Source: Dacryopinax spathularia
Taxonomy: Eukaryota > Basidiomycota > Dacrymycetes > Dacrymycetales > Dacrymycetaceae
Assembly (NCBI GenBank): GCA_037974965.1
Contig: JBBPFI010000013.1
Location: 1-64,000 of the forward strand
DNA length: 64,000 nucleotides
Direction of reading: 5' to 3'
The notes under the pieces were generated by a model, which did no database searches, had not been told where the DNA came from, and saw only the letters and a list, made by a program, of their open reading frames with translations. Positions 1 to 64,000 of this stretch are shown here, one piece after another; within the stretch, counting starts at the first letter, position 1; the number at the start of each line of letters is the position of its first letter. The position numbers and the translations under genes are program-made.

Positions 1-81
1 ACCCCTAACCCTACCCTAACCCTAACCCTAACCCTAACCCTAACCCTAACCCTAACCCTAACCCTAACCCTAACCCTAACC

Positions 82-113
<32 letters not shown>

Positions 114-150
114 CTAACCCTAACCCTAAGACCCTAACCCTAACCCTAAA
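1..150. repeat. Telomere (CCCTAA)n
   Basis: Nearly pure CCCTAA hexamers, C-rich strand on the plus strand, as expected at a left chromosome end. A few variant units (ACCCTAAACCC, CCCCTAACCC, CTAAGACCC) occur, mostly near the inner end. The array passes directly into the subtelomeric satellite at about 149-151 with no spacer. The TTAGGG unit is the common fungal telomere repeat. Confidence 0.97.
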
Positions 151-3100
151 CACGATTAGTCATCAGGATTCTGCCTGCGGGCTGCTCTGCGCATGGTGCC
201 ATTCCTGACTGCCTGCAATATCCCGCAGGGGCTGTTTCTCCATCACCAAGCAAGATCCTTGATGACTAATCGGTGCAGACTGACTCTTTAGGTCAATTAG
301 TCACCAAAAAACACAATTAGTCATGAGGATTCTAGCTGCTGGATGCTCTGCGGTGGGTGCGCATGGCGGTAGACTGTGATATCCCGCAGCGGCCGTTTCT
401 CCATCACCGAGCGAGATCCCTGATGACTAATCGGTGCAGACTGGCTCTTTAGGTCCATTAGTCACCTAAAAACATGATTAGTCATAAGGATTCTGCCTGC
501 GGGATGCCTTGCGCATGGCGCAATCCTTGATCAGCCTTGATAACTTGCAGAGGCCGTTTCTCCATCACCGAGCCAGATTCCTGATGACTAATCCATGCAG
601 ATTGACTATTTAGGTCAATTAGTCACCAAATGTCACGATTAGTCATGAGAATTCTGCCTGCAGGATGCTCTGCGGTGGGTGCACGTGGCTGTCATCTGCA
701 ATATCCCATAGCGGCTGTTTCTCCATCACCGAGCAAGATCCTTGATGACTAATCGGTGCAGACTGACTCTTGAGGTCAATTAGTCACCAAATGTCACGAT
801 TAGTCATCAGGATTCTGCCTGCGGGATGCTCTGCGGTGGGTGCGCATGGCTGTAGCCTGTGATATCCTGCAGGGGCTGTTTCTCCCTCACCGAGCGAGAT
901 CCCTGATGACTAATTGGTGCAGACTGGTTCTATAGGTCAATTAGTCACCAAAAAACACGATTAGTCATGAGAATTCTGCCTGCGGGATGCTCTGCGCATG
1001 GTGGAATTCCTGACCACCTGCAATATCTTGCAGCGGCCATATCTCCATTACCAAGCAAGATCCCTGATGACTAATCGGTGCAGACTGGTTCTTCAGGTCA
1101 ATTAGTCACCAAATGTGACGATTAGTCATCAGGATTCTCCCTACAGGATGCCTTGCGCATGGTGCAATCCCTGACCACCTGCAATATCCCGCAGCGGCCG
1201 TTTCTCCATCACGGAGCAAGATCACTGATGACTAATCCAGGCAGACTGGCTCTTTAGGTCAATTAGTCACCAAATGTCACGATTAGTCATGACCGTTCTG
1301 CCTACGGGATGCCTTGCGCATGGCGCAATTCCTGACTGCCTGCGATAACTTGCAGGGGCCGTTTCTCCATCACCGAGCAAGATCCTTGATGACTAATAGG
1401 TGCAGACTGACTCTTTGCATCAATTAGTCACCAAAAGACACGATTAGTCATCAGGATTCTGCCTGCGGCATGCCCTGCGCATGGCGCAATTCCTGACTGC
1501 CTGCGATAACTTGCAGCGGCCGTTTCTCCACCACCAAGCGAGATCCTTGATGACTAATCGGTGCGGACTGGTTCTTGGGGTCAATTAGTCACCAAATGTC
1601 ACGATTAGTCATAAGGATTCTGCCTGCAGGATGCTCTGCAGTGGGTGCACATGGCTGTAGATTGGGATATCCTGCGGCGGCCATTTCTCCGTCACCGAGC
1701 AAGATCCCTGATGACTAATCGGTGCAGACTGGCTCTTTAGGTCCATTAGTCACCAAAAAACATGATTAGTCATAAGGATTCTGCCTGCGGGATGCCTTGC
1801 GCATGGCGCAATCCTTGATCAGCCTTGATAACTTGCAGAGGCCGTTTCTCCATCACCGAGCCAGATTCCTGATGACTAATCCATGCAGATTGACTATTTA
1901 GGTCAATTAGTCACCAAATGTCACGATTAGTCATGAGAATTCTGCCTGCGGGATGCTCTGCGGTGGGTGCACGTGGCTGTCATCTGCAATATCCCATAGC
2001 GGCTGTTTCTCCATCACCGAGCAAGATCCTTGATGACTAATCGGTGCAGACGGACTCTTTAGGTCCATTAGTCACCAAAAAACACGATTAGTCATGAGAA
2101 CTCCACCTGCAAGATGCCTTGCGCCTGGTGCAATTCCTGACTGCCTGCAATATCCCTGAGCGTCCGTTTCTCCATCACCGAGTGAGATCCCTGATGACTA
2201 ATCGGTGCAGACTGACTCTTGAGGTCAATTAGTCACCAAATGTCACGATTAGTCATCAGGATTCTGCCTGCGGGATGCTCTGCGGTGGGTGCGCATGGCT
2301 GTAGCCTGTGATATCCTGCAGGGGCTGTTTCTCCCTCACCGAGCGAGATCCCTGATGACTAATTGGTGCAGACTGGTTCTATAGGTCAATTAGTCACCAA
2401 AAAACACGATTAGTCATGAGAATTCTGCCTGCGGGATGCTCTGCGCATGGTGGAATTCCTGACCACCTGCAATATCTTGCAGCGGCCATATCTCCATTAC
2501 CAAGCAAGATCCTTGATGACTAATTGGTGCAGACTGGTTGTATAGGTCAATTAGTCACCAAAAAACACGATTAGTCATGAGAATTCTGCCTACGGGATGC
2601 CTTGCGCATGGCGCAATTCCTGACTGCCTGCGATAACTTGCAGCGGCCGTTTCTCTGTCACTGAGCAAGATCCCTGATGACTAATTGGTGCAGACTGGCT
2701 CTTTAGGTCAATTAGTCACCAAGAAACACGATTAGTCATCAGAATTCTGCCTGCGGGCTGCTCTGCGCATGGTGCCATTCCTGACCGCCTGCAATATCCT
2801 GCAGCAGCCGTTTCTCCCTCACCGAGCGAGATCCCTGATGACTAATTGGTGCAGACTGGTTCTATAGGTCAATTAGTCACCAAAAAACATGATTAGTCAT
2901 GAGAATTCCGCTTGCGGGATGCTCTGCAGTGGGTGCCCATGGCTGTAGACTGGGATATCCCGCAGCGGCCATTTCTCCATCACCGAGCAACATCCCTGAT
3001 GACTAATCGGTGCAGACTGACTGTTTAGGTCCATTAGTCACCAAAAAACATGATTAGTCATAAGGATTCTGCCTGCGGGATGCCTTGCGCGTGGCGCAAT

Positions 3101-5794
3101 CCTTGATCAGCCTTGATAACTTGCAGAGGCCGTTTCTCCGTCACCAAGCCAGATTCCTGATGACTAATCCATGCAGACTGACTCTTTAGGTCAATTAGTC
3201 ACCAAATGTCACGATTAGTCATGAGAATTCTGCCTGCGGGATGCTCTGCGGTGGGTGCGCATGGCGGTAGACTGGGATATCCCGCAGCGGCCGTTTCTCC
3301 ATCACCGAGCGAGATCCCTGATGACTAATCGGTGCAGACTGGCTCTTTAGGTCCATTAGTCACCTAAAAACACAATTAGTCATCAGGATTCTGCCTGCGG
3401 GATGCCTGGCGCATGGCGCAATTCCTGACTGCCTGCGATAACTTGCAGAGGCCATTTCTCCATCACCGAGCGAGATCCTTGATGACTAATCGGTGCAGAC
3501 TGACTCTTTAGGTCAATTAGTCACCAAATGTCACGATTAGTCATAAGGATTCTGCCTGCGGGATGCTCTGCGGTGGGTGCGCATGGCGGTAGACTGGGAT
3601 ATCCCGCAGCGGCCATTTCTCCATCACGGAGCAACATCCCTGATGACTAATCGGTGCAGACTGGTTCTACAGGTCAATTAGTCACCAAAAAACATGATTA
3701 GTCATCAGTATTCTGCCTGCAGGATGCCTGGCGCATGGCGCGATTCCTGACTGCCTGCGATAACTTGTAGAGGCCATTTCTCCATCACCGAGCAACATCC
3801 CTGATGACTAATCGGTGCAGACTGACTCTTTAGGTCCATTAGTCACCAAAAAACATGATTAGTCATAAGGATTCTGCCTGCGGGATGCCTTGCGCATGGC
3901 GCAATCCTTGATCAGCCTTGATAACTTGCAGAGGCCGTTTCTCCGTCACCAAGCCAGATTCCTGATGACTAATCCATGCAGATTGGCTCTTTAGGTCAAT
4001 TAGTCACCAAATGTCATGATTAGTCATCATGATTCTGCCTACGGGATGCCTTGCACATGGCGCAATCCCTAACCACCTGGGCTATCCCGTAATGGCCGTT
4101 TCTCTATCACCGAGCGAGATCCCTGATGACTAATCGGTGCAGACTGACTCTTTGGGTCAATTAGTCACCAAAAAACACGATTAGTCATGAGAATTCTGCC
4201 TGCGGGATGCCTTGCGCATGGCGCAATTCCTGGGCCCCTGCAATATCCCGCAGCGGCCGTTTCTCTGTCACTGAGCAAGATCCCTGATGACTAATTGGTG
4301 CAGACTGGCTCTTTAGGTCAATTAGTCACCAAGAAACACGATTAGTCATCAGGATTCTGCCTGCGGGCTGCTCTGCGCATGGTGCCATTCCTGACTGCCT
4401 GCAATATCCCGCAGGGGCTGTTTCTCCATCACCGAGCGAGATCCCTGATGACTAATCGGTGCAGACTGACTCTTTAGGTCAATTAGTCACCAAATGTCAC
4501 AATTAGTCATGAGAATTCTGCCTGCGGGATGCTCTGCGGTGGGTGCGCATGGTGGTAGACTGTGATATCCCGCAGCGGCCGTTTCTCCATCACCGAGCGA
4601 GATCCCTGATGACTAATTGGTGCAGACTGGCTCTTTAGGTCAATTAGTCACCAAATGTCACGATTAGTCACGAGAATTCTGCCTGCGGGATGCTCTGCGG
4701 TGGGTGCGCATGGCGGTAGACTGTGATATCCCGCAGCGGCCGTTTCTCCATCACCGAGCGAGATCCCTGATGACTAATCGGTGCAGACTGGCTCTTTAGG
4801 TCCATTAGTCACCTAAAAACACAATTAGTCATCAGGATTCTGCCTGCGGGATGCCTGGCGCATGGCGCAATTCCTGACTGCCTGCGATAACTTGCAGAGG
4901 CCATTTCTCCATCACCGAGTGAGATCCTTGATGACTAATCGGTGCAGACAGACTCTATAGGTCAATTAGTCACCAGAAAACACGATTAGTCATAAGGATT
5001 CTGCCTGCGGGATGTTCTGCGGTGGGTGCGCATGGCGGTAGACTGGGATATCCCGCAGCGGCCATTTCTCCATCACGGAGCAACATCCCTGATGACCAAT
5101 CGGTGCAGACTGGTTCTTGAGGTCAATTAGTCACCAAATGTCACGATTAGTCATGACCGTTCTGCCTACGGGATGCCTTGCGCATGGCGCAATTCCTGAC
5201 TGCCTGCGATAACTTGCAGCGGCCGTTTCTCCATCACTGAGCAAGATCCCTGATGACTAATCGGTGCAGACTGGCTCTACAGGTCAATTAGTCACCAAAT
5301 GTCATGATTAGTCATCAGGATTCTGCCTGCAGGATGCCTGGCAGAGCGTGCACGTGGCTGTCATCTGCAATATCCCATAGCGGCTGTTTCTCCATCACCG
5401 AGCAAGATCCTTGATGACTAATCGGTGCAGACTGACTCTTTAGGTCAATTAGTCACCAAAAAACACAATTAGTCATGAGGATTCTAGCTGCTGGATGCTC
5501 TGCGGTGGGTGCGCATGGCGGTAGACTGTGATATCCCGCAGCGGCCGTTTCTCCATCACCGAGCGAGATCCCTGATGACTAATTGGTGCAGACTGGCTCT
5601 TTAGGTCCATTAGTCACCTAAAAACACAATTAGTCATCAGGATTCTGCCTGCGGGATGCCTGGCGCATGGCGCAATTCCTGACTGCCTGCGATAACTTGC
5701 AGAGGCCATTTCTCCATCACCGAGCGAGATCCTTGATGACTAATCGGTGCAGACAGACTCTATAGGTCAATTAGTCACCAAAAAACACGATTAG

Positions 5795-6191
5795 TCATTA
5801 GGAATCCCACTGCAGAGCGCCGTGCCGTACCTTTGATGAGGGGCCATATATTCCCCTGCTGTTACAGCAACCGCGTGCCATTCCCGCATGACCAATCGAG
5901 ATTGGTGATGACTAATCGTGTCCATCTGACTCCCAGACCCAATTAGTCACCAAAAAACACCATTAGTCATCAGGATTCACGCTGTACAGCACTGTGGCAT
6001 ACCCCCCCTATAGTGCAGCACTGAACCGGTGATATCGCAGGAACCGGGCCGCCCCAACGGCCGGGGACACCACCCGGCACCTTCCAGGGACCCCTGGTAC
6101 CCTCCTGGACCCCACAGACACGTTCCTGACACATTCACTTTGCGAAGGGGGTATGTCCGACCCATGTCCGACCTTACACCTTTCATACCTA
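5795..6191. repeat. Copy 1 of the subtelomeric gene 5' segment inside the satellite
   Basis: This segment repeats almost exactly at 8,526-8,922 and 15,444-15,840. It contains a diverged satellite unit (TTAGGAATCCCACTGCAG...), an ACCAATCgaGATTGGT box, and the first codons of the gene at 15,812, through the residues MSDLTPFIPR. At 6,191 the copy breaks and re-enters the satellite at ATCACCGAG. It is therefore a truncated, non-functional gene start. Confidence 0.9.
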
Positions 6192-8525
6192 GATCACCGA
6201 GTGAGATCCCTGATGACTAATCGGTGCAGACTGACTCTTTAGGTCAATTAGTCACCAAAAAACACAATTAGTCATGAGGATTCTAGCTGCTGGATGCTCT
6301 GCGGTGGGTGCGCATGGCGGTAGACTGTGATATCCCGCAGCGGCCGTTTCTCCATCACCGAGCGAGATCCCTGATGACTAATTGGTGCAGACTGGCTCTT
6401 TAGGTCAATTAGTCACCAAATGTCACGATTAGTCACGAGAATTCTGCCTGCGGGATGCTCTGCGGTGGGTGCGCATGGCGGTAGACTGTGATATCCCGCA
6501 GCGGCCGTTTCTCCATCACCGAGCGAGATCCCTGATGACTAATCGGTGCAGACTGGCTCTTTAGGTCCATTAGTCACCTAAAAACACAATTAGTCATCAG
6601 GATTCTGCCTGCGGGATGCCTGGCGCATGGCGCAATTCCTGACTGCCTGCGATAACTTGCAGAGGCCATTTCTCCATCACCGAGCGAGATCCTTGATGAC
6701 TAATCGGTGCAGACAGACTCTATAGGTCAATTAGTCACCAGAAAACACGATTAGTCATGAGGATTCTAGCTGCTGGATGCTCTGCGGTGGGTGCGCATGG
6801 CTGTAGACTGGGATATCACCCAGCGGCCGTTTCTCCATCACCGAGCGAGAACCCTGATGACTAATCCATGCAGACTGGCTCTTTAGGTCAATTAGTCACC
6901 AAATGTCACGATTAGTCATGACCGTTCTGCCTACGGGATGCCTTGCGCATGGCGCAATTCCTGACTGCCTGCGATAACTTGCAGCGGCCGTTTCTCCATC
7001 ACTGAGCAAGATCCCTGATGACTAATCGGTGCAGACTGGCTCTACAGGTCAATTAGTCACCAAATGTCATGATTAGTCATCAGCATTCTGCCTGCAGGAT
7101 GCCTGGCAGAGCGTGCACGTGGCTGTCATCTGCAATATCCCATAGCGGCTGTTTCTCCATCACCGAGCAAGATCCTTGATGACTAATCGGTGCAGACTGA
7201 CTCTTTAGGTCAATTAGTCACCAAAAAACACAATTAGTCATGAGGATTCTAGCTGCTGGATGCTCTGCGGTGGGTGCGCATGGCTGTAGACTGGGATATC
7301 ACCCAGCGGCCGTTTCTCCATCACCGAGCGAGAACCCTGATGACTAATCCATGCAGACTGGCTCTTTAGGTCAATTAGTCACCAAATGTCACGATTAGTC
7401 ATGACCGTTCTGCCTACGGGATGCCTTGCGCATGGCGCAATTCCTGACTGCCTGCGATAACTTGCAGCGGCCATTTCTCCGTCACCAAGCGAGATCCCTG
7501 ATGACTAATTGGTGCAGGCTGGTTCTTGAGGTCAATTAGTCACCAAATGTCACAATTAGTCATCAGGATTCTGCCTGCGGGATGCCTGGCGCATGGCGCA
7601 ATTCCTGACTGCCTGCGATAACTTGCAGAGGCCATCTCTCCATCACCGAGCGAGATCCTTGATGACTAATCGGTGCAGACGGACTCTATAGGTCAATTAG
7701 TCACCAAAAAACACAATTAGTCATAAGGATTCTGCCTGCGGGATGTTCTGCGGTGGGTGCGCATGGCGGTAGACTGGGATATCCCGCAGCGGCCATTTCT
7801 CCATCACGGAGCAACATCCCTGATGACCAATCGGTGCAGACTGGTTCTTGAGGTCAATTAGTCACCAAATGTCACGATTAGTCATGACCGTTCTGCCTAC
7901 GGGATGCCTTGCGCATGGCGCAATTCCTGACTGCCTGCGATAACTTGCAGCGGCCGTTTCTCCATCACTGAGCAAGATCCCTGATGACTAATCGGTGCAG
8001 ACTGGCTCTACAGGTCAATTAGTCACCAAATGTCATGATTAGTCATCAGGATTCTGCCTGCAGGATGCCTGGCAGAGCGTGCACGTGGCTGTCATCTGCA
8101 ATATCCCATAGCGGCTGTTTCTCCATCACCGAGCAAGATCCTTGATGACTAATCGGTGCAGACTGACTCTTTAGGTCAATTAGTCACCAAAAAACACAAT
8201 TAGTCATGAGGATTCTAGCTGCTGGATGCTCTGCGGTGGGTGCGCATGGCGGTAGACTGTGATATCCCGCAGCGGCCGTTTCTCCATCACCGAGCGAGAT
8301 CCCTGATGACTAATTGGTGCAGACTGGCTCTTTAGGTCCATTAGTCACCTAAAAACACAATTAGTCATCAGGATTCTGCCTGCGGGATGCCTGGCGCATG
8401 GCGCAATTCCTGACTGCCTGCGATAACTTGCAGAGGCCATTTCTCCATCACCGAGCGAGATCCTTGATGACTAATCGGTGCAGACAGACTCTATAGGTCA
8501 ATTAGTCACCAAAAAACACGATTAG

Positions 8526-8922
8526 TCATTAGGAATCCCACTGCAGAGCGCCGTGCCGTACCTTTGATGAGGGGCCATATATTCCCCTGCTGTTACAGCA
8601 ACCGCGTGCCATTCCCGCATGACCAATCGAGATTGGTGATGACTAATCGTGTCCATCTGACTCCCAGACCCAATTAGTCACCAAAAAACACCATTAGTCA
8701 TCAGGATTCACGCTGTACAGCACTGTGGCATACCCCCCCTATAGTGCAGCACTGAACCGGTGATATCGCAGGAACCGGGCCGCCCCAACGGCCGGGGACA
8801 CCACCCGGCACCTTCCAGGGACCCCTGGTACCCTCCTGGACCCCACAGACACGTTCCTGACACATTCACTTTGCGAAGGGGGTATGTCCGACCCATGTCC
8901 GACCTTACACCTTTCATACCTA
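8526..8922. repeat. Copy 2 of the subtelomeric gene 5' segment inside the satellite
   Basis: Sequence and breakpoint are the same as for the 5,795-6,191 copy, at an offset of 2,731 bp. The gene start is cut after the same codon and rejoins satellite at the same base. The shared breakpoint shows that this copy and the 5,795 copy came from one truncation event followed by duplication. Confidence 0.9.
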
Positions 8923-11900
8923 GATCACCGAGTGAGATCCCTGATGACTAATCGGTGCAGACTGACTCTTTAGGTCAATTAGTCACCAAAAAACACAATT
9001 AGTCATGAGGATTCTAGCTGCTGGATGCTCTGCGGTGGGTGCGCATGGCGGTAGACTGTGATATCCCGCAGCGGCCGTTTCTCCATCACCGAGCGAGATC
9101 CCTGATGACTAATTGGTGCAGACTGGCTCTTTAGGTCAATTAGTCACCAAATGTCACGATTAGTCACGAGAATTCTGCCTGCGGGATGCTCTGCGGTGGG
9201 TGCGCATGGCGGTAGACTGTGATATCCCGCAGCGGCCGTTTCTCCATCACCGAGCGAGATCCCTGATGACTAATCGGTGCAGACTGGCTCTTTAGGTCCA
9301 TTAGTCACCTAAAAACACAATTAGTCATCAGGATTCTGCCTGCGGGATGCCTGGCGCATGGCGCAATTCCTGACTGCCTGCGATAACTTGCAGAGGCCAT
9401 TTCTCCATCACCGAGCGAGATCCTTGATGACTAATCGGTGCAGACAGACTCTATAGGTCAATTAGTCACCAGAAAACACGATTAGTCATGAGGATTCTAG
9501 CTGCTGGATGCTCTGCGGTGGGTGCGCATGGCTGTAGACTGGGATATCCCGCAGCGGCCATTTCTCCATCACGGAGCAACATCCCTGATGACCAATCGGT
9601 GCAGACTGGTTCTTGAGGTCAATTAGTCACCAAATGTCACGATTAGTCATGACCGTTCTGCCTACGGGATGCCTTGCGCATGGCGCAATTCCTGACTGCC
9701 TGCGATAACTTGCAGCGGCCGTTTCTCCATCACTGAGCAAGATCCCTGATGACTAATCGGTGCAGACTGGCTCTACAGGTCAATTAGTCACCAAATGTCA
9801 TGATTAGTCATCAGGATTCTGCCTGCAGGATGCCTGGCAGAGCGTGCACGTGGCTGTCATCTGCAATATCCCATAGCGGCTGTTTCTCCATCACCGAGCA
9901 AGATCCTTGATGACTAATCGGTGCAGACTGACTCTTTAGGTCAATTAGTCACCAAAAAACACAATTAGTCATGAGGATTCTAGCTGCTGGATGCTCTGCG
10001 GTGGGTGCGCATGGCTGTAGACTGGGATATCACCCAGCGGCCGTTTCTCCATCACCGAGCGAGAACCCTGATGACTAATCCATGCAGACTGGCTCTTTAG
10101 GTCAATTAGTCACCAAATGTCACGATTAGTCATGACCGTTCTGCCTACGGGATGCCTTGCGCATGGCGCAATTCCTGACTGCCTGCGATAACTTGCAGCG
10201 GCCATTTCTCCGTCACCAAGCGAGATCCCTGATGACTAATTGGTGCAGGCTGGTTCTTGAGGTCAATTAGTCACCAAATGTCACAATTAGTCATCAGGAT
10301 TCTGCCTGCGGGATGCCTGGCGCATGGCGCAATTCCTGACTGCCTGCGATAACTTGCAGAGGCCATCTCTCCATCACCGAGCGAGATCCTTGATGACTAA
10401 TCGGTGCAGACGGACTCTATAGGTCAATTAGTCACCAAAAAACACAATTAGTCATGAGGATTCTGCCTGCGGGATGCTCTGCGGTGGGTGCGCATGGCGG
10501 TAGACTGTGATATCCCGCAGCGGCCGTTTCTCCATCACCGAGCGAGATCCCTGATGACTAATTGGTGCAGACTGGCTCTTTAGGTCAATTAGTCACCAAA
10601 TGTCACGATTAGTCATGAGAATTCTGCCTGCGGGATGCTCTGCGGTGGGTGCGCATGGCGGTAGACTGTGATATCCCGCAGCGGCCGTTTCTCCATCACC
10701 GAGCGAGATCCTTGATGACTAATCGGTGCAGACAGACTCTATAGGTCAATTAGTCACCAGAAAACACGATTAGTCATAAGGATTCTGCCTGCGGGATGTT
10801 CTGCGGTGGGTGCGCATGGCGGTAGACTGGGATATCCCGCAGCGGCCATTTCTCCATCACGGAGCAACATCCCTGATGACCAATCGGTGCAGACTGGTTC
10901 TTGAGGTCAATTAGTCACCAAATGTCACGATTAGTCATGACCGTTCTGCCTACGGGATGCCTTGCGCATGGCGCAATTCCTGACTGCCTGCGATAACTTG
11001 CAGCGGCCGTTTCTCCATCACTGAGCAAGATCCCTGATGACTAATCGGTGCAGACTGGCTCTACAGGTCAATTAGTCACCAAATGTCATGATTAGTCATC
11101 AGGATTCTGCCTGCAGGATGCCTGGCAGAGCGTGCACGTGGCTGTCATCTGCAATATCCCATAGCGGCTGTTTCTCCATCACCGAGCAAGATCCTTGATG
11201 ACTAATCGGTGCAGACTGACTCTTTAGGTCAATTAGTCACCAAAAAACACAATTAGTCATGAGGATTCTAGCTGCTGGATGCTCTGCGGTGGGTGCGCAT
11301 GGCGGTAGACTGTGATATCCCGCAGCGGCCGTTTCTCCATCACCGAGCGAGATCCCTGATGACTAATCGGTGCAGACTGGCTCTTTAGGTCCATTAGTCA
11401 CCTAAAAACATGATTAGTCATAAGGATTCTGCCTGCGGGATGCCTTGCGCATGGCGCAATCCTTGATCAGCCTTGATAACTTGCAGAGGCCGTTTCTCCA
11501 TCACCGAGCCAGATTCCTGATGACTAATCCATGCAGATTGACTATTTAGGTCAATTAGTCACCAAATGTCACGATTAGTCATGAGAATTCTGCCTGCAGG
11601 ATGCTCTGCGGTGGGTGCACGTGGCTGTCATCTGCAATATCCCATAGCGGCTGTTTCTCCATCACCGAGCAAGATCCTTGATGACTAATCGGTGCAGACG
11701 GACTCTTTAGGTCCATTAGTCACCAAAAAACACGATTAGTCATGAGAACTCCACCTGCAAGATGCCTTGCGCCTGGTGCAATTCCTGACTGCCTGCAATA
11801 TCCCTGAGCGTCCGTTTCTCCATCACCGAGTGAGATCCCTGATGACTAATCGGTGCAGACTGACTCTTGAGGTCAATTAGTCACCAAATGTCACGATTAG

Positions 11901-14900
11901 TCATCAGGATTCTGCCTGCGGGATGCTCTGCGGTGGGTGCGCATGGCTGTAGCCTGTGATATCCTGCAGGGGCTGTTTCTCCCTCACCGAGCGAGATCCC
12001 TGATGACTAATTGGTGCAGACTGGTTCTATAGGTCAATTAGTCACCAAAAAACACGATTAGTCATGAGAATTCTGCCTGCGGGATGCTCTGCGCATGGTG
12101 GAATTCCTGACCACCTGCAATATCTTGCAGCGGCCATATCTCCATTACCAAGCAAGATCCCTGATGACTAATCGGTGCAGACTGGTTCTTCAGGTCAATT
12201 AGTCACCAAATGTGACGATTAGTCATCAGGATTCTCCCTACAGGATGCCTTGCGCATGGTGCAATCCCTGACCACCTGCAATATCCCGCAGCGGCCGTTT
12301 CTCCATCACGGAGCAAGATCACTGATGACTAATCCAGGCAGACTGGCTCTTTAGGTCAATTAGTCACCAAATGTCACGATTAGTCATGACCGTTCTGCCT
12401 ACGGGATGCCTTGCGCATGGCGCAATTCCTGACTGCCTGCGATAACTTGCAGGGGCCGTTTCTCCATCACCGAGCAAGATCCTTGATGACTAATAGGTGC
12501 AGACTGACTCTTTGCATCAATTAGTCACCAAAAGACACGATTAGTCATCAGGATTCTGCCTGCGGCATGCCCTGCGCATGGCGCAATTCCTGACTGCCTG
12601 CGATAACTTGCAGCGGCCGTTTCTCCACCACCAAGCGAGATCCTTGATGACTAATCGGTGCGGACTGGTTCTTGGGGTCAATTAGTCACCAAATGTCACG
12701 ATTAGTCATAAGGATTCTGCCTGCAGGATGCTCTGCAGTGGGTGCACATGGCTGTAGATTGGGATATCCTGCGGCGGCCATTTCTCCGTCACCGAGCAAG
12801 ATCCCTGATGACTAATCGGTGCAGACTGGCTCTTTAGGTCCATTAGTCACCAAAAAACATGATTAGTCATAAGGATTCTGCCTGCGGGATGCCTTGCGCA
12901 TGGCGCAATCCTTGATCAGCCTTGATAACTTGCAGAGGCCGTTTCTCCATCACCGAGCCAGATTCCTGATGACTAATCCATGCAGATTGACTATTTAGGT
13001 CAATTAGTCACCAAATGTCACGATTAGTCATGAGAATTCTGCCTGCGGGATGCTCTGCGGTGGGTGCACGTGGCTGTCATCTGCAATATCCCATAGCGGC
13101 TGTTTCTCCATCACCGAGCAAGATCCTTGATGACTAATCGGTGCAGACGGACTCTTTAGGTCCATTAGTCACCAAAAAACACGATTAGTCATCAGGATTC
13201 TGCCTGCGGGATGCCTGGCGCATGGCGCAATTCCTGACTGCCTGCGATAACTTGCAGAGGCCATTTCTCCATCACCGAGCGAGATCCTTGATGACTAATC
13301 GGTGCAGACTGACTCTTTAGGTCAATTAGTCACCAAATGTCACGATTAGTCATAAGGATTCTGCCTGCGGGATGCTCTGCGGTGGGTGCGCATGGCGGTA
13401 GACTGGGATATCCCGCAGCGGCCATTTCTCCATCACCGAGCAACATCCCTGATGACTAATCGGTGCAGACTGACTCTTTAGGTCCATTAGTCACCAAAAA
13501 ACATGATTAGTCATAAGGATTCTGCCTGCGGGATGCCTTGCGCATGGCGCAATCCTTGATCAGCCTTGATAACTTGCAGAGGCCGTTTCTCCGTCACCAA
13601 GCCAGATTCCTGATGACTAATCCATGCAGATTGGCTCTTTAGGTCAATTAGTCACCAAATGTCACGATTAGTCATCATGATTCTGCCTACGGGATGCCTT
13701 GCACATGGCGCAATCCCTAACCACCTGGGCTATCCCGTAATGGCCGTTTCTCTATCACCGAGCGAGATCCCTGATGACTAATCGGTGCAGACTGACTCTT
13801 TGGGTCAATTAGTCACCAAAAAACACGATTAGTCATGAGAATTCTGCCTGCGGGATGCCTTGCGCATGGCGCAATTCCTGGGCCCCTGCAATATCCCGCA
13901 GCGGCCGTTTCTCTGTCACTGAGCAAGATCCCTGATGACTAATTGGTGCAGACTGGCTCTTTAGGTCAATTAGTCACCAAGAAACACGATTAGTCATCAG
14001 GATTCTGCCTGCGGGCTGCTCTGCGCATGGTGCCATTCCTGACTGCCTGCAATATCCCGCAGGGGCTGTTTCTCCATCACCGAGCGAGATCCCTGATGAC
14101 TAATCGGTGCAGACTGACTCTTTAGGTCAATTAGTCACCAAATGTCACAATTAGTCATGAGAATTCTGCCTGCGGGATGCTCTGCGGTGGGTGCGCATGG
14201 TGGTAGACTGTGATATCCCGCAGCGGCCGTTTCTCCATCACCGAGCGAGATCCCTGATGACTAATTGGTGCAGACTGGCTCTTTAGGTCAATTAGTCACC
14301 AAATGTCACGATTAGTCACGAGAATTCTGCCTGCGGGATGCTCTGCGGTGGGTGCGCATGGCGGTAGACTGTGATATCCCGCAGCGGCCGTTTCTCCATC
14401 ACCGAGCGAGATCCCTGATGACTAATCGGTGCAGACTGGCTCTTTAGGTCCATTAGTCACCTAAAAACACAATTAGTCATCAGGATTCTGCCTGCGGGAT
14501 GCCTGGCGCATGGCGCAATTCCTGACTGCCTGCGATAACTTGCAGAGGCCATTTCTCCATCACCGAGCGAGATCCTTGATGACTAATCGGTGCAGACAGA
14601 CTCTATAGGTCAATTAGTCACCAGAAAACACGATTAGTCATAAGGATTCTGCCTGCGGGATGTTCTGCGGTGGGTGCGCATGGCGGTAGACTGGGATATC
14701 CCGCAGCGGCCATTTCTCCATCACGGAGCAACATCCCTGATGACCAATCGGTGCAGACTGGTTCTTGAGGTCAATTAGTCACCAAATGTCACGATTAGTC
14801 ATGACCGTTCTGCCTACGGGATGCCTTGCGCATGGCGCAATTCCTGACTGCCTGCGATAACTTGCAGCGGCCGTTTCTCCATCACTGAGCAAGATCCCTG

Positions 14901-15811
14901 ATGACTAATCGGTGCAGACTGGCTCTACAGGTCAATTAGTCACCAAATGTCATGATTAGTCATCAGGATTCTGCCTGCAGGATGCCTGGCAGAGCGTGCA
15001 CGTGGCTGTCATCTGCAATATCCCATAGCGGCTGTTTCTCCATCACCGAGCAAGATCCTTGATGACTAATCGGTGCAGACTGACTCTTTAGGTCAATTAG
15101 TCACCAAAAAACACAATTAGTCATGAGGATTCTAGCTGCTGGATGCTCTGCGGTGGGTGCGCATGGCGGTAGACTGTGATATCCCGCAGCGGCCGTTTCT
15201 CCATCACCGAGCGAGATCCCTGATGACTAATTGGTGCAGACTGGCTCTTTAGGTCCATTAGTCACCTAAAAACACAATTAGTCATCAGGATTCTGCCTGC
15301 GGGATGCCTGGCGCATGGCGCAATTCCTGACTGCCTGCGATAACTTGCAGAGGCCATTTCTCCATCACCGAGCGAGATCCTTGATGACTAATCGGTGCAG
15401 ACAGACTCTATAGGTCAATTAGTCACCAAAAAACACGATTAGTCATTAGGAATCCCACTGCAGAGCGCCGTGCCGTACCTTTGATGAGGGGCCATATATT
15501 CCCCTGCTGTTACAGCAACCGCGTGCCATTCCCGCATGACCAATCGAGATTGGTGATGACTAATCGTGTCCATCTGACTCCCAGACCCAATTAGTCACCA
15601 AAAAACACCATTAGTCATCAGGATTCACGCTGTACAGCACTGTGGCATACCCCCCCTATAGTGCAGCACTGAACCGGTGATATCGCAGGAACCGGGCCGC
15701 CCCAACGGCCGGGGACACCACCCGGCACCTTCCAGGGACCCCTGGTACCCTCCTGGACCCCACAGACACGTTCCTGACACATTCACTTTGCGAAGGGGGT
15801 ATGTCCGACCC

Positions 15812-18800
15812 ATGTCCGACCTTACACCTTTCATACCTAGATACGCTAACACGTCTGACAGCGATAGCGATATGCGTCGTGCAGGCCTTCATCGTACCAA
15901 CTCGTTTGGGGGTGATGTGCCTGACGACGGCCCTTTTGAAATGCCCGTTCATGGCGCAGCAGCCGACTTAGGCGCCGACACGGTCGACGACAATCCTGAA
16001 GAACAGGCCAATACCGACTTCTTCAAGGACGCGAGCGGCATCTCGATCGCCACAACGGTGACGCCCGCATTCCTGCATGAAGGCAGGCGTGCGTCCGAAC
16101 GCCTGGCAGCAGGCGGCAACGGCATCCACGATGATGTCAATGCCGACATGTGCTATCTCCCGATCAAGGTGAATCTCCTCGATGACGATGAGCCGGCAGC
16201 GTACAAGGTCACAGAGTACGCCACGCTCGACTGGGGGACGCGTGATCTCTTTCTCGACTCGTTCGGTGCCATCTCTGAAGAGCCTGGCCTTGGCGTCCTT
16301 TTCCCCGGCGATACCCACTTCAGCTTCAACGAATATCTCACGCTCCATGCTGGCCGCTTCACCCGCATGCTCTTCGACAAGCACGAGTTCATCGGCTTCC
16401 CATCCCGCCATCTTACCTTCTATCTCGGTGAATCGGAAGGACGGCACATCTGGCTTGTCTTCCGTGCCAAGCACAGGGAACAGCGTTTGCAAGGCAATCA
16501 CGACGGCAAGGAACGCTGGATGAGGCGCATGCGCTACTTCCGTGGCTTCCTCTGCTGGTGCTGTGCCCAGCTGCCAGGCAAGAACATCGTCTCCGAGAGC
16601 ATGCTGCACTGGGGAGATGAAGATGTGTCCACGCTTGTGTACGTACCCCTCCGCATGCTTCCCGTATCCCTGAATCGCTCGCTCACCGTGGCCGCGCAGG
16701 CATGGTCACGTCATCCTCTCACCGGATGAGGTGGAAGACCTGCACCGGATCATGATAACCAGCTACGACATCTTCGCAGGCCTTATACAGCCCCTCGATC
16801 CATTCTTTCTCAACCACGAGCCCTTCTCGGTCACCCTCAAGTACGGCCAGGACAACCCGATCTCGGAGACCCGCACGGCATGGGACAACTTCAAGAAGAG
16901 GTGGGACGCCTTGTGCAGGTTTGAGGCCATCGGCCGCTTTGTCTGTGCGCTCGCCATGGTCCAAAGGTCAGTACGCTCGCTCGTAAAGACATGACGCGCT
17001 GAGTCAGTGGCCCACAGAGTGAAAGATGAGGATGGGGAAGAGTGTGCGGTGCTCTGCGACTACAACCGGATGAAGGCAGAGTTTCTCGGGAGGGAACGTG
17101 GAGGCCAGGGCGCAGCGTTCTATCCGCTCGGCTTCACCAAGGACGCGTGCAACATCCAGGCGAACACCCTCCCAAGCTTTTTCGCCACCGTCCTCCAGCG
17201 CCTGAACCAACGGTATTTGGTGCCGAGCGAAAACAAGCAAGGTGAGGAGATAGCGGGGCCTGACCCGTTTGAGTGCATCAAATGGCAGGGCTACTCGGCA
17301 CAGAAGAAGGTCTTCCGGAACTCGACAGACGAGCACGAGATCAGCCTTGGTCAGGAGGCCGCTGCGTTGGGTGTCTGTGGCGTTGGGGGCGGGTTTGAAC
17401 GCAAGGTGCATGAGATGATCGAGCGTCTCAATCGGCAGTCAAGCTTCGACAAGACCGCGACACACATCCGGCAAAGTGAGGGATCGCTCGGGATCCGTTC
17501 GGAGATGGAGCTCGTCATCCACCCAGAAAGGCTTGCCCCTGAGCATCGTAGCAGAAGGTAGATCTCTTCCCTTTCCGCGCACGCATGGGGTGTTAACGGA
17601 CCGATGCAGCTGGGTTGTCAGCAAGCTCCTCAAGCCGATGACAACGGTGTATTATTCGGGTCTGCCCTCAGCGCAGTTCCGGGCATTGCTGCTTGTGCTC
17701 AGGCCTTCCGTACGCTTCATGCAGCATCCAGCACAACCTCTGACATCACACACAGGTCTATCCGAACCTGCTTCTGGATGCGGCATGGTTCTGGACAGTC
17801 AGAGCGCGCCGTGTGTGGAAGGATGCGATGACGATCACCAACAACGGGACACGTCCTTGTCCCTGGTATCTCATCGAGGGCATCGCAATCTGCCTCCGGA
17901 ACATTGCGCTGGCCCAGACGGGGGACATGCGCACGATCTCAGGGCCTGTCTACCGTGCTGCGGGCCTGTGGTCTTCGATCCGTGAGAACGGTGTGCCGAC
18001 CATGCTCAAGTCATTCTGGGCGGGAGGGCCGCAAGGCCAGCTTGTGCCCAGCGCATGGCCACGGCCCATTCAGGGTGGGCTCCGTGCATCTGTGGCGGTA
18101 AGTGCGATCACGGCACACTTTGGTAAGGAGGCCGGCCTGGCCTATCGTCGCCGTTTCGAGCTCGAGTGGCGCCTCGACATGCTCGCAGAGCAAGGGAATG
18201 GCAGCGGCTCTGCCCTTCGCCAGGCAGCAGCGCAGCAGATCATCGAGGCGTACCGGCAGGAGATCCAGGAGAACGCCCTTTCAGCTGCAGGCCTGCTTGT
18301 GAGCACCAGTCGAATGTCGCTCTGGCGTGCCGGAGAACGCCATGCATTGGTCAGCCAGGTGATCGACCGACGAGAGCGCGCCATCAACGAATGGAAGGCC
18401 GAAGGAATGCCCCTCGATGCCACCAACGGCTATACGTACATCACGCGCATGCTCGGCACAGAAGACCTCGTCCCAGCGTTCCCTCTCTGTGTCCAGCGCG
18501 CGACCATATCGACAGTGGACCTTGTCGATCTGATGCTGAAGATGGCGCGGGGGAAGAGGGCGATGGGATCTCCTTTCTTTGGTAAGCGCCGTATGCTCAC
18601 CGTGTCCGTCCTGCAGTCTGCGATCGGGCATTTGACCCGTGGCACGCCGGCCGAGCTGCACGAGCAAGTGATCGGCTGGTTACGGGACGCCATGTGCCAT
18701 GTGCTCAGGGCATCAAGGCTGAACATTGTGCCTTAGGCTGGTCGGCGCGGTCTCTGGGCCAGTGCGCTTCACTGGATCCACGTGGTCGATGACAACGCCC

Positions 18801-19825
18801 GGCAGGCCCGGTCTGGCCGCTATGTGCCTGCGGATGAGGACGAGTACGTGACGATGCAGATCCAGGCCGAACGCGACCGTGTCAACCCCCGGCCGCATGC
18901 CTGGAAAGCTCAGCTCCCGCCAACGCTCTGGTCGATTCCAACCTTCCGCAGGGACCTGTCCGAGGAGATGAACAACGGCTTTGAAGAGCTCTGCAAGGGC
19001 GGGGGGCGTGGGGCGACAGGTGCGCAGTATCGACCGCATTCGAGCACCTCCGTGCACTCTTCGAGGAGCGGATCGAGACCGACCTGCACCAGTACATCCT
19101 ATTCTGTGCCACGCTGCTCTGCAAGATCCACCCACGATACCGATACATGGCGTCCAACCCAAACGCACGTCTCAACACGGTCGAGGATGCACGCAATGTG
19201 GTGAAGAACATGATAATGCTGGTGCCAGAGCGTGCCGCAGGGACAACCCACGTGGGGATCGTGGCCGCCTCGTTCATTGCCTGGCTGATGTACATGCTCT
19301 AGGATCAGCAGGAGGATCTTGCGACACATTGGGGGGTGACAGATGCGATGATGAAGACAAAGACCTGTGAGTGTGACTGGATACGGGATGGATGCTCTGC
19401 TAATGACCGCAGCGAACCATGCCTTGCATTGGGGTCTGTTCGCATCCTGGGGCTTCTACACCGTCCTCAGCCCGCACAAGGATATGCTGGGTAAGCGTGG
19501 TCCACGCCAGCGCCAAACGAACGGCATCGAATACTGGCAAATGGCCAAGCATAGCCGGATCAAAGCGCTCTGGAGGGAGATCAAGGACTGCTGGGAACAA
19601 GGACAGCACAAAGAAGGGCTACGGCATATCTGGTCGGATGCAGACATTGCGCACTGGGAAGCTACAGGTATGTTGCAGCGTCCCGCACAGCGCAATACGG
19701 GCGCAAGCCCAGACAAGAGGGCGACAGCGCAGCAACGGCGTGCCCCGATGACGCAGGAGATGTTGCGTAATCTGACACGCAGCATGCACTCGTCCCGGCT
19801 CGAGCTGAACCCGCGTGGAGTCTAA
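15812..19825 (+). CDS. Unrecognised multi-exon subtelomeric gene
   Basis: I do not recognise the product. The first in-frame ATG is 15,812 (MSDLTPFIPRY...). Coding continues through segments at 15,812-~16,700, 16,701-16,972, 17,007-17,551, 17,609-17,708, 17,755-18,690, 18,737-19,010, 19,020-19,251, 19,303-19,367 and 19,414-19,825. Most joins look like short introns: GTACGC...CAG near 16,973-17,006; GTAGAT...GCAG at 17,552-17,608; a 47-nt GTACGC...CTGAC...CACAG intron at about 17,709; and GTGAGT...CTAAT...GCAG at 19,368-19,413. Two frame changes (about 16,700 and about 19,015, the latter next to a G6 run) have no clear intron and may be frameshifts. No helicase, transposase or nuclease motif is visible. 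The C-terminal part is rich in W and basic residues. Its 5' end is duplicated within the satellite. It could be intact or recently decayed. Confidence 0.55.
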
Positions 19826-20052
19826 GTCGGGAGCGGATAAAGGGAGCGCGATGAAATAAACGTAGAGGCTGTATATAAAGAAAGGATACCTTGTATTATA
19901 ATGTATTATATGTATATTACGCTGTAGGCGGCCCAAGGAGGCCTTGGAAAGAGGCAGAGGACGATACGGTGCAACGGAGATGCAAGAGAGGGGTTACGGG
20001 GATGGTGGATGTGCTGCGAGCATTGCAGCGTGCGCCTAACGAATGACCCGTG

Positions 20053-20275
20053 CCAACCCATCACGAGCTTGCAGGCGAGCTCGTGATGGGTTGGGCCGCT
20101 TTTTCGCTTAGCACAGCCCCTTCACGAGCTCGCGCGCAAGGAGGTGATGGGTTTGTAAGCGTTTTTCCATCACCTTGTCGCGCAAGAGCTCGTGATGGGT
20201 TCAAACGCGTGCCAACCCATCACGAGCTCGCCTGCGGGGAGGTGATGGGTGTTACAGATAGGGAGATAGGGAGGT
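20053..20275. repeat. Hairpin-type repeat cluster CATCACGAGCT
   Basis: CCAACCCATCACGAGCT (20,053-20,069) is perfectly inverted as AGCTCGTGATGGGTTGG at 20,078-20,094, giving 17-bp arms with an 8-nt loop. Further partial copies in both orientations follow (near 20,122, 20,145, 20,168, 20,188, 20,213 and 20,240). It resembles a decayed foldback element or nested hairpins. Confidence 0.75.
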
Positions 20276-21146
20276 TTCGGGCCGCATTTTCGGCGTACCC
20301 TACCCTCAACCCCTATCCGTACTCACCCATAGACCCCTGTAGGATGTGAACGGTCGACCATTGACAAGGGTCCAAGGTGTTTGGAGTTGTTCTCGCGGGA
20401 TCGACCGTTCAAGGCGTTGTCATTAATTAATGTATTTTAAAAGTGGTCAGAGCTCAAGAGGAGATGACAATGTACGTTCTCCCTTTTCTCCTGTCTAAAT
20501 CGGATGAGTGAGAAGCCCGGGCCGGTCGGAAAAGGGTGATTTGCTCACCAATGCCCATTGGTGCGGGGTGCCAGGGTTAGGGGAGAAGGGAGGGAAAGGG
20601 AGAAGTGATGATTTGGTGAGGTTGAGGGGGGGTTGGAAGGGGTTAAGGTGCGTGGATTACACACACCTTTCTCTTTCTCCGGGCTAACTACATCTTAGGG
20701 TCCTGTGTTTGCACGTCCGACAGTGCAACACTCTTTTCTCAACAACCTGCTTATCAATTCTTGTAGGGAAAGCTGGAGCTGGCAGGGAGGTACAGAAGGC
20801 TTGGGCTGAGGGAAAGTTAAGGGATGTCAGAGTGCTGAAAAGGGTTGGATTGAGGGATATCCTTGCTGGAATGGCTCGAGGGCACAGCAGGCACGGCAGC
20901 ACGGCTAGGGTCCAGCTATCCTAGGTGCCGCAGCTGTGACTGTCCGACTTGTCGACGCGCATCGTTCCTTTCTCAACAATGGAATTAAGGATTGTTGCTG
21001 CGACCTAGTAGGAAAGGTAATCAAGACATTAATCTTTCCTTTGCTCCTTTTCCTTTTCCTGTAGCAGGGTAATTGACGGAGGATGGAGCAGTCGGAGGCA
21101 ATCAGGGACTAATGTCCATTGGTTCCTGGTGCGGCGGTTAGAGTAC

Positions 21147-21274
21147 GCGCAGCCACCGGCCCATAGGGGGCTGAGCGGCTGTGGCAAATGTTGTCAGGGT
21201 CCAGACCTAGCCCTAACCCTGGCCTGAACCCAGCCTCAAAGGGGTATGAATGCTCATTGGTGTGGGATGCTAGT
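21147..21274 (+). repeat. Diverged ~125-bp direct repeat, copy A
   Basis: Matches 21,575-21,703 along its length (AGCCACyGGCC...GGGGGCTGAG...CCAGACCTAGCC...CTCAAAGGGGTATrrATGCTCATTGGTG) with scattered substitutions. It contains a telomere-like CCCTAACCCT fragment. Together with copy B it brackets the palindromes at 21,441-21,566. Confidence 0.75.
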
Positions 21275-21440
21275 GTTGGTACGTCCCTCCCTGCTCTTGC
21301 TTTCCTTTTTTGCATTCGCTCACAGGTCGTCTCGGTTGAATCTATCTCTAACCCCTATCTATACCCACCCAGGTCCCCTATAGGATACCATATTATTCCA
21401 AGGCTGCTCAGCTGCAAAAATAGTGGCTGCCTCCATGTGT

Positions 21441-21566
21441 ACCATTGCACAGCCACCGTTAGTATGCATTATGACATATTCCAACGGTGGCTGTGCAACG
21501 TATACTACTGCACAGCCACTGTCAGACTGTGTTGCAACATATACTAACAGTGGCTGTGCATTGGTA
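21441..21566. repeat. Two adjacent hairpins built on GTGGCTGTGCA
   Basis: Hairpin 1 has arms TTGCACAGCCACCGTT (21,445-21,460) and AACGGTGGCTGTGCAA (21,483-21,498). Hairpin 2 has arms TGCACAGCCACTGT (21,509-21,522) and ACAGTGGCTGTGCA (21,547-21,560). Both arm pairs are perfect, although the two hairpins differ in sequence. Confidence 0.8.
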
Positions 21567-21574
21567 TAGGTTCA

Positions 21575-21703
21575 AGCAGCCACTGGCCAATAGGGGGCTG
21601 AGTGGCTGTGGAAAATGTCATCAAAGTCCAGACCTAGCCCGAACCCTGGCCGGAACCCAGTCTCAAAGGGGTATAGATGCTCATTGGTGGGGGGTGCCAG
21701 AGT
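21575..21703 (+). repeat. Diverged ~125-bp direct repeat, copy B
   Basis: Partner of 21,147-21,274, in the same orientation and about 428 bp downstream. Substitutions are spread evenly, so the duplication is old. Confidence 0.75.
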
Positions 21704-22466
21704 TAGGGTTACAGCAGTTCGGTGCGGAAGCACCTCACCTAACGAAAAAACACCACTGCTTCCCAAAAGCCACCTGGTGTCTGACCAAAGACTGGCCTTC
21801 CTCACAGACAGCTTCACTCCTTTTGATTTCTCTTGAAGCAGGGTTGGGTTAGGGCTCAAAACAGGCTTACAAGGGTTAGCCCACTTAAGACCTCAACTGC
21901 GGTGCACAAAGTGTGTGCTACTCAGCTCCCATCTTTGCCTAGTTGACAGTCAGACGACCTCCGGGGCGGTCACCACTTATCTGCCGTTCTTTTTCCTTTC
22001 CGCAGATCTCCGCCAGCTCATTCGCCCCTCAGGCTCTGCACAACCCATGGAACATGAGTGCTTGACCGCGAGCAGAGTCATCACGGTGGAGCGCAAGGGC
22101 GCGCACTTGACTTTTACAGCAAACGGAAGTCTGCCGTCCTTTTCGGGCCTGCGAGAAGACGCCAACTGCAGTTTCGAGGAGGACCGAGGGTTTTACAGGG
22201 CCAGTCTTGGCTCTCTCCGACAGACTAACCTGCACAGCCGGTGTCGCAGCTCGTCGACTCTGTAGCAGCTTTTCGGCAGAAGGCCACGCAGGGTTCATGT
22301 TAATTGTGTGCTCTATACAGTCTCCCTTTCCGATCGCCGCTAAGGTTGCGGGTCGCAGAGAAACGTCATCAGTGCGCAGAGTACATTGTCTGTGTTTAGG
22401 GCGCGGAATGCAACGCTATACTACTACAACCCCGGCGGAATAAAAGCTACGGTGCTCCCAAAGACA

Positions 22467-24459
22467 TCATGCAACGGCCCGTCTTTTGATGTAACATGTC
22501 ACATTCTTCGTCACCGCGAACCACTTGTTGTTCACTTCAATGTCGCGGTCGGGATGCTCCAGTGTGAACTCGAATCGACGGAGCAATTCAGGAATGGCAA
22601 TCCGGATCTCCAGAAGGCTGATGTGCTTGCCGATGCAAGTACGTGTGCCAGCGCCAAACTGAGAGAAGGTCAGCTGCAAGTCCAGCAGTCAATGTGACTC
22701 CGACATACGGCAAACTGGTGACGCTCCATATTCTTGACCCGTTCAACTTCCTTTCGGTCCGCTGGGTTGCTAACGATCCAGCGCTCGGGTCGGTACTGGT
22801 CAGCGTCTTCGCCGAAAATGTCCTTGTTTCGATGAACCTGCCAAGCGTTCATGCCAACGACGACCTTGCATTATGAACATCAGAAGGGATCACGGTGAGA
22901 GTGCGGTTGACTTACGCCTGCTGGGAAGACCTCGCCGGCGATGACAGCTCCACCCTCCGGTACGACGCGAGGAAGCGGGAACCCGACGCCACTGTTGATA
23001 CGTAGAGCTTCCTGGACACATGCAGCAAGATAGGGCATTTTCTCGACCTGCGTCGTTGTTAGCGTGCGGGAGTGAAGCGTACGTAGCGGACGCTCATACC
23101 ATGGCAGCTGAAAACGGCTGGTCGGCCTCAAGTTCGAGGGCCGCTTCGTCAATCTCTCTCTCGAGCGCCTTGTATACCCGACGATCCTTGCAGATGTAGT
23201 GGAGCAGAGCGGATAATGTGGTCGCAGTGGTGTCGGCTCCGGCGGCAATGACCTATATGCGGGAACAGGTGAGCTTGAGGTTATGCACCAACGATAAGAT
23301 GGGCAGACGTACGGCCTTGCAGTCGCGTTGCACCTGGTCGGTGGTGAGGACGTCCTGCCCCTTCGAATCGCGAAGCTCGAGCATCATAGACATCATATCG
23401 GAATGACCGTCGGGGTTCGCGAGATGGACATTCATGGATGATTGCATAAACTGCCGCAGAGTGAGTTCTCGTCCAGACGCAGACGAACATTACGTACGTC
23501 TGAGATATCCTTGTACACTTGAATCTTTGTGGTGTTGAAGAAGCGGCCGATGATGGGCCTCGCCCACATAGGAGCACGGCCAATCTGCGCTTGTCAGCGA
23601 GTGCATGCGCTCGTACATCGAGTAACTCACAATACCACCGGCCGCATTGCGATCGGCAAACAAGGACTGATATCGAGGTAAGTTGTGTCTGAGATGGCGC
23701 AACGATGGCACGCACAAGGAATCCAAACTTGTCGCCTTCCTCAATAGCATTGAAGCTCCGTCCAACCGACAGCTGGCCTGGGAAATATCAGATACGACCA
23801 TGCCCCAGAAAGAACCCAAGCATACCTGTAACGTCGTAGGCCAGTCGGTGGAACCAGACCGACATGTCAGCTACTTCTCCAGTCGACGCAAAGAGCTCGT
23901 CTAGCTTCTTCACAAAGCGAGAGACGATAACCTGCACGTGCGGCTCGAGCTTCAAAAGGCTGCTCATTGCGTATGCAGAACCGACGAGCCGCCGTCTCTC
24001 CGTGTGCTTCGCTTCATCTCGCTCTGTGAACAAACTGGGAGGATCTGTCGGGATGCGGAACACCTCGTAGAAGTCGCTCTGAAACGCGTCAGTTGCGGCT
24101 CTCTCGCAGGCGGATGAGTGACATACCTTGTAGAAGCCTCCTGTGATGGAGTAGATGACCTTCATCGCAGACGGGTCACTGATAGAGACCTCGTTGGGAG
24201 CGATGCGAACGATCGGCCCGTACTTCTTGTGCAGGCGATCCATGACGACATGCCAGTCAGCTCGGTAGGCTGTTTGTGTATTAGAACTATCATGACCTTG
24301 ACTTCAACAGAACTGCTTACCCAGGTAGGCGCTCCAAAAGTCCGTCAGGCTGGCGATGAAAGGACCAGGGTACTTTGCGAGGGGATGGAAGTACCGCTGA
24401 TTGATAACATAGCCGACCAGTAGCGCGAGTCCAAGCAAAGGGAGAATATCGAGCAACAT
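22467..24459 (-). CDS. Cytochrome P450 monooxygenase
   Basis: Membrane-anchored, heme-thiolate monooxygenase of the fungal pisatin-demethylase-like kind. It starts at ATG 24,459 with a hydrophobic anchor (LLDILPLLGLALLVGYVI), then the proline-rich hinge HPLAKYPGPFIASL. The I-helix motif VIAAGADTTATT is read near 23,230. An E-x-x-R helix follows (VQEALRI, near 23,000). The PERW motif is near 22,780. The heme-binding loop FGAGTRTCIG lies near 22,640, and the end (CYIKRRAVA) is at 22,467. Coding is split by about eight short introns, including GTAAGC 24,320-24,270, GTATGT 24,126-24,079, GTATGC 23,825-23,778 and a ~35-nt one at about 22,678-22,712. No break is evident in the exons. Substrate unknown. 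The FAD monooxygenase directly upstream on the same strand suggests a shared oxidative pathway, which is inference only. Confidence 0.9.
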
Positions 24460-24972
24460 CGTAGTACACTGTCGTCCGGCTGACAAGAGATTGGTTTGCC
24501 CGAGACCGAAAGACGTGAAATGGGTGCACGCGATGAGCCCAAGTTCGTCCGGTCTTTTATGCTTGAGATTTGAATTGTAACTTCTTTCCGGGGCTTTCCT
24601 ACTTCAATACAATCGACGAAGAGCGTTTAGGACGGACCGCCATTGGCGGATGACAGCAATAACCGGATGACCAGCATTATTGATGGCGCCGAGCGACGGG
24701 GCCCCTCTCCCCCGCAAGAACGTTTATCCACTCTACCCCGCCGATGTGGCGTCAGGGATCTGGGGTAACTTTACCAAGCCCTTCACTCTTCCTCCACCTC
24801 TTTCTAGGCGGTCCGGTTATCTGGCTCGGCCATGACGGGAAAGGAATGCGAATGTTGGAAATGCACAAATCCGTAACTGCCCGCTCGAGATATTTCACTG
24901 GTATACCATTGAATAGTGTACATCCTAAAACCATCCGGCAAAAAGTTGAACAGATGTTTCCCGACATGCAAA

Positions 24973-26682
24973 CTACAGATGCGCGGCGTGGCCGTTGGCC
25001 TGCTTGCCCTCAAGAACCGCCTTGGCCTCCTTCTCTAGCCGCTCGGTCCAGAACTGCTCTGCAGCAGCATCTGCGTCATAACCGTACAATGCGTCTCCCT
25101 TCCGCTTATCCGACCACTGGTTCCACTGGTCTTGGTTCGTACCGGGCTTTTCCATTGCAGCTTTCATAACAGCATCACGCGCCTGCTGCTCAGGACCATC
25201 CTCCAAGTGGTTGATTTTCTGGTTAAGGCGGGCGGACGCCTGCACTTCGGAAGTGCGGGGGTAGCGAGCTGCCTCGTAGCCACGAAGGAAGACCGGGATC
25301 TGAGCCTTGTCCTCCAATCGAGAGAAGATGTTGCCAAGGAAGGCAGCATCTTCGATGGCCATGGCTGCACCTTGCGCGCGGTAGGGCTGCCACATAGGTC
25401 AGCTACAGGATGTACCGTACGCAGGAATTAGAAGACTTACCAGCATGGGATGACAGCTGTCGCCCAAAAGGACGACCTTGCCGGAGTCGTGCACCCACTT
25501 TTCGAGTGGCATACGGTCCATTAGTCGCCATTTGAGCGTGGAAGGAATAAGTGCGAGAAGCTTCTGCACACTGCGCCCGAGTCAACTTCGCGGACCTAAA
25601 ACATATGGTGAATTCGGCGTACCGAGGCTCCCAGCCCTCGAAATCCTTGCGCATCTTGTCTGCGCTGCCTTCCGCTGTCCAAGATTCGACTGAACCGTCG
25701 TCTGGGTGCGCTAGGACGAGGTTGAAATCGCGCTTGCCACGGACACAGTACGCGACGATGTGACGTTTCGGACCCATCCAGATGGTCATCTGCGGCTCAG
25801 TGACGAAAGGAGCCAAGTCGGGATCCTTTAGAAGCAGCTCTGTGGGCAGAAGCGCGCTGGAGAGTCGTTAGGACCATACTTGGGGCAAGCTCGGCTGAAT
25901 GCACATACCGATAGGCAGCATCACCAGTAGGAATCGGCTTGTCCTCATGCCCGACAACAACCTCCCGAATCATTGACTTGACACCGTCCGCACCGATGAT
26001 CAGGTCGGACTTGACGACTTCGCCCGTCTGGAGAGTGCATGATGGTGCGTAGGGGTCGATCTTGACCACTGTGCTGTTCAGGCGGATCTTCACACCAGCG
26101 TCTTGGGCAAGATCGTACAGCATACGATGGAAGTCGGCGCGCTAGAAGGCAATTAGCAGCAATTCAAAGGCGCAGTGGAAGGGACGCACATGAAGGTGGT
26201 AGTAGTGCGTTCCGTAGTCATGGAACATATGCTCGAACGACGTGTAACCGATCATCTCGCCGTTCTGCCACCTCCTGAAGCAGAAGCCAGCAGGGATGAC
26301 GCCCAGCGTGTCCAGCTGCTTGGCAAGACCCCAGCGGATGAGCAGCCTGCTGACATTCGAGGTGACCTGGATGCCCGCGCCGACCTCTCCGATCGCAGGC
26401 GCAGCCTCGAGGATCGTCACTCTATGCCCGGCCTTCGAGAGCGTAAATGCGGCAGCGAGACCACCGAGACCGCAGCCGACGACGGTGATGTCGATGGGGC
26501 AGGAGGCGACTCGGCCGTTGTAGAGGGTTACATGCTGCGGGAAGATGATTAGGCGTCCGCCGTCCTTCTTTGGAGGACGGCTCGGTGCTCACCTCGGCGA
26601 CGTCCTTTGCGTAGGCAGCCTCATCCGCTTTGGCAAAGTCGAGTCCGACCTTTGTAGTAGCTCCTTCTGGTGCACCAGGCAT
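24973..26682 (-). CDS. FAD-dependent monooxygenase (salicylate-hydroxylase type)
   Basis: Class A flavoprotein aromatic hydroxylase. It starts at ATG 26,682 (MPGAPEGATTKVGLDF). The FAD-binding GxGxxG motif VVGCGLGGLAAAF is followed by the ribose-binding acidic residue in VTILE (about 26,410). The GADGVKS motif lies near 25,980. The GDSCHPMLPYRAQGAAMAIEDA segment, with its FAD-contacting GD and the family's DA, is interrupted by a short intron near 25,385-25,440. Introns also occur near 26,125-26,170, 25,855-25,915 and 25,580-25,620. The C-terminus is hydrophilic (GKQANGHAAHL). It probably hydroxylates a small aromatic acid using NAD(P)H and O2; the substrate cannot be read from sequence. The next gene on this strand is the P450, about 510 bp downstream. 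A TATTTAAA box lies about 100 bp upstream (26,785-26,793). Confidence 0.9.
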
Positions 26683-28577
26683 TGTCTTTATCGGTCAATG
26701 AGGGTGGGGTGGGGAAGGGGAAGGGAAGGGAGGACGGTGTCGGGCGGTAGAGGGAGGCGATGAGAAGAACATAGTCCCGAGGGTATTTAAACAGTTTTGG
26801 AGGGGAAGGGGGGTCTGCAGATCGGGATAGGGAGGAGGGGTGGGACGGTGCCATGCTGCCGCGGGACGGCTTCGGGAGAAACAGACAGCCGCCTGAAAGG
26901 TGTATGTGTGTGTATGGGGGGTCGGGGCAGCAGTGAGGTGCTATAGTGTGAAGCGGGGCGACAGCTGAGTGGGTGAACGCCCCGGTGAGCCACCCTCCGC
27001 CCATATCCAGTGGTTAATCCGTTCTTCCGCAGATCTCCGCCACTACCCGGCTAAACGTTTCGCCCCTTTGCGCACCTACCTGCAACTGGTGGCACTCGCA
27101 CCACCCAACCAGCTTTTCACTCGCTACTACTCACTAACAACGCAACTTCAATGCAATCTGACTTCCGGCTCGGCCAATTTAGACAGCTTATCCGCACTGT
27201 TTCGGTGTCTTACTCAACCCTACTCGGTATCTTGCCACTCATCCATAACCCGGGCGGGCCGACCAGCTCTGTGCTGTGCTGTGCATGCATACAGTACAGT
27301 ACAACCGATCGCGTTTTGCCCAACAGAACCGTACAACGCGCAATTGCGACGATGACCCCTTGGCAGGCTGAGGCAGCTGCTTCTAAAGGCATTGTAATGT
27401 GACCATGTAGCACCATCCTATTCGCGAACAGGGCAGCGTCCTTCCGAGCCTGTCCAAGTCCGCGGTCAGCCGTCCCTCTCAGTGGGAGAACGTTGTTGAC
27501 ATCGAGCCCGGCACCTCAACTGCAGTGAACTGCTGTCAACGACCGCCCAACTCTGACTTCTGGAATTCGTCGCTGCCGGCGGCATGCCGGCCCTGGTTAA
27601 CGCCCAACGCTCGCGAAGGCGGGCCTGGCTTTGGCCTGATCAGTGATCACGGCCATAAACCAAAACGGCGATCAGGCTTTGCACGTTCGCGCCATGCCGT
27701 CTGCTTAATCTTTTATCCGCTATTAGCAATTAGAGCCTCAGAAGTCGGGTTGCTCGATCATGAGCTTGGCGTGGCCTAGTCAGATTGAGAACACGCGGAC
27801 GTGCGATGATAGGCATGCATGGTGTATGGTTCGTATGATCCATGCCTTTTTGCCTTTCGGGCGGATAAAGATGTCCCCTGCTGAGGGCGGGAGAATAATG
27901 CGGTGATAGCCGGTTGTTATCGATAAGATGAGGGAAGGTGCATGAAGGTGACGCTGATGGAACGGCTGGGAACTAGGGACGAATTGGGCGTGGTCTTCGA
28001 GAGGGATGACGCGAGCGAAAGAAGAGGAAGATGAGAGAGGTTGACATTACTAAACGGAGATGAGCTGCAGGCGCACTGGACAGTTTGAGCTGGGGCGACA
28101 TGCGCCCAATATCTGTTGCTCGCAACCAGTTGCAGGGATCCGGATTGCTTGCTGGCGTACTAAGATCGGATTGCGGGCCGATTGCTTGCACTGGTCTCTG
28201 CGAAAGCAGTCTCCTCTGCTTCTGCTGAGTACCAAAGAAGAAAGGCTTCGCATTGCAGGCTTCGACCATGCGAAGGAGACAATACTGTACCCTCGGAGTT
28301 GCGGAACCGACGCTCACTTGCCCCAGGGTCTCTTTTGTTCTGCCCCACTCGATTTGATGACGCTGTGTACGTCACACCGCGCGTCGGTTGTCGTCGATGG
28401 ATCCCCTGACAAGACCTTTGCTCGCCCTCTTTTTCTTGGGCAGTCGCTCCATCCGCCACAACCTCACCCGGCTCGCACCCAGAGAGGTATAAGAACCTGT
28501 GCGGGGTAAAATAATCATGGCCCTACAACCTCGCCTTCTTCTCGCACCTAGTATCAGCAAAGGGACATCAAAACACA
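26683..28577. other. Long intergenic region without a recognised gene
   Basis: The left part is the promoter of the FAD monooxygenase (TATTTAAA at about 26,787; G-rich tracts 26,700-26,870). The right part leads to the membrane-protein gene, with a GGTATAAG TATA-like box near 28,484. Between them I see only short frames without codon bias or family resemblance, and no tRNA. Confidence 0.6.
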
Positions 28578-29158
28578 ATGATCAGCGCCGCACTCGCCCT
28601 CCTCGCCCTGTCCGCATCTGCGAATGCGCAGTACTACTACGGCAACAACAGATATAACAGCGGCCTGAGCCGGGCTGCACGGATCGGCGTCGGCGTCGGC
28701 GTCGGTACGCTCATTTCCCCTCATCCTTCTACATATCACCGTGCTGATTTTGAGGGAATAGCAATCGGAGCACTCATCCTCCTCTGCTGTCTCTTCTCAT
28801 GCTGTATGATCCTCCGCCGTCGTCGAGCAGCCCCAGTAGGCGGCCCCGCAGCAGGAGGGCCAGCAATGGGCTCCGTCGGCGGTCCAGGCTACGGACCCGG
28901 CTATAGCGCGGGAGGGCCGGGGTACGGTAATACTGGCATGCGCATGGGCATGGGCGGCCGTATGGGCGGGGGAGGGAGGAAGTTCGGCTTTGGTGGCGGC
29001 AGGTTTGGGGCCGGAGGGATCAATAAGCCTGCTAATGCTTATCAGCCTGGGGGGCAGACTTATGCTCCTGTGAGTCGTCTTCTCGCCAGCATGGGTTGAA
29101 TGGGTGCTGACTGGTTGAATAGCCTGCTGGCGCTCCTCCGGCGTATAATAATGTGTAG
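28578..29158 (+). CDS. Small single-pass membrane protein with PPxY tail (RCR-like)
   Basis: Three exons (28,578-28,704; 28,762-29,069; 29,123-29,158). A signal-like N-terminus (MISAALALLALSASANAQ) leads to a Tyr/Asn-rich lumenal stretch. A single membrane span follows (AIGALILLCCLFSCCMI), then a cytosolic RRRR stop-transfer and a Gly-rich tail with GGPGYG repeats. Splicing the last GTGAGT...CTGAC...ATAG intron gives the end ...YAPPAGAPPAYNNV, where PPAY is a PPxY motif bound by WW domains of Rsp5/Nedd4 ligases. This architecture (span, basic cluster, PY motif) is that of the fungal RCR (Congo-red resistance) trafficking adaptors. Assignment to that family is inference; the topology and motif are directly visible. 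About 156 residues. Confidence 0.75.
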
Positions 29159-29557
29159 AGCTCCTGCGTGAAGGCATGAACGCCCGTCATTCCCCCATCT
29201 ATTGTATCCATCAGACTGTAGCCCTAGTTTAGCTTATACACGGACACTCTAATCAAAACTGGCATGAACAACACATCGCCCATTCCTGCGGGTCACTTTC
29301 CTGCTCGACGCGTCCTTCATGAGTGAGATCAATCGTGCAGACCTGGGTCAGATACTCATCCGAAGAGCGTCACACAAACGGCAAACGAGAAAGGATGATT
29401 AATATGTTGCAATTGAGCGGTGAGTTATTGCTTTTACCAACATGTGATGACCCAACTAGTCAAGTGAAAAATGCAGTGCAGTACGAACGAACACAAAGAA
29501 AATGGATACAAAATGCCGCGTGATTAGAGAATTTCATCGTGGCTCAACTCATCCCGC

Positions 29558-31437
29558 TCAGAATCCCATGCCGCCCATACCGCCCATACCGCCCATACCG
29601 CCGGGCGCCATTGGCGGAGCCTTCTCCTCGGCCTCGACGATGCAGCATTCGGATGTTGTGAGCAAAGAAGCAACACCGCTGGCGTCCAGCAGGGCTTGCT
29701 TGGTCACTTTGACCGGGTCGATGATACCGGCTTCGAACATGTTGGTGAACTTGTCCTGGTAGGCGTCGTACCCGCTGCAAGCATCGTTAGTTTTAGTTCA
29801 GATTAGGTAGAGTGGAGTAGACTTACAAGTCGGGCTTGTCGCCGTACTTCTCCAGCAGGCGACCAGCGATCACAGCGCCCTCCTGACCAGCGTTGTCGGC
29901 GATGATGCGCAGCGGCCGCCCAAGGGCCTCCTTAATAATCGCCACACCCAGCTTCTGGTCAAAGTTGTCCGTCTGGACAGTGTCGAGCGTCTGGCTCGCG
30001 CGGAGGAGCGCCGTCCCACCACCAGGGACGATACCCTCCTCAACAGCGGCGCGGGTCGCGTTGAGCGCATCGTCGTACCTGTCCTTCTTCTCGCCGACCT
30101 CGACCTCGGACGACCCGCCAACCTTGATGACGGCTACACCGCCGCTCAGCTTGGCAAGCCGTTCCTGGAGCTTGGTCTTGTCGTAGTCCGACGTGGAGGG
30201 GTCGTTCATCACAGCCCGGATCTGCTCGCAGCGCGCCTGGATGGCGTCCTTCGAGCCCTCGCCGTTCAGCAGGATAGTGTCGTCCTTGGTGATGGTGATG
30301 CTGCCTGTGCTGCCGAGCAGGTCCGGGGTAGCACGGTCGAGCTTGATGTCGAGCTCGTCGGTGAAGACGGTGCCGCCCGTGAGGATGGCAAGGTCGCCCA
30401 GGATCGACTTGCGGTTGTCACCGAATCCAGGAGCCTTGACGGCTGCAACCTGCAGCTGGCCGCGGAGCTTGTTGACCAAGCACGCTGCGAGCGCCTCGCC
30501 GTCAATGTCCTCGGCGATGATGACGAGCGGGCGGCGGGCCTGGGCAGCCGCCTCGAGCGAAGGGAGGATATCCTGCAGAGCGGAGATCTTCTTCTCGGAC
30601 AGGAGGATGTACGGCTTCTCGAACTCGGCCTTTTGGGTCTTCACGTCGGTGATGAAGTAAGGAGAGATGTATCCCCGGTCGAACCGCATCCCCTCGGTGA
30701 TCTCGATCTCATCCTCGATCGTCTTGCCCTCCTTGACGGTAATCACGCCCTCCTTGCCGACCTTCTCCATGGCAGTAGCGATGAGCTGGCCAACGTGCGT
30801 GTCGCCGTTCGCGGAGATAGTCGCGACCTGGGCGATCTCCTCCGAGGTCGTGATCACCCGCTTGTTCTTCTCCAGGTACTCGATCACCTTCTCAACGGCC
30901 TTTTGGCTGCCCCGGCGCAGGTCCATCGGGTTGCACCCGGCCGCGACGTTCTTCACACCCTCGGAGTAGATCGCACGGGCAAGGACGGTTGCGGTCGTTG
31001 TGCCGTCACCAGCAACCTCGTTCGTCTTGTTCGCAACATCAGTGACGAGCCTGCAGATCGGTCAGTTTGAACCCGCAAAGGGAAATAGGTGGAGTACATA
31101 CTTTGCACCGAGGTTCTCAAACTTGTCCTTGAGCTGGATAGACTTTGCAACCGTAACACCATCTTCCATCCATATTAGTACAAACCGAACTGATGGCCAG
31201 TAAACGCTCACCCTTTGTGATCTTCGGCCCGCCAAACGACTGCTCAATAATGACGTTCCTCCCCTTCGGCCCCAGGGTGACGCTGACTGCCTTTGCGAGG
31301 ATATCGACACCTGCGAGCATGGCCGCTCTTCCATCGTTTGAGAACTTTACTTCTTTGTGTGCGCCGCGAGCGAGGACGGGCTTTGCTGCTTTTGCTGCTT
31401 TGCGAAGAGCGACGCGGGATGAGCGAGCGGCGTGCAT
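29558..31437 (-). CDS. HSP60: Mitochondrial chaperonin HSP60
   Basis: Group I chaperonin that folds imported proteins in the mitochondrial matrix with HSP10. It starts at ATG 31,437. A basic, Ser/Ala-rich presequence ([19 protein letters not shown]) precedes the mature start ([14 protein letters not shown]). The ATP-binding motifs are present: [18 protein letters not shown] and [14 protein letters not shown]. The GGG of [13 protein letters not shown] is in the equatorial domain. The protein ends in the typical GGM repeats (four, then GF) at 29,558. Introns: about 31,157-31,206; one near 31,053-31,103; and 29,776-29,826 (GTAAGT...GCAG). Length and domains match the family. HSP10 lies head-to-head 304 bp away, so the two probably share a promoter. 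Confidence 0.97.
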
Positions 31438-31741
31438 GGTGTCGTCGTCGTCTACTTTTCTAGTATCAGAGGAGCAGAGAGTAAAGAAAGAGCGAGTGCA
31501 GAGCGGGGAAGTTGCAGCAGACGACTGAACTAAGAAGTTGGCTGCCCGGTAAATTTCTGACTGAGTGACGTTTCCCGTTTCGTTCGGCGGTTAAACGAAC
31601 GGCATTCATCGGAACCAAAAAAGTTCGAGAACGCCGAAGAACGGTTACCGCCGTTCCCTCGTCACACCTCCGTTCCTAAAAGCAAAAGGTCGTGGCATTT
31701 CTTTCTGCTTGTTACACCAGTTGGGATACAGCTTAGAACAA
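31438..31741. promoter_or_regulatory. Bidirectional HSP60/HSP10 promoter with heat-shock-element-like sites
   Basis: A 304-bp gap separates the divergent start codons. It contains TTCgaGAAcgccGAAgaAC at 31,624-31,642, which includes an inverted nTTCnnGAAn pair, the core of a heat-shock element. Further TTC/GAA pentamers lie around 31,570-31,615. No TATA box is obvious. A shared heat-shock-factor-driven promoter is inferred. Confidence 0.6.
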
Positions 31742-32226
31742 ATGGTGAGTGAGGAATAGTTATGGTTGAGTGAAGGAGAGCTGACGATGAGGGAATAGGC
31801 ATCGCAAGTCACCTTCAAGTCCATCAAGGCTGTCATGCCCCTCCTCGACCGCGTCCTCGTCCAGCGGTTAAAGCGAGAGACAGTGCGTGCATGAACCCAT
31901 TGAGTGTGGTAGTCTGAACTGACACGGTCGATAGAAAACGGCCTCGGGCATCTTCCTCCCTACCTCTGCAACCGAGTCCCCTCTCCCTGAGGCGACGGTT
32001 ATCGCTGTTGGCCCCGGCGCACCAAACAAGGACGGCACGATCATCCCCTGCCAGGTGAAGGCCGGTGACCGAGTTCTGCTCCCCGGCTGGGGAGGCAACT
32101 CGATCAAGGTTGGCGAGGAGGTGCGCATTCTTCCTTTCACCCTATGCTACCTCTCAGTGCTGACATCTTGCGCAGGAGTACCACTTGTTCAAGGATGCCG
32201 AGATCCTGGCTAAGATCCAGGAGTAG
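31742..32226 (+). CDS. HSP10: Mitochondrial co-chaperonin HSP10
   Basis: Heptameric lid of the HSP60 chaperonin. Four coding exons: 31,742-31,744; 31,799-31,882; 31,935-32,120; 32,176-32,226. The first coding exon is the start codon alone, followed by a GTGAGT...CTGAC...ATAG intron. The product reads MASQVTFKSIKAVMPLLDRVLVQ..., then the mobile loop region (KTASGIFLPTS). The GAGDRVL-like core (VKAGDRVLLPGWGG) follows, and the C-terminus is YHLFKDAEILAKIQE. About 107 residues, the normal length. The N-terminus also serves as the mitochondrial signal in this family. It is transcribed divergently from HSP60. Confidence 0.96.
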
Positions 32227-32591
32227 ACGGGGCTCGCGCTCCTTCTCCTTCGGACGAGCCGCAACGCATCTCTTGTATCTTCTCATTGGGTGACTTCATG
32301 CCTCCTTGGGTCTTATCATCGTTTAATTCATAGCATGTATCGCACCGCTCAGCAATGAAAAAACCTATCACTCGTACCGTTCCTGTCTGTCGGCGCGTTA
32401 TGACCTTGAAATCGCTCGAGCTGCTCCTCTCTTCGATTCATTGCGCTCTCTACGTTGGGCACTTGGAGGAACAAATCAGACCTGGTTGTGTCTCCTTGAT
32501 TAGCTTGCCTGTTACGTCCAGTCCACTAGTCTCTCCTGAGTACCGGCGTCTGACCAGGGTCCCTCCTACGAGTCAACTCGATACCACCACA

Positions 32592-34008
32592 ATGCCCTCA
32601 TACCCCAAGCGGCTTCCTCATATCCCTTTCCAGGCAATCCGAGGCACCCGCCCCTCCTCAGGAATGTCCATAACCTTTGGCTACCCCAATCAACGTTACG
32701 TGGACGCGCGCGCTCGGTACGTCGAGTACCTGGAAGACTATTGCCCTGGAGGTTATTGTCCCCTCTCCCTCGGCTCGCGCTTGAATGGTGGGGTGTACGA
32801 AGTCGTCCATAAGCTGGGCAGTGGGGCGACGGCGACTGTGTGGGCTGCTGAGGACTTACGGAAAGGCGGTCTGCTGGCAATTAAGGTGCTCCAGGCGGAC
32901 GCGAACGAGCAGGCAGACCGGGAGCTCGACATGCTGGAGAAGCTGCAGGCGGTCAAGAATACTGCCTACCCGGAGGGGTTGAGATACATTCGCACACCAC
33001 TGTCGACGTTTCGAGAGAAGAGCGCGAATGGTGTGCATCAGTGTCTTGTTCAACCTCTTGCCGGACCGAGTCTTAGCCGTGTCCTCGACTATGGCGCAAG
33101 GACGGAGGGCAGTGTACGGTTCAGGGCGGACTTGATGCCCCGATTTGCGTGGCAGGCGGCAAGTACCGTGAAGCTGGTGCATGGTATGGACATCGCCCTG
33201 CACGGTGCGTACCTGTCGAGCGCATAACTCTGGGTGTTCTCATTGACTCTATCTAGACATCCGACCGGGCAACTGGTCTGTGCAAGTGAAGAACGAGGTA
33301 CACACATGGTCCAAACAGCAGCTCTACAAAACCGTCGGTGCTCCGGAGACTGAGCCGCTTTTGACTTTCGACGATTCCCCGGTGGAGCCGCACGGTCCCA
33401 GGGACGTGACGATCCCAGCGGACATGTGCCAGCCCAGTATGGCGGCCTTTCTCGACGAGTCGATCATGTGCATCGACCTGGGTGATACTGTGGATCTCTC
33501 TCGCCCGAATGACGAGGCGCGGCAGCCCACCGTTCCCTTACACTATCGTGCTCCTGAGTCGCTCGTCAACCGGCAGATCTCGCGCGCGTCTGATATCTGG
33601 TCTCTTGGGTTGATGCTGTTCGAGCTGTTGACCGGATACCCACTGATAGACGGCCTCTTCGCGACGGAGGAGAATGTTCTGTGGGAGCAAGGAAGGCTCT
33701 TCGACCTCCCCGACGGCTCGCTTGCCGCCGCGCTGAGTGGGCAACATCACGCGGGTGTGACGTCTCGATTAGAGCTGATGGAACAGAGGCTGCGAGAAGT
33801 CGGTCGGGAGGACGACCGGTGGGATGGACCTGATGGCCCGATGGTCGCTCCTAGGGGGAAGGGGCTAGCAGATGAAGACATTGAGCGCTGGACAAGACTG
33901 TTGACTCCTATGCTGAGGTTGAGGCCTGAAGATCGGCCGTCGGTTGAGCGCGTCCTGGAGGAGCTGGAAGACATCTTCGGAGAGAATTGTGGGGTTGCCG
34001 CATCGTGA
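32592..34008 (+). CDS. SRPK-like protein kinase, copy 1 (intact)
   Basis: 454 residues in two exons (32,592-33,204; 33,257-34,008; phase-1 intron inside the catalytic loop). The N-terminus (MPSYPKRLPHIPFQAIRGTRP) aligns with that of the copy at 37,105, which fixes the start. Kinase features: YCPGGYCPLSLG before the lobe as in SR-protein kinases, glycine loop KLGSGATATVW (74-84), ATP lysine in LLAIKVL (98), C-helix Glu (111). The catalytic loop reads LHDIRPGNW, with D205 and N210, but Arg in place of the usual Lys at 207. The metal-binding motif is DLG (278-280), as in SRPKs, followed by YRAPES, SDIWSLGLMLFELLTG and the terminal MLRLRPEDRPS. The family is expanded locally; the substrate is unknown. 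Confidence 0.9.
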
Positions 34009-34334
34009 AAGGATGTCGCACGACTGCCGGTTCTGCTCATCCGGGGATGCTGTAAGATAACTTCAGCTGCCCAATGACGTCAGCATGTGCTCCACTTAGC
34101 TGACTGTTCTTGGGGCAAAGGCGACCTAGCAGAGCATATGCCTCATCACGGCCTGCAACCGTTGATGGTGACTGCTGCGCTATCAATCAACAGAGAGCGC
34201 TCGCACATGAATATCAGAGACAAAAAACTTGCAGTTGTGGGACGAAGCTAGTGGCATATTGGATACATTGCGCAATTGGACGGAGAATGGGTACTTGTAT
34301 AGTGCTACAAAGTTAAGAGTTCATGTATGCTACA

Positions 34335-36930
34335 TCATGTCGGATCGTCCTCGAATGCGACGAGCGAGTCGAAAACCTCACTACGCCAACCGTCCTCTGC
34401 TGCCTCTTCCCGCCTCTCTTCCACCGCAACATCAACCATACCCTGAATGTCGACCTTGTCCACCGCCTCCACCGCCTCTCTCGTGACCTGTCGCACTTCC
34501 TCTACCGTGCCTTGTAGGTTGTCCACTTCGCCTTGCACATCATCCTCGACCATAGCTACTCTCCTGGCAACGCTGGACCGACCCCACTTTGATGGCGGGC
34601 CACCAACACCAGGTAAGAGCTGTTCCGCTCCGACCGCGATGGCAGTCTCGGCGGCCTCATCGCGCTTTATGATTCCCTTCCCTGAGATTGCGACTCCATC
34701 TAATATGCTCCTCTTATCTTCCTCCTTATCCTCTTCCGCATGGGGTGCATCGCCCGGTTTGCCGATGACGACAGCGTTCGTGGCCGCTTCCTGAGGCTCC
34801 ATACCGAGCTCCTCCCACTGCTGCTTGCGCTGCTTATATACCCAAATCGCCTGGTCTAGCTGGACCAAACCGAACTTGACATACTGCTGCAGCACGAGCT
34901 TGAGACCGATCTTGATTCCCCAGCGCATGATCGGCCGCAGAAGCCAGAGCAGAATTGGGTATTTGCTGCCACGCAGATTGAAGTCCAGGTGATCGACGTG
35001 TACCACTACCTTTTCAAGGGTGTAGATTCCAGTAGGCAAGTCGGCGGGGAAACGAATTTCAACATCCAGGCCGAGCCCGGACTTTAGGATCGAGAAGTCG
35101 ATGATGCCGTACTGCTCCCGGAGGGGCGGGAACCACGCGTACTTCTTGAGCGAAACCCAGAAGGGCGCATCGTGGATGTTTATCCGCAGGCCATCGAACC
35201 GTATTCGCATGGTCGAGTCGAACCGGGCGGGTTCGTCAGGAGCTGCGGAGACCTGTACGTCGTTCGAGCTGGTGAACCCGAAATGGTCTGGGAGGAAGTT
35301 GGCACTTTCGAAGATCACGTCGTCCAGCACGAACGCAACATCGGGAGAGTCGAACTCGAAACGCGGCATGGGTATGCGCTTTACCACTCGTGCCACGGCG
35401 GGGAGGATGACATCGGCAATATCCCGCCATACAGCGATAACGTTCCCTCTTGCTACACCAGTGATCACGTAGCCCATGCCGACAGTGTCCTTGATGATGT
35501 TGCCAATGGCGAGTGCGAGGCCATTCACTCGCTCATCATTGAGGATACCGACAATGACTTGTTGAAGCTCGACTAGGAGCTGGGCAGCAGCTTGCTTCCA
35601 CTCAGGCTTGATCTGCAGCAGTTCCTGGCCTTGCCGGTAGATCTCCTGCGTACGGCGAGTTGCTGCAAAACTGCGCGCGTATGGCCGGTTGGTCAACACG
35701 CGTCGAACATGATCGTCCAGTTGCTGGAAATAGGCGACAAGCTCAGGATCGGCAGTAATAGCCTTCACGGCTCCGTCGAGCGCTTGGGATAGCGGATTGA
35801 GCGAACGATTGGCGAGTGACTCTATGATGAGTCTCAGGTAGTGGAGAGCCGCACGTGTGTGCTGCGTAGGATCCGATAGTGAGACGGATGCCAACGTGGA
35901 GGATGTAGCGGAGGACGTCTGTGTGGTATACTTATATGCAAGGTCGATAAGGGTGATGAAAGCGGGCTCGAATGCAGGATCTTCTTGCATTCGTTCGACA
36001 AGCTGTCATCCAGTCAACCAGATACTCAGACGCTGTATAATGAACGCACCAATCGAAATCGCTCCACTGCCTGATCTTCCAAGTCTTGCGCAACAATTTT
36101 CGTTGCTCGTTCCGGTAGCGTTCCGTCCTGCTCGGTGCCTCCCAGTATCTGCTGCACCACCTCTTTGCCTTTCTTCACTTCATTCTCAAGTCCCCCGGCA
36201 CCCTTCCTCTCCTCCTCGGTAGGACGAAGTGTTGCGGCCATATCGCCAACGGGCTGACTGACACTCTCCGCAGCATCTGCTAGGATGTCGCGGATGACCA
36301 GGAGCGCGTCGTTCAGTAAGGTAGCAGGGGAAGCAGCGACGGCGCTTTTGAAGAGAATGCGAGTGAGGATGGCAGCAGATCGCAGCAGCCGCTGGTAGTC
36401 GTCCGTGAGCTCGGCTTTGGATGCAGGCGTGGAGAGGTCTGAACGCGCCTAGGTCAGCAGAGAGGGCGGAAATCTACGACCAAAGTCCATACCAGCGGTC
36501 ACCCCCATGTGCGAGCGAGCTGTATGGTACCAGAAGTTCTGAAACTTATCGTCGGCTGCGTCGCGATCAGTCCTAATCCATGCGCATATAACGACTACGG
36601 ACCATTCTTCGCGTCTCCAAATGCCTTCAGCTCAAGCAGCAATGTTCTCGCATCACCGACGACCCTTCGACCACTCTCACTCAACGCCTTTCCTGCCTTC
36701 TTCGACCCATCTGGCGGATTATCGATATCTGTGAGTTCCCATCTCACAGCATGAGCCAGCACTCTCGACACTTGGGCTTGAGAGGGCAGCTTCCCGGCAG
36801 CGACTGCACCAAAGCATTTGGCCAAAGAGGTTTGACGCGGCGGAAGATGTGATGGTCGGGATGGTCCTGGTGGTGCGACGCCATGCTTTGGAAGAAGAGG
36901 AGCGCGTTCGTTGTCGATGGAAGCTGGCAT
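34335..36930 (-). CDS. HAM1-like / DUF5923-type protein
   Basis: Large fungal protein resembling the HAM1-like family (N-terminal helical region followed by a lipid-binding-like beta domain). It starts at ATG 36,930 (MPASIDNERAPLLPKHG), which holds an ERAPLLP acidic dileucine-type signal. Helical segments follow. The main exon (about 35,990-34,335) contains the conserved-looking core with RIPMPRFEFDSPDVAFVLDD, MRIRFDGLRINIHDAPFWVSLKKY and LDFNLRGSKYPILLWLLRPIM. The tail is acidic and helical (DDVQGEVDNLQGTVEEVRQ). Introns near 36,002-36,048, 36,440-36,490 and about 36,500-36,600 join the 5' exons. Family function is poorly defined (membrane or hyphal-fusion related). The fit is by recall of family appearance, so the name is moderately certain. 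Confidence 0.7.
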
Positions 36931-37851
36931 AACTGATGCTAGACGTCCGGCAATTACACCACGCAGGATTGATAGCTGTTCAGCTACATGCCTCCTTGTG
37001 GATGCGGAGAGGAATTGTGTCTGGTTAGGAGAACCCGCGTTGTCGTCAGTGGTAGTTAGGGCCCTACTAGGCCATGATCGCTCTACTTCATTATACCCAC
37101 CACCATGTTCTCATACCTAAAGCGGCTGGGCGGCATCGCTCTCCAAGCGATTCGCCCTACACGGCCTGTCTCGAACGGATCAATGGTGAAGCCTGTTGAG
37201 ATGAGACTACCGGATCAGCGATTCTGTGACCCGACCGACGACTGGAGCGAAAATCTCGAACGATATCAACCAGGAGGCTTTTGTCCGATCTCTCTCAGCT
37301 CGTATCTCAACAATGAGGGACAGTACAAAGTTGTACATAAGCTCGGAGGAGGCGGTTCTGCCACAGTATGGGCAGCCGTACCCGTCAAAACAGGCGGTCT
37401 GGTTGCTATCAAAATACTGCAGGCCGAGAAGGGCGAGGTCGCTGAACGCGAACTCGCTTTGGCTGAACGGCTTAGGTCGACTGAGCAGGATACCCGGGCT
37501 CTGCGGCATATACGGGTACCCCTTTCGACTTTCAAAGAGACAAGCCCGAATGGAGTGCACACTTGTCTCGTTCAATCTCTGACTGGACCCACTCTCGATC
37601 GCATCCTGCGGTATGGCTCCCTGAGGGAGGGGAGCACCCGGATAAGGGCGGACTTAGTACCGCGGTTCGCATGGCAAGCCGCAAGCGCAATCAAGCTTCT
37701 CCACGGGATGAACATCGCACTTCACGGTATGTAATACGATAACATGCTTGCTACTGTTTTTCACGGTTCCTGAAGATATCACACCTGCCAACTGGGCTAT
37801 TCAAGTGAAGGAAGAAGTTTACGGTTGGTCTCAGGCTCAATTGTACTACGT

Positions 37852-38408
37852 GAGTCGGGCGGAGTCGTAAACGGAGAGATGGAAGTTTCGGTGTTTCTAC
37901 GAATTCGCGGAATCCACCGGGGGATTTGCGTCCGATAATTGCGTCCGCTCCGAGTAGTCAGTTTGGCAGATTTTTGCCAACTGGTCCGTGCGCGTTATCG
38001 ACGTGGCAGATCCAGGCTATAACCCCTCGCGTTGGGCTCCAAATGACCTGTTCCCCCTATATTTAGGAGTAAAGAGGTATGCGAGGTATAGTAGCCCGGG
38101 TGCCAATAAGCAATATCGGTCGCGCCGGTATCTACGTTTGTAGTAGGGTTGACAGTAGTAGTAATGAAGTTGGTTAAGTAGTAATGAGCGTGAAGACCGA
38201 TACGCGATATCGGACTTAGGCGACAAGGATAAAGAACGGTAAGAGATGCATTTTTCACTAGGGCGAAAGCCCTGAACTATTATAGTACAAAAAGTTCCGG
38301 AGTCCGATAAGCGGGCTCCGGTTATAAAGGCGGGTGCATATATGAATATAAGGAACGTTAATTACCTATATCGGCTATCGGATGCCGAAAATTACGGCAC
38401 ACAGCACA
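37852..38408 (-). repeat. 3' LTR of the Ty3/gypsy element
   Basis: 557 bp, matching 47,306-47,862 except at two sites: CCCTCGCGTTGG here versus CCCTCGTGTTGG, and CATATATGAAT here versus CATATACGAAT. Both differences are C/T at a CpG. In element orientation the LTR begins TGTGCTGTG and ends CCGACTC. Confidence 0.95.
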
Positions 38409-38728
38409 TCCGCGGGGGCCTTACTCTTCTACCTGTCCCAGGTAGAAATCGCACAGTCTGTCCCGATATCCTTGTGTCGGTATTTTTATCGGTGACCCGA
38501 TAAGAGCAACGGATATAGAGGGCGTCGCTACTTAAGGGCCCTGACTCAGCCGCGTCATGTGCGGAATACTTGCGAAAAGGCGGGATGGCAAGGTCGCGGA
38601 GGCGGAATCAATTCGCCGCGGTATTAAAAGATGGCGCACTCCGCGTTCTTGTCGTTCTCCATCTCTCTCTCGTACCACCATCTCGACAACTTCCTCCCCC
38701 ACTTGACTTAATAGAAACTGTCGACGAT

Positions 38729-41146
38729 ATGGCGGCCGCGAAGACGAAGAACAAGAAATCGTGAGTGTCGCCTGCTCCTTCGACCGCGGTGACCGATAAG
38801 TCGGCCGCGTCCTCCGCGCAGAGTCGTGCGGCACGCGCTGCAAGGAGGGCGAAGACGATGGAGGCTGTAGAGGCCGATACTCCGGTGCGCCCGATGTTTA
38901 GCTCGTGTCCGACACGCATATACTGACATGTTAATAGGTTACTGCCGATCAGACCGAGCCCGAGGCCGATACGGAGGCGGCCAACAACAACGAGGCGGCC
39001 GGTACAGCCGATAACGAAGCTGGCACCGACAACGGTGCTGAAGACGACGGTGCCGATGATGGTGCCGCCGATAAGGCCACTCCGGCGGAAGAAGACGACT
39101 CCGGAGAATCGGAGAAGCCCGATACCACGGTATCGGCTAAGACCGTCCGCGAAGAGTTGGTCCTTCGCAAGTCGGCGACGCCTGCGCCGAAAAGGGCCAC
39201 TCCCAAGGCCGAGACTCCCGCTCAGCCCAAGGCTCGTAAGCTTCCGGTAAGTCGTTTCGTTTTAAGTCCGTGGTACGCGATAACTGATTGCCTACAGGCT
39301 GTCCCCATCGCTCCCAAGAAGGCCCCGGCCGACATTCCGGTGATTGACGAGGGTGAAGAGACCGAGCCCGACGATATCCCGGAGTCCGCCAAGCCGCCCG
39401 TTATCGAGGTCCCCGATAACGTTACCGAGCCAGACGATGAGGAGATCGTCCCTCCTCCTCAGCGCGCGGGCTTGACCATATCGGAGCTCGTCTTGAAGGT
39501 CCCCAAGGCGAAATTGGCGAGGGCCGAATGGGCCAAAGGTGACATGATTGAGGCTTTTCGCGTAAGTCCTCGTTTCGTCACTTTCCGCCCATATCCGATA
39601 CTGACCGATGACAGATTGCGCTCGTATCGGCGCTTTACTCGCACCGCGGAAGTTGGATGGACGTGAAGTCGTACGTGGCTCAAGTCATGGGCCCCACCTT
39701 CCAAAAGGTGTGGAAGGAGCGCACGGTAAGTCCTTATCGGTTATCGGTGTGAGTATCGCTGACTTCGTATCACAGGGAAATAATGATTTCGTGATCTTCA
39801 CGAATGGCTCCCCGCTTAGGAGTATCCACGAGGAGTGGACGGGCTTTACGCCCTACGACGAAAAGTTCCGGAACAGGGCCGGAACGAGGCCTGCTGAAAT
39901 CGCGCTGGAGGAGTTTTACGCGAAGGACGAAGCGGCCGTCTTGGAGGAACCGGAGCCCGATTTGAAGGATATCGAGAGGGAGCTCGCCTGGCTCAAGGAC
40001 AAGGGCAAGGGCAAGGGCAAGGAGACCGCCGCGCCGAAAACCGGTAAGAGCGTCCGTGTGGACTCCGGCTCTACGGCTGCCGCGGCGAAAAGGCCTGCCG
40101 TGGCTGTGACTCCGGCCGCGAAAACGGCGGTAAGTAATCTCTTATCGTTTATCGGCGCCCGTGCTGACTCGTTGGGCAGGAGAAAAGGGAAGACCATCCG
40201 GAAGAATGGGTGTGGCATGTCGTAAGTTATCGGTTTTCGGTTATCGGCTTTGGCTAACAATATTCGAAGGACGACGCCGACCCTTCTTATCGCCCCACCG
40301 GCCTCAACATGAGCGTTATGACGCCCATGGAGGTGGTTACCGAAGGTTGGACCGAGCGGATGAAGAAACTTTTCGGTAAGCCGCATTTCCGCCGCGGCTA
40401 TAAGAACGATACGGCGGTAAGTCCCTCTTTTCGGTTATCGGACAACGCTGACAATCGACCACAGTGCGACTCGTGCATCAAGGCCGATATCCTCTGCACC
40501 GGAGGAATCAAGTTCAATCCGAAGGGTCGCGGTAAGGAGATCGCCGGCATCATCTGCGACCAGTGCCAGATCAAAGGCACCACTTGCTCGTATGCCGCGC
40601 CCTGTAAGTCCGATATCCAAAACGATATCGTTCGTTCTGACCGTATCGGTAGCGAATCGACGTGGCCGAAAGGGACGTGCTCGCGATGACGATGGAGAGC
40701 CCAGTCCGGCCGCGAAAAAGGCCAAGAGAGCCGTATCGGAAGTCAAGGAGGTCAGGCCGATCGCCAGCACTTCCCGCGAGCCCGTCATCACCAATAGCGA
40801 CATCGAGGTGTACGACCGATACGCCTGGCGTCCTTCGATGACGCCGGACTTCCATATGCTGACTTTGCCCCGCAGTAAGTAATGTTTGCGGCCCGATAAT
40901 CGATTTCGGCTGATTTCGGTTACAGCTGTTGCCGCTCGCCGCATCCAAGTTGAAGCCCGTCGTTTGATGGCCTTCAACGAGATGTACATGCACAGCTGGC
41001 GCCGGTTCATCGTGGCTACGGAGGCTGGTGAGGAGGAGGTCACATTTATCGTGAACCCGATCGACGCCAACGAGCGCTCCCTCGGCCAGCCGATAAGGCA
41101 CCCGGCGAAGATAACCTCCTTCGTCCACTTCCTCCAGGATGAGTGA
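38729..41146 (+). CDS. Antisense intron-rich gene inside the retrotransposon (CxxCx6C protein)
   Basis: I do not recognise the family. Eleven exons join in frame: 38,729-38,760; 38,824-38,884; 38,938-39,246; 39,298-39,561; 39,615-39,725; 39,776-40,129; 40,180-40,221; 40,270-40,416; 40,465-40,603; 40,653-40,874; 40,926-41,146 (1,902 nt, 633 residues). Introns are 48-63 nt, most with GTAAGT donors and CTGAC/CTAAC branch sites. Only the first acceptor (CAGAG) is doubtful. The N-terminus is basic (MAAAKTKNKKS), then an acidic Ala/Glu/Asp-rich stretch, an alpha-helical segment with ELVLKVPKAKLARAEWAKGDM, and a KGKGKGKE basic tract. The protein has a paired cluster CDSCIKADILC and CDQCQIKGTTC (19 residues between the third and fourth Cys), similar in spacing to fungal Zn(II)2Cys6 domains. 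A nuclear, DNA-binding product is plausible. It runs opposite to gag-pol, from inside the 3' LTR side towards integrase. Confidence 0.8.
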
Positions 41147-41329
41147 GTCGGCGTTATCGGATCGGAGGATATCGGTTTTCGGACTTCTTGGCGCGGCCTT
41201 AGATAGGTTTTTGTCGTAGTTAGACGGTGGAAAGAAAATAGTGAGAAAAACCAAACGAGTGTGATGATTTCGGATATCGGTATATCGGCCGCTGGGGTCT
41301 GGGTATGAGCGGACTCTGACTCTGGATTT

Positions 41330-44300
41330 TTACACCAGCGTTGTTTTATCGGCGTTGTTCCGATATGTAGGCGCAATTGCCCGTTCTCCTACTCCTTCTA
41401 CTTCTCCTCCTGCTTCTCCTTCTTCTCCTGCTTTTCCTTCTTCGTCTTCTTCTCCTTCTACGTTATCGCCCACATCAGCTCCAACGTCTCCCAGCTCTGA
41501 GTCCCCTTCTCCGTCGCGGTCGATCTGCTCTTGCTCATTATCGGGCAGGTAATCGGGATCGTTATCGGTGAATTTGGCTTTGTCCAGGTTCTCCAAGACG
41601 GTATTGACGATATGAGATAAATCCCCCCGGGCTAGGTAAGGAATGACGCGGAACTGTGCTACGGTATGACGGAATATCGTCCCGTCCAAATCTGCGATAT
41701 GATAGGCGCCTCCTGCGTTTCACCGAGCCACGATATATGGTCCGATATATCGCGGTTTCGTTTTGTCCCGTAATGGTCCATCATGCTTGCTGTTTCTCAA
41801 CAATACCAAGTCCCCTATTTTGAACTCATGATCGAATATCAATCCTTCGAATTTTTCTTTGAATCTTTCGATATTTTGGTATCGTGACTTCATGATCCGG
41901 TTCTCCATGTCGTCCAGGTCTTCCGGTCGTTTGAGGAGCTGTTGAGCCCGATACGCGATAAGCTGCTGACGCGATAACAGGTTATCGGGTGGAGGGACCA
42001 GCCAAGTTGCCTGTGTGATATCCATCGGCAATATCGGATGGATTCCGTGAGCCATGTAGAAAGGGGACATCCCAGTCGAGCTATGTATCGCGATTCTTTC
42101 CGCCCAGAAAACCGAAGGCACTACCTCGGGCCATTTGTCTATATTGCCTTTGCAAAGTTTCACGATCGCTTCTCTCACGCTTCCATGGCTCTGTTCGACC
42201 GTTCCGTTGGCCCGCGAGTTATAGCTCGATATTCGGATATGGGTAACGTCGTACTTATCGCTCAGCTGCTGGACTGCCTTGACCCACGGAGTACCGTTGT
42301 CGGTGACAATTTCGGTTATCGTTCCCCATCGACATAGAACGTTCTTATAGAGAAAGTCCTCGATAATGTCTGCCGTTTCCTTTCGGCATATCAGGTATTC
42401 AGGCCAATGGGTGAGCGAACATCGGGCCTGTAGAATATATCGCATTCCTCTATATCGGCCTTTCGCGACCGGCATGAGCATCGTGTCGCAGTAGGCCCGT
42501 ACGAATAACGGTTGAGGGCGTTGTGCTTTAGGCGGAATGATAACGTGACGCATTTGTTGCCTTTGGCACTCTAAGCACGTCCGTAAGTACCACTTGATAT
42601 CGTCGCTCATATTTGGCCAGAAGAATCGAAGTTGTGCGTGTTGGTACACCGTCCGATAGCCTCGATGTCCAATATCGTCGTGGAGATGTCGCAAGACGTT
42701 CAGGCGCTGATGATAAGCGATATAGAGCCGATGTTGACCATTTGGTTGTCTCTTGTATAAATCATCCTCTCCGACCAGGAAGTACCTCCTTGTGAGTTCG
42801 AGGAATGATTTCCATTGCGCATCATTCATTCCATTCGGTCTGCGCATGTTCCTCAAGTATCGAATCACCTTTTGGAGTTTTTCGTCCGCAGTTTTCGTCT
42901 TTTCGGTGCGCGGTAATATCTCCTCCGGGGGGCCGAAAAAAATTGGAACTGGTTTCCGACTAGCCAGTTCCAATTGGAATGCTGTCGATAATGCGAATGA
43001 GTCCTCTTCATCTGTCTCAGGGAATCGATTTCGGATTTCGTCGTTATCGGCCGGAGGTCATCGGGACAATCCATCTGGGGCCGTGTGTCGTGTGGCCGGT
43101 ACATGTACTAACACAAAATTGAAGAGGTGAATCCAAGCGATCCATCTGTTGATAACCATGTTTGGTTGAATATCAGGATGGTTCAACATGCCCTGAATGA
43201 ATTTGGCGTCCACTTCTAAGTCAAACTCCGATAATCCGATAAGCCAGATGCGCATTGCTTTCAAGGCTTGGTACACGCCGTAAAGCTCCAGTTTCGGCTG
43301 CGAATATCGGCTTTCGACGTCATTCCATCCGATAGAGCCAAATCGACTCGGTCGCCGATGGCCCTTATTGTCGAGTTGATATAGTACGTAACCACAGGCG
43401 ATATTGGAGGAGTCGACTGCCAGGATGACTTTTCGCTTGGACCGATAATCGATAGGGACCAAAACATTATTCGTCTCCGCTTCTTGCGCAGCCTTTTGGA
43501 GATCCTTGACAGCTTGCATTTCGGCGTCTCCAAATTCGAAGATTACTCCTTTTTGCTTCAGTCTCTCCAAAGGCCTCGCCTTTTCGGCAAAATTACGTAT
43601 AAAGATACGCATGATGCCAACTGTGCCCAGGAAGGCTCGCACCTCCGATAAGTTTTCGCAGGGGAGTTTCCAATTCAGTATCTTCTGGACTTTCGATGGA
43701 TCCGGATGTCGGCCGTTGTAGGAGCACCGATATCCTAAAAGGATCATTTCGGGCACGCATATCTCTGCTTTTGGTCCCGAAAAGGTCGCGCCTGCATGCT
43801 CGGCTCGCGTAATGATGCGATTCATATTTTCGAGATGCTCGAATACGAATCTGCGTATGCCCGGATTGCCTTTGATGGTCTCGTAGCCATTGTTTTGTTT
43901 GTAACGGGTCGCAGGGCCTTTCACGCCTAGGTCGTCGATAAACGGGGTCGTGATATGTGGCATTTCGTCTCCGAAAAGGAAATTGACGTTGTCCTGCATG
44001 ATTCCTGGCATATTGTGGGCTCCCATAGGCGCAACTGTATATCGGAGTGGACCGATAGGAGATTGGAATGAGGTATAGTCTCTCGACTGAGGCGCCAGGG
44101 CGTGTTGTTCGAAACCGCGATAAAAGTCCAACAGGCCGAAGCAAGCCCTTCCCCCATAGCTTTCGAGGATGTGCTCGGTAAGGGGCGGGACCGATGAGCT
44201 CCTGATCATGACGCCGTTAAGCGGCCGTGCATCGATAACGGGACGATATTCGCCGGATTTCTTGAGTACCACGAACCAACGGCTCCGATAAGACGACTGT

Positions 44301-44938
44301 GAGGGTTCATAGGTGCCTGCTGCGACTTTATCGCGCAGGACTTGTACGACATCGTCGATAATGGCTGGAGGTATCGGAATATTACATTCCTGCCAGGGGG
44401 TATGTTCGACGGTCGGGAATATTACCGGATCGAAGTAATCGTCGTGAAATCGACCAATTTCGGATTCCGTCCACGAAAACGCCATTTCGTGTGTCCGAAA
44501 GATCCAGGCGACCAGCTTTTCTTCTTCTGGCCAGAGGAACCCATATTTGTTTATGTTAAGGGCCTCATATCGTTCCTGGGTTAATCGTTTCCCGGGAGAA
44601 AATACCGGTGGTTTTTGCGGCAATGGCTGGAGGTTTTCTAAGGGGTTCGAGGGAAATCAGCGGCGGATCTTCAAATGCTCGGGGTGGACGGCAGGGACCG
44701 GTTTGACACGGTCCTCTACTTTTTTGTATTTTCGGACAGCAAGGGTATTGTGTATCGGGTCGTGTTGGTAGGTCTCTTCGACCAGACTGAAGTCTATATA
44801 CGGAATTTCGGGTATCGGAGCGGTATACTGGATTGCGGCGAAAACGTCTCTCTGAGGAAATCTCAGTTCATTGACTTGTAAAAATCCGAGCTGGATTCGA
44901 TGGTCGAGGCTTTTGTCGGTACGACGAGTTGCTCATGA
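41330..44938 (-). pseudogene. pol: Retrotransposon pol: RT, RNase H, integrase (with in-frame TGA codons)
   Basis: One reading frame runs from about 44,938 (just inside the end of protease, -1 relative to it) to 41,330, broken by TGA at 44,657-44,659, 43,058-43,060 and 41,720-41,722. RT: YRPVIDARPLNGV, FGLLDFYRGFEQ and the catalytic FIDD in TTPFIDDLGV. RNase H: ILAVDSSNIACGYVLYQ with the catalytic Asp. Integrase: HHCC zinc site (HDDIGHRGYRT...CLECQ), core Asp in VTDNGTPW and Glu in NGTVEQSHG, and the C-terminal RYIGPYIVAR module that continues past the TGA as NAGGAYHIADLDGT. The final stretch is acidic. The stops each follow an Arg codon and could come from CGA. Active if read through, otherwise a recent pseudogene. 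Confidence 0.9.
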
Positions 44939-45726
44939 GTGTTGGGACACGTAAGCGTCAGTTCCTGGTAGCCGCTAGGGTGGTCCTTGGATTCGCACCG
45001 GAACAGGGCAAGGAAAGGGCGACCGATAAGAAGCGGTATAGGCAGATCGTCCGATACTTGAACTTGAAAGAGGCCGGTAAGCGTTCCCACCGATATCCTC
45101 AAATTGCAAATGCAGCCTTTGGTATAGCTGATCTCGCCATTTGCAGATCGCACTCCGACCTTATCCTCCGGGTAGTAATGAAGGTGTAGGCGTCTCGCGA
45201 TATGACTATGTAGGAGAATCATTGTCGAGCCTGAATCAAGACAACCGGTAACCGTGATGTCGTCATCACCCACCCGCACATCTATATCGCGCAGGCCGAT
45301 CATGTCGTGCCCCACGACAATTCCTTTCGGGGCGTCTCGAGCTCCCGATACGTGCCAGATGTGTTCAACAATTGACGGCAGTCTATATCGGTCGCTCGTA
45401 TCGGGTTCTTGGCCCAATTCCTCTTCTATTATCGCGCCGGTGAACGCGTTTAGAACCGGAGGAGCCTTGGCGATACGTTTGGATTGCGTTTGTTGTTGCA
45501 GATGTTTTCGTGCCTGTGGAGAAACAGCCAACAGCTCCGCCAGCGACACCGAGGTCTGGGTTTTCATGAAGTTGGCGATAACCGTATCAACCAGTGCTTC
45601 GTTCTCGGCTGGGCTACGAAATTGCATCTTCCCATAAGGATTGGTGTCAGGACGTGTGTCCGTCTTATCGCCTTTGTCGGCTTGTTGTTCTCCTCTCGGT
45701 TCGGTCGTCCCGGTACCCTCGCCCAT
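44863..45726 (-). CDS. Retrotransposon aspartic protease (pro)
   Basis: In the same frame as gag and separated from it by a TGA (45,772-45,774); the open stretch begins right after that stop. It contains the retropepsin active site in GCLDSGSTMILLH (Asp-Ser-Gly) and the later hydrophobic-hydrophobic-Gly turn ILLIGRPFL-like (PIPLLIGRPFLALF). Its N-terminal part is hydrophilic (GTGTTEPRGEQQADKGDK). It cleaves the Gag-Pol polyprotein. Its last ~70 nt overlap the start of the pol frame, so pol is presumably reached by -1 frameshifting or was displaced by an indel. Confidence 0.85.
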   Translation of the reverse strand: MGEGTGTTEPRGEQQADKGDKTDTRPDTNPYGKMQFRSPAENEALVDTVIANFMKTQTSVSLAELLAVSPQARKHLQQQTQSKRIAKAPPVLNAFTGAIIEEELGQEPDTSDRYRLPSIVEHIWHVSGARDAPKGIVVGHDMIGLRDIDVRVGDDDITVTGCLDSGSTMILLHSHIARRLHLHYYPEDKVGVRSANGEISYTKGCICNLRISVGTLTGLFQVQVSDDLPIPLLIGRPFLALFRCESKDHPSGYQELTLTCPNTHEQLVVPTKASTIESSSDFYKSMN

Positions 45727-45771
45727 CTGATTGTCCTTATCGGGTTGGTTGTCATACTCTTTGTGAGGTTG

Positions 45772-47229
45772 TCACCGAAAGGGAATGGGCCGACCCGCGG
45801 GGGCCTTATCGGTACGCCTGCCCACTCTGGTACGGTCCAATTGGGCTTGCAACACGGCAATCGTTCTCTCTAATTCCTCCTCCGGCTGGCCGAGAACATT
45901 ATCGGCGTCCCCGAGGTTGTGAAGGATATTGACCGGTAATGCCTGAAAGGGAAGGGCATCATGCGGGATATCGACTGTTATCGCTGGCGGAATGCCGATA
46001 TTGTGCAGTAGATTGACGGGTTGAGCTGTACGGCTGGGAACACCTGCCTTGGAGTTTAGGTCTTGTACCCTATGTCCGGGATTAGAAGCGTGCCAGGCTA
46101 GGGTTCGCTCCTTTAGGGTGTCACCCATAGAAGCTGGGGCGTATTGGCCATCCGGTAAAGTGACACGTCCTCCGGCATTGGTACTCCTAATAACGTACCC
46201 ATTCCGGATATGTTCCTCAAGGTCGCTGCAGTCTCGGATGAGATGGTCGGTGTGGCCACACCATAGACAGCGCTGGCTTCGGTTTATCGGGTTTCCGCCG
46301 ATTCCTGGTCCAGTCATATGGGGAGGCGGTTGTCGCTGAAACGTCTGTTGGTACGGCGGATTATAGTGCTGTTGTTGCTGGTTTCGCGCGATATCGTCCA
46401 TTCTCCCCTCTAACCGGGCCATTAACTGAAGCATGCGCTCCTGAATTTGCAGGCTCGGCTCGACCTTGATATCGGTTTTCTCCTCTGTTTTCGGCTTCGT
46501 CGGGCCTTTCGTACCTACAGGGCCCGAATCCCAATCGATAGGAATATAGGGAGCGGTAGCAGGTGTAGAATAGAGAAGGTGCTCCGCCGCCTCGGTAACG
46601 GACTTCATCGTATAGGGGTCCATAGGATAATGATGGTCCGGTTCCTTTATCGCCAATCGGTTGCGTAAGGCGTCCTGAAAATCAGGGTGGAAACCTCTGA
46701 TGAAAAATCGGTCACGGTCGTCGACCGATAACTTTCCTCTTTCCTCCAGGTATTCCGCGATAACCGAAAACTGGCAAAGGTACTCGGCGAGCTGATTACG
46801 GGAGTCCATTTCGATAAGGGCGGCCCGGCTGACCAACCTTTCCAGATCCAGTTTCGTATATCGCCTCTTATCGTCCACTGCGCCAGGATATAGCCGTAGT
46901 ACCGCCATTTTGAAGGCGTTGTAGTCCCGACCTTTCGACTCCGGTAATGTCGACCAGATCTCCTGTACTTTCGGGGGTGCATATCGGAGGCACCATTTCG
47001 GCCATTCTCCCCGGTCCAGCTCCGCATACTCCGCACATTGTTCCACGTCCTCGAGGTATCGGACAACATTATCGGCTGTCGCTTGTACGAGGGCTGGCGC
47101 ATTGGGACTCGTCCGTAGGGGCATCGGATATCGCGCCCGCCTATTTTCGGGAACTGCGCCGTGATCGCCGTCGTTTGGACCCTGACCGATCCCGCGATTG
47201 TCGGGATCATTTTGATTATCGGCCGGCAT
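45772..47229 (-). CDS. gag: Retrotransposon Gag with CCHC zinc knuckle
   Basis: Capsid/nucleocapsid precursor that packages the element RNA; 485 residues from ATG 47,229 (MPADNQNDPDNRGIGQGPN). The central region has capsid-like helices (ADNVVRYLEDVEQCAEYAE..., RDRFFIRGFHPDFQDALRNRL). A Gln-rich linker precedes the zinc knuckle CLWCGHTDHLIRDC (C-x2-C-x4-H-x4-C). It ends at TGA 45,772-45,774 in the context CGG TGA CAA. Translation in the same frame beyond the stop leads into protease. The short 5' untranslated stretch to the LTR is 47,230-47,305. Confidence 0.92.
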   Translation of the reverse strand: MPADNQNDPDNRGIGQGPNDGDHGAVPENRRARYPMPLRTSPNAPALVQATADNVVRYLEDVEQCAEYAELDRGEWPKWCLRYAPPKVQEIWSTLPESKGRDYNAFKMAVLRLYPGAVDDKRRYTKLDLERLVSRAALIEMDSRNQLAEYLCQFSVIAEYLEERGKLSVDDRDRFFIRGFHPDFQDALRNRLAIKEPDHHYPMDPYTMKSVTEAAEHLLYSTPATAPYIPIDWDSGPVGTKGPTKPKTEEKTDIKVEPSLQIQERMLQLMARLEGRMDDIARNQQQQHYNPPYQQTFQRQPPPHMTGPGIGGNPINRSQRCLWCGHTDHLIRDCSDLEEHIRNGYVIRSTNAGGRVTLPDGQYAPASMGDTLKERTLAWHASNPGHRVQDLNSKAGVPSRTAQPVNLLHNIGIPPAITVDIPHDALPFQALPVNILHNLGDADNVLGQPEEELERTIAVLQAQLDRTRVGRRTDKAPAGRPIPFR

Positions 47230-47305
47230 ATCTGAGTCCGGTTCCGATTCTGTCCGACTTGGTAGGTGTGAGGATAGATCGATATCCGGTATGTATTCGT
47301 CGGAG

Positions 47306-47862
47306 GAGTCGGGCGGAGTCGTAAACGGAGAGATGGAAGTTTCGGTGTTTCTACGAATTCGCGGAATCCACCGGGGGATTTGCGTCCGATAATTGCGTCC
47401 GCTCCGAGTAGTCAGTTTGGCAGATTTTTGCCAACTGGTCCGTGCGCGTTATCGACGTGGCAGATCCAGGCTATAACCCCTCGTGTTGGGCTCCAAATGA
47501 CCTGTTCCCCCTATATTTAGGAGTAAAGAGGTATGCGAGGTATAGTAGCCCGGGTGCCAATAAGCAATATCGGTCGCGCCGGTATCTACGTTTGTAGTAG
47601 GGTTGACAGTAGTAGTAATGAAGTTGGTTAAGTAGTAATGAGCGTGAAGACCGATACGCGATATCGGACTTAGGCGACAAGGATAAAGAACGGTAAGAGA
47701 TGCATTTTTCACTAGGGCGAAAGCCCTGAACTATTATAGTACAAAAAGTTCCGGAGTCCGATAAGCGGGCTCCGGTTATAAAGGCGGGTGCATATACGAA
47801 TATAAGGAACGTTAATTACCTATATCGGCTATCGGATGCCGAAAATTACGGCACACAGCACA
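47306..47862 (-). repeat. 5' LTR of the Ty3/gypsy element
   Basis: Same 557-bp sequence as 37,852-38,408 with two C/T differences. As the upstream LTR for the minus-strand element it should hold the promoter for gag-pol. The sequence just inside it (TCCTCCGACGAATAC on the element strand) does not begin with the TGG usual for a tRNA primer-binding site. Confidence 0.95.
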
Positions 47863-48512
47863 GACGTCCTCGGCAGTCCTCAAAGGTATCCTATGGAAAC
47901 CATTGATCAATCTCCGGTGGGAATCCATGCCTCTACCGAAGAGGTCATATCGATAAATATGTGCCTCCCTGCCATGGCACCATACCTTCAAGACTCGATT
48001 GTTCGTATCGACTTAGGTGATGCCGTCGACCTCACGCAGGAGAAGCTCATTCGTCGCCCTACCGTTACCATTCATTACGCGGCTCCCGAGGCGCTTCTCA
48101 ACGACGAAATTCTCCTGGGGTCTGACATCTGGTCCTTGGCACTGCTGCTGTTCGAGTTGTTGACTGGGCTACAGCTGATCGAGGGCCGATATGCAACGCC
48201 GCGCTACGTGCTTGCCGAACAGGAATGCTTGCTTGGGCTTTCTGAAGGGTCCTTAGCCAGTGGAGGCGAGGTACTGGATGGTGGTGGGAACACGCTGGAG
48301 AGAGTGGAGAAGATACTTCGCAAAGTTGCCCAGGGAGACAAGCGATGGACGAACGGTCCTATGGTTGCCCCTTTAGGCCAGCCATTGTCAGAAGAGGATG
48401 TCCAGCGGTGGTTGCGGCTTCTTTCGAGTATGCTAAGGCTTCGTCCGGAAGACAGACCCTCAATTGAGACGGTCATGGACCGACTCTCGGAGGAGTTCTC
48501 CGTTCCTCGAAG

Positions 48513-49036
48513 AATCCATGCTGAGTATTGATCTGGGCGACACCCTTGATCTCTCGCCTCTGCAGGACGGAAGGCCACCTCCAACAGTTCCCATGAACTA
48601 TTGATCTGCTGAGTCTCTCGTAGACCGGCACATTCGAAGGCTTCTGACGTCTAGTCTTTTAGCAAGCTACTCTTAGAGTTGTTGACCGGGTGGTCCCTTG
48701 ATGAAGGTGGACACTCAGCGGAGGATCTATCAAGTGGCCTCAGGAGCAACTTTCAACATCGCAGAGGGATCTCTGTTCACCACCATAATGCAAGACACAG
48801 TTTCTGGTGCAGACATTGATGCGTCCTCGCGCGTGATTATGCAGAAGCTGTCCGACGCCGGTAACGGCGATACGCGCGCAATGGACGGACCCATGGTGAG
48901 CCCACCGGGCAAGGCATTGGAGAAGGAAGACATACAGCGCTGGTCCCCCTTGCTAGGCAGCATGCTGAGGCTTCGAGCTGCCGACCGACCCTCGACCGAA
49001 ACAGTCAACAGTTCTCGCGAAAGAGTCTACCGTTAG
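48513..49036 (+). pseudogene. SRPK-like kinase, copy 3, C-lobe relic
   Basis: Begins inside the 3' end of copy 2 with ESMLSIDLGDTLDLSPLQDG, the DLG segment of the family, then PTVPMNY followed by a stop (TGA, 48,602-48,604) at the APE position. AESLVDRHIRR and LLELLTGW-like fragments follow in shifted frames. A last stretch reads GPMVSPPGKALEKEDIQRW...MLRLRAADRPSTETV. Multiple stops and frame changes mark it as dead. No N-lobe is present. Confidence 0.85.
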
Positions 49037-49654
49037 TCATGAAATCGATGCGGACCTGTCATAACCACTGCCTGGGCTCCATTCAACAGTTCTTCTACTG
49101 GACGCCTTTTGCTCGTGCTCCTCGATGGTGCCAGATTTCTGTGCGATCTGCTTCCTTGCCAGGCAGTGTCCGTGCCAAACAAGGGTAAGATCGGCCATCC
49201 CAAACCGCCGAATGGCTGTGCGCTAGCAGCATCCGGAAAGCCAGCATTCCGATCAGCGTCTTTCACAGACTTCGCTTTCTGTTCGCCTCCCAGATGCCAG
49301 CACAAAACAACATATGGCGACATCGTGCTGGATGGCTGGGCCCGCAAACCAAAGAAGCTCTGACAGTTCTTCGCAGCCGCCCACGGATTCAGATCTATAT
49401 ATGGCCAGTATTAGGGTGGGCATGCGTATTGTGCACGTCTTCCTGACTGTAGCTGCTACGCCTACGCTAGAACGCTTATTATCAGAGTTGGCTCCAGGGG
49501 ACCTTGCCAGATGCGATCAGGTACCCACTGTGTTCGATCGGCATTTTCCAAGCCCCGATACGACTGCCAGCGTTCCAATCGAAGATAAAAGCCCGGCTGG
49601 TTGCATGCCTCAGCCTTAGACCCACCACCATTTTGCCCCTTCAACCCTTCAACC

Positions 49655-50494
49655 ATGTCGATCAAGCTACACACCTTCGGCGAACCGGCGTCGATGCCGA
49701 AGCATTCCTATCACAGCCAGAAGCTGGAGACGTACTTCCGGGCAGCCGGCTGGAGCAGCGACACCGACTATGTCACGGTACCTCACTGGTCTTCCATGGT
49801 CCCCACCCGCTCGACTAGGGACTTCCTCCACCTGCCTTTCGTCACTTTCGAGGATGACCCCGAGAAGCGACACGACTTCAGGGCCGTTAGGGAGCTCGTA
49901 GGTTCCGGCATCATTAAGGACCTTGATGCTGGCCTCAGCCTCGAGAGGCGGAGCGACACGAGGGTCTGGCAGAGTACGCACTCATCAGGTTCCACCCCAC
50001 ATCGTGAATGTCTAACCTTTCCTTCAGTCTATGTCGAAGAATCTCTCTTCCCGTTGACGCTCCTGATCCGTTATCGCGAGGAGAAGAACTGGCCCATCCT
50101 CCTCACAGAGTCGGTCTCACTTAAGCTGCCCTTCCTTGCCGCCGAAGAAGCCGATCCCCCGACAATCCGTCAGCGTATGCTGACCCAGCTGAGGCAGCAT
50201 GGCGTCAGCCGGTACAACAGGGAGGAAGCCGCCGACCTCCTGGAAGAGGCGCTTGTCAACATTGAGGCCAAGCTCGCCGCTAACGAAACTCCGCGTGGCT
50301 TCATCTACGGCGGTATGCGCCCCACGAGCTTGGATGTGATCCTTTATTCGTGGCTTGCAAGCATCCTCAGCACGAAGGCTAACCCCACGCTCGCTCTAGA
50401 CATTTTGCGGAGTGAGAGACTGAGGACATATGTCAGGCGTCTGACGCTGTTGTGGTTCCCACAGTACGAAAGCCTGCTCGAGCTGACTGCCTAG
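49655..50494 (+). CDS. GST/Fax-metaxin-like protein
   Basis: Resembles the Fax/metaxin branch of glutathione-S-transferase-fold proteins. It starts at ATG 49,655 (MSIKLHTFGEP). The N-terminal thioredoxin-like half holds SYHSQKLETYFRAAGW, LHLPFVTFEDD and a V-x-x-S/SGIIKDL segment. The C-terminal helical half contains YVEESLFPLTLLIRYREE, TRPSLDV-like RPTSLDVILYSWLASIL and a terminal RLTLLWFPQYESLLEL. A 54-nt intron is likely at 49,974-50,027 (GTACGC...CTAAC...TTCAG); reading through it also stays open because its length is a multiple of three. About 261 residues when spliced. Family members act in detoxification or at mitochondria; a specific role cannot be assigned. Sits between kinase copies. 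Confidence 0.75.
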   Translation: MSIKLHTFGEPASMPKHSYHSQKLETYFRAAGWSSDTDYVTVPHWSSMVPTRSTRDFLHLPFVTFEDDPEKRHDFRAVRELVGSGIIKDLDAGLSLERRSDTRVWQSTHSSGSTPHRECLTFPSVYVEESLFPLTLLIRYREEKNWPILLTESVSLKLPFLAAEEADPPTIRQRMLTQLRQHGVSRYNREEAADLLEEALVNIEAKLAANETPRGFIYGGMRPTSLDVILYSWLASILSTKANPTLALDILRSERLRTYVRRLTLLWFPQYESLLELTA

Positions 50495-50759
50495 AGCTAC
50501 GCGTCAGTTATTCTGCGTCGACTCAGCCTGACGTACTACCTGTTGTTTCATTCGTGTCAACTGAAATGCACAATAGCTTCCGCACAGCTCGAAGCCCCCT
50601 GGCATTGCCCTTATCGATCTTTTGGGAATTAATTGTAGACAGTCGCAGGCGGTGGAACGGAGATTAGGTGTTTCTGTTTAAGGGCCGTCTTGGTTTCGGG
50701 AGGTTGGGGTCCGACTCGCGCGCATTGATGGTCCCTGACTCCCTTGACAATCGACGACC

Positions 50760-52413
50760 ATGTTCTCTTACCTCAAACGGATAGCCCTAGTAGCTCTAGC
50801 TGCTCGACCATACTCAGCTATAATCTCCTACCTCCGAAGGGTCTTGAACCGTGCTGTCGGCGTTCTGCATCTGACCCAAGACGCCCCATCCGATGCGAAG
50901 ACTCCGTCGTCTCCAGATGGTCCTCCCATGCTGCCCCGGAAGGAGCTGCCCGCTGTCGCCGACTCGGACTCACATGAGACGCCGTCCGAAGTATTCGACG
51001 CAACGCTTATCCCATCTCAAGTTGACATGGCACGGACTTCGTCTGATCCCTCTATGCCGATGCAAGACTCGCCTTTTGCAGCTTGGCCGTGGCTTGCCTT
51101 GAACGCTGGAGGCCAGGTCGCTGGGAGCGGACTCGCCCAAGGTGCTCCCATATTTCGCGAACCCATCGACGAATGGGGGGAAATGTTCGACTTCTATCGT
51201 CCTGGCGGCTACTGTCCTATTTTGATCGGATCGCGGCTGAACGACGGCCGATTCGAGGTCTTGCATAAGCTCGGGAGCGGAGGTTCTGCCACTGTTTGGC
51301 TCGCGCTGGACAGCCTCAAGGGTGGCTTGGTCGCGCTCAAAGTGCTGCAAGCGGAGAGGGCTGAAATCGTAGAACGCGAACTCGACATGACACGCACGAT
51401 CCGTGAGATGGCTTCGAAGCTCGAGGGAATGCGGTATATCCGTGTGCCCATATCAACGTTTGAAGAGACTAGTCCGAATGGTGTCCATACCTGCCTTGTC
51501 CAGCCATTGGCAGGGCCAAGCCTGAACCGTATCATGTCTTTCGGATTGAAGACTCCCGGAAGTGGGCATATTCGACCAGACTTGGTCACTGTCTTTGCAA
51601 GGCAAGCAGGGAAGGCTATCAAGCTCTTACACGATCTGCAGACCGCTTTACATGGTATGTTTGTCTGAATAACCGAGAGTACTTCCGCTAATGCTGTACA
51701 TAGACATAACGCCGGCAAATTGGGCTGTGCGACTCAAAGACGAGGTACATATGTGGTCGAAAGAGAAAGTCTACTCTGTGCTCGGGCAGCCACAAACGTA
51801 TCCATTCGAGACGGTGAACGGAGCGCCGATTGGGCCACACGCGCCTACAGAAGAAGTCGAATCCGTTGAGATGTGTATCCCTGCGATGGCGCCCTTCCTG
51901 GAAGAAGCGATTCAATGCATTGATCTGGGCGACACCGTCGACCTTTCCGAAGGGCCGATCATTCGACATCCCACGGTTCCTACCGAATTTCAAGCGCCCG
52001 AGGCAATTGTGGAGGGTCGAATTTCGCTGGCATCTGATATATGGACATTCGCCTTGTTCATTTTCGAGATGTTGACCGGCGACCGTTTGTTCCAGGTTAG
52101 TGATCGATACATCGTTTCCCAGCACGAACGGCTTCTCGGTCTTCCTCCGAATTCTCTTATCGCAGGAGTGCAGCTGGAAGACAGGGGAGGTAGGTGTCTT
52201 CCTGAGGTGGAGAAGCGGCTTCGTGACGTTGGTCGGCATGACAAGCGCTGGGCAGATGGGCCAATGACAAGCCAGGTGGGTACGGGATTATCAGAAGATG
52301 AGATCCAGCGGTGGACAGTCATCCTATCCCGCATGCTGAGGCTACGCCCCGAAGACCGGCCATCCATAGATAGTGTGCTAGAATGGTTAGCGGCCGAGCT
52401 CCCGGAATTGTAA
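50760..52413 (+). CDS. SRPK-like protein kinase, copy 4 (intact)
   Basis: 534 residues, two exons (50,760-51,654; 51,704-52,413) with the phase-1 intron at the same catalytic-loop site as the paralogues. Start MFSYLKRIALVALAARP matches copy 2. An extra ~80-residue low-complexity insert follows the N-terminus (PSSPDGPPMLPRKELPAVADS). Kinase motifs: KLGSGGSATVW, LVALKVL, C-helix ERELDM, LHDITPANW (D299, Thr301 in place of Lys), CIDLGDTVDL, FQAPEAI, SDIWTFALFIFEMLTG and MLRLRPEDRPS. It heads the duplicated module of kinase, small gene and transketolase end. Confidence 0.9.
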
Positions 52414-52575
52414 TAAATGCCCTTTGTTTCCCGAGCCATGCGATGCTGCCAGCTGGCGGCCTCATTGCCGCCGCCTGGCCCTGACAATGAGTCACAGAGT
52501 TCGGCATGCTCTCTGTGGGACATATAAGTGAAAGGTCGGCAGGATGGTGGCAACGGTAGTTGCTTTTCAAGACAG

Positions 52576-53205
52576 ATGTCGACCTTCAACACCCAACCTC
52601 AGGCCACCCAGCCAGTGTCGCGTATCCCGATCAACATTCCTCTGACGCCGAACACTCTTTTGCCACTCCCTGAAACATTCGACGTGCGCTGGGCGGAAAG
52701 ACGACCTGATACGGCTGAACATGCAGAGGTTGTGAGGCAGACCGAGCAGTGGATGATCCGGATTGCCGTCCAGATGAACATGGACTGGGTCGTTATCCGG
52801 TATGTTAGCTGTGGCTGGCTTTATGTTTCAGACTGACGAATTGAGATCACAGCAAGGCTTGGCACAAGCCGACCTTTACTCCGCGTGGCTCTTTGATAAT
52901 GGACAAGCCCCACATTACTGCGTGGGTCAAGAACCGTGAGTTTCATTCTAGAATGAAGGACTAAAGGGCTGATACCTCGGGTAGGGAACAGCAGGTTGAC
53001 CATTTCGATTCACCTTTATTGTGAGAGAATGGAGGATCAGAACGGCATGTATTATCTCATGCTGTCACACGATCTCAATGGGAACCGCATAACGGGCTTG
53101 CCGGCTACCTACGCGCAGTCCATCCACAAGATGCTGGATCCTACACCGAACAGGTATCCGGAGTACCTGGACCTACTTGTGCAGGTTGAACGCGGTCCCA
53201 TCTAG
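52576..53205 (+). CDS. Small gene A of unknown function (paralogue of 57,642-58,276)
   Basis: 175 residues from three exons: 52,576-52,799; 52,853-52,935; 52,985-53,205. Introns are GTATGT...CACAG and GTGAGT...CTGAT...GTAG, and both keep frame. The product begins MSTFNTQPQATQPVSRIP, includes NMDWVVIR at the end of exon 1 and HITAWVK at the end of exon 2. Exon 3 carries TISIHLYCERMEDQNGMYYLM. No signal peptide or membrane span. I do not recognise the family. Its paralogue also lies just downstream of a kinase copy, so the pair moved as a unit. Confidence 0.75.
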
Positions 53206-53299
53206 GTCCTTTCGACAGGATCTGCGCCCTTCATCCCTTACGAAATCACATGAATGTACGTCCATAGCATGGCCAACGTCGCCTCGAAGTCAATCAATT

Positions 53300-53995
53300 T
53301 CATTTCTTACTTGTCTATACCGTACGCGGAGCGTTTCACTTTTTCTTCGTATACAGCATATTGCGGACGGGGAAGCTTTGAGAAACCGAGAAGAAGAGCG
53401 ACGACAGGCGCGCTTAGTGCGCGAGGGTGTGAATGCGGGAGATGATCGCTCCCCGGGGGGGTATCAGTAAACGTTTGGACAAAAGCGGCGCCGAATAAAA
53501 GCGGCGGTGAAGCAAAGAAAACATGATCCTCACATTCCGGATGGAGAGATCTGCTCCTGCAGCGCACCGCAGCCCTCCTTGGTGGTGGCCATGTACGCGC
53601 ATTGGGTGTGAGCTGCCTCTCCAGCAGCCAGATACCTATCTTGCTGCCCAGCCCGGTCTTTTGGTTCTGGCTCTCGACGACGAGGACGAATTTGAAGGTG
53701 CCGGTCTTGCCAATCATGTGCTCGCCGGGGACGTAGAGCGTGAGCTGGACCAGCTGGTTGATCAGACGGGGGTGCAACATTGCTTGACAGATGCGCCGTC
53801 CAGCGTCCAGCGCAAGCGTTAGAGCTTCTCGATGAATCACACGCCGAGCATGGAGATGACATTCTTGATGTACGGCGGCCGGGTCGGAGGAGTAGTCTCA
53901 GCTGTGGACGTCCTTGATCCTGGCCGATGAGTGCTTCATACCGGAGTGGCAAGCGTTCTCCGTCGCTGCGCCCAAACGGAGCGCGAGGCAGCACT
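53300..53995 (-). pseudogene. Transketolase-family 3' fragment (decayed duplicate)
   Basis: The minus strand reads FKFVLVVESQNQKTGLGSK...WLLERQLTP, almost identical to the C-terminal domain of the complete gene at 58,489-60,705. TTKEGCGALQEQI in another frame and the terminal exon sequence near 53,410-53,440 also match. Upstream parts are shifted and partly deleted. Similarity can be followed to about 53,990 (CAGCTGTGGACGTCCT, matching about 59,212). Frame changes and missing 5' half make it non-functional. Confidence 0.88.
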
Positions 53996-54148
53996 AGGTG
54001 CCCAGGGAGGGCATGCTAAGCTTGATGCTACACATCGCAACGAATGCCAAGACGGTAGGGTAGACCGGGTCAGCTTTGTTGCCGTAGTCTGTCTGACCCT
54101 GCCCAATCTGTTAGCTGCCATCATCTGTTGACAATTATGATCACACAT

Positions 54149-55371
54149 TCACCCAGCGTACTGTCTGGTAGCCACCACTGCCGAGCTTGTACAGCACTTA
54201 TTCCACAACACCCCTTTCTGAAGATCCCACAGTCTTTCATGCTCCGCGAGTATATGGTTGGGCCCACCACGTCCCCTGCCGATTAGAGCATCTCCGGCCA
54301 ACATTTCGGACAGAACTAGCGCAAAGGACCATGTATCTGATGATCGCAAGATGTGCCCTTCGAGGAGAGATTCCGGCGCCTAATACCGTAGCGGAACCGT
54401 CGGACGTCGTTCAGGCTGCTCGCACGCGAGATCAACAGTATCGCCCAGATCGATGCACACGATCGACTCCTCTAGATAGCGTGCCATGGCTGGTATGCAC
54501 ATATCCACGGGTGCGACCTCCTCCACGGGTTCGTGGGGCGTAAGCGGCGACCCGTCGAGCCTGACTACCGGGTATATCTCCGGAGGACCGAAGACCGCAA
54601 AGTCGCGTTCCTTTGACCAGCCGTGCACCTCGTCGTTTAGCTTCAGGGCCCAATTATTGCGTGTGATGTCTGGCAGATCCATCAGGAAGCGCCGATTTCC
54701 TTGAAAGTCCTGTACGCACCATGAAGGGCGATGTTCATTCCGTGCAGTAGCTTCATTGCGCTCGCCATTTGCCATCCAAGGCGGGGAACGAGATCGCTTC
54801 GGAGGCGCACGTTGCCGCTGCGTATCGACCCGAACCTGACGATACGGTCCAAGCTTGGCCCCGCCAGAGGTTGGACGAGGCAGGTATGTATGCCGTTCGA
54901 GCTGGCTGCTCGAGATGTTGCAATGGGTAGGCGGATAAATGCCATTGCTTGAACGCCCTTCCCAACCGCCCGCAACCTCTCAGTCATTTCCAGCTCCCGC
55001 TCGACAACCTGTGGCATATCCGCCTGCAGCACTTTTATGGCCACCAGTCTCCCTCGTCGCACGTCTCGGGCAAGCCAGACGGTCGCTGAGCTTCCCCTGC
55101 CGAGCTTGTGCAGCACTTCAAACTCTCCGCCATTGAGGTATGGGTTGAGGAGGACTGGACAGTAACCACCAGGTCGATATTCGTGGAAGTCTTCGGTTCG
55201 GTGGTCCCGAGGGCAGAGAAACCGGCGAGGGTTCGGTTCGGCAGATACCGCGGCAATGATGGAGTTTTCAGGCAACAACTTGGACGATCTTTCGGATTGT
55301 GTAGATGCACGGGGACGCAACGTATGAGAGTAGTTTAGACCAGTACTGGGTATTGAAGAGCATGGATGCAA
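54149..55371 (-). pseudogene. SRPK-like protein kinase, copy 5 (nonsense in activation segment)
   Basis: The N-lobe reads well (YRPGGYCPVLLN, KLGRGSSATVW, LVAIKVLQAD, ERELEMTERL). It is followed by the family intron (54,670-54,719) and DITRNNW, CIDLGDTVDL. At 54,380-54,382 a TAG replaces the residue before APES. The frame continues beyond it (SSDTWSFALVLSEMLAGD) but ends early in unrelated sequence at 54,149, where a second glycine-loop-like scrap (LYKLGSGGYQTV) is fused. No good ATG lies upstream in frame. Dead copy, divergent to copy 6. Confidence 0.88.
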
Positions 55372-55842
55372 GACGATCCAGGTACGAGAGCATCACTGAG
55401 GCTGACCCGGCGAAGAGTCAGGGATCGTCACCAACGCGTCCTGACCCGATGTCCTGGGGCCAGCCTTGCTCGCCGTCAATACGTTTCGTACTCGTTGCTT
55501 CAACCAAAGGGATTCGTTAAAGGGAGATATCTCGGCTGGGTACAGTGCTCTGTACGTGTATGAATCTGGCTGGAAAGTGAGGGTAAAATAACGAGTAACG
55601 AGGGTATGGTGGGGTTTAGCAGGGTTTGCAAACGTGCCGACCAAGGTCGTGACTCCTCGTCTGATCAGTCTCCGCGCCGCTGCATCGCTCCTTGTACGAC
55701 TTACGACCGTACGACGACTGTCACTGTCCTCATACCTCAAACCTCTGGCTTGCATTGCTCTTTCTGCTTGACCATACACAAGAATATCATCGCCACAAAT
55801 ACCCCTATCACTCCTCCGTTCAAGGCGTTACTAGGGAGGACA

Positions 55843-57363
55843 ATGATACCCTCTTTTCGCACGGTCGAATCGGATATATCGCAAAAGCCTCGCTTCACCC
55901 CGTTTGCCGCGATGCCGGCTCTGGATCCCTTGGTAGTGACCAGCGTCCGCTGTCCAGCGCCTCCTTTCTCTCATTGGCCTGGTTCGTCTGAGGTTCCTCT
56001 GGTTCCTTTGCCTGCGCCGTTTTCTGCCGCGGGTCCCAATTCCACCGGTTCTAAGCCGTCTATTGGATTGCGGTTCCGCGAAGGAATCGACGACCGCACC
56101 GAGAATCTCAATGGATATCGCCCGGGGGGATATTGCCCAATCCGCATCCACTCATACCTCAACGGCGGCGAATACGAAGTCGTGCACAAGCTGGGAAGTG
56201 GCGGATCAGCGACAGTATGGGCGGCGATAAATGTGAGAAAGGGCGGACTGGTGGCGATAAAGGTGCTCCAAGCGGACAGACCACAGGTCGTCGAACAAGA
56301 ACTCGCTATGATGAAGCGTCTTCGGTCTCCCGGTAACGATCTCACCGCCATGCAACACATTCGTATACCAGTGTCGACATTCGAAGAGAAGAGCCCGAAC
56401 GGAGTCCACGTATGTCTAGTGCAACCTCTCACTGGACCCAGTCTCTATGAGGTCGTGGACTTTCTCGCGTGGGAAGGCAGCCTTCAATGGAGACCTGACC
56501 TCGCACTCTGCTACGCAAAGCAGGCGGCAGGCGTGGTCAAGCTGCTGCATGGTATGAATGTTGCACTCCATGGTATGTTCTGACAGTCTCCCGCCCACGG
56601 TATGCATACTGATTTCCTTTCTGTAGATATCACTGCGCAGAATTGGGCACTGGATGTCAAAGACGAGGTTCACCTCTGGACGAAAGAAATGCTCTACGAC
56701 GTCCTGGGGTCTCCCACGGTATACCCTGTTGAAACCGTTGACGGATCGCCTTTGACGCCGCACGATCTCTCCGAGGAGGTCGTTCCTGCAAGAATGTGCC
56801 TGGGTCGCATGAGACAGTTTCTGCGGCAGGACTCGCTCAAGTGTATCGACCTGGGTGACACGGTGGACCTATCTTTTGGCACTAGAGAGCGACTTCCGAC
56901 CGTCCCCCTGCGTTATCAAGCTCCGGAGTGCCTTGTGAAAGGACACGTCTCGCTCGCTTCTGACATCTGGTCCTTGGCGTTGTTGTTCTGCGTGTTTTTG
57001 ACTGGTGGGCCACTACTTGTCGGCCATGGACACAACAGCGAGTCCATTATACAACAGCAAACATCTCTTTTCGGCTTCGATTACGCGTCGTTTGAGAACA
57101 ATCTCAATTGCGGCGAAAGCATTGGCCCTCGGCCGGAGCTCATTAAGGAAAAGCTTCAGGGCGTATTGAAATCCAAGTCGACTTGGGCCGCATCACCAGG
57201 AGTCACCCCTCTTGCCCAGACGTTGTCGGAGACGGAGGTGGATTTGTGGGTATTCATTCTGTCCAGCATGCTGCGGCTACGGCCGGAGGACCGGCCCACG
57301 ATCGAAACGGTGCTACAAAGGCTCGAGGGAAGGTTTGCGGGCGTTCAGAAGGAGCATCTGTGA
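55843..57363 (+). CDS. SRPK-like protein kinase, copy 6
   Basis: 488 residues if started at ATG 55,843 (MIPSFRTVESD); an in-frame ATG at 55,606 would add 79 less convincing residues. Exons 55,843-56,572 and 56,627-57,363 with the conserved phase-1 intron. Motifs: YRPGGYCPIRI, KLGSGGSATVW, LVAIKVLQAD, C-helix EQELAM, LHDITAQNW (Thr for Lys), CIDLGDTVDL, YQAPECL, SDIWSLALLFCVFLTG, MLRLRPEDRPT. The ancestral start seen in other copies (MFSYLK) appears at 55,724 as CTGTCCTCATACCTCAAA in another frame, so its N-terminus has been replaced. It heads the second copy of the duplicated module. Confidence 0.82.
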
Positions 57364-57641
57364 CTGGTACAAGCTCAAGGCTGTGGCAATGACTCTTCCA
57401 TCCGCATGTCTGTACACGTGTTCTTTTCTTCGTTAGGAATGAATTTCCCAATGAATCAGTCTCAACGCTGAATGGGGGAACGATTATCACTCCCTCTAAG
57501 TATGATCGCGCAGTTCAGACTCGTGCTAATGTTTGAGTCAACTACTGTCATTGTGCGAGTATCCCTGCGCTCCTGGTTATTTAAAGGATTGCTCCAGCAA
57601 GAGAGCCCTGCTCAATACGTGCTTGCCCCACTTTTGCCATC

Positions 57642-58276
57642 ATGTCAGTCCTGGATGAGCTCCGACAAATCTCCATGGCCCGTGGACTTCTACTCCCCCC
57701 AACCGAGCCATACGAAAACCTTGTCACCTTTGAAGCTCGCTTTGCATTCAGCCAAGAGAAGCAATTCGCTTCGCTATATCAAGCTCTCCAGGCAGCAAAC
57801 TGGGTGAGAAGGATAGCGCTTGCGGAAAAGCTCAGGTTTGACTGGGTAGTAATCCGGTAAGCATATGTTGTATCACTAAGTGAAACGACGCTCAAACCCA
57901 CGGATACCAGCACGAACTGCCACGAGTCAACGTCCACGTATGGCGGTCACACCTATGAAGAACCAATGCACTTTACTGCGTGGGTTAAGTGTAGTAAGTT
58001 GCAACCTCGACCCTGCCGCCAAGTCCTGCTCTCTGATGACGTCGGAATGTGTTAGGGGAAGATTGCAAAGTGCGAGGCGCTCCGGAGATCGTTTATAGCA
58101 TGCACGTTTATTGCCGCTCGGAGGGAAACGTTCTCGTTGCAACGCCAGACGCCTGGGGTGTCTGGTATAAAGTGTTCCAACCCACCAGGAGCGAGTGGCG
58201 CGATCCCAAGGTTGACCACTGGAATGCCTATCCACAGTGGCCGAATGTGTGGGTTCCAGTCTATGATAATATCTAG
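57642..58276 (+). CDS. Small gene B of unknown function (paralogue of 52,576-53,205)
   Basis: 171 residues from exons 57,642-57,856; 57,911-57,990; 58,056-58,276. Exon 3 is 221 nt, exactly as in the paralogue, and both introns sit at the same phases. It begins MSVLDELRQISMARGLLL, with FDWVVIR at the exon 1/2 border and MHFTAWVK at exon 2/3. It ends WVPVYDNI. Similarity to gene A is clear around the splice sites and weaker elsewhere, so the two have diverged under retained gene structure. Function unknown. Confidence 0.75.
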
Positions 58277-58488
58277 GAAAGGCGGCGAGAATGTGCTCAA
58301 CGATCTTGTAACTCTTCGGAGCAAATCCCAACTCAATCAAATTTCATTTCACCTCGTCTATAACCTACGCTAGCGAGCGAGCTTCTTTTTCTTTCGTATA
58401 CAGCATATTGCAGGAACGGGAAAAGCTTTGAGAAACTGAGATGAAGAGCGCGCGACGACGGGGGCGACGCGAGCGGGCGCGCCGGCCC

Positions 58489-60705
58489 TTAGTGCGCGAG
58501 GGTGTGGATGCGGGAGATGATCGCTGTAGGTGTGTCAGTAAAAGCTTGGACAGAAGCGGCGATGAAGAAAAGCGGCGGTGAACAAAAGCCGAGGGACATA
58601 AGCGGCGAGGAAGAGAACCGGCAAGGAAGAGAAGCGGCGGGAAGAGAAGCGGCGAACAGAAGCGGCGATGAACTAGAAGAAGCAGAGGGAGACTCACATT
58701 CCGGATCGAGACCCTGGTGCGGGATCTGCTCCTGCAGCCCACCGCAGCCCTCCTTGGTCGTGCCCATATACGCGTACTTGGGCGTAAGCTGCCTCTCGAG
58801 CAGCCAAGTGCCCATCTTGCTCCCCAGCCCTGTCTTCTGGTTCTGGCTCTCGACGACAAGGACGAACTTTGTCGTGCCGATCTTGCGGATGACCTGCTCG
58901 TCGACGAGGTTGAGCGTGGGCTTGTTGATCAGGCCGATGTTCATGCCCGCTTGACGGACGCGGAGGACGGCGTCGAGGGAGCGGTAGAGCATCTCGCCGA
59001 ACGAGACTACGAAGCCCTCGGTCCCGTCGACGATGACTTCGTCCTTGCCGGGCACGAACTCGTAGTCTGCCGACTCGAAGAACCGCTCGCCCTTCTCGTT
59101 GAGGATGTAGGGCACCTTGGCACGGGTGGAGAAGACGAACCGCATGCCGGGCATGAAGAAGACCTTCTTGATGACGGCGTGCATCTGCGCGGCGTCAGCA
59201 GGGAAGTACAGCCAGCTGTGGACGTCCTCGAGCCCGTTGTCCGCGAAGAAGTGGTTGATGCCGAAATGGCACGTGTTGTCGGCCATCTCGTCGACACCAG
59301 AGTGCGAGAAGTGGCAGAGCAGGTTGCAGTTGTTCAGACGGGCCATGGTGATCTCACTAATACACATCTCGAGGAAGGCAGAGAAGGTCGAGAAGACACC
59401 AAACTTGTTCTTGTCGAAGCCGAACCTGGGCGGCATTAGCTGCCAAGGGTATTTCATCAGAAGACGTGCGAACTCACCCAGCAGCGGCGGCAAGGTTGCC
59501 ACGCTCCATGATGCCGGAGGAAACGAAGACCTCAGGATGACGCTGGTGGATGACCTTAAGGCCGGTCGAGCCCTCAAGATCGCTGTCGATCACGAGCACC
59601 TTCTCCGCCGCCTCCTCCTTGCTCATCGTATCGAGCACATCGGAGACAGCCTCACCGAACACGACACGGTTGGCGTTGTTCTCCTTGGACGAGCCCTGGT
59701 AGATATACGGAACAGTGGTGGGCTTGATGTTGAGCAGGATGTCGGTGATCTCCTTGCCGTACCCGCGGCCCTGGAGGTACTCGATCGCAGTCTTGACGGG
59801 GATGACGTCGTGTCCGTGCGGGGAGCCCTCGAGCCCCTTCACACCGGGGCACATCTTGCGCTTGGTGATGAGCGCCGCGGGGCCGGGATGAGCAAAGATC
59901 TGGGTGATCCCGGCCCAAAGCGAGTCGAGGTCCTCGCCCTCGCACCGGGCGATCTTGAGCCCGTGGCCCTCGAGCGTCTTGCCGACTTCGTACCCCTTCA
60001 GGTACTCGCTCGGGTGGCCAGCGATCGTCACGTCGTTGTCGTCGATCAGGAGCTTGACGTTCAAGCCCTTGGCGACGGCCAGGCGCGCAGCCTCGGCATC
60101 GTCACCTTCCTGCTCGGACCCGTCAGAACCGAGCATGATGACCGTCTTGTCCTTGTTGGCGAAGGCGACACCATTGACGTGGGCCCACATGTGGCCGAGA
60201 CGGCCAGAGGAGAACTTGACGCCCGGGGTGAGGCCGAGCTCCGGGTGGCCGGGCAGGCGAGAGTGGGCAGCACGGTAGTGCAGGAGGTGCTCGGCAGGGA
60301 GGGCACCGTCGAGCGCAGCGAGGATGTACTGCGTCGCAACCCGATGGCCAGCCTCGTCAAATAGGATGTCGACGAACTGCGGGCTGTTCTTATCCCTCCG
60401 CGCGTGCTCGAACATCGCCCGGCAGATAACGACCTCGGGGACGGTGTCGTACGGCCCGCCCGTGTGGCCAGACACGCCCCTCGCCGCACCCGTAGCGGTG
60501 AAGAGGATGATGGCATCCCTCAAGAGCTGGATGTTGAACTTGACCGCCTCCTTCTCCTCGGCGGTGAGCGACTTCTTCGTCGGGTCGAGCGCGATGTTCT
60601 TGTACGCCTTGAGGTCGATGGGGAACTTTCGTAATGTCAACCAATTAGGCGCATATACACAACCGATATTAAAGCAAGACGCACCTTTTCCTCTGCACCA
60701 GCCAT
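58489..60705 (-). CDS. Transketolase-family enzyme
   Basis: Thiamine-diphosphate enzyme of the transketolase type, about 665 residues. Exons run from ATG 60,705 (MAGAEEK), intron about 60,627-60,684, long exon to 59,477, intron about 59,427-59,476, then exon to about 58,694, a ~165-nt intron, and the last exon ending IISRIHTLAH at 58,489. N-terminal ThDP domain: RGVSGHTGGPYDTVPE and the GDG-like motif in LGSDGSEQEGDDAE, with N in DDNDVTIAG. Pyrimidine domain: SSGIMERGNLAAAAG and FGVFSTFSAFLEM. C-terminal domain: KFVLVVESQNQKTGLGSKMG. It is divergent from housekeeping transketolase, so it may be a specialised ketolase or dihydroxyacetone-synthase-like enzyme; this is uncertain. Confidence 0.88.
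58540..58680. repeat. GAAGCGGCG minisatellite within the last transketolase intron
   Basis: Irregular repeats of GAAGCGGCG(A/G) with AAGAGAA spacers. They lie between the GTGAGT donor (minus strand, about 58,693) and the CTGAC...CTACAG acceptor (about 58,531). They account for the unusual length of this intron compared with the ~50-nt introns elsewhere. Confidence 0.8.
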
Positions 60706-61807
60706 ATTGATTATAATACTAAAAGTGAAAAGTTGTTAATGGAGGTGGATGGATGGAGGGAAGCGAGGTTTGGGGATGGGGAGGAGAGGCCAGCGGGTAA
60801 TGAGGCCGGGGACGAGTAACCTTTATGGGCCGTTGGGCCGGAAGAATATGAAAAGACGGGGGGGTGCCACAGCTCACCCGTTTACGCCGAGGGGACGAGC
60901 GGTGGTTGATTCCGGCTGAGGTCAGCGACTTTTGGTGCTAGCACAGGGGACAAACGGCTGACAACGACTGAACGTTGCTGTGGGTGTGAAAGTCACAGTT
61001 TGGACAGATGGTCTCGCCCCGAGGATCCCGCGTTGTGAGGGGGTGTGGGAATCATCGCTGTCGTTACATTCATCCTCTGATTCAGTGTATCTTACATTAT
61101 CTTACCGCTCGCCCCTGCCAGATTGTCAATCCACTCCACCGAGCTGGCAGACGCGCTGGGGATGGTGAGATCCATCGCACCCAACGCCACTTTGAGTTGC
61201 TCGCCACTTGCTGGTGATCGCCACTCGCAAAAGGCCGTCGCTGACCCTCCGCCGGCCGCGCCCGACCGATTGGGGGCAAAGGTCCGCCCACAGGCGGTGT
61301 CTCGGTCTCGCGCCCGTCGTCTCACCCCCCTTCCCTCGTCGCGCTGTGACCCCTGCGGCCTCATCACCAAGGCGACTATCCCATCCCCCCCACAGCAAGA
61401 GCGCAAACCCGCTTCTTCATCACCCTTTCTGCCCTTGCTCGTCGTCGTCGTCGTCGTCGTCGTCGTCAGCTTGCCCGCGTTATTGTCCCCATCAGTGAGG
61501 ACAGGGGCAGCTTTTACTTTTGCTCGTATCGACTTTTTCCCCATCCGCGTATTATCGCTGACGTCGCGCTTGACGCTGGACACGAGGCAGGCACGGGCAC
61601 TTCACACCTCACACCATACATTCGATATCTCACATACCAGTCTATATCTTTACCACTCTCCACTTCCCACTCTCCACTCTCATTACAACTTCCTTTCTTC
61701 TTTCCCTTTCGATCAATATCCCTCGCCTCGTTACAGCTCTTTCTCGCAAGCGGACTCACTCGCTATCACTTTGATAAACCCGCCCACACGCTCCCTAATC
61801 AAGGGAG
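60706..61807. other. Divergent intergenic region
   Basis: Lies between two genes transcribed away from each other. It holds a (GTC)n run at 61,440-61,467 and pyrimidine-rich leader-like sequence before the Msb1-like start. No gene is supported here, although the reading frame preceding 61,808 stays open for some distance. Confidence 0.55.
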
Positions 61808-64000
61808 ATGTCCATCTTCAGCCCACGAAAAAAACCCATCCCGCCTCCCAAGCCCAAGCCAACCTCGTCATCAGCCGGAGCAGCAGGGCAGTCCTACACG
61901 CTCCCTTCCACCGCCGCACAGACTGGTTATCCACTCACGCAGACCCGCTCTGCTGGATCTGCACAACCACAAGGACAGTACTCGACGTATGCGTATGGAT
62001 CACCGGGGTTGGGAGTGGGCGAGTTTGGGGCTTATGATCGTGGGAGCGGGCTCTCTTCCGCCGCAGGAGCAGGAGGAGGGGGATTACGACCACCAACAAC
62101 CCTAGCCCAGCGCAGATCAGCTCGAGATCTACGAGAACAAGATCGCGCGCTGCCCGATCTGCCCGCGCACTACCTTGACGGCGGCGGGTTCCTGGGTGGT
62201 TCTGCTGGCGTGGAGCAGGAAGGCGAGAGGGATGAAGTGAGCATTACGGAAGTTGGATATTTGTGCGAGGGGAGGCAGGTCACGCTGGGGTTGCAGACTG
62301 TGCTTGGGCTTGTGCAGGTCGTCGGGAAGGAGCTGGAAGCGAAAGGTGTGTGCTTGCTCGCTGGCAGCTAGTTGGCTCTCGATCACGGACTGGTAACTGA
62401 CGACGGGGACAGCGCTGACAACGCCCCTGCTGTTCAGCACACGTGCGCTCGACTTGTCCTCCCAGCGCGTCCGCTCCCTCGTCCGCGCGTTCCTCCGCAC
62501 GCTTTCTCGCCCCGGTATCCCTCCCGAGGCGGACGCCGACCGCCGCTGGAGGGAAGAAGTGCGCCTTTCCGGTCCACACGAGCTGGCAGCCGTCCTCCGC
62601 TGGGGCCTTGCCCGCGTGGTCCGCGTCCTCGGCCAAACGCACCTCCGCGGCCTGGTCGACATAGCGGCGTACGACAGCTGGCGCTCAGACGAAGCAGCGC
62701 ACGGTTATCCAGCAGACGCGTTCCTCGCTTTCCCACCCCGACTGCCAGCGGAAGTCCGCCCTTTGCTAGCAACGCTCTTCCCCCTCCTCTCCCGGTTCGC
62801 GGCGCACTCGACCGCCTCGGGTCTCACGCCGATCGTACTGGCCAACACGTTCGGTCCGCTTTTGTTCGGGCTCGGCTTGCCCAGTCAGCCATTCACGGCT
62901 ACATACGCCGCCTACCTCTCCGCTTCGCACGCGACGGAACACTTGTTACTCGCATTCATCCGCTTACAGGACCACGAGCTCCAGCAAAAATCCGGAGTGT
63001 CCCTGCCCCCCAGGCTAAAGGACTGGCTCCGCGGCTATCCATCCATGCTCCCTCCCCCAACAGCAGCACTAGACCAACCACGCAAGACCTCAAAACTCGT
63101 CCGAGTGCTCTCGGTGCGGCGGAACGTCCGGCTCTACTCGCCTAATTTGTTCCAGACTGCGTCTGCTTGGCCGGCTGAGACTACGCCGGATCAGCCAATA
63201 AGGGAATGGAATCGGCTAGCCGGGCCCGGTAAGACCGCCCAACCCCTCTACACAGAAGACTACCGCAAGCGGCTTGACCTCCCGCTCTCCGCCCTCCCCG
63301 CATCACCATACCTCCGCGTCCCCCCTCCTCAGCCCGTAAAGGAGCGCGTGGACGGGCCGACGGTCCTAGGGACTATTGTCATACCCGAGGCGGAACGGTT
63401 CAAGAGTCTTACGGACTTGAGGTGGGGGATGTTCGAGAGCTCGGGGTTTGACTTGCCTGATCCGAAGAGGCTGGAGTTTGACTTGAATGAGAGCGCGAGA
63501 AAGGTGAGCCTGAATCTTCTGCCCACTCTTTTCTTTTTGCAGCCCTTGCAGCCAAATCCGAGGATGGCCTGTTTAGGCTTGCGCTTCCCGGACTCGTACC
63601 TCTAATTTTGCCTTCCGCCCATCTTGTTCCTCTGCCTTCCTACGGATTCTGGGGCGCTGGCTGCCCCTTCTGCTTCGCTAATAGCTTGTTTCACTTTTCG
63701 TCGCTCGTCTTCCCTCTGTTTCCTACCGTTTCGGTGCCTGTGATTGTGACCGCGCTCTAACACGCTCCGCTAGCGACAACCCTCGAAACGGGACACGATC
63801 GCCTGGTCTGATTTTGCGAATGTCGGGTTCACCCGGGACGACTTTTCGCTCGACTTTTCTCCCCCTGTACAGGAAAGCATCGCCAGCTGGCCCGAACATC
63901 AAGCCGAGCTACACCGCAAGCTCCGCAAGCAGCAAAAGGCCCTGCCGGCCTTCGGGTGGGACACGCACCCCGTCCATGGGCGGGATAAGCAAGTGGACGA
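61808..64000 (+). CDS. Msb1/Mug8-like RhoGAP-related protein, partial at right edge
   Basis: Cell-polarity type protein with a RhoGAP-like fold, as in fungal Msb1/Mug8. Exon 1 runs from ATG 61,808 to 62,345 (MSIFSPRKKPIPPPKPKP, Pro/Ser/Gly-rich, then DLPAHYLDGGGF and a ITEVGYLCEGRQVTLGLQT lead-in). The best intron is 62,346-62,412 (branch CTGAC, acceptor ACAG), which yields ALTTPLLFSTRALDLSSQRVR in frame with the long exon 62,413-63,503. That exon has the RhoGAP-like helices (LPPEVRPLL-type LPAEVRPLLATLFPLLSRFA; LTPIVLANTFGPLLFG). A long intron (63,504-63,773) leads to the last visible exon (RQPSKRDTIAWSDFANVGF...), which runs off the window. Probable role: Cdc42/Rho-dependent polarity and budding. 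Confidence 0.8.

Follow-up and report, generated by a model that had tools for sequence, protein, structure and literature searches.

The window, a 64,000-nucleotide stretch of Dacryopinax spathularia DNA, contains a long terminal repeat (LTR) retrotransposon with a candidate multi-intron gene on the strand opposite to gag-pol, which raises the question of how an intron-rich gene could be inherited through retrotransposition. The first-pass annotation had proposed that the element itself carries such a gene; this proposal is supported by further copies, by the selection acting on them and by three element families (F1–F3). Our preferred reading, to which we assign a probability of about 0.6, is that a Ty3/gypsy lineage carries the locus as a conserved accessory gene, in antisense orientation in the interval from integrase to the 3′ LTR.

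The F1 element and its antisense gene

The retrotransposon in the window belongs to family F1. Protease, reverse transcriptase (RT), RNase H and integrase follow one another in the Ty3/gypsy order according to Pfam matches, with RVT_1 and rve below their own cut-offs, and an LTR pair with a short target duplication is present in the F1 sister copies, one F2 copy and one F3 copy. LTR length was set from the F1 copies on C11 and C7 (365 nt) and on C2 (366 nt); the terminal repeat of the window copy extends over 557 nt with 2 mismatches. The element comprises the following features.

37852–38043, minus strand: 192 nt of 5′ leader sequence repeated past the 3′ LTR, among the four F1 copies in the window copy only
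38044–47862, minus strand: Ty3/gypsy-type LTR retrotransposon of family F1, 9.8 kb, recognized by its 365-nt LTRs and its protease–RT–RNase H–integrase order
38044–38408, minus strand: 3′ LTR of the window copy, 365 nt
41720–43057, minus strand: integrase frame (PF17921 above cut-off, rve below), C-terminal part broken by a second stop
43058–44656, minus strand: RT/RNase H frame (PF17917 and PF17919 above cut-off, RVT_1 below), with a stop at the integrase junction
44863–45771, minus strand: aspartic protease frame (PF13650 and PF13975 above cut-off)
45772–47448, minus strand: gag-like open frame, 558 amino acids from stop to stop, without a Pfam match
47479–47495, minus strand: probable tRNA primer-binding site, TGGAGCCCAAC..., 2 nt past the 5′ LTR, assigned by position
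47498–47862, minus strand: 5′ LTR of the window copy, 365 nt, TG..CA

The gag-pol and LTR coordinates bear out the claimed placement of the gene between integrase and the 3′ LTR and its antisense orientation, with gag-pol on the minus strand and the gene on the plus strand. We also recovered the 633-codon chain of 11 exons and 10 introns at 38729–41146, as the longest stop-free solution for its ten donors, but its first intron does not hold. In the other three F1 copies, this 63-nt segment (38761–38823), a multiple of three in length, has GC instead of GT at the donor and reads through in frame, and five of its seven variable sites fall at third codon positions. The most likely structure of the gene is therefore 10 exons separated by 9 introns, with a length of 654 codons in sister copies L005 and L006 and 652 in L007. 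In the window the nine remaining introns have eight GTAAGT donors and one GTGCGC. The corrected model is as follows.

38409–38728, plus strand: 320-nt leader separating the antisense ATG from the 3′ LTR, a possible promoter or 5′ UTR by its position
38729–38884, plus strand: exon 1, formerly split at 38761–38823, with an in-frame TGA at codon 12
38938–39246, plus strand: exon 2, acidic
39298–39561, plus strand: exon 3
39615–39725, plus strand: exon 4, with a conserved L..G..Q..W module and a 5′ border common to F1, F2 and F3
39776–40129, plus strand: exon 5
40180–40221, plus strand: exon 6
40270–40416, plus strand: exon 7
40465–40603, plus strand: exon 8, holding the entire six-cysteine cluster C-x2-C-x6-C-x19-C-x2-C-x6-C
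40653–40874, plus strand: exon 9, with a basic stretch past the cluster
40926–41146, plus strand: exon 10, including the stop codon

The leader measures 318–320 nt in the four F1 copies, about 520 nt in one F2 copy and 430 nt in one F3 copy. The description of the window copy as intact is doubtful under the corrected model: its reading frame meets the TGA at codon 12, and its pol is interrupted as well. Judged from the codon-12 stop, the window copy of the gene is probably not intact, unless its GTGAGT serves as a donor or translation starts downstream. In another F1 copy, L005, the frame is lost near the RT–integrase junction.

Coding constraint and inheritance of the introns

A comparative gene finder applied to the four-copy F1 alignment, in which the copies are 95–96% identical over the gene, scored 146.5 on the gene strand and 20.0 on the opposite strand, compared with 11.6 for the reversed alignment and a maximum of 15.9 over 15 column shuffles. 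Variation in F1 amounts to 4.7, 2.8 and 13.5% at codon positions 1, 2 and 3, respectively, and to 12.4% in introns. The comparison of dN/dS among copies that the first-pass annotation had suggested indicates purifying selection, with values of 0.13–0.29 in 36 of 37 pairs over F1–F3. The F1 model was taken from the first reading of the sequence, except for exon 1, and gives 0.13–0.20 in all six pairs; the values for F2 (0.17–0.29 in 20 of 21 pairs, the exception being the near-duplicates L012 and L026 at 0.69) and F3 (0.14–0.25 in all ten pairs) are somewhat favorable, since the F2, F3 and F4 models were chosen on the same alignments. Integrase dN/dS in F1 is 0.03–0.12 (reference copy L006). 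Across F1–F3, frameshifting indels number 0 in 6,039 exon bases versus 29 in 1,344 intron bases, and the F4 model of the antisense gene contains one exon indel that shifts the frame. Judged by stop codons and GT/AG splice sites, 13 of the 16 copies in the alignments are open, the others being the window copy and L019 (a stop each) and L009 (one splice site). These comparisons, made at the level of sequence, show that the gene is real, multi-exon and coding, and that purifying selection acts on it in three element families.

Three further F1 copies in the genome carry the gene. F1 LTR pairs are 99.6–100% identical, and 4-bp target duplications flank all three sister copies (CAAC, GAAG and GAGG) as well as the single F2 and single F3 copy examined, none being recognized for the window copy. 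The near-identical LTRs and target duplications indicate that these copies inserted recently, and the 8–12% synonymous divergence between F1 copies therefore arose while the lineage was transposing. Families F2 and F3, whose RT is about 71–78% identical, have diverged homologs in the same place and orientation (F1–F2, hhalign E = 7e-16; F1–F3, pairwise blastp E = 7e-8; F2–F3, E = 4e-5). Four exact intron positions are common to F1 and F2 (rough chance probability, 1e-7), and F3 has two exon starts in common plus two same-phase introns within about one codon. As read from these alignments, the introns have persisted while the lineage transposed, and key intron positions have been kept between families.

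Most simply, the introns survive copying since only the transcript of the opposite strand allows their splicing. A promoter within or adjoining the 3′ LTR, directed into the element, would drive transcription of the gene, and the host would splice the transcript; the genomic RNA of the element would be the complementary strand, in which the spliceosome would leave the introns, so that reverse transcription would keep them. Comparison within this one genome shows that a nine-intron antisense gene can be kept by a retrotransposon lineage over repeated rounds of transposition and that diverged families preserve intron positions.

Two alternatives concern the origin of the reading frame. A stop-free chain could arise by chance from GC-rich sequence with many GT/AG sites, and the window does hold 121 open reading frames of at least 100 amino acids on both strands, with 1,620 stop-free acceptor combinations for the chosen donors. 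The selection statistics and gene-finder controls rule this out for practical purposes: codon periodicity, dN/dS, the way indels are distributed, the conservation of splice sites among four copies and the homologs in two further families all speak against it, in agreement with the first-pass judgment that the gene is not a chance product. A host gene transduced once into one element copy as a mere passenger would explain the host-like, intron-rich architecture, and transduction accounts for some additional open reading frames of plant elements, as far as described in PMC7264820. This too we regard as highly improbable. All or part of the gene is present at 18 of 19 related RT loci in this genome, which refutes a recent single capture; three families carry it, selection persists, and full copies that lack the gene or have it broken were sought without overturning the proposal. 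Three protein searches of the genome gave no clear free host copy. Element context was checked for the one nearly complete match without adjoining RT, at C9:730856–733260, which lies in a 5′-truncated F2 element that retains its integrase end and 3′ LTR; three shorter gene fragments about 70–91% identical to F2 also matched (C8:349290, C1:2498885 and C1:2478908). An ancient capture preceding the F1–F3 split is possible and is compatible with the accessory-gene reading.

HBZ of HTLV-1, a spliced gene encoding a bZIP factor, and brtn of the Boty element of Botrytis cinerea and Sclerotinia, reportedly described by Zhao et al. in 2011, are other antisense genes of retroelements. According to the parts consulted, the HBZ promoter lies in the 3′ LTR (PMC10186651) and its product is nuclear (PMC11963269); the gene described here differs in its nine introns and cysteine cluster, and the antisense proteins have no bZIP match in Pfam. 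Boty brtn resembles our gene, by citing descriptions only, as an antisense gene of a fungal Ty3/gypsy element (PMC7264820, PMC8365987). The first-pass remark that an intron-rich antisense gene is not standard in a fungal element consequently needs qualification: the antisense location has this precedent, but among the open-licence papers listed in our literature searches, in the portions available, none deals with an LTR retrotransposon whose antisense gene is rich in introns. Plant Ty3/gypsy elements carry antisense frames termed aORF-3R, including Grande gene23, RIRE2 and Retand (TRP28), which likewise lie between pol and the 3′ LTR and are conserved across copies and species, the Grande product being nuclear (PMC7264820 and PMC11963269, as far as consulted). 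The present gene has the defining aORF-3R features, being antisense, located from pol to the 3′ LTR and conserved, with all or part of it at 18 of 19 RT loci. Unlike here, an intron-rich structure is not discussed in the main text of either paper, where the word 'intron' is absent, and the TRP28 domain (PF04195) gave no Pfam match among four antisense proteins at E up to 10. Antisense genes of plant and retroviral elements are little understood, and our locus contributes to them an example that is rich in introns and demonstrably under selection.

The predicted product

The resemblance to a Zn(II)2Cys6 domain noted in the first-pass annotation stands in part. None of the six cysteines varies among the 16 copies, and, as in fungal Zn(II)2Cys6 transcription factors, there are two C-x2-C-x6-C triads. 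In F3, all five proteins fit the classical spacing C-x2-C-x6-C-x5,12-C-x2-C-x6,8-C (PROSITE PS00463). None of the three F1 or six F2 proteins fits: their loops are 19–20 residues long, and the last F2 triad has x8. Pfam Zn_clus (PF00172) remained below its gathering score (13.9 versus 21 bits for the window exon), with 8 of 16 cluster exons matching at E up to 10 and a best value of 0.05. Two AlphaFold models of the cluster were poor (pLDDT 52 and 66), a Foldseek search of the PDB with the second gave no match, and a PDB sequence search gave five weak matches, the best at E = 0.078.

The product is, with reasonable likelihood, a nuclear protein with a six-cysteine, Zn2Cys6-like cluster and an adjoining basic stretch; it would bind DNA or chromatin and so regulate the element in trans. 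We think it unlikely that the product instead binds RNA or Gag/integrase and acts in packaging, in nuclear import or in the choice of integration site. Cysteine modules of the zinc-knuckle type can bind RNA too, and one gene-less family has its own motif, described below, strongly on the sense strand; against this, the F1 hexamers are strand balanced, as would be expected of double-stranded DNA targets if the protein does recognize them, and the basic stretches next to the cluster suggest a nuclear location. That the antisense transcript matters and not its protein, with double-stranded RNA tuning silencing of the element, is less probable still. Double-stranded RNA would arise from antisense transcription anyway, and such a role has been proposed for plant and animal elements (PMC7264820, as far as consulted), but strong protein-level constraint and invariant cysteines call for protein function; both may coexist.

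Family-specific hexamers

One further feature concerns a possible target of the protein.

37852–47862, unstranded: 86 dispersed TATCGG/CCGATA hexamers versus 8.7 expected, in LTR, leader, exons, introns, gag and pol

The two strands hold 38 and 47 of the F1 hexamers. F1 and F3 are each saturated with their own hexamer, F2 less clearly. Against synonymous-codon shuffles, each family's own motif gave z = 3.8–8.9 in six F1 sequences and 5.3–6.7 in three F3 sequences, compared with −1.5 to 3.3 for the motifs of other families. Most single-base variants of the F1 hexamer are near expectation; those raised are TTTCGG (35 observed versus 8.7 expected), TATCGC (29 versus 7.5), TATCGT (18 versus 6.4) and TACCGG (15 versus 5.7). 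Genome-wide, two TATCGG occur within 20 bases 124 times, versus 57 for the reversed control. Neutral-class sites vary less inside F1 motifs (11/199 versus 250/2,139, P = 0.0035), and such conservation is marginal in F2 (P = 0.056, five of seven copies used) and F3 (P = 0.015 with two copies, 0.056 with five); the controls, five hexamer pairs of 6–32 sites each, carry little weight. The F2 motif has no excess in F2 antisense exons (1 observed, 1.3 expected) and is outranked in F2 by low-complexity AGAAGA-type hexamers, and low-complexity purine hexamers rank first in one 2.5-kb F3 piece.

VANDALs are Mutator-type DNA transposons, not LTR elements. In those of Arabidopsis, the element-encoded VANC proteins are associated with dense, family-specific short motifs; motifs and proteins diverge together, and the unrelated AT9TSD1 carries the VANC6 motif (PMC5735166 and PMC10398659, in the parts consulted). 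A dense family-specific DNA motif is likewise clear in F1 and F3 and weaker in F2, and GGTAACG, a motif close to that of F3, fills the unrelated L038/L042 family with a strong bias to the sense strand. The likeness is one of motifs, and VANDAL motifs lie in non-coding tandem repeats, whereas those here are mostly dispersed and also coding. By analogy, the own-family hexamers suggest a cognate DNA-binding regulator like VANC.

The L038/L042 elements have no room for an antisense gene, which rules out the idea that dense hexamers occur only in elements with one and means that motif and gene do not go together cleanly. We give even odds that the hexamers are unrelated to the antisense protein and reflect a host factor, an integrase or Gag target, or an element-specific mutation bias. 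The missing excess in F2 antisense exons agrees with this, and methylation effects could shape CpG-containing motifs; however, mutation bias should not enrich one hexamer 10-fold with most single-base variants near expectation, and motifs differ between families whose antisense proteins differ too. More speculatively, the product may recognize its family hexamer in a VANC-like anti-silencing role that keeps family copies open, an idea we hold tentatively. Slightly more doubtful is the full scheme of VANC-like self-recognition in a fungal LTR lineage, in which an orientation-shielded, intron-rich antisense gene would encode a zinc-cluster protein; by way of family-specific hexamers located in LTRs, in introns and at synonymous codons of the antisense gene, gag and pol, this protein would coat the element and counter silencing, with L038/L042 perhaps exploiting it in trans. 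The family-specific hexamers offer a direct test of what such antisense proteins do; if the protein does bind its own hexamer, LTR elements outside plants would possess a system for anti-silencing or self-recognition.

Among other elements, no hexamer with z > 6 was found in L037, L039, L045, L046, L047 or L048 (2.5–4 kb each). Weak hexamers occur in L043 (8.1 over 2.5 kb), F4 (7.3) and F5 (6.2), compared with 10.4–16.4 in 2.5-kb F1 pieces. Four host chunks of the window have top hexamers at 4.6–6.0; two other window chunks, at 75–98, are subtelomeric satellite.

The antisense gene and its element

The gene at 38729–41146 on the + strand lies antisense to gag-pol, between integrase and the 3′ LTR. 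Enumeration of acceptors for the ten donors of the first-pass annotation recovered its 633-codon chain, which was the longest of the solutions free of stops. The element and its sister copies, all of family F1, are as follows:

− strand, around the gene: Ty3/gypsy-type retrotransposon whose frames run in the order protease, RT/RNase H, integrase
47498–47862: LTR, 365 nt
38044–38408: LTR, 365 nt
Contig C11 (locus L005): F1 sister copy
Contig C7 (L006): F1 sister copy
Contig C2 (L007): F1 sister copy

The proposed intron 1 was rejected because its donor is GC in the three sister copies, its 63 nt are read through in frame there, and five of its seven variable sites are third positions. Instead of the 11 exons first counted, the better gene model has 10 exons separated by 9 introns, and its frame runs to 654 codons, or 652 in L007. 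Nor does the gene look intact in the window, as had been stated: codon 12 is TGA. Two stops also break pol, which is open over 1191 aa in the C7 copy and 1203 aa in the C2 copy. The family member in the window is decaying, and the antisense gene is open in other copies.

At the window copy, 192 nt of 5′ leader (37852–38043) follow the 3′ LTR, with no clear target duplication seen; this may reflect an aberrant insertion or a tandem-copy remnant. A protein-kinase-like stop-to-stop frame (47806–48531; PF00069 above cut-off) starts within the outermost part of the 5′ LTR and may represent a kinase gene cut by the insertion. Positions 1–15451 of the window hold a telomere, (CCCTAA)24, and then a 161-bp satellite that extends over 15 kb in ~95 copies.

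Distribution among element families

An RT search found 19 loci ~67–100% identical to the window RT, including split or broken ones. In 18 of the 19, the gene is present whole or in part, on the opposite strand behind integrase, which answers the earlier proposal to look for it in other copies. The sole exception is C6:309494 (L017), where the gene was not found and another element's RT begins 3.8 kb downstream. We aligned 16 copies (4 F1, 7 F2 and 5 F3), leaving out a fragment beside C1:2479578 and the split L015 (C7:1301868–1318083), an F3 element whose antisense gene is interrupted by an inserted F2 element (L010); two of the F2 copies, L012 and L026, nearly duplicate each other and so do not count as independent.

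Protein searches of the genome with the F1, F2 and F3 products matched these loci and some relics, along with shorter gene fragments at C8:349290, C1:2498885 and C1:2478908; no free host gene was recognised among the matches examined for element context. One F2-like gene that is almost complete and has no RT match beside it (C9:730856–733260) lies inside a 5′-truncated F2 element, 88% identical from the integrase end through the 3′ LTR end. This truncated element directly adjoins another, oppositely oriented F2 element (C9:728300–738130, L049). The regions C1:2479000–2499700 and C8:349000–364000 contain an F2 element and antisense-gene relics ~70% identical to F2, and the pair is possibly a segmental duplication.

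Coding constraint and intron inheritance

A genome search with the gene region gave four matches: the window itself and three others, 95–96% identical to it. Because the LTR pairs of the three sister copies are 99.7–100% identical and each copy has its own target duplication (CAAC, GAAG and GAGG), these are separate recent insertions. Yet their antisense genes show 8–12% synonymous divergence, which therefore accrued during the lineage's passage through RNA, with the introns kept, as the first-pass annotation had supposed.

In the four-copy F1 alignment, 31, 18 and 88 of 653 sites vary at codon positions 1, 2 and 3, and 56 of 450 vary in introns; single-base indels within the gene are confined to introns, and the sole exon indel is 6 nt. 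All six F1 pairs have dN/dS of 0.13–0.20, indicating purifying selection in the comparison among copies suggested earlier; the integrase of the same copies gives 0.03–0.12, and the antisense protein is therefore constrained, though more loosely than integrase. The ratio is 0.17–0.29 in 20 of 21 F2 pairs (0.69 for L012/L026) and 0.14–0.25 in 10 of 10 F3 pairs, and across the three families no frameshift indel falls in the 6039 exon bases, compared with 29 in the 1344 intron bases; the F2 and F3 figures are somewhat flattered, as their gene models were selected on the same alignments. A comparative gene finder scored the gene's strand at 146.5, 137.9 and 176.3 in F1, F2 and F3, versus 20.0, 12.2 and 3.9 for the opposite strand of the same span, 11.6, 10.2 and 4.2 for the reversed alignment, and 15.9, 9.7 and 4.5 for the top score of 15 column shuffles.

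By sequence comparison, the three antisense proteins are related, with an hhalign E of 7e-16 for F1–F2 and pairwise blastp E values of 7e-8 for F1–F3 and 4e-5 for F2–F3 (hhalign weaker, at 7e-5 and 0.004). F1 and F2 have four exact intron positions in common (rough chance 1e-7). In F3, the start of the L..G..Q..W exon and the intron immediately upstream of the first cysteine fall at the same places as in the other families, two further introns have equal phase with an offset of about one codon, and the six-cysteine cluster lies wholly within one exon, as in F1 and F2. Introns predating the family split have thus survived retrotransposition. Orientation would be the simplest reason, as the genomic RNA would hold them as their complement.

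According to PMC7264820, PMC11963269 and PMC8365987, the elements Grande, RIRE2, Retand and the fungal Boty carry antisense ORFs in the stretch from pol to the 3′ LTR. Boty (PMC7264820, PMC8365987) is a fungal precedent for an antisense gene as such, where the first-pass annotation had named plant elements. The word 'intron' is absent from the main texts of PMC7264820 and PMC11963269. The kind is already known; what is new, as far as our literature searches reach, is the intron-rich, selected form with conserved intron positions, together with hexamer saturation.

The antisense protein and dispersed hexamers

The protein is basic at its start, followed by an acidic region, a short conserved module, a cysteine cluster and basic stretches. 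The resemblance to Zn(II)2Cys6 domains noted previously stands in part: all 16 copies keep all six cysteines, and all five F3 copies fit the classical pattern, but no F1 (0/3) or F2 (0/6) copy does, their loops being longer, and Pfam Zn_clus, the most frequent match, is sub-threshold. Two AlphaFold models were poor, the better one having no structural match. We infer a nuclear DNA-binding role.

F1 and F3, and less clearly F2, are enriched in their own hexamers. TATCGG/CCGATA occurs 86 times in 37852–47862 (8.7 expected) versus 8 times (18.9 expected) in the rest of the window, which is 54 kb long and includes 15 kb of satellite; in the element it lies in the F1 LTR, leader, exons, introns, gag and pol. 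Synonymous-codon shuffles give far fewer occurrences than observed in antisense exons (14 versus 2.4), RT (11 versus 1.7), gag (11 versus 2.8), protease (7 versus 1.3) and integrase (7 versus 2.2). Most single-base variants are near expectation, with TTTCGG and TATCGC raised and TATCGT and TACCGG more weakly so. F3 instead has TAACGC (45 versus 4.6 expected) and TACCGC (34 versus 5.0), and F2 has TTTCGG/TTTCGA (67 versus 20.0), although low-complexity hexamers rank higher there. Neutral-class sites vary less inside motifs than outside in F1 (11/199 versus 250/2139; p 0.0035), F2 (22/172 versus 424/2387; p 0.056; five of seven copies) and F3 (p 0.015 with two copies, 0.056 with five).

The antisense protein might bind its own family's hexamer, which would mirror the Arabidopsis VANC/VANDAL anti-silencing system as portrayed in passages of PMC5735166 and PMC10398659, but we consider this rather doubtful. 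Three points favour binding: the motif differs from family to family where the protein has diverged, the F1 motif is strand-balanced (38 and 47), and the element has no obvious extra regulator besides the antisense product. Against it, F2 antisense exons have no excess of the F2 motif, and a distant Ty3 family (L038 and L042) abounds in GGTAACG, a sequence close to that of the F3 motif, despite lacking room for the gene: its pol frame ends and an apparent LTR follows at once. CGTTACC saturates L038 (reverse complement, 1–2330) and L042 (1–2330) almost entirely on the sense strand (GTTACC, 19 to 1). L038 may be taking advantage, in trans, of the protein made by F3; alternatively, both motifs could be read by a host factor.

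Copies of another family, F4 (L020–L023 and L025; RT 54–55% identical), carry two antisense intron-containing gene signals, one of which has dN/dS of 0.18–0.31 and is unrelated to the F1–F3 gene by hhalign. The copy examined, on C1 (in L020, L036, L040 and L041), has ~9.1 kb separating RT/RNase H from the 3′ LTR, with an LTR of 462 nt and the duplication ACGC.
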